Assembly: GCF_000768685.1 (NCBI RefSeq)
Contig: NZ_AVPK01000017.1
Span: forward strand, 1-34,955
Length of the DNA stretch: 34,955 bases
From: Knoellia subterranea KCTC 19937
Lineage (GTDB): Bacteria > Actinomycetota > Actinomycetes > Actinomycetales > Dermatophilaceae
Direction of reading: 5' to 3'
The first letter of the stretch is position 1; each line of letters starts with the position of its first letter. The position numbers and the translations under genes were made by a program. The notes beneath the pieces are model-generated. The model ran no database searches. It saw only the letters and a list, made by a program, of their open reading frames with translations, and was not told where the DNA came from. Below are positions 1-34,955 of the stretch, in pieces.

Positions 1-26
1 GGTGCCCTACTGGGACGGGCTCGTCG

Positions 27-64
27 TTGTCCACAGGTGAGGTAACGACTTGATCCTGTCCACA
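27..64 (+). promoter_or_regulatory. Two DnaA-box-like nonamers upstream of the DUF559-like gene
   Basis: TTGTCCACA lies at 27-35 and CTGTCCACA at 56-64, 29 bp apart and in the same orientation. The first matches exactly the DnaA-box consensus known for high-GC actinobacteria; the second differs at one base. They stand 27 bases before the first gene's start. A two-box cluster is too small for an origin, and dnaA, dnaN and rpmH are not here, so a regulatory or titration site, or chance, is more likely. Confidence 0.4.
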
Positions 65-90
65 GATCGGGAATCTGGGGCTGTTGGCGG

Positions 91-1167
91 GTGCGGGGTG
101 CCGTCCAGCGTTGCCTCGTGAATTCCCTCGAACACCTCCCCCAACCCTTCGCACGGTCCGATGTCCTTGCCGCCGACCTGTCTCCTCGGCACGTGAGTCG
201 TGCCGTTGCGTCCGGCACGTTGTGCGTTGTCGCGAACCGCCTGTATGCCGTCCGCGAGTTCTGGGAGGTCCAGGCCGCCTGGGTGCAACATCGGCTTCTC
301 ACAGAAGCCGCGGTGCGGCTGACCAAGGATGCGATCGTGAGCCATGCCAGCGACGCGGCCCTGCGTGGCTGGCCCCATCCCACGCATCCTCCGACGAGGG
401 TGACGATGACGTTGATGGGTGATGAGCGAACGCTCCGGGCAGACAGTTGGCGGCGTTTCGTGAGGGCGGCGACGCCCTACGCGCACGTGGAGATCCGGGA
501 CGGTGTGCCCCGCATGATCCCCGCTCGCACGGTGCTTGATTGCGCGCGTCAGCTCCATCCACGTGACGGATTGGCGATCGCCGACGGCGCGCTCCGCAGC
601 GGCAAGGTCAGCTACGCGGACCTGCTTGCAATGCGCCGATTCCAGCGCCGCTGGCCCGGGGTGACACGATCCAACGACATCCTCATGCTGGCCGACGGGC
701 GGCGAGAGAACTGGCTCGAATCGGCCTCTGCGTGGGCGGCGCACCGATGGGGGATGCCGATCGGAGTGCCGCAGGTGAACGTCCTCGACCCCGACGGCCG
801 GCTCGTGGGCCGACCAGATGCCCTGTGGGCGGAGGAGGGTGTAGTCGGCGAGGCGGACGGGGTCCAGAAGTATCTCCTCGACGGCGCGACCCCGGACGCC
901 GTGCAGGCCCGCCTCGACCAGGAGAAGGTGCGGGAGGAGGGCTTCACCGAACTCGGCCTTCAGGTGGTGCGGTGGGCTCCGCGCGATGCCATCGATGGCG
1001 ACGAGATCCAGTCACGGTTCATGGCTGTCGCCGACCGGAGCGGTCGTGTTCAGGCGCAGTTCATGTGCAGCTGCTGCGATCGACCGCTGGCCGACTGCGC
1101 GGTGGAGGAGCACTTACGAGGGTGGCGCCGGTTGTTGACCGAGGAGTTCGCGCGGAAGGTGTGGTGA
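91..1167 (+). CDS. AbiEi-like N-terminal domain / DUF559-like nuclease-fold protein
   Basis: A 358-residue soluble protein of a type abundant in actinobacteria and often annotated as type IV toxin-antitoxin AbiEi-family or DUF559 protein. The N-terminal ~60 residues look like a winged-helix domain (R-x-x-S-R-A-V-A-S-G-x-L pattern, about 35-45). The C-terminal part carries a PD-(D/E)XK-like constellation: E210 (ENWLES), D243 in GRPDALW, and E254-A-D-G-V-Q-K260, matching the vsr/DUF559 restriction-endonuclease-like core. The final region has a CSCC cluster (about 325-328). GTG at 91 is the longest start; GTG at 118 is an in-frame alternative. No AbiEii-type toxin partner is adjacent, so an antitoxin role is not supported. 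It stands alone, with DnaA-box-like sites before it and hairpin repeats after it. Function in the cell is unknown. Confidence 0.75.
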   Translation: MRGAVQRCLVNSLEHLPQPFARSDVLAADLSPRHVSRAVASGTLCVVANRLYAVREFWEVQAAWVQHRLLTEAAVRLTKDAIVSHASDAALRGWPHPTHPPTRVTMTLMGDERTLRADSWRRFVRAATPYAHVEIRDGVPRMIPARTVLDCARQLHPRDGLAIADGALRSGKVSYADLLAMRRFQRRWPGVTRSNDILMLADGRRENWLESASAWAAHRWGMPIGVPQVNVLDPDGRLVGRPDALWAEEGVVGEADGVQKYLLDGATPDAVQARLDQEKVREEGFTELGLQVVRWAPRDAIDGDEIQSRFMAVADRSGRVQAQFMCSCCDRPLADCAVEEHLRGWRRLLTEEFARKVW

Positions 1168-1182
1168 CTCGTCAACTCCTCG

Positions 1183-1275
1183 TGTCCTGTTGGGGCACGA
1201 AGTCGGGTTTCGGCCGTGTCCTGTTGGGGCACGAAGTTGGGTTTCGACCGTGTCCTGTTGGGGCACGAAGTCGGG
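1183..1275 (+). repeat. 34-bp tandem repeat, 2.7 copies, each with an RNA hairpin
   Basis: Units begin at 1183, 1217 and 1251 (the third is cut after 25 bases). The copies differ at only a few bases. Each contains the identical 17-mer GTGTCCTGTTGGGGCAC (1182-1198, 1216-1232, 1250-1266), which folds as a 6-bp stem with a TGTTG loop. One pair is G-U in plus-strand RNA and would be a C-A mismatch in minus-strand RNA, so the fold favours the transcript of the upstream DUF559-like gene. The array fills the gap between that gene's stop (1167) and the stop of the convergent biotinyl protein gene (1282). Contiguous repeats with no spacers exclude CRISPR; no T-tract supports a standard terminator. Confidence 0.85.
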
Positions 1276-1281
1276 TGGACG

Positions 1282-1497
1282 TCAGGCGATGATGGCGAGG
1301 ATGTCGCCCTCCTGGACGACGTCGCCGACCTCGACCTTGACCTCGACGACGGTGCCCGCGTGCTCGGTGAGGACGGGGATCTCCATCTTCATCGACTCGA
1401 GCAGCACGATCTCCGCACCGACGTCGACGTAGTCACCCGCGCTCACGGCGATGGACAGGACGTTGGCGACGAGGTCGGAGACGACGTGGTGCGGCAT
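1282..1497 (-). CDS. Biotin/lipoyl carrier protein, 71 residues
   Basis: A single biotinyl/lipoyl-attachment domain with nothing else. The biotinylation motif E-S-M-K-M-E-I-P is at residues 34-41 with the acceptor lysine at 37, inside the usual flattened beta-barrel pattern (VGAEIVLLESMKMEIPV). Size and sequence resemble the free-standing small biotinylated protein of mycobacteria (TB7.3 type), whose carboxylase partner is not established. Start ATG at 1497 is chosen because the sequence begins directly with the domain and because TACGGT (a -10-like hexamer) ends exactly six bases before it, suggesting leaderless translation. It converges with the DUF559-like gene across the hairpin repeats. 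No acyl-CoA carboxylase gene is nearby, so the partner must be encoded elsewhere. Confidence 0.9.
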   Translation of the reverse strand: MPHHVVSDLVANVLSIAVSAGDYVDVGAEIVLLESMKMEIPVLTEHAGTVVEVKVEVGDVVQEGDILAIIA

Positions 1498-1503
1498 GCC
1501 CCG

Positions 1504-1509
1504 ACCGTA
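1504..1509 (-). promoter_or_regulatory. -10 element TACGGT for leaderless biotinyl protein gene
   Basis: On the minus strand TACGGT is followed by six bases and then the ATG at 1497. This TANNNT-N6-start spacing is the typical signature of leaderless transcripts in actinobacteria. No convincing -35 hexamer is seen. Confidence 0.4.
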
Positions 1510-1604
1510 TCGACTACGCGTCGGTAACCAGACTTTCCCGTGTGTATGCCGTCGCTCCCGTCTCGCGGACAGGTGACGGTTCGTGCCCTTAGGGTGCCCG
1601 CCGT

Positions 1605-1610
1605 TAGTGT
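1605..1610 (+). promoter_or_regulatory. Possible -10 element TAGTGT for the zinc-ribbon gene
   Basis: TAGTGT lies 36 bases before the ATG at 1647, which would give a short leader of about 30 bases containing the AGAAGGAC ribosome-binding site (1633-1640). No clear -35 box is visible; an alternative -10, TAGGGT, is at 1590-1595. Confidence 0.25.
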
Positions 1611-1646
1611 GGAAAGTCGTTGTGCCCCTGCCAGAAGGACCAGACC

Positions 1647-2375
1647 ATGGACTGCCGCACGTGCGGAGCAGACCTGCCACCCCACGCCGCCTATTGCGCG
1701 ACGTGCGGTGCGCGGGTCGAGCTCGGGTCGGTCCTCGGTGTCGGCACGGACCTTCCGCCCAGGCGGGTTGCCGAGTCGCCGGCAGCGGCGGTGCAGCGCG
1801 CGGAAGCGAGCGGGACGGCATACGCCGAGCAGTTCGGTGACCATCAGCATGAGCCGCAGCGCCCCGGGCACTCGCGCAGCAGCATCCTCGCGATGATCGC
1901 GACCTTCGTCGTCCTCACGCTCATCGGCACGTTCGCGCTCACGCGCATCGTCGGTTCGGACAGCCCTGAACCCGCAGCATCGGTGACGCCCACGACGGCG
2001 ATGGAGGGGGAGGAGTCGCCGTCGACGGAGGCGTCGTCCAGCGCGGCGGGCACGGAGTCGGCGACCCCGGAGTCCCCGTCAACCTCACCGACCTCGCCGA
2101 GCGCGACGTCGGGTGCGATTCCGGCCGGTGCCCGCAAGTGCTCGACGAGTGGGGACGACTCCGTGGCGACGGCCTACGCCGGGACGGATCGCACGTCGTG
2201 CGAGTTCGCGGCGTCGGTTCGTGAGGCCTATCGCGCGGCGGGGACGCCCGACGCGGCGACGACGCTGCGGGCCTACAGCCCGGTGACGAAGAAGTGGTAC
2301 TCCCTCTCCTGCGACGGCGGAGCCCCCGTCCGGTGCACCTCGACGACGAATGCGGTCGTCCTGCTCTCGCCCTGA
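1647..2375 (+). CDS. Zinc-ribbon, single-pass membrane protein with extracytoplasmic domain
   Basis: A 242-residue protein. The N-terminus is a zinc ribbon with two CxxC pairs (C3/C6 in CRTC, C17/C20 in CATC). A polar stretch follows, then one transmembrane helix at about 79-101, a Ser/Thr/Pro/Glu-rich linker (105-158) and a C-terminal domain (about 163-242) with four cysteines (165, 185, 222, 230). That domain has a pattern shared by many secreted actinobacterial proteins: a T-S-C-E-F-A motif, then Y-S-P-V-T-K-K-W-Y and a final C-x-S-T-T-N-A-V-V segment. The orientation is most likely ribbon inside, C-domain outside. Start ATG at 1647 is preceded by AGAAGGAC (1633-1640). The precise function is unknown; it does not overlap the polysaccharide operon that follows. 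Confidence 0.8.
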   Translation: MDCRTCGADLPPHAAYCATCGARVELGSVLGVGTDLPPRRVAESPAAAVQRAEASGTAYAEQFGDHQHEPQRPGHSRSSILAMIATFVVLTLIGTFALTRIVGSDSPEPAASVTPTTAMEGEESPSTEASSSAAGTESATPESPSTSPTSPSATSGAIPAGARKCSTSGDDSVATAYAGTDRTSCEFAASVREAYRAAGTPDAATTLRAYSPVTKKWYSLSCDGGAPVRCTSTTNAVVLLSP

Positions 2376-2450
2376 CGAGCTGACGCACGTCGGGGGGTGT
2401 GGGGTGACGGCAAGTGGTCGGCGCATTCGGTGGCGCGGGCGGCTGTTGGC

Positions 2451-2456
2451 TAGGGT
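2451..2456 (+). promoter_or_regulatory. -10 element TAGGGT at head of first polysaccharide operon
   Basis: TAGGGT is followed by exactly six bases and a GTG at 2463 that opens a 29-codon ORF running into the first glycosyltransferase. TTCGGT at 2426-2431 is a weak -35 candidate with a long (19-base) spacer. The 173-base gap after the zinc-ribbon gene is the natural place for this operon's promoter. Confidence 0.4.
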
Positions 2457-2462
2457 GGCGGG

Positions 2463-2552
2463 GTGTCCCGGGGAGTCAGCGTGTCCGGCGCCGTTGTCGC
2501 GATCGTGACCGGCGCGGGTGCGACATTTCCCCCGGAGCCCGCACGCCGGTGA
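2463..2552 (+). CDS. Possible leaderless 29-codon leader ORF, coupled to the glycosyltransferase at 2549
   Basis: GTG at 2463 opens 29 codons ending in TGA at 2550-2552. The stop overlaps the GTG start of the next gene (GTGA at 2549-2552). The ORF begins six bases after a TAGGGT hexamer, so the start codon would sit at the 5' end of the mRNA. In mycobacteria a 5'-terminal ATG or GTG is enough for leaderless translation. The peptide is Val/Ala/Gly-rich with a C-terminal Pro/Arg run and no recognisable domain. An ORF of identical length and geometry occurs at 24158. It may couple translation into the operon rather than make a functional peptide. Expression is inferred, not shown. Confidence 0.35.
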   Translation: MSRGVSVSGAVVAIVTGAGATFPPEPARR

Positions 2553-3805
2553 AGATCCTCCTGCTCACCCACTACTACGCTCCCGAGCCGGGCGCCGCGC
2601 AGCACCGTTGGTCGATGTTCGTCCGCGAGTTCGCCGCGGCCGGGGACTCGATCCACGTCATCGCCCCGGCGCCGCACTATCCGCTGGGGCGGCTGCTGCC
2701 GGGACAGGAGCACCTGTCTGCCGGGGCGGTGCACACCGGCGAGCACGGCGAGACCGTCCACCGCGTCGCCTTCCGGCCCTACGACGCCCGCGTGCGTTCG
2801 CGGATGGCCGACGAGGCCACGACCGCACGCGACGCCGTCCGCACCGTGAAGCGTGGCCTCGGTGACTGGCGGCCCGATGTCCTCGTCGCCACGGTTCCGT
2901 CGCTGGCGATGATCTGGGCCGGCGGTTGGGCGGCCCGAGCTCTCGGCGTTCCCCTCGTCCTCGACCTCCGCGACGCCTGGCCCGACCTGCTCGTCGTCGC
3001 CCAGCAGTGGGACGAGCACGGCCCCTCGGGCATGCGCGGTCGCATCCACGGTGCCGTCCGGGGTGCCCTCAGTGGGGTCGGGTCGGCGCTCACGCGCGAG
3101 CAGCGACGGGCCGATGCCGTCGTGACCACGACCGAGTCGTTCGCCGACGTCCTGCGCTCGCGGGGCATGAAGTCGGTCCACGTCGTCCGCAACGCAGCGC
3201 ACGACGTGCCGGGCTATCCGCAGCACGCGCCGCGTCGCACCGAGGACGAACCCCTGCACATCCTGTATGCCGGGACGATCGGTCGCGCTCACGGGCTCGG
3301 CGCCGCGGTGCGCGCCGCCGCCCTCGCGCAGGAGCGCGGGGTGAACCTCGTCCTGCGCTTCGTGGGTCACGGGGCCGACCGGGCCCACCTCGAGGAGCTG
3401 GCCGAGCAGCTGCACGCTCCGGTGGAGTTCCACCAGCCGGTGCCTCGCACACGGATGGGGGAGTACTACTCGTGGGCCGACACGGTGCTCGTCAGCCTCC
3501 GTCCCTGGCAGGCCCTCGAGCTGGCCGTGCCGTCCAAGCTCTACGAAGTGATGAATCTCGGGCTGCACGTGTCGGCGGCGCTCGACGGTGAGGCCGCCCG
3601 CATCGTCGAGGCGACGGGGGCCGGGGCGATCACTCCGCCCGGTGACGTCGAGGCCCTCGCGTCCTCGTGGGAACGGCTCCACCTCGACCGTTCCCTGCTC
3701 CACGTCGGCGAGGCCGGTCGGGAGTGGGGTCGCCAGCACGCCGACGTGAAGCAACTCGCTGCGGACTATCGCAGCCTGATGGGATCGGTGATCGACCGTG
3801 GCTGA
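2549..3805 (+). CDS. Glycosyltransferase, GT4 family (WbuB/WcaI-like)
   Basis: A 418-residue GT-B fold transferase for a surface glycan, acting on the cytoplasmic side. The N-terminal domain opens with a beta-strand and HYYAPEPGAA (about 8-17), followed by the A-P-x-P-H-Y-P motif and the conserved L-D-L-R-D-A-W-P-D (138-146). The C-terminal nucleotide-sugar domain has YAGTIGRAHGL (about 240-250) and A-V-P-S-K-L-Y-E-V-M-N-L-G (326-338), which contains the conserved acidic residue of GT4 enzymes. GTG 2549 is chosen because the family's first strand starts there, a GGAG lies 11 bases upstream, and the stop of a leader ORF overlaps it; longer in-frame starts would add a low-complexity N-terminus. 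First gene of the export operon; its stop overlaps the next start by 8 bp. Donor and acceptor are unknown. Confidence 0.85.
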   Translation: MKILLLTHYYAPEPGAAQHRWSMFVREFAAAGDSIHVIAPAPHYPLGRLLPGQEHLSAGAVHTGEHGETVHRVAFRPYDARVRSRMADEATTARDAVRTVKRGLGDWRPDVLVATVPSLAMIWAGGWAARALGVPLVLDLRDAWPDLLVVAQQWDEHGPSGMRGRIHGAVRGALSGVGSALTREQRRADAVVTTTESFADVLRSRGMKSVHVVRNAAHDVPGYPQHAPRRTEDEPLHILYAGTIGRAHGLGAAVRAAALAQERGVNLVLRFVGHGADRAHLEELAEQLHAPVEFHQPVPRTRMGEYYSWADTVLVSLRPWQALELAVPSKLYEVMNLGLHVSAALDGEAARIVEATGAGAITPPGDVEALASSWERLHLDRSLLHVGEAGREWGRQHADVKQLAADYRSLMGSVIDRG

Positions 3806-5585
3806 CGCTTCACCCGGCGCGCGCGCCCGCACCCTCCTCGGCAACCTGCGGGTCGTCGCGACCGTGGCCGCCCAGGGGCTCGAGGACGATCCCGTGCGCC
3901 TGGCCCTGCTCGGCGCCCGGCGCCTCCCGTCGACGTGGCGTGGACCCCTGGCCGACGGGCTCGGAGCGATCGGCCGCCGCACCGGGCGGGTCTCACCGCA
4001 GGTGCTCGGACTCTTCCTCGCCGACCACGCCGACGAGGCCCGGGACCTCCTCGACTCGGGCGACGGTCCCGCCGACGGACTGCTCGGGCGTGAGCTCGCG
4101 GTCCAGCTCGACGCCGAACTGCCCGACGACCTCCCGCCCCGAGCTGCAGCCCGGGCCCGGTGGCAGCGCGGCAACGTCTCTGCTGCACTCGCGATCCTCG
4201 AGAAGGCGGGTTCGCGCTCGCGTGCCGCCCGACGTCACCACGCCCGGCTCACGTCCGAGCTCGAGGTCCTCACGCCCGGCCACGCGATCAGCATCCCGCC
4301 GCGTCCCGCGCCGGACAGCACCTCTGCCCGGCGGGGCGTCAGCACCGACCTGGCAGCTCACCGGGTCCTGCACCTGTTGACGAACTCGCTGCCCTGGACG
4401 CAGTCCGGCTACGCCTTGCGCTCGCACTCGATCCTGCGCGCCCAGCTCGCCACCGGCACCGCCGCCGAGGCGGTCACCCGACTCGGCTACCCGGTGACCG
4501 TGGGGAGGCCGTGGGCCAGCCCGGTCGACGTCGTCGACGACGTGACCTATCACCGGCTCCTCCCGGCACGGCACGCCACCACACCCGGTGGCCGCCTCGC
4601 CCAGACCGCCGAGCTCCTCGCCGACCACGCCGAGCGGTTCGGTGCCGACGTGCTCCACACGACGACGCACTTCCCCAACGCCCTCGTCACCCGCGCCGCG
4701 GCGGAGGCGACCGGGCTGCCCTGGGTCTACGAGACCCGCGGACAACTGGAGAAGACCTGGGTCGCCAGCCGACCGGCATACCAGCGTGAGGAAGCCGCCG
4801 CGAGCGAAAGGTTCGCTCTCTGGCACGCCCGCGAGACCGAGCTGGCGCTCGCGGCCGACCACGTCGCCGTGCTCTCCGAGACGATGCGCGACGACCTGGC
4901 CGCGCGCGGCGTGCCGCGCGAGCGGATCACGGTGGTGCCGAACGCCGTCGACGACACCCTGCTCGATCCGTCGCTGCTGTGCACGCCGACGGAGGCGCGG
5001 GCGCGGCTCGGCCTGCCCGAGGACGGGGTGTGGGTCGGGACGGTGACGTCGGTCGTGGGCTACGAAGGGCTCGACTATCTCGTGCACGCCGTGGCGGAGC
5101 TGCGCGCCGGCGGACACGACGTCCGGTGCGCCATCGTCGGTGACGGCACGTCGCGGCCGGCGCTCCTCGAACTCGTGTCGTCACTCGGGCTGACCGACTC
5201 CGTCGTCATGCCGGGGCGGGTCCCGCGCGAGCGGGCCGCCGACTGGCACCGCGCGCTCGACATCTTCGCCGTGCCGCGGCGCGAGTCCGAGGTGACCCGC
5301 ACGGTGACGCCGCTCAAGCCCATCGAGGCGATGGCGTTCGGCCGCCCGGTCGTTGCGAGCGATCTCCCCGCTCTCGCCGAGATCGTCGGCGCGCCCGGAT
5401 CGGGGCTCCTCGCCGCACCGGACGACCCCTCCTCGCTGGCCGATAGAATTCGTGAGTTGTCCGACGACGCCGACCTGCGACGCACCCTCGGCGCACGGGG
5501 TCGGGAGTTCGCCGCAACCCGGACCTGGCAGGCCATGGCCGGTCGATACGCCACCATCTACGACGCCATTGGGAGGACGACGTGA
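3798..5585 (+). CDS. Glycosyltransferase, GT4 family, with N-terminal helical extension
   Basis: 595 residues. The first ~185 are Ala/Arg/Leu-rich and helical without a recognised family, resembling a TPR-like or docking extension. The GT-B part (about 188-590) has N-S-L-P-W-T-Q-S-G-Y-A-L-R-S-H (196-210), V-Y-E-T-R-G (310-315), V-V-P-N-A-V-D (379-385) and T-P-L-K-P-I-E-A-M-A-F-G-R-P-V-V (503-518) with the catalytic-type Glu510. The GT part is clearly paralogous to residues ~250-640 of the 1499-residue enzyme at 18212-22711, sharing the SGY/NGY, YE-RG, PNAV and PLKP-EAM blocks. GTG start at 3798 overlaps the previous stop by 8 bp, and its stop overlaps the permease start (GTGA). Probably one of the polymer-assembling transferases. 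Confidence 0.85.
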   Translation: MADASPGARARTLLGNLRVVATVAAQGLEDDPVRLALLGARRLPSTWRGPLADGLGAIGRRTGRVSPQVLGLFLADHADEARDLLDSGDGPADGLLGRELAVQLDAELPDDLPPRAAARARWQRGNVSAALAILEKAGSRSRAARRHHARLTSELEVLTPGHAISIPPRPAPDSTSARRGVSTDLAAHRVLHLLTNSLPWTQSGYALRSHSILRAQLATGTAAEAVTRLGYPVTVGRPWASPVDVVDDVTYHRLLPARHATTPGGRLAQTAELLADHAERFGADVLHTTTHFPNALVTRAAAEATGLPWVYETRGQLEKTWVASRPAYQREEAAASERFALWHARETELALAADHVAVLSETMRDDLAARGVPRERITVVPNAVDDTLLDPSLLCTPTEARARLGLPEDGVWVGTVTSVVGYEGLDYLVHAVAELRAGGHDVRCAIVGDGTSRPALLELVSSLGLTDSVVMPGRVPRERAADWHRALDIFAVPRRESEVTRTVTPLKPIEAMAFGRPVVASDLPALAEIVGAPGSGLLAAPDDPSSLADRIRELSDDADLRRTLGARGREFAATRTWQAMAGRYATIYDAIGRTT

Positions 5586-6463
5586 GCGAACCCCGCCGCC
5601 GTTTCTCCGACGGTCCGGTCGTGGAGCGTGTCGACGTCAGCCGTCTCTCGCCGGTGGGTCGGCGCCCTTCTCTCGGGTCCTACATCGCGCAGCTCTGGGG
5701 GCGGCGTCACTTCATCTGGGCCGACTCGCGGGCGCGTGCCTTCGCCGGCAACCGCGACACGCTGCTCGGCCGGTTCTGGCTGGTGGGCAAGCCGATCCTC
5801 GACGGGGCGACCTATTTCCTCATCTTCGGGGTCATGCTCAACGCGTCGCGCGGTGTGGAGAACTACGTCGGGTTCCTCATCATCGGCGTCTTCATGTTCC
5901 AGTTCACCGCCAAGGCCCTGACGGGCGGCGCCGGTGCGATGGCGGCGGGCAAGAACATCATCCGGGCGTTCACCTTCCCCCGCGCATCGATCCCGTTGGC
6001 GCTGGTGCTGCGCGAGACGATCTCGATGCTCCCCGTCCTCGTGACGATGCTGGCGATGATCCTGCTCATCCCGCCGCACGCTCAGGTGTCGATCTACTGG
6101 TTGCTCTTCCCGGTCGTCTTCCTCCTCCAGGCGCTCTTCAACACGGGACTGACCCTGTATGCCGCTCGGCTGGCGAGCGCGATTCCGGACCTTCGTCTGG
6201 TGCTGGGTTTCGTGTCCCGCTTCTGGATGTACGGCTCGGGTGTCATGTATTCGATCGACCGCTTTGTCTCCCACCCCACGTTGCTGGCCGCGATGCAGCT
6301 CAACCCGGCCTATTGCGTCCTCGAGATCAGTCGAGATCTCCTGCTCTATGCGCGGATGCCCGACATGACGCTGTGGTTGACGCTCGGGGCGTGGGCCGTC
6401 ATCACCCCGCTCTTCGGCTTCATCTACTTCTGGCACGGCGAGGAGGAGTACGGCCGTGAGTGA
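5582..6463 (+). CDS. ABC-2 type polysaccharide exporter, permease subunit (Wzm/TagG-like)
   Basis: 293 residues with a polar N-terminus (1-55), then about six hydrophobic segments (near 72-86, 95-112, 136-163, 170-198, 205-224, 263-283), the usual size and topology of Wzm/TagG permeases. The amphipathic N-terminal stretch W-x-D-S-R-A-R-A-F-A-G-N-R-D-T-L-L-G-R-F-W is typical of the gate helix before TM1 in this family. It forms the membrane pore that exports a lipid-linked glycan together with the ATPase encoded directly downstream (8-bp overlap). GTG start overlaps the upstream stop. Its presence predicts that the polymer is completed in the cytoplasm before export, rather than by a Wzx/Wzy route. 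Confidence 0.92.
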   Translation: MSEPRRRFSDGPVVERVDVSRLSPVGRRPSLGSYIAQLWGRRHFIWADSRARAFAGNRDTLLGRFWLVGKPILDGATYFLIFGVMLNASRGVENYVGFLIIGVFMFQFTAKALTGGAGAMAAGKNIIRAFTFPRASIPLALVLRETISMLPVLVTMLAMILLIPPHAQVSIYWLLFPVVFLLQALFNTGLTLYAARLASAIPDLRLVLGFVSRFWMYGSGVMYSIDRFVSHPTLLAAMQLNPAYCVLEISRDLLLYARMPDMTLWLTLGAWAVITPLFGFIYFWHGEEEYGRE

Positions 6464-7379
6464 GTCACCGGACGACGCTCCCAAGAAGGGCATCGAGGTC
6501 CCGCTCGGCGAGCCGACCGTCAGCGTTCGCCGCCTGTCGGTGCACTACCGCGTCTCCAGTTCGGAGGTCGAGCGCGGGTGGGTCAGTCGTCGCGAGCGGC
6601 TCGCCCGCCGTCTCGGATGGAACCGCATCGTCACGGTCCGCGCCGTCAACGACGTGTCCTTCGTGGCGCGCGCCGGTGAGTCGATCGGCATCGTCGGACA
6701 CAACGGCTCGGGCAAGAGCACGCTGCTCCGGGTCATTGCTGGCCTCGAGACGCCCACGACGGGGGACGTGCTCGCGACCTCGACGCCGACCTTCCTCGGG
6801 GTCAACGCCGCCCTCATGCCCGAGCTCTCGGGGATGGAGAACATCCGACTGGGACTTCTCGCGATGGGCCACACTCCGCGCGAGGTCCGCAAGATCGTTC
6901 CCGACGTCCTCCAACTCGCCGGGATCGGCGATGCCATCCACCGCCCGATGAAGACGTACTCCTCCGGAATGGGCGCACGTCTCCGGTTCGCCATCGCCGC
7001 CTCCGATCGCCCGGAGATCCTCCTCATCGACGAGGCGCTCGCCACCGGCGACGTCGCGTCGAAGGAGCGCAGCGAGGCCCGCATGGCCGAGATCCGCAGG
7101 CAGGCCGGCACGGTCTTTCTCGTGTCGCACGCGGCGCAGACCATCGAGGAGATGTGCACCAGGGCCATCTGGCTGCACCAGGGCGAGATGATCCTCGACG
7201 GCCCGGCCTACGAGGTCGCCCGCGCCTACCGGTGGTGGGCGTGGAACCTCGCCAAGGGTGAGGTCGCCAAGGCCAACGGTCTGCTCGAGGATGCCCGTGC
7301 CCAACTCCGGGCCACCGTGGTCCACCCCGAGGATCCCACCACCGACCGCCACATCTCCCGACACGCACACCCGAGCTGA
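6456..7379 (+). CDS. ABC-type polysaccharide exporter, ATP-binding subunit (Wzt/TagH-like)
   Basis: 307 residues. Walker A is GHNGSGKST (81-89), the signature is Y-S-S-G-M-G-A-R-L (158-166), Walker B is I-L-L-I-D-E-A-L (178-185) and the switch histidine is in LVSHAAQ (about 205). The H-Y-R-V-S-S insertion near 30-35 and the GMGARLRFA signature are hallmarks of the polysaccharide/teichoic acid exporter subfamily. The C-terminus ends about 70 residues after the nucleotide-binding domain, so the carbohydrate-binding domain found in O-antigen Wzt proteins that terminate chains is absent; that arrangement resembles TagH-like or capsule exporters. GTG start overlaps the permease stop by 8 bp. Powers export of the glycan. 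Confidence 0.93.
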   Translation: MSESPDDAPKKGIEVPLGEPTVSVRRLSVHYRVSSSEVERGWVSRRERLARRLGWNRIVTVRAVNDVSFVARAGESIGIVGHNGSGKSTLLRVIAGLETPTTGDVLATSTPTFLGVNAALMPELSGMENIRLGLLAMGHTPREVRKIVPDVLQLAGIGDAIHRPMKTYSSGMGARLRFAIAASDRPEILLIDEALATGDVASKERSEARMAEIRRQAGTVFLVSHAAQTIEEMCTRAIWLHQGEMILDGPAYEVARAYRWWAWNLAKGEVAKANGLLEDARAQLRATVVHPEDPTTDRHISRHAHPS

Positions 7380-7387
7380 GAGCCACC

Positions 7388-8536
7388 ATGCCCAAACGCA
7401 TCATGACCATCTATGGCACCCGGCCCGAGGCCATCAAGGTCGCTCCCGTCATCCGCGCCATCGAGGCCCACCCCGAGCTCGAGTCCATCACCGTCGTGAC
7501 GGGTCAGCACCGCGAGATGCTCGACCAGGTCAACGAGATCTTCGGCATCGTCCCGGACCACGACCTCGACGTCTTCGCCCACGGGCAGACGCTCAACGGC
7601 CTCATGGCCAAGGTCTTCGACCGCCTCGACCCGGTGCTCGAGTCCGTGGCGCCGGATGCCGTCGTCGTCCAGGGGGACACGTCGACCGTGGCGGCCGCAT
7701 CGATCGCGGCCTTCTATCGCCGCATCCCCGTCGTGCACGTCGAGGCCGGACTGCGCAGCGGTGACATCAACTCGCCCTTCCCGGAGGAGGCGAATCGCAA
7801 GCTGACGAGCCAGATCGCGGCCCTCCACCTCGCGCCGACATCGACCTCGTTCGACAACCTCGTGGGGGAGGCCATCGACCCGTCGACGATCGCGGTCACC
7901 GGCAACACCGTCATCGACGCGCTGCTCCACACCGTCCAACAGGAGATCCCGTACCACGACGACCGTCTGCTCGAGGCCGAGCAGGCCGGCCGTCCGATCG
8001 TTCTCGTCACGACCCACCGCCGCGAGAACTGGGGCGGCGCCATGGAGGGAGTCGGTCGTGCGCTGAAGCGGTTGGCGACGACGTACCCCGAGCACCTCTT
8101 CGTTCTCCCCGCACACCGCAACCCCATCGTGCGTGAGGCCGTGTTGCCGCAGATCGAGGGCCTGACGAACGTGCTCGTGACCGAGCCCCTGGCGTATGGC
8201 GAGTTCACCCGTCTCATGAAGGTCGCCACCATCGTCCTCACCGACTCCGGCGGCGTGCAGGAGGAGGCGCCGTCACTGGGCAAGCCCGTCCTCGTCATGC
8301 GCGAGAACACCGAACGGCCGGAAGCCGTCGAGGCCGGGACGGTCAAGCTCATCGGGACCGACGAGGAGCGGATCGTCGCGGAGGTGTCGCGACTCGTCGA
8401 CGACCCCACGGCATACGCGGAAATGTCGAACGCCGTGAACCCCTACGGTGACGGCGAGGCGGCAGCCCGCTCCGTCGCCGCGATCGCCCACCTCTTTGGT
8501 CTGGGAGAGCGGCTGCCGGACTTCGCGGCGAAGTAG
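7388..8536 (+). CDS. wecB: UDP-N-acetylglucosamine 2-epimerase (non-hydrolysing)
   Basis: 382 residues, the normal length. It interconverts UDP-GlcNAc and UDP-ManNAc in the cytoplasm. Family landmarks: Y-G-T-R-P-E-A (9-15), QGDTST with D97, HVEAGLR with E119, F-P-E-E-A-N-R (131-137), T-T-H-R-R-E-N-W-G (208-216) with H210 and E213, and D-S-G-G-V-Q-E-E (286-293). All expected catalytic and UDP-binding residues are present. It follows the ATPase by 8 bases with ATG at 7388. With wecC at 22768-24051 on the other strand it would make UDP-ManNAcA. UDP-ManNAc is also the usual precursor of teichoic-acid linkage units, so a role beyond the uronate is possible. Confidence 0.95.
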   Translation: MPKRIMTIYGTRPEAIKVAPVIRAIEAHPELESITVVTGQHREMLDQVNEIFGIVPDHDLDVFAHGQTLNGLMAKVFDRLDPVLESVAPDAVVVQGDTSTVAAASIAAFYRRIPVVHVEAGLRSGDINSPFPEEANRKLTSQIAALHLAPTSTSFDNLVGEAIDPSTIAVTGNTVIDALLHTVQQEIPYHDDRLLEAEQAGRPIVLVTTHRRENWGGAMEGVGRALKRLATTYPEHLFVLPAHRNPIVREAVLPQIEGLTNVLVTEPLAYGEFTRLMKVATIVLTDSGGVQEEAPSLGKPVLVMRENTERPEAVEAGTVKLIGTDEERIVAEVSRLVDDPTAYAEMSNAVNPYGDGEAAARSVAAIAHLFGLGERLPDFAAK

Positions 8537-8540
8537 GCCG

Positions 8541-11500
8541 GTGTCACCAGCTCACCCTCTCCAGTTGCCGGGGCGGCGATGGTTGGTGGGGATCGTCGTC
8601 CTCGGCCTCGTTGTTGCCGGGTCCCTGACGGCGGCACTCACGCGCGACGGATCGACGCCCCGCGGCGGTCACGTGTCGGCACCGGCAGATCGTCGGCTTC
8701 CTCCGGCGCCGCTGTCTGCGCTGTCCGGAGGTTTCGAAGGACAGCGTGCCCTCGATGGCGGTTGGACGGCGCAGGTGCCACAGGGTGCACGGGTCGAACT
8801 CACGACGCGCGAGGCACGGCGCGGCCAGAAGTCCTTGGTCGTCGACGGGTCTCGGGCCACAGCGGGACCCACGCTCGTGGTGAGTCCTTCGCAACCGGCA
8901 ACCGCCGGTCTTGAGTATGGCGCGGGCGCGTTCGCGCGTGTCACCACCGGACAGGCGTCCGTGCGCCTCGAGTTCCTCGACCACGCCGGCCGGCACGTCG
9001 GAACCCACCCGGCCGAGGCACAGGGTGCTTCGGGACTGTGGTCGCGCGCGACAGTGCGAGGGGTCGCGCCGGACGATGCTGCTCTCATGCGGGTCGTCCT
9101 CGTGACGGACTCTCGAGGTCGCACGTTGTGGGACGACATCGATCTCTGGACGAGTTTCCTCCCCGACGGCGGCTTCGAGGGTGAGGGAGAACCCCCCGGG
9201 TCCGCCCGCAACTGGTGGGTTTCCTCGGCCCGTGCTGGAGTGGTCGCCCGACGGGTCGCCGAGGGTGCGCGGACCGGGGTCGGCGCCCTCGAGCTCCGCG
9301 ATGAATCGGCCTCGGCCCTGGCTGCCGCGACCTCACGACTCATGCCGATCTCGCAGGGCGGCGAGCTCGAGATCCGCGGCTGGGTCCGCGGCTCTGTGAG
9401 CGGGTCCAGTCTCGGGGTGAAGTGGTATGACGACTCACGCACGCTGCTGGCTGGCCCTGGGAGGAATGCCCTTTCGGCTCAAGCGACAGGCTGGACCGAA
9501 CTCAGTCGTCGGATCGCCGTGCCGGATGGGGCCCGCTACGCACAGCTGGAGATCTCGACCTCCGCTCAGGGCAGGGGAGCAGGCGTCTGGGACGACCTGT
9601 CGATGCACCCCGTGGCTCCAGCGGAACGACCGGACGTCAGCGTGGAACCCGCTGCCGAAATGGAAGGCTTCGCCAACACGAAGAACTCTCTGGTGACAGT
9701 GGTCGACGGTGTGCCGAAGTTCTCGACGATGACGTCGGGCTCCCCAGCCGTGTTCCAGTTCGCCGATCTGCGGACCGGGAAGGTGGAGTTCACCCACGAG
9801 GTGCCGGGGATCCTCAACGGATGGGCGCTCGCGCACTCCCTCGACCATCGGACGATCTTCGTCGGAGGGAAGGGGACCGTCTGGCGGTTCGACACGCGAA
9901 CCCACGCGTTCACGGACCTCGGCAAGGTGAGCCCGCGAGCCACCCATGTGTTCGACATGGTCACGGCCCCGGACGGCCGCATCTGGGGTGGCAGCTACCC
10001 GGGGGGTGATGTCTGGAGCCTCGACCCCCGAACGGGACGCATCACGCCGGCGGGCAGTGTGGGAAACGACAACGACTACGCAAAGACCTTGGCCGTCGAC
10101 GACCGCTTCGTCTATGTGGGCACGGGCACGGTTCGGCCCAACATCGTGCAGATCTCCACGGCTGACACCCGGGTGCGCACACAGATCACGCCCCCAGCAC
10201 GCGTGCGTTCGGGCTTCCTCACCAGCCTGCAGGTGCATGCTGGCATGTTGTCGGTGATGTTTCCGGATGGCACGCGCGGTCTCTTCGACACGTCGGCACG
10301 ACGGTGGCTCGACACCGCGGCGCTCGCGAGCACCGGCAACCTGTTCCAGTCGCGATCAGAGGCGCCGCCCAGCTCGACGGCCTACTTCTTCCGGGACGAC
10401 CGGCTGTGGGAGGCCACCATCGGTCCGGGCGGGATGGTCGAGAAGGCCTTGGCCACGGTGCCCATCCCGCGCAACGTCAACAGTGGCGTGGCGCGGGTCG
10501 ACCTCGATGGGAGCGTGGCGGACTGGCTTCTGGCCTACGACTCACACACCACGGTCATCGCGGTGAAGATCGACGGCTCGGGGGCACCGGCGCGCGATGC
10601 GGATGGGAAGCTCCCGTCGGCCACCACCCGCGAGCTCACGATCCACCTCAAGCCGAACGCCCTGCGCATCAAGTCGCTCGGATCCGCCGACGGCACGGTC
10701 GTTGTCGGCGGTTATGGCGGTGCGAGCGTCTCCGTCCTCGATCCGGCCACCCTCGGGCGGCACGGCGCGCGGGGTCTGGAACAGGTCATCGGGGGAGCCA
10801 CTACGCCGAAGTTCTTCGGCGAGATCGAGGGCATGGCTACGAACGGTCGCTATCAGTTCTTCGGCACCTATCCCAAGAGCCGCATCTTCCGGCGGGACAT
10901 CACCAAGGCATGGGAGGGACGCACCAACCCGCGGATGCTGGCCGACCTGGGCGCGGAGACCGACGCTGACCGGCCCATCGCCTGGGCAGCCGCCGGGGCG
11001 CGGACGTACTTCGGCACGATCCCGGACTACGGCATCCGTGGGGGGACCATCGGGTGGTTCGAGGGGACGTCCTCGACTCCCGTGGTCGTCGAGCCGCCCG
11101 TCCCCGACCAGAGTGTCGTCGGACTGAGTGCAGGTGGGAGAAGGCTCTTCGGGTCGACGTCCCGCTGGGGAGGGCTCGGATCGCGACCGTCCGCCGGTCC
11201 TCCATCGGTCTTCGGCTACGACGTCGAAGGCAGGAAGCTCCAGTGGACCGTGACGCCGGACGCATCGGCACAGGCCATTGGTTCGGTCCTGTATGAGGAC
11301 GGGCGTCTGTGGGCGGCATCGCGCAACCGTGTGTTCCAGTTGGACCCGACGACGGGTCGGACGATCCGAACCCTGCCCCTGGGAATCCCGGGCGACCCGT
11401 CCAGTGACGACCCCAGCACGGAGAACCCGGACGACGGCGATCCAGCGGGGGCCACCTTTGCGTCGACGACCATGGTCAGTCGGGGTGGGTACCTCTACAT

Positions 11501-11654
11501 CGCTGCAGGTGGCCGCGTCATCCAGGTCGATCCCGGGACAGGGCAGACTCGGGTGGTGGCGAAGGACGGAGTGAGTCCAGCGAGGATCATCGCGGTGGGA
11601 GACGATCTCTTCTACCCGGCCACAACACTGTTGATGCGGGTGACGATCCGGTGA
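8541..11654 (+). CDS. Membrane-anchored protein with two carbohydrate-binding-like domains and a beta-propeller
   Basis: 1037 residues. A short basic cytoplasmic tail and one transmembrane anchor at about 14-33 place the rest outside. Residues ~60-203 and ~207-357 are two tandem CBM4/9-like jelly-roll domains; both open with GGFEG (63-67, 210-214) and close with W-D-D-I/L-x-L/M (197-202, 350-355). From ~375 onward come repeated propeller blades, for example blocks of the type V-W-R-F-D, W-S-L-D-P-R-T-G and F-Q-L-D-P-T-T-G-R-T. GTG 8541 follows the wecB stop by 4 bases and leaves the TM helix at a normal distance. No catalytic motif was identified, so a binding, scaffolding or assembly role on the exported glycan is more likely than hydrolysis. 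Lies within the export operon, so a link to that polymer is probable. Confidence 0.7.
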   Translation: MSPAHPLQLPGRRWLVGIVVLGLVVAGSLTAALTRDGSTPRGGHVSAPADRRLPPAPLSALSGGFEGQRALDGGWTAQVPQGARVELTTREARRGQKSLVVDGSRATAGPTLVVSPSQPATAGLEYGAGAFARVTTGQASVRLEFLDHAGRHVGTHPAEAQGASGLWSRATVRGVAPDDAALMRVVLVTDSRGRTLWDDIDLWTSFLPDGGFEGEGEPPGSARNWWVSSARAGVVARRVAEGARTGVGALELRDESASALAAATSRLMPISQGGELEIRGWVRGSVSGSSLGVKWYDDSRTLLAGPGRNALSAQATGWTELSRRIAVPDGARYAQLEISTSAQGRGAGVWDDLSMHPVAPAERPDVSVEPAAEMEGFANTKNSLVTVVDGVPKFSTMTSGSPAVFQFADLRTGKVEFTHEVPGILNGWALAHSLDHRTIFVGGKGTVWRFDTRTHAFTDLGKVSPRATHVFDMVTAPDGRIWGGSYPGGDVWSLDPRTGRITPAGSVGNDNDYAKTLAVDDRFVYVGTGTVRPNIVQISTADTRVRTQITPPARVRSGFLTSLQVHAGMLSVMFPDGTRGLFDTSARRWLDTAALASTGNLFQSRSEAPPSSTAYFFRDDRLWEATIGPGGMVEKALATVPIPRNVNSGVARVDLDGSVADWLLAYDSHTTVIAVKIDGSGAPARDADGKLPSATTRELTIHLKPNALRIKSLGSADGTVVVGGYGGASVSVLDPATLGRHGARGLEQVIGGATTPKFFGEIEGMATNGRYQFFGTYPKSRIFRRDITKAWEGRTNPRMLADLGAETDADRPIAWAAAGARTYFGTIPDYGIRGGTIGWFEGTSSTPVVVEPPVPDQSVVGLSAGGRRLFGSTSRWGGLGSRPSAGPPSVFGYDVEGRKLQWTVTPDASAQAIGSVLYEDGRLWAASRNRVFQLDPTTGRTIRTLPLGIPGDPSSDDPSTENPDDGDPAGATFASTTMVSRGGYLYIAAGGRVIQVDPGTGQTRVVAKDGVSPARIIAVGDDLFYPATTLLMRVTIR

Positions 11655-11687
11655 CGGGTCGACCAGAAGTCAGGCAGGACTGTTGGA

Positions 11688-13739
11688 GTGATTGACGTGG
11701 ACAACACCGGGATGGCATTGCCGCGTAGCGGTGACTACTCCCGCTATCTGCCGAAGGTCCGCAGCTGGCGAAGTGTGGACGCGTTCCTCGCTGCACCGGT
11801 GCAGGATTGGGACGCTGGCGTCCACATCATGCACGGTGGAGCCGACGGGGAGCACTTCGACGTCCTGATCGGTGGTCGCCTGTGGACCGTCCGTCCTCGT
11901 CGCTGCGTGCCCATCTTCCTCACAGGGGCAGTGTCGACCCGGCAAGGTGCGCAGGGGCCGTTCTTCTCGGGCGTCAAGATCGCCGGTGAGGTCGGAACTC
12001 CGTTCGTGGCGATCAGTGACCCCACCCTGCGCGCCAGCCCGGATCTGGACCTGGGCTGGTACACGGGATCGGTGGGTGCGGGCATCCAGCAAGCGCTCAC
12101 GCGCCTGCTCGACGGCCTTGCCTCTCGCCTTGGTCGCGAGGTGCTTCTCATCGGGGGATCGGGAGGCGGATTCGCCAGTCTTGACCAGGCAACCCGGATG
12201 AGTGAGCCCGCATCGGCGTTGGTGTGGAATGCCCAGACCGACCTGTTGGACTACAGCCCCCCAGCCGTCGAGAAGTACCTGGCCGCCACGACCGCGACGT
12301 CTCGCGAAGTGGTGAGTGGATGGTCGCGAGAGGAGCGTTCGGCCCGTTTGCTGGCAGGCGGCATCGAGCACAGCGTGCGACGAGAGGCGCCGCCCGGGTC
12401 CGGGCGGCGGCGCGTCCTCTATCTCCAGAACGAGACCGATGACCATCTGGGCGAGCACGCACTCCCGTTCTTCGCCGCGACCGGCTGGCAGGAAGGACTC
12501 CGAGGTCGATGGCGCGACGACCGGGGCGGTGTCGCCGTCGTGGCACCCATGAGTCCGGGGCACGCGCCACCTCCGCGGGAAGTGCTGACGACCGCCCTTG
12601 GAGCACTGCTCGACTCACGAACTCCTGCGTCGGCTGTTGCGGACCACGTGGAGCAGAAGGGCCTCCTCGGATTGCCGGAAGATGCCTGGAAGGTGCGGAC
12701 CTTCCTGGTCGGAAGTTGCGTCTCACGCGACACCTTTGCGTTCCTGGATCCCGAGGTCTTTGCGCTCAAGGGGTACATCGCCCGTCAGAGTCTCATCAGC
12801 GCCTTCTCGGACGGTGCACATCCACTGGGTGACACGAGCACCCTCGCCAGTCGATTCCAGCGACGCATGATCGAGGGCGATGCAGCGTCCTCTTTGCCCG
12901 AGGACGTGCGAGCGGCTGCCACCGAGGTCGACCTCGTGGTCTGGGACCTGTTCGACGAACGGCTCGGGGTGCATCGTCGCGGTCCGACCGGGTTCACCAC
13001 GGACTCGGTGGAACTGCGTTCGCTGTTGGGTGGCGTGGCTCCCGCGGGGATCGAGCACGTTGCCTTCGGCACACCAGAGCACCATGCCTTGTTCGTGAAG
13101 GCGCTGGCGCCATGGCGTGAGTTGCTCGTCGAAACGAACCTGCTGGGGCGCACAGTGCTCGTCGCTCCGCGCTGGGCCGTCGAAGCCGATGACGGCGGGC
13201 TGACCCCGCGGAGCTTTGGCAGAACGGCAACGGAGGCCAACGCCCTCACCGAGCCCTATCTCAGGGCGGCTGTCGAAGTCCTCGGCGTTCCCGTGTTGGG
13301 GAGAGGTGGCCCTCTGCCACTGTCCGGATCCGAGCACCAGTGGGGCCCGGCGCCGTTCCACTACGACGACGCCACGTATGTGCGGCTCGCTGAGGAACTC
13401 GTCGCGGTCGCTCGACAGAAGCTGGGCGAGACCGCGGTCGATGGTCAGGGGGTGCGCGTTCCCAACAGAAGTGAGCGGGCAGCGCGGCGCAATGCACCGA
13501 CCCTGCGCCTGTCTCGCAGTGGCGATGAATTGCGGGTGACGCTCTTGGGTGGGGACCCCAAAGCGTGGTCCGTCCAGCTCTTCCGTGACGATGAAAGGGT
13601 CGCGTCAACGGGGTGGCAGACGGACCGAGACCTCTACCTCCCGCTGGCCGGGGAGGGCCGCTACCGCGCCAGAGCTCACCTACTGGACCGCGACGGAGGG
13701 CGCAGTCCTGTGGTCAGCGGAGTGCTCACCGTCTCCTGA
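11688..13739 (+). CDS. Fusion: alpha/beta-hydrolase, DUF6270 and C-terminal beta-sandwich
   Basis: 683 residues with three modules. Residues ~40-310 look like an alpha/beta-hydrolase with nucleophile elbow G-G-S-G-G (156-160, Ser158), an acidic segment N-E-T-D-D-H (247-252) and a late S-P-G-H (His292). Residues ~337-580 match DUF6270: G-S-C-V-S-R-D-T-F (342-350) near the start and H-Q-W-G-P-A-P-F-H-Y (550-559) near the end, an SGNH-like layout comparable to GSCFA proteins. Residues ~604-683 form a small beta-sandwich also seen in two neighbours. No signal peptide or TM. GTG 11688 has AGGCAGGA upstream; GTG 11697 is an alternative. Likely an acyl-transfer or ester-cleaving enzyme for the glycan, but the reaction is not known. 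The stop lies 17 bp from the convergent acetyltransferase stop. Confidence 0.72.
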   Translation: MIDVDNTGMALPRSGDYSRYLPKVRSWRSVDAFLAAPVQDWDAGVHIMHGGADGEHFDVLIGGRLWTVRPRRCVPIFLTGAVSTRQGAQGPFFSGVKIAGEVGTPFVAISDPTLRASPDLDLGWYTGSVGAGIQQALTRLLDGLASRLGREVLLIGGSGGGFASLDQATRMSEPASALVWNAQTDLLDYSPPAVEKYLAATTATSREVVSGWSREERSARLLAGGIEHSVRREAPPGSGRRRVLYLQNETDDHLGEHALPFFAATGWQEGLRGRWRDDRGGVAVVAPMSPGHAPPPREVLTTALGALLDSRTPASAVADHVEQKGLLGLPEDAWKVRTFLVGSCVSRDTFAFLDPEVFALKGYIARQSLISAFSDGAHPLGDTSTLASRFQRRMIEGDAASSLPEDVRAAATEVDLVVWDLFDERLGVHRRGPTGFTTDSVELRSLLGGVAPAGIEHVAFGTPEHHALFVKALAPWRELLVETNLLGRTVLVAPRWAVEADDGGLTPRSFGRTATEANALTEPYLRAAVEVLGVPVLGRGGPLPLSGSEHQWGPAPFHYDDATYVRLAEELVAVARQKLGETAVDGQGVRVPNRSERAARRNAPTLRLSRSGDELRVTLLGGDPKAWSVQLFRDDERVASTGWQTDRDLYLPLAGEGRYRARAHLLDRDGGRSPVVSGVLTVS

Positions 13740-13756
13740 CGACGAATTCGCCGAGG

Positions 13757-14788
13757 TCATTCCCGAGGCGTCACGGTGCCGAGGTATCCGTCATAGCCCA
13801 CAGATGAGGACCCGATGACCGTGGCTGGGATGCCGGCCACCACGGAGTCGTCGGGGACCTCCCGCGTGACGACAGCGTTGGATCCAACGACGACCCGATT
13901 CCCGATGCGCCCCCCGACACAGACGGCGTTGGCGCCGATGAAGACGTGGTCACCGATGACGGGGAGCACGTTGCCGCGCGCGCCAATGGTGACGTTCTGG
14001 CCGATCTTGCAGTTGCGACCGATCACGGCACGCGAGTGCACGACCACCCCGATGCCGCCGTAGCCAAAGCTTGTGCCGTCGCCGATCTCGGCGGTGAAGG
14101 GGATGACGCTGTTGAAGCGGGCGTGGATGAACCGCTTGACCGTGGTTGCCCCGTCGGTGAGGCCATTGAGGTGCAGCGTCCGGGAGAGCCGGTATGCCGT
14201 GACGGCGGTGTGCGCTTCCAGGGCCTTCGCGACCGTGGGGTGCAGAGTCCCACGAAGGGGAACCTCCTCGTAGTCGGCGACGCCAGTCGGCCGGCGACCC
14301 ACCCCGATGATCGGCCCGCTCGACACCGAGCTGTCGGGAGCGAGGACGGGAAGCCCGTGCACTTCAGCTCCGACGTGCCCCCGGTCCGGGTCGATCAGTC
14401 CGGCCACGGGCTGCGAGGACTGGAGGATGAGTGCGAGTGCGATCGACTGCGGACCGACTCCCCAGACGTGCACTGCGGCCGGAACACCGCCCTGGGGATC
14501 TCGAGGAGAACGGTGGACGAGGCTGTCCGACCGATGGGTTTGCGTGGTCCCGTCCGGGTGACGGACATAGACCCTGACGGTGAAGCGACCGGACGTGGCG
14601 AGGTTGAAGCGCGCCTGCGGTGTTCGTGACCACGCACGCCGCTCGAGAACGTCCTTTCCATGGATGAGGTAGAACGCGTAGGTGGCCCGGGGCGTCGGCT
14701 CGACCTCTGCCACGAGCTGGTGGAGATTCTCCACGCGAACGTCCACAGCCAACGCCTGATCGACGCCGCCGACCTCGTGGGATGTCAT
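13757..14788 (-). CDS. Left-handed beta-helix O-acetyltransferase with N-terminal beta-sandwich
   Basis: 343 residues. The C-terminal ~130 residues are hexapeptide repeats of a CysE/NeuD-type acetyltransferase: V-V-V-H-S-R-A-V-I-G with catalytic-type His251, then IGQNVTIGARG, IGDHVFIGANAVCVGG and IGNRVVVGSNAVVTREVP. Residues ~101-180 look like a Rossmann-type PglD/NeuD N-terminal domain (VHVWGVGPQS...). Residues ~1-92 are an added beta-sandwich resembling the C-termini of the proteins at 11688-13739 and 14788-17484; this extension is not normal for the family. ATG 14788 overlaps the upstream stop (TGATG). Predicted to acetylate a sugar of the glycan in the cytoplasm, using acetyl-CoA. Last gene of the minus-strand operon. 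Confidence 0.82.
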   Translation of the reverse strand: MTSHEVGGVDQALAVDVRVENLHQLVAEVEPTPRATYAFYLIHGKDVLERRAWSRTPQARFNLATSGRFTVRVYVRHPDGTTQTHRSDSLVHRSPRDPQGGVPAAVHVWGVGPQSIALALILQSSQPVAGLIDPDRGHVGAEVHGLPVLAPDSSVSSGPIIGVGRRPTGVADYEEVPLRGTLHPTVAKALEAHTAVTAYRLSRTLHLNGLTDGATTVKRFIHARFNSVIPFTAEIGDGTSFGYGGIGVVVHSRAVIGRNCKIGQNVTIGARGNVLPVIGDHVFIGANAVCVGGRIGNRVVVGSNAVVTREVPDDSVVAGIPATVIGSSSVGYDGYLGTVTPRE

Positions 14789-17484
14789 CAGTCCACCACC
14801 ACCCAGTCGGTGGTCCCTGCGATTGCCTCAACGTCGCCGGGGTTGCGGCCGAAGACCCTCACCCGGTATCGCCCGGCCGGAAGGTCGGTCCAGGTCAGAT
14901 AGGGCGACGGGCCGTACGGCAGGGCTGACACCAGTTCTCGATCCCGGAACAGGCGACCGGCATACTCCTTCCGGTTCCCCGCGACGACCATGGCTGTCAC
15001 GGAGGCTCCACGGCGGGTGGCGACGGCGGTGACTCCCCGGTCGGTATCGCCGTCGGTGCCGTTGTCCAACGACGAGAGGAACGCCGTCAGCGCTTCGCGG
15101 TAGACCGGCCCAATATCGGCGTGCCGAAGTCCGGGCAGGACCATGAGTGAGGCGTCCTGTCCCAGGTCGTTGAGGTGCTCGACGAATGGCAGCACGTGCC
15201 CCTTGTAGTGGTGGTCTGCGTCTCCGACAACGATGGAGATGGACGGGAAGGCACTCGCCTTGCTCGTCCCGTCTCCGGCCACCTCGGTGGCGAGGTCGTA
15301 GAGGGCGGCGTCCAGCTGGGCCACGTGCTCGGCGCCGGTACCGCCTGTCATCAATTCCAGGATGTTGGGGTGCGGCTTGGCGACGAAGGAACCGATCCGC
15401 GTTTGCGGTGCACCCACGAAGATGTGGCCTGCGCCGGCGGCCAGACCATGGATGAGGGCCCCCGTCCCGCCCTTCGAGGAGCCAACCGTGATGAGGTCGG
15501 CCGGGGTGAGGCCCAATTCGGTGAGTGTCTTTGCAATGAGGTCCTGGACCGTCGTGAAGATGCCGCGATCCCCGTGGTCCTGCAGGTAGTAGGCACCCTG
15601 GTCGCCGAAGTCGTCAAGGATGTACAGCGCGTGGAACGGAGTCTGATCCACGGTCGCCCGATAGTTGTAGGTGAAGTCGCCGGGCTGGTGAACCGCAGTG
15701 AACACGACGATGAGGTGTCCGGAACCAGCCGCCGAGCGAGCCGGAACCTGCTGATAGTTCAGGCCCACCTGGCCCTCGAAGCGCTGCCAGTGTTGCTTCG
15801 GATCCACGAGGCCGCGATCGCGGTAGGCGAAATCCCCGAGACGCATGATCGTCCGCACCTCGAGTGACGCACCACGGAACGCCACCCGGACGACATTGGC
15901 AGGTTCGGACTCTCCGAAGGCCGGGAAGCGCCACCCCAGATGCGTCGGGCGTGACTGGCCCCTGCGCACGCTCAGGCTGAGCGGGACGGGAGCCTCGATC
16001 GTGGCATCGAGCAGTTTGATCCCGTCGTGATACAGCTCGAATCCGTGGCCATGCGCGACCACGTCGACCTCCGGTCCGATGTTCCACAGGAGTTCGTATG
16101 CCGCGTCGTCACCTTGGCGGGTCACGCGGTCGAGGACCTCGATCCGCGTGATGCCGTCCGGCTCGTCGATGGTGAGAGTGCGTTCGTGCACCGTGTCCAC
16201 CAAGCGGGCGTTGCGCCCCGTGACGGTGAAGCCGTCGGCTCGGACCGAATCGGCGGACATCGTCACGGTGTCGAGAGGGCCGCCGGTGCGGGGGATGCTC
16301 GTGCCGTTGACCACGAGCGTGTTGTGGGCGAATTGGGAGTAGCCGTAGCGCGTCAGGGGATCCTGATAGTTGTAACCGTGCGGGCCAGCCTCGCTGATGA
16401 GGTCCACGCCGCCGCTGCGCACCACGAAAGAGTTCTCGTCGGCGTGCTTGTGATAGCCGTCGTTGTAGGCGCACTGAAAGAAGACAAACGTGGCCTTGTC
16501 GTCACCCCAGGCCGAACGGTAGGCCGCGTAACCGGAGTGGGGGAGGACGAGAACCCGCTCCGAAGGGCGAGTGCCCTCTCTCCCCGTGGTCGCGGCGTAG
16601 GTGAACTCGGGGTCACCAAAGATGGAGGTGGCGCCGACGAGCGAAACCTGCTGCGTGTCGCTCACCGGAGGGAAGACGCCATTGGGCATCACGGCATGGG
16701 TCGCGTACACCGAGAGGTTGTGCATGAGGTCGTCGAAGCGTTGCGTGTCCTCGTGCGAGATGGCGTGGAGAACCTCGACGAACTCCTTCACCGAGCGCGA
16801 CACCATCACGTGGTAGGTGGGGGTGTTCTCGACGTGAACCCCCTCGGCCGTGAAGCAGGCCAGGAAGTAGGCCCTGAGGCGTTCGATGGCCCGCTCGAGG
16901 AAGAGCGCTCTGTCGGCCTGCGTGCGCCACGTCGCCAGACCTGCGTAGGTGACGAGGGAGAGGTCCTGGAACATCCCGTGGTTGTTCAGACCGGCATGGA
17001 AGTCGTTGTCGTGGAGCAACTCCGCCGTGCGGTCAAGGAAGCCCTTGTACCAAGCGAGGTCCTCGGGAGAGAGGTGCTCCTCGAAGACCGGCAGAAGCGC
17101 GAGATGGACGGTGAGCCGCTGCGCCGTGGTCTCGTCGTGGTAGGCCATGCCCGAGTCTTCGGACGGTTGCGGGAACTGCTGCTCCCACCGGCGAGTGAGG
17201 TCGAGAACCTGCGAGGCGACGTCGGCAGGCTCTGCATGTGTGGAGACGTAGTTCGGAAGGTCGGGGAGGAACAGGAAGCCGTGGATGAAGCGCGCCCGAG
17301 ACCTCTCCGATTCGGTCGACCACACACGGCCAGAATCCAGCGGCATGTCGCCGAATCGTGGAGATTCGATCACGCCCTGCTCGATGAGTCGTCGGGCTCG
17401 GTCTCGCTGCTGCTGCGAGTTGCCGGACGGCAGTCGGCGCCGGACGAGCGCCGACAGGGCCTCGAGTTGGCTTGGCCCGATCAT
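14788..17484 (-). CDS. Fusion: heparinase II/III-like lyase, alpha/beta-hydrolase and beta-sandwich
   Basis: 898 residues. An alpha-toroid (~10-320) with N-N-H-G-M-F (167-172) and E-N-T-P-T-Y-H (219-225) and a beta-sheet domain with H-K-H-A-D-E-N-S-F (345-353) and A-H-N-T-L-V-V-N-G (386-394) match the heparinase II/III (alginate-lyase-type) fold, with candidate catalytic Asn/His/Tyr present. Residues ~585-806 are an alpha/beta-hydrolase with G-S-S-K-G (668-672, Ser670), D755/D757 and L-R-H-A-D (His788). Residues ~817-898 are the small beta-sandwich shared with neighbours. ATG 17484 overlaps the upstream stop (ATGA) and gives the shortest sensible N-terminus. There is no signal peptide, so it should act in the cytoplasm. 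Substrate is presumably the locus's uronate-containing glycan; that is inference. Confidence 0.8.
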   Translation of the reverse strand: MIGPSQLEALSALVRRRLPSGNSQQQRDRARRLIEQGVIESPRFGDMPLDSGRVWSTESERSRARFIHGFLFLPDLPNYVSTHAEPADVASQVLDLTRRWEQQFPQPSEDSGMAYHDETTAQRLTVHLALLPVFEEHLSPEDLAWYKGFLDRTAELLHDNDFHAGLNNHGMFQDLSLVTYAGLATWRTQADRALFLERAIERLRAYFLACFTAEGVHVENTPTYHVMVSRSVKEFVEVLHAISHEDTQRFDDLMHNLSVYATHAVMPNGVFPPVSDTQQVSLVGATSIFGDPEFTYAATTGREGTRPSERVLVLPHSGYAAYRSAWGDDKATFVFFQCAYNDGYHKHADENSFVVRSGGVDLISEAGPHGYNYQDPLTRYGYSQFAHNTLVVNGTSIPRTGGPLDTVTMSADSVRADGFTVTGRNARLVDTVHERTLTIDEPDGITRIEVLDRVTRQGDDAAYELLWNIGPEVDVVAHGHGFELYHDGIKLLDATIEAPVPLSLSVRRGQSRPTHLGWRFPAFGESEPANVVRVAFRGASLEVRTIMRLGDFAYRDRGLVDPKQHWQRFEGQVGLNYQQVPARSAAGSGHLIVVFTAVHQPGDFTYNYRATVDQTPFHALYILDDFGDQGAYYLQDHGDRGIFTTVQDLIAKTLTELGLTPADLITVGSSKGGTGALIHGLAAGAGHIFVGAPQTRIGSFVAKPHPNILELMTGGTGAEHVAQLDAALYDLATEVAGDGTSKASAFPSISIVVGDADHHYKGHVLPFVEHLNDLGQDASLMVLPGLRHADIGPVYREALTAFLSSLDNGTDGDTDRGVTAVATRRGASVTAMVVAGNRKEYAGRLFRDRELVSALPYGPSPYLTWTDLPAGRYRVRVFGRNPGDVEAIAGTTDWVVVD

Positions 17485-18215
17485 CGATCTGCTCGGGTCG
17501 TCTGTATCGCCGTCGCCAGGTAGCGGTATGCGTCGTCGGTGTAGTGGAAAGGACTCGGGCCCCACTTGTGGTCACGGCTGGAGAGGGCGAGGTCCTCAGG
17601 GAGTTCGACGATGGTGAAGCCCAACCTCGAGAGGACGTCGAAGTAGCGGGCGTAGATCGTGTTTGCCTCCACGGGCGGCGTCATCCAGTCCGGAACGGGA
17701 ACCGCGCCACCGTCATCCAACTGATCCGCCCACGGGGTGCGGAGAACCACCGTCCTGTCGAACAGGTTCAGCTCCTGCAACCGGTCCGCAACCCGTCTGA
17801 TGGCAGGTGTCCAGAGATCGAAGTGCTCCTCGGACCCGAGGGCGACGTGTCGATGCCCCCTCAAGGTCTCGCGCCCTCCGGCGGACCAGATCTCGGCCAG
17901 CTTGGTGACAAAGCCGTCGCCGACCTCGATCACGCCACCCCGCTCATCGACGAGGTCCATGAGGAGGACCTCGATCTCGGGGGCCAGCCTTTCGGCGACA
18001 GCGAGGAAGTCTCCGCGGACATCGCCTCCGACCATGCGGTTCTGGAAGGCCGAGGGGAGGGTGTTGAGTTGCTTCTGCAGGCCGTGCACGGGCGACCCGA
18101 CGCTGATCGCCGACTGTCGTGCGACGTAGGTGAGCAATCGCCAGTCTTCAGGCAGGAACTCGAAGGTGTCCCGCGAGACACAACTGCCGTAGATCAGCAC
18201 CCTTGTCTCGCTCAT
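17481..18215 (-). CDS. DUF6270-family protein, stand-alone
   Basis: 244 residues, a single domain. G-S-C-V-S-R-D-T-F (10-18) sits at the end of the first beta-strand and D-H-K-W-G-P-S-P-F-H-Y (215-225) near the C-terminus, as in the second module of the protein at 11688-13739; blocks such as Y-V/I-A-R-Q-S also agree. Layout and motif spacing suggest an SGNH-like fold, with the GSC motif replacing GDS and a late His, as in GSCFA proteins, but activity is unproven. No signal peptide. ATG 18215 overlaps the stop of the multi-glycosyltransferase (ATGA), and its own stop overlaps the lyase-hydrolase start (ATGA), so the proteins are probably made in fixed proportion. Likely modifies the polymer, perhaps with the hydrolase module encoded next. 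Confidence 0.8.
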   Translation of the reverse strand: MSETRVLIYGSCVSRDTFEFLPEDWRLLTYVARQSAISVGSPVHGLQKQLNTLPSAFQNRMVGGDVRGDFLAVAERLAPEIEVLLMDLVDERGGVIEVGDGFVTKLAEIWSAGGRETLRGHRHVALGSEEHFDLWTPAIRRVADRLQELNLFDRTVVLRTPWADQLDDGGAVPVPDWMTPPVEANTIYARYFDVLSRLGFTIVELPEDLALSSRDHKWGPSPFHYTDDAYRYLATAIQTTRADR

Positions 18216-21200
18216 GAGGAGGTCACCGTGGGGGACAGGAGGGTGATCAGCCGATCGAGGACGGCACCTTCCTCGAAACGGGCGACGCTCTCGGCGCGAT
18301 AGCCCTCGGGGTCGCGCTCCTCCGAGGCAATGCGCTCGACGATGTCGTTGACGGTCGCGCTCAGCCATGCCCGCGGGTAGACGAGGTCGGCACCGTCCCA
18401 GCCGATGACCGCCGGAAGGGCACGGCTCGCGGCACCATCGGCGATGGTCAGGTGGAACGACTCGAAGTCGCTGACCGACAGCACCACGCCGACCTTCTGG
18501 TACCACTCCGCCATGTCATTGCCGTGCCCGTCGAAGACCACGGCCCCGGGGCGGCGCGCGTTGAGGGCCTTGATGCGCACGTATTGCGCCTCGTACCACG
18601 CGAACTCATGGGGTCGATCCTTCATCCACGGGTAGTCCTCGGGTCCTTTGCCCTTGATCCTCAGGGTGTGGGGGAGCCCGCGCGCCTCGAGTGCCTCAAT
18701 CACGTCGAGGGCGAGATCGAGTCTCTTGCGGGCGGGAACCGTGCCGACGAAACCGATGCTGGTCGCGGCGCCCTCAGACTTGGGCAGGTCCAGGCCGTCG
18801 GTGTCGACGAGGTTGGGTACGACGACGCTCTTGTCCGCCGGGACGCCGTGGCTCTGGATCGCTGCCTGACGGACGAGCTCACCGACGAAGACGTACTTCG
18901 CAATGCGGTCGTGATTGATGCGACGCAGATAGGGGAGGGTCAGTTCCTGCAGGTGAACGCGCACGACGACGTGCTGGCCGGGGCGCGCGTGCTCCGAATA
19001 CCAGACGGCGTTGCCGAGTCCCCACTCACAGAGGATGACGTCCGCCTGCTGCAGCAGCTCAAGTGATCGCTGCTCGTCATGCGCCGTGTGCGAGGTCCAT
19101 TGATCCAGCTCGACGTGCGCCCCCTGCGCGCGCAACTCCTCGATGAGCGACGTGGCGAACTTGAGGTCATGGCCGGCGATGACGACCCGAAGTCCCGCGA
19201 TGCGCGCGGTCGGGCCCTCGATGGGCTCGCGAGCCGAAATCGCCTCTGGTGCAACCGAACTCATGACCGAGGGGAAGCGGAGGAGCACCCCGTCGGAACC
19301 CTGGGCGGTCAGGGCAGTGTCGAGGTCCGGATGCCTTGCCGCGGCGGTCGTCGACACGAGTCCCGACCGCGTCCCTCCCGCCGTCGTCCGCTCGGCAAGG
19401 GGGACTCCCGCCAGCAGGTCCGAATCCACGGAGTCGACGATCCGTTCCCACGGCCCGAAGGCCTCCGCGTGGAGGAGGTCCTCGAAGCGCGTTCGCGACA
19501 CGGCCTCACCGAGCCTGCCGACGAACGTGGCAGACGTCCCCGGTATGCCGGTGCCGTCCCACGGCTGCACGCGCGTGACCTCCCGGTCGAAGGCCGACGC
19601 AACCTGCTCGAGTGCGTCGGCACTGACGAAGACGTCGGCCGGCGGCACCGACTGTGCGGCCAGGGACCGCAGGACGGGAGCTTCGACGGAATCGAGCACC
19701 ACGGCATACGAGGGTCGTGCGGGTCCGGCGACAGGAAGGCCTGCGGTCCGGGCGACGATCGTCAGGGCCGCGTCGACCGTGTGGGACCGCAGCACCGCGC
19801 GCATCTGGAGCCAGGCTTCCGCGAGCCGGGCCTGCGGGTCGGTCGCCCAGGAACGCAGGAGAGCGCGCCACACCAGAGGGTCGGCCGACGTGGGGATGAC
19901 CGACCCGAAGGTCTCGTCGATCCCGCGACCCGGGCCCGACAGAACGACGCCGCCACTCGCAGCGACCTCGACGACCCGCCGCGAGAACATGCTCGGCGAG
20001 TCGGCGACGGAGTTGACGTTGAGGTTGGCGAGGTGAGCCTTGTAGGAGTCGATGACCTCGGAGTACGGCAGCGAGCCGCGCACGTTGCCGCGGAAGGCCG
20101 GTGGGAAGCGATAGGGCGAGTCCGGGTTCGACGCCTGACGGTCATAGATCGTCAGGCCGAACGGGCGGCTCGTCTCGAGCAGCAGTGACAGTTCCTTGGA
20201 CCGCTTGGCATACCGCTCGCCGTAGAACGTCCCGGCGTAGGCAACCGAGTGCTCATAGGGCAGGGCGCCGGCCAGCGGGTTGTGGATCTTCGGCTCTGCA
20301 TAGAACGGCAGGGCAGACGCCGTGCGGACCTCGCCCACCCCGGCCTTGAGGTAGGGCTGGATGCGACCGGCATCGGTCGTGAAGACGTGATCACACAGGG
20401 ATGCCGTCGCGACGAACCGCTGGAAGTGGATCGGGTCTTCCTTGTTCCAGAAGACCGACGGGACGCCGAGTTCGCGCGCGCGGGTGAGCAGCGCAACGAC
20501 GTCGGCGTGCTCCTCGTCGTCGTAGCGCCCGACCCCGCGGTGCCACGTGCCGCCGTTGCCGTTCCATGCGGATTCGACGAAGACGAGGTCGAGGCCGTCG
20601 AGCTGCTCGCGCCACCCGTGCCGATCCAGCGGAACGACGTGCAGGGAGGCTGACAGGGTCTCGGTGGTGAACTCGTCGGCGATCAGTCCGACACGGAGCG
20701 TCGAGAGTTGCCGTCCGCTTCCGACGGATTCGGTATGCCGGGTGCTCGCCTCCCGATGCACCCCGCCGATCGTCGTGGCGAGCCTGTCCCAGCTGCGCTC
20801 GTCGAGGCACCACAGGCGCCCCGTTCGCCCCAGGTCGGCACGCAGGTCGGGTGTGTCGATGAGCCGTTGCAGCACGTCGGCCAGCGCGGTGGAGTCGCCG
20901 GCGGGGAACAGCAGGGCGCGTGCCTCATCGGCGCCGGCGATGTCGCGGTGGGGAGCCACGTCGGACAGGACGACGGCCTTGGCGCTGCTCATCGCCTCGA
21001 GCGGCTTCAGCGGCGAGACCATCTCGGTGACCGGCAGGGAGTGCCGTGGGCAGGGCATGATGTCGAACAGGCTGAGCAGGCGCGGCATGTCGGCGCCGGG
21101 AACTCGACCGACGAATCGAACGGTCTCGGCCAGATCCAACTGCTCGACCTGTTCGGCGAGGGCCTTTGCGGCAGAGCCGGATCCGGCGATCACGACCTGG

Positions 21201-22711
21201 AAGTCGACCTCGCGTTCACGGAGCGTGGCAGCGGCCTCCACGAGGGTGTCCAGCCCTTCGTAGGGCACCATGCTCCCCGCGAACCCGATGACGGGCACGT
21301 CCGTGCGGACGCCGAGCTTCCCGGCATACGCCATGTCCTTGGGAAGCGGGAGGAACTCCCGCGGCGTCACCGCGTTCGGCGCGAGGGTGATGCGTTCGGA
21401 CGGCACACCGCGCCGGACGAGTTCGTCGCGCGTCTGGCGCGTGATGGCCAGAACACTGTCGGCCTCGGTCGCCACGAGGGTCTCCAAAGAGACCTGAACG
21501 GCGTAGCGCTCCGAGGAGTCCCAGCCCGGCTTGTTGGATGCCTCGGTGATCTCCCACAGGCCGCGCACTTCGTAGACGAAGGGGATGCCGAGACGTCGTG
21601 CGGCGATCAGCGCCGCAAGGCCCACCCGGAAGTTCGACGCGGACTGGATCACGCTGGGGCGCTGGAGGCGTGCCTCCCGGACGAAGGCGTCCGCGCACTC
21701 GAGGATCCAACGGTCGGCGGGAGTGGGCGCCAGCGCGCTTCCGGGGAGGTGGACGTAGGTGACGTCGTCGACGGGGACCTCGTGGCGGGTGGTGGTCCGC
21801 GGCTTGACGTCGGCCTTGGTGTCCCAGGGGTAGCCGGCTCGCCCCACCACGACGACGTCGCTGCCGGCGTCACGCAGGCCGGAGGCGACTCCCTGCGTGC
21901 GGACCGAATAGCCGTTGGTGTTGTAGGCCGGGGTGGAGTGAACGCAGTACATGATGCGTCCGGGCTCCGGCAGATAGGCCGCTCCGGGGGCGCGGGGCGG
22001 GACGGGGATCCCGTCCCTGAGGATGCGATCGCCGGCAAGGATGCGCTCGGCGAGTTCGCTGCTCCGGGCGTCGAGTTCGACCGCCACGTCGGCGTGCTCA
22101 CGAAGCATTGCCGCCGGGGTGCTGAGCAGACCGCGGTCGTACCAAGCGCGCGTGAGGACGTGGCCCAGCCGCTCTGGGGTCCGCTGGTCGTGGAACCGCC
22201 CGACAAGCTCCTCGAAGGAATACTCCCTCAGCTTCCGTTCGGGTTGGGCGGGAGTCGGCCCATGCCCATTCGCAGGCGGTGGAGTGCTCGGCACCGACTT
22301 GCTGGGTGCCTTCGACGTTGAGGAATGGGGATCGGCCGTCAATTGCTTGGGTGCCGGAGCCTCGGTGCCCGGGCGGAACAGGGCCATCGGCTTGGTGAGC
22401 GTGCGCCCGATGCGGTAGGCCCGACCGGTGCGCAACCTCTTGAGGTCAGCCTTGAGCCGCTTCGATTCGGCACGGTAGGCATCGAGCGCGGCAGTTGAGC
22501 TTCCGAGCCGTCGCTTCAGGTCCTTGTTGTCGCGCCGGAGCTGCTTGAGTTCCTTTGCATCCTTCTCGGCCTGCTTGAGCTTGCCGCGTGCAACTCGGTC
22601 TCGCCTGCGGAGGTCCTCGAACCGGACCCGGAGGTCCTCCGGATCGCTCATCAAGTCCGCAAACAGCCGCCGCGTGAGGTCGGCTTGGTTGCGACGCTCG
22701 TCGTCGTGCAC
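18212..22711 (-). CDS. Giant multi-domain glycosyltransferase (coiled coil, GT4, CgeB-like, GT4)
   Basis: 1499 residues. A Lys/Arg/Glu-rich coiled coil (~25-95) and a Pro/Ser linker (~115-160) are followed by GT4 module 1 (~250-640; N-G-Y-S-V-R-T, V-Y-E-V-R-G, A-P-N-A-V, S-P-L-K-P-L-E-A-M), a CgeB/DUF3880-like module (~670-990; F-V-E-S-A-W, F-W-N-K-E-D-P, L-N-V-N-S-V-A-D-S-P-S-M), a degenerate GT-A-like segment (~1000-1165) lacking a clear DXD, and GT4 module 2 (~1172-1495; V-V-V-P-N-L-V-D, F-V-G-T-V-P-A-R-K-R-L). Module 1 is paralogous to the enzyme at 3798-5585; the CgeB-like plus GT-A part is paralogous to the whole protein at 31735-33651. GTG 22711 has GGGGA upstream. A processive or sequential polymerase is plausible. 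Confidence 0.85.
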   Translation of the reverse strand: MHDDERRNQADLTRRLFADLMSDPEDLRVRFEDLRRRDRVARGKLKQAEKDAKELKQLRRDNKDLKRRLGSSTAALDAYRAESKRLKADLKRLRTGRAYRIGRTLTKPMALFRPGTEAPAPKQLTADPHSSTSKAPSKSVPSTPPPANGHGPTPAQPERKLREYSFEELVGRFHDQRTPERLGHVLTRAWYDRGLLSTPAAMLREHADVAVELDARSSELAERILAGDRILRDGIPVPPRAPGAAYLPEPGRIMYCVHSTPAYNTNGYSVRTQGVASGLRDAGSDVVVVGRAGYPWDTKADVKPRTTTRHEVPVDDVTYVHLPGSALAPTPADRWILECADAFVREARLQRPSVIQSASNFRVGLAALIAARRLGIPFVYEVRGLWEITEASNKPGWDSSERYAVQVSLETLVATEADSVLAITRQTRDELVRRGVPSERITLAPNAVTPREFLPLPKDMAYAGKLGVRTDVPVIGFAGSMVPYEGLDTLVEAAATLREREVDFQVVIAGSGSAAKALAEQVEQLDLAETVRFVGRVPGADMPRLLSLFDIMPCPRHSLPVTEMVSPLKPLEAMSSAKAVVLSDVAPHRDIAGADEARALLFPAGDSTALADVLQRLIDTPDLRADLGRTGRLWCLDERSWDRLATTIGGVHREASTRHTESVGSGRQLSTLRVGLIADEFTTETLSASLHVVPLDRHGWREQLDGLDLVFVESAWNGNGGTWHRGVGRYDDEEHADVVALLTRARELGVPSVFWNKEDPIHFQRFVATASLCDHVFTTDAGRIQPYLKAGVGEVRTASALPFYAEPKIHNPLAGALPYEHSVAYAGTFYGERYAKRSKELSLLLETSRPFGLTIYDRQASNPDSPYRFPPAFRGNVRGSLPYSEVIDSYKAHLANLNVNSVADSPSMFSRRVVEVAASGGVVLSGPGRGIDETFGSVIPTSADPLVWRALLRSWATDPQARLAEAWLQMRAVLRSHTVDAALTIVARTAGLPVAGPARPSYAVVLDSVEAPVLRSLAAQSVPPADVFVSADALEQVASAFDREVTRVQPWDGTGIPGTSATFVGRLGEAVSRTRFEDLLHAEAFGPWERIVDSVDSDLLAGVPLAERTTAGGTRSGLVSTTAAARHPDLDTALTAQGSDGVLLRFPSVMSSVAPEAISAREPIEGPTARIAGLRVVIAGHDLKFATSLIEELRAQGAHVELDQWTSHTAHDEQRSLELLQQADVILCEWGLGNAVWYSEHARPGQHVVVRVHLQELTLPYLRRINHDRIAKYVFVGELVRQAAIQSHGVPADKSVVVPNLVDTDGLDLPKSEGAATSIGFVGTVPARKRLDLALDVIEALEARGLPHTLRIKGKGPEDYPWMKDRPHEFAWYEAQYVRIKALNARRPGAVVFDGHGNDMAEWYQKVGVVLSVSDFESFHLTIADGAASRALPAVIGWDGADLVYPRAWLSATVNDIVERIASEERDPEGYRAESVARFEEGAVLDRLITLLSPTVTSS

Positions 22712-22767
22712 GTGTTTCCCCGGGTTCTGCCAGTGGTTTCGGTGGGTGGTCAGAAGGACATGGCGGG

Positions 22768-24051
22768 TTAGCGCCAGACGCCACGCGTGTCGATGATGGC
22801 CTTCTCGGCCAGGGTCGCGCGATCGAGGTGCTTGAACTCCTTGTGATCGACCAAGAGCACGACGATGTCGGCCTCAGCGATGGCTTCCTCAGTGCCCGAC
22901 AGGCTCACGTTCCCGCTGGAGGCGAGCGCCGTAGGAAGTTCATCGATGTTGGGTTCGACCGCGAGGATGCGGGCATCGGCGTGACGGGCGGCGAGTTGCT
23001 TGGTGATTTCCAGGGCAGGGGACTCACGCAAGTCATCGATATCCGGCTTGAACGCCAGACCCAGGGCGGCAATGACCGGCGTCTTGAAGCGGTCCGCGCG
23101 TTCCTTGACCTTGCTCAGGACAACCTCAGGCTTGTGGTCGTTGACCTCGCGCGCCGTGCGAATGAGGCGCGCCTCCTCGGGAACCGCGCTGACGATGAAC
23201 CAGGGGTCGACCGCGATGCAGTGTCCGCCCACTCCCGGTCCGGGCTGCAGGATGTTGACCCGCGGGTGCTTGTTCGAGAGTTCGATCAGTTCGAAGACAT
23301 CGATTCCGAGCCTGTCGGCGATGACGGAGAGCTCGTTGGCGAAGGCGATGTTGACGTCACGGAACGAGTTCTCGGTGAGCTTGGCCATCTCGGCGGTGGT
23401 GGCATCAGTCAGGTGCAACTCGGCGTCGCAGAACGTTTGGTACAGGTCTCGCGCGCGCTCCGCGGCCTCACGCGTCAGGCCACCGATGATGCGGTCGTTC
23501 GTGACGAGCTCGATCATCACTCGACCCGGGAGGACCCGCTCCGGACAGTGGGCGAAGTGGACAACCGGGCGTCCGTCCGAGCCATCGAGGCTGAGGTCCG
23601 GCCTTGCATCGAGAACACGCTTGGCCATGTGTTCGGTGGCGCCGGGCGGGGAGGTGGACTCGAGGATCAGCAGCTCCCCACCGCGCAACTGCGGAATGAT
23701 CCCGTCCGTGGCAGCGTCGATGTAGCTGAGATCAGCTTCGTAGCCGTCCTTGAACGGCGTGGGCACCGCCACGATGTACGTGTTGGCCTGGGGGGTGTCC
23801 TTCTGCGCCGACAGCATGCCCTGACTGACCGAGCCGGCGACGTGGGTCGCGAGGTCGGGTTCGACGAAGGGGACCTCACCGCGATTCACCGCGTCGACGT
23901 GCTTGTCGCTGACATCGACGCCAATGACCTTCACCCCGTTGCTGGCCAGGATGGCGGCCGTGGGGAGGCCGATGTAACCGAGGCCGATGACAGCGACGGT
24001 GGAGGAGTTGTGCACGGTGTGGGCCTTGTCTGCGTATTGAGGGGTGTTCAC
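22768..24051 (-). CDS. wecC: UDP-N-acetyl-D-mannosamine dehydrogenase
   Basis: 427 residues. It oxidises UDP-ManNAc to UDP-ManNAcA with two NAD+. Seen: dinucleotide-binding V-I-G-L-G-Y-I-G near the N-terminus, V-A-V-P-T-P-F, E-S-T-S-P-P-G-A-T, A-H-C-P-E-R-V-L-P-G (the ERVLPG form favours WecC over UDP-Glc dehydrogenase), A-K-L-T-E-N-S-F-R-D-V-N-I-A-F-A-N-E, and catalytic Cys in G-G-H-C-I-A-V-D-P-W-F. GTG 24051 is chosen because a good -10 (TAGATT) ends five bases upstream; an in-frame TTG at 24066 would lie upstream of that promoter. It heads the minus-strand operon, with 56 bases before the giant glycosyltransferase. It completes the UDP-ManNAcA pathway begun by wecB on the opposite strand. 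Confidence 0.93.
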   Translation of the reverse strand: MNTPQYADKAHTVHNSSTVAVIGLGYIGLPTAAILASNGVKVIGVDVSDKHVDAVNRGEVPFVEPDLATHVAGSVSQGMLSAQKDTPQANTYIVAVPTPFKDGYEADLSYIDAATDGIIPQLRGGELLILESTSPPGATEHMAKRVLDARPDLSLDGSDGRPVVHFAHCPERVLPGRVMIELVTNDRIIGGLTREAAERARDLYQTFCDAELHLTDATTAEMAKLTENSFRDVNIAFANELSVIADRLGIDVFELIELSNKHPRVNILQPGPGVGGHCIAVDPWFIVSAVPEEARLIRTAREVNDHKPEVVLSKVKERADRFKTPVIAALGLAFKPDIDDLRESPALEITKQLAARHADARILAVEPNIDELPTALASSGNVSLSGTEEAIAEADIVVLLVDHKEFKHLDRATLAEKAIIDTRGVWR

Positions 24052-24056
24052 GGCGA

Positions 24057-24062
24057 AATCTA
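24057..24062 (-). promoter_or_regulatory. -10 element TAGATT for leaderless wecC operon
   Basis: On the minus strand CTGACC, a 16-base spacer, TAGATT, five bases and GTG (24051) follow in order. This is the best-looking promoter in the window, and it faces the plus-strand promoter at 24146 within the same divergent gap. Confidence 0.5.
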
Positions 24063-24145
24063 CCAACTTGGGAACCGGGGTCAGGCCTGCTTCCTCTGGC
24101 CCTCGCAGCGTCGCTGGTCCACACGAGTCAGCGATGCGCGTTCGC

Positions 24146-24151
24146 TAGGAT
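24146..24151 (+). promoter_or_regulatory. -10 element TAGGAT for third gene block
   Basis: TAGGAT is followed by exactly six bases and ATG at 24158, the start of a 29-codon ORF. No convincing -35 is seen. It lies in the divergent gap between wecC and the plus-strand hydrolase gene. Confidence 0.45.
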
Positions 24152-24157
24152 CCGCCC

Positions 24158-24247
24158 ATGCCTTCGTGCCCGGCCTCGACGACCACTTCAATCTTGGGTG
24201 CGGCACCGGCCCGAGACTGGCCCACCGGCTGCGAGCTTCGTGCGTGA
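24158..24247 (+). CDS. Possible leaderless 29-codon leader ORF, coupled to the hydrolase-like gene at 24244
   Basis: ATG at 24158 opens 29 codons ending in TGA at 24245-24247, which overlaps the GTG of the next gene (GTGA at 24244-24247). It begins six bases after TAGGAT. The peptide has two cysteines (4 and 25) and a Ser/Thr run but no recognisable domain, and it is unrelated in sequence to the leader at 2463 despite identical length and layout. It may serve to bring ribosomes to the downstream start. Expression is inferred from geometry only. Confidence 0.35.
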   Translation: MPSCPASTTTSILGAAPARDWPTGCELRA

Positions 24248-24990
24248 GCGGTGGTCAGTCAGTGACTCCCATTCCGAATCAGGTCGTTGACGAGTTAGCT
24301 GGACTGGTCCCGGTCTGCGATGTCGATGACGTCGTGAAGTTCGAACCGAGCCCACTTCCGGGTGCAACGCGGTACAAGTGCGAACTTGCGTCGGCACTCC
24401 CGCTGGAAGCCCTTCTTCTCAACGCTCAATCCGACACGCTCGTCGTGAGCTTCCACGGAGCGCTCAACCGCGAGACGTATGAGCTTCCTCGCTTCGAGCG
24501 ACTCAAGTCACTGCGGGAGACAGGGTTCTCCTCGCTGTATTTTGCCGACCCCGGGTTCCATCAGGATCCACGCCTCCAGCCCACGTGGTTCGCCGGGACC
24601 GTTGACGTGGATCTCTATCCACTACTTGCTGATTGGACCATTTCGGCAGCTCGCTCCATCGGAGCACGTCGCGTGATCTTCTCCGGATCGTGCGGAGGCG
24701 GTTTTGCTGCGCTTCAGGTCTCCGCGTTGGTCCCACAGAGTTTTGCGCTGGCATTCAACCCCCAGACGGCCATCTCAAAGTATCTGGACGGTGGCTCTTC
24801 GTATGGCGCGCAGCGCGGATTTGTCGATCTCGCCATGCCGTCATTGGCTCCGAACGGGTTTGGCTCTCTCGAATCGGATGTTGACTGGGCCGCGCCCTTG
24901 GGCGATCGATTGACGGTGCTCCAGCGATACTCGGTTCCGCGGGGAAACCAGCCCGATGGTGTTCTCAGATGCGCTGAGAAGGACAATTGA
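24244..24990 (+). CDS. Alpha/beta-hydrolase-like protein, probably C-terminally truncated
   Basis: 248 residues related to the hydrolase modules at 11688-13739 and 14788-17484. After a strand T-L-V-V-S-F-H-G-A-L-N-R (65-76) comes the elbow S-G-S-C-G-G-G (147-153, Ser149), then F-A-L-A-F-N-P-Q-T-A-I-S-K-Y-L, closely matching A-L-V-W-N-A-Q-T-D-L in the 683-residue paralogue. The region that carries the acidic D-x-H segment and the last His in the paralogues is missing: the chain ends about 20 residues after L-T-V-L-Q-R-Y. It may therefore be inactive, or a remnant. GTG 24244 is supported by the leader ORF overlap. GC content is visibly lower than in the flanking operons. No signal peptide. Confidence 0.65.
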   Translation: MSGGQSVTPIPNQVVDELAGLVPVCDVDDVVKFEPSPLPGATRYKCELASALPLEALLLNAQSDTLVVSFHGALNRETYELPRFERLKSLRETGFSSLYFADPGFHQDPRLQPTWFAGTVDVDLYPLLADWTISAARSIGARRVIFSGSCGGGFAALQVSALVPQSFALAFNPQTAISKYLDGGSSYGAQRGFVDLAMPSLAPNGFGSLESDVDWAAPLGDRLTVLQRYSVPRGNQPDGVLRCAEKDN

Positions 24991-24997
24991 GTGGTCC

Positions 24998-25020
24998 CGA
25001 CCCCTTGGCGAGCGGGGTTG
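24998..25020 (+). terminator. Intergenic hairpin, possible weak terminator
   Basis: CGACCCC (24998-25004) pairs with GGGGTTG (25014-25020) around a 9-base loop, with one G-U pair. Only a mixed T/G stretch follows, so it may be an attenuating or mRNA-end structure rather than a full terminator. It fills the 84-base gap after the hydrolase-like gene. Confidence 0.3.
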
Positions 25021-25074
25021 TGTTGAGTTGTGATCGTGCCGATGACAGGAGCCACGCAAGATGAGGGGACGGAT

Positions 25075-25503
25075 GTGACATCAGAATCTGTCTACACACT
25101 AGATCCGATATTCCATGCCGCTTCTCTGGAGATGAGCGTCGAGGTGCTGTCGGGACTCGTCCGCGATCGGACCTATCTCGTGGCTCTGGATGCCGTCGAC
25201 CCTGAAGGTCAGCTGGTCGAGGCCCCAGACCTGTCCTGGCCGTACTCAAAGAGTTTGGACTGCGTGTTCGCGTACCTCAGTGCCACGTCGGGTGGATACG
25301 TCGATCTTCCGAAGGTGACCTCACGCGCCCCCGTCTCTACCTTCCGCCTCCGTGTTCTCCCGTGGGCAAAGGGGAAGTCTGGGCCACCCCCGGAGGTGGA
25401 GTTTGGGCGACTGGTCTACCGATACGGCACCGCACCCCTCCCGGTCGGGTCCGGGACGCCCCGATGGTTCGCCGGTGTCATCACCCCACAGGTGGTGGCA
25501 TGA
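25075..25503 (+). CDS. Uncharacterised small protein, probable beta-sandwich
   Basis: 142 residues, not recognised. Alternating hydrophobic strands (for example L-E-M-S-V-E-V-L, Y-L-V-A-L-D-A-V, S-T-F-R-L-R-V-L) suggest an all-beta domain; there is no signal peptide, TM segment or metal motif. GTG 25075 is chosen because GAGGGGA ends six bases upstream; in-frame ATG 25042 and GTG 25030 are longer alternatives. The stop overlaps the ATG of the two-domain glycosyltransferase (ATGA at 25500-25503), so the two are translationally coupled and may work together, for example as an accessory or binding subunit. That role is inference from position only. Confidence 0.6.
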   Translation: MTSESVYTLDPIFHAASLEMSVEVLSGLVRDRTYLVALDAVDPEGQLVEAPDLSWPYSKSLDCVFAYLSATSGGYVDLPKVTSRAPVSTFRLRVLPWAKGKSGPPPEVEFGRLVYRYGTAPLPVGSGTPRWFAGVITPQVVA

Positions 25504-27683
25504 ACACTGGGCTGAGTGTCTCTGTCATCCTTCTCCCCGACGGTTGGTCCGACACACTTTTGCGCGCGACCATTGATAACCTCCGCCGGGCGCTCGGCTC
25601 CGTTCAGGGTGAAATCATCCTTGCTTCACGGGATCATTCCGGCCTGGAGGAGCCGTCTTGGATCGAGGCGGCGGCTCTGGATACCGGCTGCCTCTTCGTG
25701 CCATCCGTTGCCCGGACACGCGCCGGGACGTTCAACTCTGCAGCGGCGGTCGCTGGTGGAGAGTTCCTGCTCATCGCCGACGAAGACTGGTTCTTTCCCG
25801 ATGGGGCTGTGGCGGCAGCGCTGGAGTCCTTGACGTCGCGAGATGGTTCTCACGCCGGGGTCTTCGAACGACGTGACGTAGCTGGGGCGCAGGACCTGAC
25901 TTTGCTGGTCGAGAGCATCAGTGCCAGCTCGATGCGCTACGTGGAGTCGACGCCGCGCCCGCGCTGGAACCGAGGGATGGCCATGCTGTGCAGGGCAGAC
26001 CTCTTCGTGCGGCTCCGAGGACTCGACGAACGAGAAGCATTCGACTCCCATGTCGGGTGGGACCTGTGTGTCAGGCTTGGGCGGGCCGCGGAGACCATCG
26101 AGTGGTTTGCAGAGCCACAATTGACCGCGTATCACGCGCTTGGTGGAACCTGCCCAGATCCGGCACGGCATGGTCCGGAAGGTGATCACCACCGACGCAA
26201 TCGGGTGGCCCTCCTGGAAGAGGACCCGTCGATCTACCGCAATTTGATCGACTGGTCGGTGCCACGCGAACTGAGGCGGCCACTGGTGTCCGTTTGCATC
26301 GCAACGCGGGACCGAGGCGACTACATCGCCGAGAGCATCAAGTCGGTCTTGGCCCAGACGTTTGCCGACTTCGAGGTGATCGTGGTCGACGACGGGTCCA
26401 CTGACACCACTCGCGAAGCGGTCGCAGCGATCCAGGATCCACGTGTTCGGTATGTGTTTCAGTCACCGAGCGGCATCAGTGCTGCGCGGAACCGCGGAGC
26501 AGACGAATCCCGTGGATTCTTCACGGCCGTCCACGATGACGATGATCTGATGCTGCCCTGGCGCTTGGAAGCGGGACTTGCTGCACTGAACAAGGATGTC
26601 GACGCCACCTTCGGTGCTTGGGTGAACTTCGACGACGAGACTGCCGCGATGGTTCTGCATGCCACGCGCGAAGCTTTCACGCAGGAACTCCTCGCGTTCA
26701 ATGGCATGGGCCCGGGGCATGCCACTTGGCTGCTTCCGACGGCGCTGGTGCGGCGGGTCAGGTACGACGAGACACTGTCTGCCGCGGTCGATATCAACCT
26801 TGCGTCGCGCCTGATGTGGAACGGCGTTCGTTGGACACACACCGGAAAGGTCCACTTCATTCGGCGGATCCACCACCGGCAGGTCACCGCGGTCGACGGG
26901 GGGCGGCAGCGTTCGGCCGCTCTCCTCACCAGATACGCCGCCATCCTGCCTGCCGCCGCATCTGGCCGGAGATCGTTGCGGAAGGCGGCCGGCGAGATAA
27001 AGCCTCCGGCGATCAAGGAGAAAGCCGACCTCTTCCGCTCTTTCGGCGTCTACCTGCCTGACCACCTCGTGCGCCGTACCGGATTGATCGTGAACAACGC
27101 GACGAACAAGATCATCGCCTTGGATCGTTACGACGCAGTGAGTTACATGCTGGCCGAACACGACCTCATGACTGGGAAACTTCGATTCGAGTTCAGCGAG
27201 GTGGATGAGTTCACCTGGGACGACATCGTGCGGATGCGCGACGCCGGTTTGGTCGGGATCCAACTCGGTGCCGTGAGGCGTCATGGCCCGCCACCCTCGA
27301 CGGCCGGGGAAGCAGAAGCCGAGGGTCTCCCACAGCCCCGAAGAGCTGCGGCAGCCATCGAGCGACGGCTCGGTGATCTCATGACCGACCTCGACAAGCG
27401 AGGCAAGTCGCCTGCATGGCTGATCAACCCTTCGGGAGATCTGACGGAGCGGGAAATTGCACTGCTGGGCGAGCCAGCGCGCGCAGTGCGGCTTTCGGCG
27501 GCCAGTGAGGGCGGAGGCCGTGTTCGCATGGACGCGGTTGGGTACCCCTTCTGGTCGCAGGCACTCAGGGCCATGCGCCAACTTCGCCCCTGCTTGGAAT
27601 CGGGAAGATTGGTCTATTTGGACTCTGAGGCTCGCGACTGGCGAACTCTGATCGATGCATTGACCGGCGAGGAGGGGATCTGA
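25500..27683 (+). CDS. Fusion of two GT-A (GT2-like) glycosyltransferase domains with an unknown C-terminal domain
   Basis: 727 residues. Domain 1 (~5-250) is a divergent GT-A fold with L-I-A-D-E-D-W (91-97) as its DXD-like site and V-G-W-D-L-C-V-R (185-192) as the acceptor-side acidic motif. Domain 2 (~261-470) is a classical GT2: V-S-V-C-I-A-T-R-D-R (263-272), V-V-D-D-G-S-T-D (295-302) and V-H-D-D-D-D-L (344-350). Residues ~500-727 form a domain I do not recognise, with F-S-E-V-D-E-F-T-W-D-D (565-575) and no membrane segment. ATG 25500 overlaps the upstream stop and has AGGTGG before it. Cytoplasmic; two active sites suggest it adds a disaccharide unit or two different sugars. Donors are unknown. 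Confidence 0.85.
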   Translation: MNTGLSVSVILLPDGWSDTLLRATIDNLRRALGSVQGEIILASRDHSGLEEPSWIEAAALDTGCLFVPSVARTRAGTFNSAAAVAGGEFLLIADEDWFFPDGAVAAALESLTSRDGSHAGVFERRDVAGAQDLTLLVESISASSMRYVESTPRPRWNRGMAMLCRADLFVRLRGLDEREAFDSHVGWDLCVRLGRAAETIEWFAEPQLTAYHALGGTCPDPARHGPEGDHHRRNRVALLEEDPSIYRNLIDWSVPRELRRPLVSVCIATRDRGDYIAESIKSVLAQTFADFEVIVVDDGSTDTTREAVAAIQDPRVRYVFQSPSGISAARNRGADESRGFFTAVHDDDDLMLPWRLEAGLAALNKDVDATFGAWVNFDDETAAMVLHATREAFTQELLAFNGMGPGHATWLLPTALVRRVRYDETLSAAVDINLASRLMWNGVRWTHTGKVHFIRRIHHRQVTAVDGGRQRSAALLTRYAAILPAAASGRRSLRKAAGEIKPPAIKEKADLFRSFGVYLPDHLVRRTGLIVNNATNKIIALDRYDAVSYMLAEHDLMTGKLRFEFSEVDEFTWDDIVRMRDAGLVGIQLGAVRRHGPPPSTAGEAEAEGLPQPRRAAAAIERRLGDLMTDLDKRGKSPAWLINPSGDLTEREIALLGEPARAVRLSAASEGGGRVRMDAVGYPFWSQALRAMRQLRPCLESGRLVYLDSEARDWRTLIDALTGEEGI

Positions 27684-27684
27684 G

Positions 27685-28380
27685 GTGGAGATCCTGCTCA
27701 AGGAACAACCCGACGGCAAAACGATGATCGAGCTTGCCCCCGTAGGGCCTGCGGAGGCACGACCCCACTTGTCAAGGCTGCTCATTGACTCCCCCATTGA
27801 CAAGCTCCCGGGAGACCGCCTGGCCGTGGCGTCGGCTCTGATATTTCAACAGCATTTCCGAGGAATGGTCCGGTTGCCCAAACCTGTGTCGCCGGAAATC
27901 GCTGCGCACCTGACCAAACTCCGACAGCCAGTCTGGTGTTCCGTGGGACCCGTGGACGACACGGGCAGCCAGCACGGAGGTCGCGGTACCACTCTCGTGC
28001 TTGACATTGACCATGCGTGGCTGGAGGCGGCGAACACGGTTGATTCCGGCGCGCGCGTCGTCGTGACCCTTCTTCGCGGCGACAAGTGGTCGGGGCGAAT
28101 CTTTTCGATGGATCGCCTCGCTGTGGCGAGCAACGTCTGGCTTTTCGACTCGGGTGAGGACTCGGTTCGAGCGCTGACCCCATATCTGGGAGTGGCTCTT
28201 CTTCTCGGCGGCGACCTTGAATGCAGCCGGATGTACTTGCCGCATACTCGACGGCCAGATCCGGAGTGGGAGACCTACGTCACGACTCTTATGTCAGCAA
28301 TCGGTGTCGAACTCACCTTCTGCACACCGACTGACGTCGGTCACCTCCTTCGTGATAGCGGGGTTTCTCGTGTCCGGTAA
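27685..28380 (+). CDS. Uncharacterised protein in glycosyltransferase operon
   Basis: 231 residues, function not recognised. It starts one base after the preceding stop, with GTG 27685 behind a strong GGAGGGG site (27670-27677), and overlaps the next gene by 11 bp, so it is an integral part of the operon. Mixed alpha/beta pattern: L-V-L-D-I-D-H-A-W-L near 103-112, V-V-V-T-L-L-R-G-D near 124-132 and V-A-L-L-L-G-G-D near 169-176. No TM segment or signal peptide, and no glycosyltransferase DXD or Walker motif was identified. It could be a degenerate transferase or an accessory protein for the enzymes around it; neither can be shown from sequence. Confidence 0.65.
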   Translation: MEILLKEQPDGKTMIELAPVGPAEARPHLSRLLIDSPIDKLPGDRLAVASALIFQQHFRGMVRLPKPVSPEIAAHLTKLRQPVWCSVGPVDDTGSQHGGRGTTLVLDIDHAWLEAANTVDSGARVVVTLLRGDKWSGRIFSMDRLAVASNVWLFDSGEDSVRALTPYLGVALLLGGDLECSRMYLPHTRRPDPEWETYVTTLMSAIGVELTFCTPTDVGHLLRDSGVSRVR

Positions 28381-29449
28381 GCGCATTTTCATGCCAGCCC
28401 GCACAGTCGCTGACTGGGGAGGGCTCCATGAATACATTGAGGGCGCCTCACGCTCACTCGTCGCAGCGGGCAACGAGGTGACCGTTGCCTGTGCTTCAGG
28501 GCTTGTCGCCGATCGCGTGCGGGCCACTGGGGCGACGGTCATCGAGGTGGACTGGGCAGATTGGAAGCCAGTCGGTGACCTTCTTCGAACGTCGGACCGC
28601 TACGACATCGTGTTCGCTCACGCCTCAGGCGCCCGAGATCTGGCGCTGTATGTCAATGAGGCTTGGGGCGCCGACTTGTATGTCATGTGCCACGGGGCGT
28701 TCCACGACTACGTCTACACCTGGTCGGACAAGGTCACAGCCTTCCTTGCTGCGAGTCCCAGCCTGGTTGACTTCTTGGTCAGGATTGGGAAAGTCGACCC
28801 CTGGAGGGTTGAGATGGTCGCGAATGGAGTTCCTGACCACGTTCTTGAGATGCCGTTGAAGACTCTGGAAGAGAAACTCTCCGACGGTGTCGGCCGCATC
28901 GTCATGGCGTCCCGGATCGCGCAGGACAAAAGCGCACAGTTTCCGGTCGCTCGCGAAGTTCTCTTGGCATGCCAGCAGGCTATTCCGAATGTCAAATGGC
29001 AGCTCGACGTATTGGGCGATGGACCGCTTCGACCCCGCATGGAACGCGAAATGGGGCGGTTTGCCGCAAGCCATGGGCTCGATGTCAATTTCGCCGGCTG
29101 GGTACCCCCCGAAGAAGTACCTATTCGGATGAACTCTGCCGTTATCGGACTGGTGGCAGGGATGGGGGGTATTAGAACGCTGGCTGCTGGCGCCCTCTGT
29201 GTTGGCGTCGGTGCCCGAGACAATGTGGGCCTACAGGTTGGCCAGAATCTCAGGGCGGGCCTGTGGAGCAATTTCGGCGACCATGGGTGCCCCCAATTCA
29301 CCGCGACACCGATTGCGGATGATATTCGGACGTACCTCAGAACAGGACCGTACGAGGAGGCGCAACAGATTGGTCGACTCGCCGTGAAGCGAGCCAGAGC
29401 CGCCTCAGTCGTGGACGGAGCGCTGCTCTCTGCCCTACAGGCGGGCTGA
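28370..29449 (+). CDS. Glycosyltransferase, GT4-like
   Basis: 359 residues. The N-terminal strand begins at K4-R-I-F-M-P and is followed by the glycine-rich W-G-G-L-H-E-Y-I-E-G-A-S-R-S-L (16-30), typical of GT4 acceptor domains. V-A-N-G-V-P-D (150-156), I-V-M-A-S-R-I-A-Q-D-K (177-187), L-D-V-L-G-D-G-P-L (212-220) and F-A-G-W-V-P-P-E-E (241-249) match the C-terminal GT-B nucleotide-sugar domain. The usual E-x7-E block is degenerate: around 259-290 the sequence is L-V-A-G-M-G-G-I-R-T-L-A-A-G-A-L, so catalysis or donor binding may be atypical. GTG 28370 overlaps the upstream gene by 11 bp; ATG 28391 would remove the first strand. It ends in a TGATG overlap with the next gene. Confidence 0.78.
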   Translation: MSGKRIFMPARTVADWGGLHEYIEGASRSLVAAGNEVTVACASGLVADRVRATGATVIEVDWADWKPVGDLLRTSDRYDIVFAHASGARDLALYVNEAWGADLYVMCHGAFHDYVYTWSDKVTAFLAASPSLVDFLVRIGKVDPWRVEMVANGVPDHVLEMPLKTLEEKLSDGVGRIVMASRIAQDKSAQFPVAREVLLACQQAIPNVKWQLDVLGDGPLRPRMEREMGRFAASHGLDVNFAGWVPPEEVPIRMNSAVIGLVAGMGGIRTLAAGALCVGVGARDNVGLQVGQNLRAGLWSNFGDHGCPQFTATPIADDIRTYLRTGPYEEAQQIGRLAVKRARAASVVDGALLSALQAG

Positions 29450-30747
29450 TGATCGCGCAGAGTTCGTCCGCTCGGAGTCACGAGGCCATCGTCTTGGTCA
29501 CGAATGCCTACCCCAGTGATGAGGACCTGTATCGATATGGATTCGTCCACACGCGCGTCAAGGCCTATCTCAAAGCAGGTCTGAAGCTGGATGTGTACTG
29601 CGTTGACCTCCGCCGCGACTCGGAAGCGACCTACGTGTTCGACGGGGTTACCGTTGTTACGGGTCCGCCGGCCGACTTCCAGAGCTGGGTCTCTGTGCGT
29701 GGACGCGCTACCTATCTGGTTCACTTCCCGGTGAAGTACATGCTCGAGCCACTGAGACAGTTGAGGCCCGAACCGCGCGTGATCATGTGGTTTCACGGAT
29801 ACGAAATCGAGGCATGGCATCGGCGTTGGTTCAACTTCCTCGATGATGACACAACGACCGCAGCGTCATTGATCCACCTCAGGCAGCATTCGACAGAGGC
29901 CCTGGCGTATTTGCGTGACTTCCTGAAAGATCGGCCGCTCGCCCAGTGTGTCACCGTGTCCGACTGGTTCCGCCACTTCGTCGTGGAACCAGACCTGGGT
30001 CTCATGCCCAGGCACTTCAGTGTCATCCCCAACTTTGTCGACCCGGGCCTGTTTCGATTCGAGAACAAAGCGCCCGACCACTCACGCAAGGTGCTCGTGG
30101 TCCGGCCGTTCACCTCGCGCAAGTACGCCACCGAGTCGGTCATCCAGACCATCGTGGAGGTCGTCAGGAGGACGGGCGCCAGCGAGTTCCAATTCAGCGT
30201 CTTCGGTGAGGGCCCTCTTTTCGCTGAGGCAGAGGCGTCCCTTCGTGGATTGCCGAACGTGGCTCTCCATCGACGCTTTCTCACCCGTGCCGAGGTCGCC
30301 GAGCAGCACCGCCTGCACGGCATTTACCTCAACCCGACCGTGTGGGACTCGCACGGCGTCTCGACCTCCGAAGCGATGTCCTCGGGTCTCGTGCCGGTGA
30401 CGACCGATGTCTGCGCCGTCCCGGAGTTTGTCACCGACGATGTCAGCGGCATCCTTGCACCGCCTCATGACATCGACGCGCTGGCCGAGGGCATCATCGA
30501 ACTGGGACGTGATCAGGCTCGCCACCGGCGTCTGTCTCGTCGTGCAGCCGAGGACACGGCCCGCCAGTGCGGCTGGGACGCCACGATCGCTCGGGAGCTG
30601 GCGCTGATCGACGGGACCGGGTCGACCGACACTGTCACCGCCCCCCGATCCGACGTGGACTGGATGGCCAGATACCGCTTTCTCGAGGCGCAGTTCGAGG
30701 CTGCCTTGATGGAAGCCAAGAAGTCCATGGCCCCCGACCACCCTTGA
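29449..30747 (+). CDS. Glycosyltransferase, GT4 family
   Basis: 432 residues. Signs of the GT-B fold: an N-terminal strand with V-T-N-A-Y-P-S (17-23), W-F-H-G-Y-E-I-E-A-W (113-122), V-I-P-N-F-V-D-P (about 192-199), V-V-R-P-F-T-S-R-K-Y (about 217-226), F-S-V-F-G-E-G-P-L-F, and H-G-V-S-T-S-E-A-M-S-S-G-L-V-P-V-T-T with the conserved Glu of the E-x7-E region, then A-V-P-E-F-V. The last ~40 residues (F-L-E-A-Q-F-E-A-A-L-M-E-A-K-K) are a helical tail. ATG 29449 overlaps the upstream stop (TGATG). Intact catalytic landmarks make it a likely active transferase; donor and acceptor unknown. Last gene before a 147-base gap. Confidence 0.88.
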   Translation: MIAQSSSARSHEAIVLVTNAYPSDEDLYRYGFVHTRVKAYLKAGLKLDVYCVDLRRDSEATYVFDGVTVVTGPPADFQSWVSVRGRATYLVHFPVKYMLEPLRQLRPEPRVIMWFHGYEIEAWHRRWFNFLDDDTTTAASLIHLRQHSTEALAYLRDFLKDRPLAQCVTVSDWFRHFVVEPDLGLMPRHFSVIPNFVDPGLFRFENKAPDHSRKVLVVRPFTSRKYATESVIQTIVEVVRRTGASEFQFSVFGEGPLFAEAEASLRGLPNVALHRRFLTRAEVAEQHRLHGIYLNPTVWDSHGVSTSEAMSSGLVPVTTDVCAVPEFVTDDVSGILAPPHDIDALAEGIIELGRDQARHRRLSRRAAEDTARQCGWDATIARELALIDGTGSTDTVTAPRSDVDWMARYRFLEAQFEAALMEAKKSMAPDHP

Positions 30748-30822
30748 TCTGCGTCACGGAAACAGCTGGGAGTCGGACACGATTTCGACTGCATCGTCTC
30801 CACCACGCATTTCCCGAAACGC

Positions 30823-30852
30823 CTGCGAACGAATTCCTGACAGTCCTACCCT
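30823..30852 (+). promoter_or_regulatory. Candidate promoter for the TupA-like gene
   Basis: CTGCGA (30823-30828), an 18-base spacer and TACCCT (30847-30852) would place transcription start about 35 bases before the GTG at 30895. The leader contains a strong ribosome-binding site. The 147-base gap otherwise holds nothing recognisable. Confidence 0.35.
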
Positions 30853-30894
30853 GTCCATCAATCCGGCCAAGACTGGTGAAGGGAGGGGGGCCAC

Positions 30895-31725
30895 GTGACT
30901 GTCGCGTGGACACAGCGCATCGCCATGCGCAATGCAGGGAGGGAGCAGGACGTCCCGTGGTGGGTCAACGACAAGTACAAACTCCACATGTTCTGCGCCG
31001 AGCACGGCTACCCGGTCCCCCGACCGTTCGCCTTCTGGCGGACACCCGACGAGATGGACCTCGGGGTTGGGCCGGACAGGTTCGTCCTCAAGCCGACCGT
31101 GATGTCGTCGTCATGGGGGGTCATGCTCCTTGAGCGGCTCGGGGACGGGACGTACTTCGAGCAACTGTCGCGACGTACGTTGACGCAGGCGCAGATTCTG
31201 GCTGAGCAGGTGCGGGTACACGACCGCTGCAAGTACAAGAGCTCATATCGCCTCATGGTCGAGGAGTGGATCGAAGGGCCCGGTCCTGACAAACGGATAC
31301 CACTCGACTACAAGGTGTCCGTCTTCTACGACGAGCCGCGGCACGTGTTGCAGATTGACAGGAATCCCCAGTCGATCGAGCTGGCCTTTTTCGACGGGGG
31401 CTTCAACGTGCTCACGCTTCCGGGCTCGGTGGAACTGGATCCCAGTCGGTCACTCGGCCAACCTGTGCGCCCGAGCGAGGCCGAGGAGATGTTGCAAGTG
31501 GCAACACGTCTGACCACGCAGCTGAGGACGCCGTTCATGCGTGTCGACATGTTCGTGGGACCTCGCGGGCCAGTGATCGGTGAGTTGACCGCTTCGCCCG
31601 GCGGGGCCTTCTACGGAAACAGCCACAAGTACAGCGATGCGTACGACGAGGAGCTGGGTCAGGCATGGGCTGCGGCCGAGGAGCGGATCCACCGAGACGG
31701 CCGGGCCCAGGAGGAGGATTGCTGA
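30895..31725 (+). CDS. TupA-like ATP-grasp ligase
   Basis: 276 residues. The pattern matches TupA-like ATP-grasp proteins: W-V-N-D-K-Y-K-L (23-30), R-F-V-L-K-P-T (62-68; ATP-binding Lys), V-E-E-W-I-E-G (122-128), I-P-L-D-Y-K-V (135-141), and M-R-V-D-M-F (215-220) followed by G-E-L-T-A-S-P-G-G (229-237), which supply Mg-binding acidic residues (Asp218, Glu230). The founding member is associated with teichuronopeptide synthesis in Bacillus, where an amino-acid polymer is linked to uronic acid. Here it could ligate an amino acid to the carboxylate of ManNAcA, which fits the wecB/wecC pair; this is inference. GTG 30895 follows GGGAGGGGGG (30881-30890), one of the strongest ribosome-binding sites in the window. 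It converges with the next gene, with 9 bp between stops. Confidence 0.85.
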   Translation: MTVAWTQRIAMRNAGREQDVPWWVNDKYKLHMFCAEHGYPVPRPFAFWRTPDEMDLGVGPDRFVLKPTVMSSSWGVMLLERLGDGTYFEQLSRRTLTQAQILAEQVRVHDRCKYKSSYRLMVEEWIEGPGPDKRIPLDYKVSVFYDEPRHVLQIDRNPQSIELAFFDGGFNVLTLPGSVELDPSRSLGQPVRPSEAEEMLQVATRLTTQLRTPFMRVDMFVGPRGPVIGELTASPGGAFYGNSHKYSDAYDEELGQAWAAAEERIHRDGRAQEEDC

Positions 31726-31734
31726 CCGAGGTGG

Positions 31735-33651
31735 CTACGCAAATGCGTGGGTACTGACCTGACCGTAGACAAGCACTCGCGCATTCGCGAGCATTTCCAC
31801 CTCTGACGCTTCCCAGGTGTGTCGCACCGAAGTGTGCCGCATCTGCACGAAGTTGAACCTGTCGGCCGAATACACCGACCCGCCGCCGGCCACGACGTCG
31901 CGCAGGAAGCCGGTGTCCTCCCCTCGTCCGACGTCGGCGAACGGATACGCTTGCGCCACCGCGCGCCACGTGACGATCGTCGGTCCCATGACGAGATCGG
32001 TGAAGCGGTGCTCGCGCTCCGGGAAGCGCACGATCGTCACGTCGAGCGCCTCGAGCCACATGTGGTGGGCCTGCTTGCCGACGACGTCCGCCCCCGAATA
32101 GTCCAGGGCGAACAACTGATCACGCAGATAGTTCGGCCCATAGACGTCGTCGTCGTCCATCTTGGCCACGACCTCGCCGGAGGCCGCCTCGACGAGCCGG
32201 TTGAGACACGAACCCAATGACGTCGTCGACGGTTCGGTGAGCAGCACGACCCGAGTCAACCCCAACTCGGCGGCTCGGGCCACCACGTCGAAATCGGGAG
32301 TGAACCCGTGCGTCAGGAGAACCAGCTCGACGTCGACGCCCACCTGGCCCGCGACGGTGCCCAGCACGTGCTCGAGTTGGTGCGGACGGTTCGTCGACAC
32401 GAGAGCGCTCACGGACGGCATACGCGACGCTTCTGACCCAGCCGCCCCCACACCGGCAGCCGTCAGCACGTCGTCGAGCCGACGGGTGTACGTGTGCTCC
32501 GACCAGATCCTTCGCTGCGCCGCGTGGACGGTGTGGTCGCGCAGCTCCGGACTGTTGACGAGGGCGCGCAGCGTCCACTCCGCCTCCTCGCGCGTCCCGA
32601 CCTGGAGCACTTCATCGGCGGGGAAGAACTCACCGATCGCGCGGCTCGGCGTCGACACGACCGGCGTTCCGCACGCGGTGATCTCGAAGATGCGCCGCGC
32701 ACACATCGACGGCGAGCCCACGATGGAGTTGACGTTGAGGAACACCTTGTAGGCCCGATATGCCGTGAGCATCCGCGCATAGTCGAGCGACCCGACGACG
32801 CGCTCGTCCAGCGGCGCCGGGAACTGGTAGCGCTCGTCGCCGCCGAGGTAGCGCGAGAAGATCTCGAGCCCGGTCTCCATCCGCGGCGACACGGCGTCCG
32901 CGGCCCCGAGGAGGAGGTCCATCTGCTCGCGGCGCTCGGGGTACTTGTGCGCGAAATACATTCCGCCGAAACCGATGTCGCGACTCTGGTGCTGCCCGCT
33001 CGCGAGTCGTACGGGGTTGTGGATCGACTGCTGCACCGCGAACGGCAGCACCCCGACCCGCTCGTGCCCGAGGTCGTGTCGATAGTCCGCGACCCGGTCC
33101 GAGTCGGTCGTCCAGACGTGATCGAAGAGCCGGGCCGTGTCGAGGAACTCCTCGTAGTGGACCGGGTCTTCCTTGTTCCAAAAAACAGTGGGTATGCCGT
33201 GTGCTCGGCACCACGAGACGAGTTCCGTGAGTGCCGGGCGGGGAGCGGAGGTGCCGGTCAGGTGGTACTGCCACGCGTCGTTGTTGCCGTGCCACGCCGA
33301 CTCGACGAAGAGCAGGTCGATGCGCGGTTGATCGACCTGATCGGGCCACGCATCGGGGCTGAGCGCCACTTGGTCCCACTCGTAGGCCAGCGCGAGGCTC
33401 GTGAAGTCATCGAGGATGACGCCGACGCGCAGGTCGGGGCGGCGCGGTGCGCGCTCGGGCATGGGCCACGGTGGAACCTCGAGGCCCTCCGTACCCATCC
33501 GGATGGTGCCGCGGGCACGGTGGGAGTCGATCCGGGTCCGGCGCCGGTGCTTGCGCAACTGCTCGAGACCACCGTGGCGCAGGTGCCACAGGGCCTGCCG
33601 GGCCTCGGTGAGGCGGGCAGGGGTGCGCCCTCGGGCAGGGTCCGGATTCAC
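31735..33651 (-). CDS. CgeB-like / GT2 fusion glycosyltransferase
   Basis: 638 residues from GTG 33651. A basic N-terminal helix region (~1-55) is followed by a CgeB/DUF3880-like GT-B part (~71-400) with F-V-E-S-A-W-H-G-N-N, F-W-N-K-E-D-P-V-H-Y and L-N-V-N-S-I-V-G-S-P-S-M-C-A-R-R. A GT2 domain (~412-638) has V-S-A-L-V-S-T-N-R-P, A-K-M-D-D-D-D-V-Y (DXD at about 499-502) and G-R-G-E-D-T-G-F. The same two modules occur fused inside the 1499-residue enzyme at 18212-22711, where the GT-A part is degenerate; here it looks intact. The start at 33651 is chosen because TATGTT ends six bases upstream; in-frame GTG 33678 would add nine residues. Own transcription unit, divergent from the SGNH-like gene. 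Confidence 0.85.
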   Translation of the reverse strand: MNPDPARGRTPARLTEARQALWHLRHGGLEQLRKHRRRTRIDSHRARGTIRMGTEGLEVPPWPMPERAPRRPDLRVGVILDDFTSLALAYEWDQVALSPDAWPDQVDQPRIDLLFVESAWHGNNDAWQYHLTGTSAPRPALTELVSWCRAHGIPTVFWNKEDPVHYEEFLDTARLFDHVWTTDSDRVADYRHDLGHERVGVLPFAVQQSIHNPVRLASGQHQSRDIGFGGMYFAHKYPERREQMDLLLGAADAVSPRMETGLEIFSRYLGGDERYQFPAPLDERVVGSLDYARMLTAYRAYKVFLNVNSIVGSPSMCARRIFEITACGTPVVSTPSRAIGEFFPADEVLQVGTREEAEWTLRALVNSPELRDHTVHAAQRRIWSEHTYTRRLDDVLTAAGVGAAGSEASRMPSVSALVSTNRPHQLEHVLGTVAGQVGVDVELVLLTHGFTPDFDVVARAAELGLTRVVLLTEPSTTSLGSCLNRLVEAASGEVVAKMDDDDVYGPNYLRDQLFALDYSGADVVGKQAHHMWLEALDVTIVRFPEREHRFTDLVMGPTIVTWRAVAQAYPFADVGRGEDTGFLRDVVAGGGSVYSADRFNFVQMRHTSVRHTWEASEVEMLANARVLVYGQVSTHAFA

Positions 33652-33657
33652 GACGTC

Positions 33658-33663
33658 AACATA
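33658..33663 (-). promoter_or_regulatory. -10 element TATGTT for the CgeB-like/GT2 gene
   Basis: On the minus strand TATGTT is followed by six bases and GTG (33651), the leaderless layout seen at other starts here. No clear -35 is visible. If the true start is GTG 33678 this element lies inside the gene. Confidence 0.35.
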
Positions 33664-33740
33664 ACGAATGGAGCGCACCGGGCCGGTCCCGGCCAGTCCT
33701 CCACGGACTTCGCGTTTCGGTGCGCTAGGGGGTCCTGTTG

Positions 33741-33746
33741 CAGAAT
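33741..33746 (+). promoter_or_regulatory. -10-like element CAGAAT for the SGNH-like gene
   Basis: CAGAAT is followed by six bases (33747-33752) and GTG 33753. TAGGGG at 33726-33731 stands six bases before an in-frame TTG at 33738 and is an alternative. Both are one base off TANNNT. Confidence 0.3.
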
Positions 33747-33752
33747 GGACGG

Positions 33753-34838
33753 GTGAAACGCTTCCGGGGCACCGACGTCGGCCTGGGTGTCCTGGCCATC
33801 GCGGTCAATGTCGCCCTGGTCGTGGCTCTCGTTGTCTGGGTGAGTGGACGCAACGACGAGCCGCCCCTGCCGACCGGAGCATCTCCCACACCCACCGCGT
33901 CGAAGAGCACGTCCGCCTCCGCTTCGCCGAGCCCGACGCCCTCGACAGCTGCCGCGGCCATCCTCGCCCGCACCACCCCCGTCACCCTCGCGGTGCTCGG
34001 TGACCAGACGAGCGACGGCAAGAGCGAATGGGTCGCGAACTTCGCCGAGCTGCTCGGCCGCACCCGCCAGGTGACCCTGCACCAGCTGGACCCGCAGGAC
34101 CCCACCATCTATGCGGCTGACCAGACCTTCGGCACCGAAGGCCCCGAGGTCACCATCTACAACGGCAGCCGCGCAGAGGCCCAGGCCGACTACGCCGCCA
34201 AGCGCCTGTCCTTCCTCGCGCCCCGCAAGCCCGACCTCGTCGTCCTCAACTACGGGCGCAACGACTCGGCCAGCCAGATCCGCGGACGCCTCGACCGCAC
34301 CCTCGCCGCCGCGCGCAAGGCATGGCCCGAGACCCTCGTGGTCGCGACCTTGCAGGCACCCACCGCGGACGACGGCGACCAGGACGTGCGCGAGCAGTTG
34401 GCCGAGTGGGCCGACGAGAACGGCGTCCCGACCCTCGATGTCGCCCAGGAGTTCCTCGACACGGGTGAGCCGAACGCCTACGTCTCCACGAGGGACCGGA
34501 CCGCCATGTCGGGTCAGGGTGACCGCCTGTGGGGGCGGACGGCATACCGGCTGCTCGTCGGGACGGAACCACCCGAGGTCGAGACCACCGAGCCGTCGGC
34601 AACCCCGTCCGAGACGACGGAGGCGGCCACCCAACCGTCAGCGACGCCGCGCCAGACGTCTCGTCCGCGCACGACGACCCCGCCGGAGACGACGACGCAG
34701 CCCACCTCGACCCCGGATCCGGAGGAGACGCCGAGCTTCACCCGCCGACCGACACCGACGATCTTCCCGACGGTCACCCTGCCGCCCGAGCCGGGCACGG
34801 ACGAGCCGCAGGGCAGCGACCCCACTCCGGTCGGCTGA
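33753..34838 (+). CDS. Membrane-anchored SGNH-fold protein lacking catalytic Ser and His
   Basis: 361 residues. One TM anchor (~9-31), a Ser/Thr/Pro linker (~36-75), an SGNH/GDSL-like domain (~76-268) and a Thr/Pro-rich C-terminal tail (~272-361) that is probably cell-wall spanning. Block I reads V-L-G-D-Q-T-S-D-G (81-89), so the GDS serine is Gln85. Block III is normal (N-Y-G-R-N-D, 166-171). Block V reads R-D-R-T-A-M-S-G-Q-G-D (247-257), where the D-x-x-H histidine is Ala251. It is therefore likely a non-catalytic binder or a decayed esterase; a relocated serine (Ser87) cannot be excluded but the histidine has no obvious substitute. GTG 33753 has no strong ribosome-binding site; TTG 33738 is an alternative. 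Its stop overlaps the next ATG (TGATG). Confidence 0.75.
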   Translation: MKRFRGTDVGLGVLAIAVNVALVVALVVWVSGRNDEPPLPTGASPTPTASKSTSASASPSPTPSTAAAAILARTTPVTLAVLGDQTSDGKSEWVANFAELLGRTRQVTLHQLDPQDPTIYAADQTFGTEGPEVTIYNGSRAEAQADYAAKRLSFLAPRKPDLVVLNYGRNDSASQIRGRLDRTLAAARKAWPETLVVATLQAPTADDGDQDVREQLAEWADENGVPTLDVAQEFLDTGEPNAYVSTRDRTAMSGQGDRLWGRTAYRLLVGTEPPEVETTEPSATPSETTEAATQPSATPRQTSRPRTTTPPETTTQPTSTPDPEETPSFTRRPTPTIFPTVTLPPEPGTDEPQGSDPTPVG

Positions 34839-34955
34839 TGCAGTCAGAAGACAGGCAGGGCATGAACGACGAGCAGGCCCGACCGACCCGCGAGGAGCTG
34901 CTCGCCCAGGCAGAGGCTGCCCGGGCCGAGGCGCGGGCGCGCGCGGCGGGCGAGC
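34838..34955 (+). CDS. Start of an uncharacterised gene, cut by the window end
   Basis: ATG 34838 overlaps the preceding stop (TGATG) and an open frame continues to the last base, giving about 39 residues rich in Glu, Ala and Arg, a likely charged helical N-terminus. ATG 34862 is an in-frame alternative directly behind AGGCAGGG. No family can be assigned from this much sequence. Probably co-transcribed with the SGNH-like gene. Confidence 0.6.
   Translation, partial: MQSEDRQGMNDEQARPTREELLAQAEAARAEARARAAGE

What the first reader, a model, noticed from the sequence alone, without database searches (positions are those of the whole stretch)
11688..18215. One three-part toolkit (alpha/beta-hydrolase, DUF6270, beta-sandwich) arranged differently on two facing operons
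On the plus strand, hydrolase, DUF6270 and a C-terminal beta-sandwich are one 683-residue chain. On the minus strand, DUF6270 is a separate protein whose gene overlaps, by ATGA, a gene for lyase plus hydrolase plus beta-sandwich. The hydrolase module recurs a third time at 24244-24990. Fusion in one place and translational coupling in the other is strong guilt-by-association evidence that hydrolase and DUF6270 act in one step. By fold both could form acyl-enzyme intermediates, so a two-enzyme glycan acylation, deacylation or transfer system is a reasonable hypothesis. I know of no described function for this pair.
Basis: partly seen in the sequence, partly recalled or inferred. Interest (0 to 1): 0.75.

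Follow-up and report, generated by a model that had tools for sequence, protein, structure and literature searches.

The report
Paired glycan-acylating domains in capsule-type locus
An actinobacterial surface-sugar gene cluster carries two kinds of enzyme domain, probably sugar acylators, that evolution has joined and separated several times; one kind looks like a cousin of a known capsule O-acetyltransferase and the other (DUF6270, function unknown) looks like an acyl-transfer enzyme using a cysteine.

Summary
The anatomy is real. The + strand 683-aa chain is ABH (alpha/beta-hydrolase fold) - DUF6270 - beta-sandwich; the minus operon is GT - DUF6270 - [heparinase-ABH-sandwich] - [sandwich-LbH acetyltransferase], all three junctions overlapping. 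The third ABH (24244-24990) is a degenerate copy (Cys for Ser, Asp/His part missing). 'Hydrolase' is probably a misnomer: ABH modules are relatives of the meningococcal capsule O-acetyltransferase CsaC/SacC and of Asp2 and keep the CsaC-type Ser-Gln-Asp-His-His. DUF6270 models at pLDDT 97.9; its best PDB match is the SGNH O-acetyltransferase PatB. Its conserved Block-I residue is Cys (GSC), not Ser, and Cys and His224 tend to be lost together. In 396 genomes of the order ABH and DUF6270 co-occur strongly (47 of 53 ABH genomes; among heparinase genomes 22 of 32 with DUF6270 versus 3 of 65 without), fused in both orders, with at least 9 changes of fusion state. But DUF6270 also fuses to sulfotransferase, GT2 and LbH domains, often occurs without a clear ABH, and has lost its Cys in 4 of 22 fusion rows while ABH is intact in all 22. 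So: two polymer-decorating modules, ABH the constant O-acetyltransferase, DUF6270 a mix-and-match second acylator. One shared catalytic step is not supported.

The parts
11688..13739 (+). 683-aa fusion gene: ABH O-acetyltransferase-like domain + DUF6270 + sandwich
   Evidence: AlphaFold pLDDT 94.0, pTM 0.80
11724..12656 (+). ABH module A (aa 13-323); predicted site S158, Q183, D251, H253, H292
12690..13409 (+). DUF6270 module of the fusion (aa 335-574), GSC and HQWGPAPFHY motifs intact
   Evidence: Pfam PF19786
13479..13736 (+). beta-sandwich tag of the fusion (aa 598-683)
   Evidence: mostly strands in the model
17481..18215 (-). stand-alone DUF6270 gene (244 aa); C12, D87, H216, W218, H224
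   Evidence: model pLDDT 97.9
14788..17484 (-). heparinase II/III-like + ABH module B + sandwich gene (898 aa; ATGA overlap with DUF6270)
15019..15735 (-). ABH module B, CsaC/SacC-like; predicted site S670, Q694, D757, H759, H788 (898-aa numbering)
   Evidence: SacC 1.2e-7; XcbB/CpsF NCBIfam 4.4e-11, below its cut-off
14794..15051 (-). beta-sandwich tag of the heparinase-ABH protein
13757..14788 (-). 343-aa sandwich + left-handed beta-helix (hexapeptide) acetyltransferase, TGATG overlap with the gene before it
18212..22711 (-). 1499-aa multi-domain glycosyltransferase, upstream of and overlapping DUF6270 by ATGA
24244..24990 (+). third ABH module, degenerate: Cys at the nucleophile position, Asp/His part absent
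8448..11654 (+). propeller-like protein (DUF6923 just over its cut-off; 'propeller' is inference) with one N-terminal hydrophobic stretch, directly upstream of the fusion gene
5582..8536 (+). ABC-2 permease, ABC ATPase and UDP-GlcNAc 2-epimerase genes, same strand, upstream

Best explanation
This is a polymer-decorating module set of an ABC-transporter-type exopolysaccharide/capsule locus. The ABH modules are acetyl-CoA-dependent glycan O-acetyltransferases of the CsaC/Asp2 type: Ser158 (module A) takes the acetyl group from acetyl-CoA, with His292 and Asp251 and the extra Gln183/His253 pair, and passes it to a sugar hydroxyl of the polymer in the cytoplasm before export. DUF6270 is a second acyl-transfer module of SGNH-like fold whose nucleophile is probably Cys12 with His224; it probably puts an acyl group on another position or sugar of the same polymer. 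The ~85-aa sandwich, carried by three enzymes of the locus, probably ties them to the same polymer or complex. Fusion and operon linkage then reflect decoration of one polymer by several enzymes, not one shared catalytic step. Shown by computation: architecture, homology, residue conservation, co-occurrence, repeated change of fusion state, predicted fold. Inferred: location, donor, acceptor, order of reactions, Cys as nucleophile, role of the sandwich.
For: ABH: module B matches SacC/CsaC (1.2e-7) and NCBIfam XcbB/CpsF (4.4e-11 but below its cut-off); the family profile A5 matches SacC 1.3e-10, Asp2 5.2e-8, XcbB/CpsF 2.8e-5, and its alignment puts Ser, Gln, Asp, His, His on SacC S114, Q138, D198, H201, H228 (counted on the printed chain). 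S, Q, D, H, H invariant in 11 of 11 A-type rows; S, D, H in 57 of 60 ABH rows. CsaC transfers acetyl from acetyl-CoA via acyl-Ser114, with D198, H228 and a Q138/H201 extension (PMC7501274, passages); Asp2 O-acetylates GlcNAc (PMC5578698, passages). DUF6270: model pLDDT 97.9, pTM 0.93; of 18 Foldseek PDB matches with E <= 0.001, 17 are entries named esterase, hydrolase, lipase or acyltransferase, PatB first (5.8e-6), and one is a designed scaffold. Cys12 kept in 82 of 85; of 6 Cys-less rows among 119, Ser11 stays in all 6, and His224 is lost in 4, unaligned in 1 and kept in the one with Ser for Cys; in 20 survey stretches all 15 with GSC keep His224, though 3 of them lack His216. A simple hydropathy scan finds no membrane-like stretch in five proteins of the set (the two ABH proteins, DUF6270, the LbH protein, the GT: highest 19-residue means 1.1-1.6, versus 2.5 in the propeller-like protein), so a cytoplasmic acyl-CoA pool is the natural donor. 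Linkage.
Against: A-type ABH rows alone match SacC only at 0.014 (Asp2 2.2e-5); the better score comes from a profile that includes two module-B-type rows. Foldseek on the fusion model brings up esterases and peptidases, and CsaC is not in the 50 rows shown, so hydrolysis is not excluded. DUF6270 shows no sequence similarity to SGNH proteins (HHalign probability 2.8%; no relevant PDB sequence match), TM-scores are only about 0.5, and the SGNH Asp of DxxH is absent. I had no coordinates, so C12 and H224 were not shown to meet in space. The ABH profile was seeded from DUF6270 loci. Donor and acceptor are untested.
Confidence: 0.55

Rival explanations
1. ABH and DUF6270 are two halves of one reaction: an acyl group is loaded on one domain and handed to the other (relay).
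For: Fusions in both orders (12 ABH-DUF6270 and 10 DUF6270-ABH rows); 47 of 53 ABH genomes have DUF6270; MBOAT-SGNH acyl relays exist (PMC12148441, start of the abstract in the search listing). In the window both sites are intact.
Against: 4 of 22 fusion rows have a DUF6270 without its Cys, 3 of them also without His224; DUF6270 also fuses to sulfotransferase, GT2 and LbH domains; up to 32 of 79 DUF6270 genomes lack a clear ABH.
Confidence: 0.12
2. DUF6270 is a non-catalytic polymer-binding or positioning domain for whichever decorating enzyme it is attached to.
For: Partners of several kinds; degenerate in some ABH fusions while ABH is intact in 22 of 22.
Against: Cys12, D87, H216, W218 and His224 are kept in 82-85 of 85 rows, and Cys with His224 in 18 of 22 fused and 89 of 97 unfused rows, six of the eight unfused misses having alignment gaps but no other letter for the Cys; binding alone does not require this.
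Confidence: 0.13
3. ABH and DUF6270 are glycan esterases that trim or recycle acylated polymer, next to a heparinase-like lyase.
For: Foldseek neighbours include many esterases for both; heparinase-fold partner.
Against: The nearest sequence relatives with known function are transferases; no membrane- or signal-like hydrophobic stretch (simple scan only); neighbours are export and glycosyltransferase genes.
Confidence: 0.15
4. Mere co-inheritance of exopolysaccharide genes without functional link.
For: The locus type itself is shared; the ABH profile was seeded from such loci; genomes in the survey are related.
Against: 22 of 32 versus 3 of 65 among heparinase genomes; fusion state changes at least 9 times on the tree.
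Confidence: 0.05

Closest known systems
CsaC/SacC capsule O-acetyltransferase of Neisseria meningitidis serogroup A (PDB 6YUO) and the XcbB/CpsF family
   Same: ABH family; Ser, Gln, Asp, His, His in register; locus with a UDP-GlcNAc 2-epimerase and ABC export genes (that CsaA is such an epimerase).
   Different: Module A is fused to DUF6270, module B to a heparinase fold; sandwich tag; A-type rows alone match SacC only weakly (0.014).
Asp2 of the accessory Sec system (PF16929; GlcNAc O-acetyltransferase)
   Same: Related by profile (PDB 6LNW 2.2e-5 with the A-type profile); glycan O-acetylation by a Ser-Asp-His triad (PMC5578698, passages).
   Different: Asp2 works with accessory Sec protein export; no accessory Sec gene turned up among the window proteins scanned (not every ORF was scanned).
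SGNH acyltransferases, e.g. PatB (PDB 7TJB)
   Same: Best fold match of DUF6270 (5.8e-6); nucleophile at the end of strand 1 and His before the last helix, by position.
   Different: Cys for Ser, no Block-V Asp, no MBOAT partner among the window proteins scanned, no membrane-like stretch, no sequence similarity.
WcbI (putative capsule acetyltransferase, Cys14 bound to CoA)
   Same: A capsule-locus protein with a Cys at a strand end bonded to CoA and a partner proposed to be needed (PMC4104973, passages).
   Different: No sequence relation found (Pfam scan of P0001 returns DUF6270 only) and not among the 50 fold matches shown: an analogy only.

Membership tests
CsaC/Asp2-type ABH glycan O-acetyltransferase (modules A and B) | sequence homology to a characterised member | tested here: met
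   B: SacC 1.2e-7. A-type rows alone: Asp2 2.2e-5, SacC 0.014, so clearly met for B, moderately for A
CsaC/Asp2-type ABH glycan O-acetyltransferase (modules A and B) | Ser-Asp-His triad plus CsaC-type Gln/His extension | tested here: met
   11 of 11 A-type rows; module B has S, Q, D, H, H. Tyr79 of CsaC was not tested
CsaC/Asp2-type ABH glycan O-acetyltransferase (modules A and B) | acetyl-CoA dependent transfer to a glycan | not testable with these tools
   needs enzyme assay
CsaC/Asp2-type ABH (third module, 24244-24990) | catalytic triad | tested here: not met
   Cys at the Ser position; Asp/His part absent
SGNH hydrolase superfamily (DUF6270) | SGNH fold | tested here: met
   Foldseek: 17 of 18 matches with E <= 0.001 are entries named esterase, hydrolase, lipase or acyltransferase; TM about 0.5 only
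SGNH hydrolase superfamily (DUF6270) | Block I Ser (GDS) | tested here: not met
   GSC; Cys in 82 of 85
SGNH hydrolase superfamily (DUF6270) | Block V DxxH | tested here: not met
   His224 in 84 of 85, but Ala or Ser at the Asp place in 78 of 85
SGNH hydrolase superfamily (DUF6270) | sequence-profile similarity | tested here: not met
   HHalign probability 2.8% against 24 GDSL domains of the genus
PF19786 DUF6270 | Pfam gathering score | tested here: met
   209 and 233 bits versus 27.5

The most novel reading that the evidence does not exclude
DUF6270 founds a family of soluble, Cys-nucleophile SGNH-fold glycan acyltransferases (using acyl-CoA directly, without a membrane MBOAT/AT3 partner), and its repeated fusion with CsaC-like acetyltransferases, sulfotransferases and LbH acetyltransferases makes dual-specificity decorating enzymes that write two modifications on one polymer in a fixed ratio or pattern.
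Probability: 0.35. Interest if true: 0.75.

Novelty: new variant of a known kind. Interest (0 to 1): 0.55.

Why it matters
It gives a testable function to DUF6270, for which a full-text search of the held library found no paper, and to an A-type ABH group that matched no Pfam or NCBIfam model. If right, it adds a soluble acyl-transfer route with a cysteine nucleophile to the known glycan O-acylation systems and shows how decorating enzymes are shuffled as domains. Named catalytic residues make it directly testable.

Tried and rejected
TAL-effector hits of the ABH-B region are, where printed, sums of many weak repeat matches (about 1-7 bits each); rejected. Engineered or unrelated PDB hits of the fusion model (3tp4, 2x2y; rmsd above 25) are spurious; rejected. 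Sequence-profile search for SGNH kinship of DUF6270 found nothing; the fold assignment rests on structure prediction alone. A relation to WcbI was considered and not found. Phmmer of the whole 683-aa chain, of DUF6270 and of the third module against PDB sequences gave nothing useful. The plasmid search found 3 distant DUF6270 records (22-28% identity); not followed. 'ATGA coupling' as special evidence was rejected because all three junctions of the operon overlap. Paper searches for XcbB and CsaC follow-ups listed nothing on 9HVZ.
Full report
What is there. The window is the whole of contig C10 (34,955 bases) of a 3.57 Mb genome. On the + strand an ABC-2 permease, an ABC ATPase, a UDP-GlcNAc 2-epimerase, a propeller-like protein with one N-terminal hydrophobic stretch and the 683-aa gene follow one another. 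The 683-aa chain is ABH (aa 13-323), DUF6270 (335-574) and sandwich (598-683). Facing it on the minus strand: glycosyltransferase, DUF6270 (244 aa), heparinase-ABH-sandwich (898 aa from ATG 17484), sandwich-LbH acetyltransferase. All three junctions of this operon overlap (ATGA, ATGA, TGATG), so overlap says 'one operon', not 'DUF6270 plus hydrolase'. The third ABH copy (24244-24990) is homologous to module A (6e-10) but has Cys for the Ser and no Asp/His part.

The arrangement is not a one-off. In Phycicoccus sp. Root101 (L014) the same set recurs: DUF6270, heparinase-ABH-sandwich, sandwich-LbH, and facing them ABH-DUF6270-sandwich and the propeller-like gene; Aestuariimicrobium (L073) has propeller-like, ABH-DUF6270-sandwich and a facing heparinase-ABH-sandwich. 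In a genome of the window's genus (G008) the order is reversed, DUF6270-ABH, beside another DUF6270 gene that overlaps a heparinase gene. In the tree the minus-strand DUF6270 of the window groups with L014's and with the DUF6270-ABH fusions of Terrabacter (L015) and G008 (95% SH-aLRT), so the unfused copy has close fused relatives.

The 'hydrolase' is probably an O-acetyltransferase. Module B matches PDB SacC/CsaC (1.2e-7), NCBIfam XcbB/CpsF (4.4e-11, below its cut-off) and, below its cut-off, Pfam Asp2. A profile of 16 ABH rows matches SacC 1.3e-10, Asp2 5.2e-8 and XcbB/CpsF 2.8e-5; 11 A-type rows without module B match Asp2 2.2e-5 and SacC 0.014. In the alignment the family Ser, Gln, Asp, His and last His stand on SacC S114, Q138, D198, H201 and H228, the residues that the CsaC paper describes (PMC7501274, passages); S, Q, D, H, H are present in 11 of 11 A-type rows and in module B. 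CsaC forms an acetyl-Ser and passes it to assembled polysaccharide; Asp2 O-acetylates GlcNAc (PMC5578698, passages). The fusion model (pLDDT 94.0, pTM 0.80) places Ser158 at a strand-helix turn; Foldseek gives mostly ABH esterases and peptidases, which supports the fold, not the function.

DUF6270. The model (85 rows) has pLDDT 97.9 and pTM 0.93. PatB is the best PDB match (5.8e-6); 17 of 18 matches with E <= 0.001 are entries named esterase, hydrolase, lipase or acyltransferase, one is a designed scaffold. The SGNH nucleophile sits at the end of strand 1 in Block I and the His in Block V near the C-terminus (PMC9487903, passages; that the motif reads GDS is also seen in 24 of 24 GDSL domains printed). 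DUF6270 has 'GSC' there (strand 4-10, helix 12-18) and His224 just before the last helix (227-242). Cys12 is kept in 82 of 85, His224 in 84 of 85. The scan that fetched most rows used GSCVSRD as one of its two patterns, so I checked 20 stretches picked, mostly from the low-scoring end, out of the hits of the Pfam-based survey: 15 of 20 keep GSC, all 15 of these keep His224, and 3 of the 15 lack His216. Over the 119 rows, 6 lack the Cys (E, G, S, G, P, A); Ser11 stays in all 6; His224 is lost in 4, unaligned in 1, and kept in the one that has Ser for Cys. This points to Cys12 and His224 as partners and to Ser11 as structural. It is inference; no coordinates were available. Sequence methods see no SGNH kinship.

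Association. From 396 genomes of the order (79 with DUF6270 over the cut-off; 53 with ABH at 60 bits or more out of 77 with any match at E <= 0.001), both occur in 47, DUF6270 alone in 32, ABH alone in 6, neither in 311; by genus 19 of 21 ABH genera are among the 28 DUF6270 genera of 107; pairs lie within 500 bp in 12 genomes (10 genera), within 10 kb in 27 (17), within 40 kb in 45. Of the 32, at least 5 (G417, G486, G574, G575, G708) have a weaker ABH match within 10 kb of DUF6270, so 32 is an upper bound. Control for locus type: of 97 heparinase genomes at E <= 0.001 (92 over the cut-off), ABH is in 22 of 32 with DUF6270 and 3 of 65 without. In the wider phylum DUF6270 is rare: 3 of 396 genomes. 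In 77 named loci found with a DUF6270 query, 34 have an ABH in the stored stretch and 12 a fusion; some stretches are short, so these are lower bounds. Caveats: the ABH profile came from DUF6270 loci; genomes are related; the named and survey samples overlap (L014 and L136 appear to be one contig by length).

Fusions. 22 rows: 12 ABH-DUF6270, 10 DUF6270-ABH (21 if L014 and L136 are one). ABH keeps S, Q, D, H, H in 22 of 22. DUF6270 loses Cys in 4 of 22 (L084, L137, L138, L139), all in DUF6270-ABH order. On a quick tree of 85 DUF6270 rows, 15 of them fused to ABH, the fused state needs at least 9 changes and the partner kind at least 15 (only 22 of 82 inner branches are starred at 95%; gain and loss cannot be told apart). 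DUF6270 is also fused to sulfotransferase domains in 8 loci over a Pfam cut-off (L036, L041, L042, L044, L046, L047, L051, L060) and one below it (L068), to GT2 in two (L035, L056) and to an LbH domain in one (L033; Pfam Hexapep below its cut-off) (20 DUF6270-containing ORFs were scanned).

Reading. ABH is the constant catalyst; DUF6270 is a movable partner that usually, not always, keeps its own site. The simplest account is several modifications of one polymer by soluble enzymes before ABC export (that CsaC acts before export is recalled; that it acts on assembled polysaccharide is), with the sandwich (18 domains over the loci searched, 3 in this window) as a shared attachment module. One shared catalytic step is possible in the window, where both sites are intact, but is not what the family shows. 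I found no paper naming DUF6270 (full text of the held library only).

Noticed in passing
window 13757-14788, 14788-17484, 11688-13739: The same ~85-aa beta-sandwich (Y_Y_Y-like, below the Pfam cut-off) is attached to three different enzymes of the locus, N-terminal on one and C-terminal on two; likely a shared targeting or assembly tag.
   Followed up: partly
window 24244-24990 and 25030-25503: Degenerate third ABH copy (Cys for Ser, no Asp/His part), followed by an ORF of 157 aa without any Pfam match.
   Followed up: partly
L036, L041, L042, L044, L046, L047, L051, L060; L035, L056: Promicromonospora, Isoptericola and Krasilnikoviella DUF6270 proteins carry sulfotransferase domains; two further Promicromonospora loci (L035, L056) carry GT2 domains instead.
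   Followed up: partly
L084, L137, L138, L139: DUF6270 domains fused in front of ABH that lost the Cys (three also His224), while ABH stays intact: probable pseudo-enzyme partners; L138 has Ser instead and keeps the His.
   Followed up: partly
window 34161-34499: Partial Lipase_GDSL_2 match (40 bits, profile 42-168) near the contig end, + strand, with a similar one in G008.
   Followed up: no
window 30895-31725: TupA-like ATP-grasp protein (PF14305, 57.8 bits) between glycosyltransferase genes.
   Followed up: no
L088, L089, L090: Clostridial (Ruminococcus-type) contigs carry DUF6270 proteins, in L088 and L090 as tandem pairs, on long branches away from the other rows.
   Followed up: no
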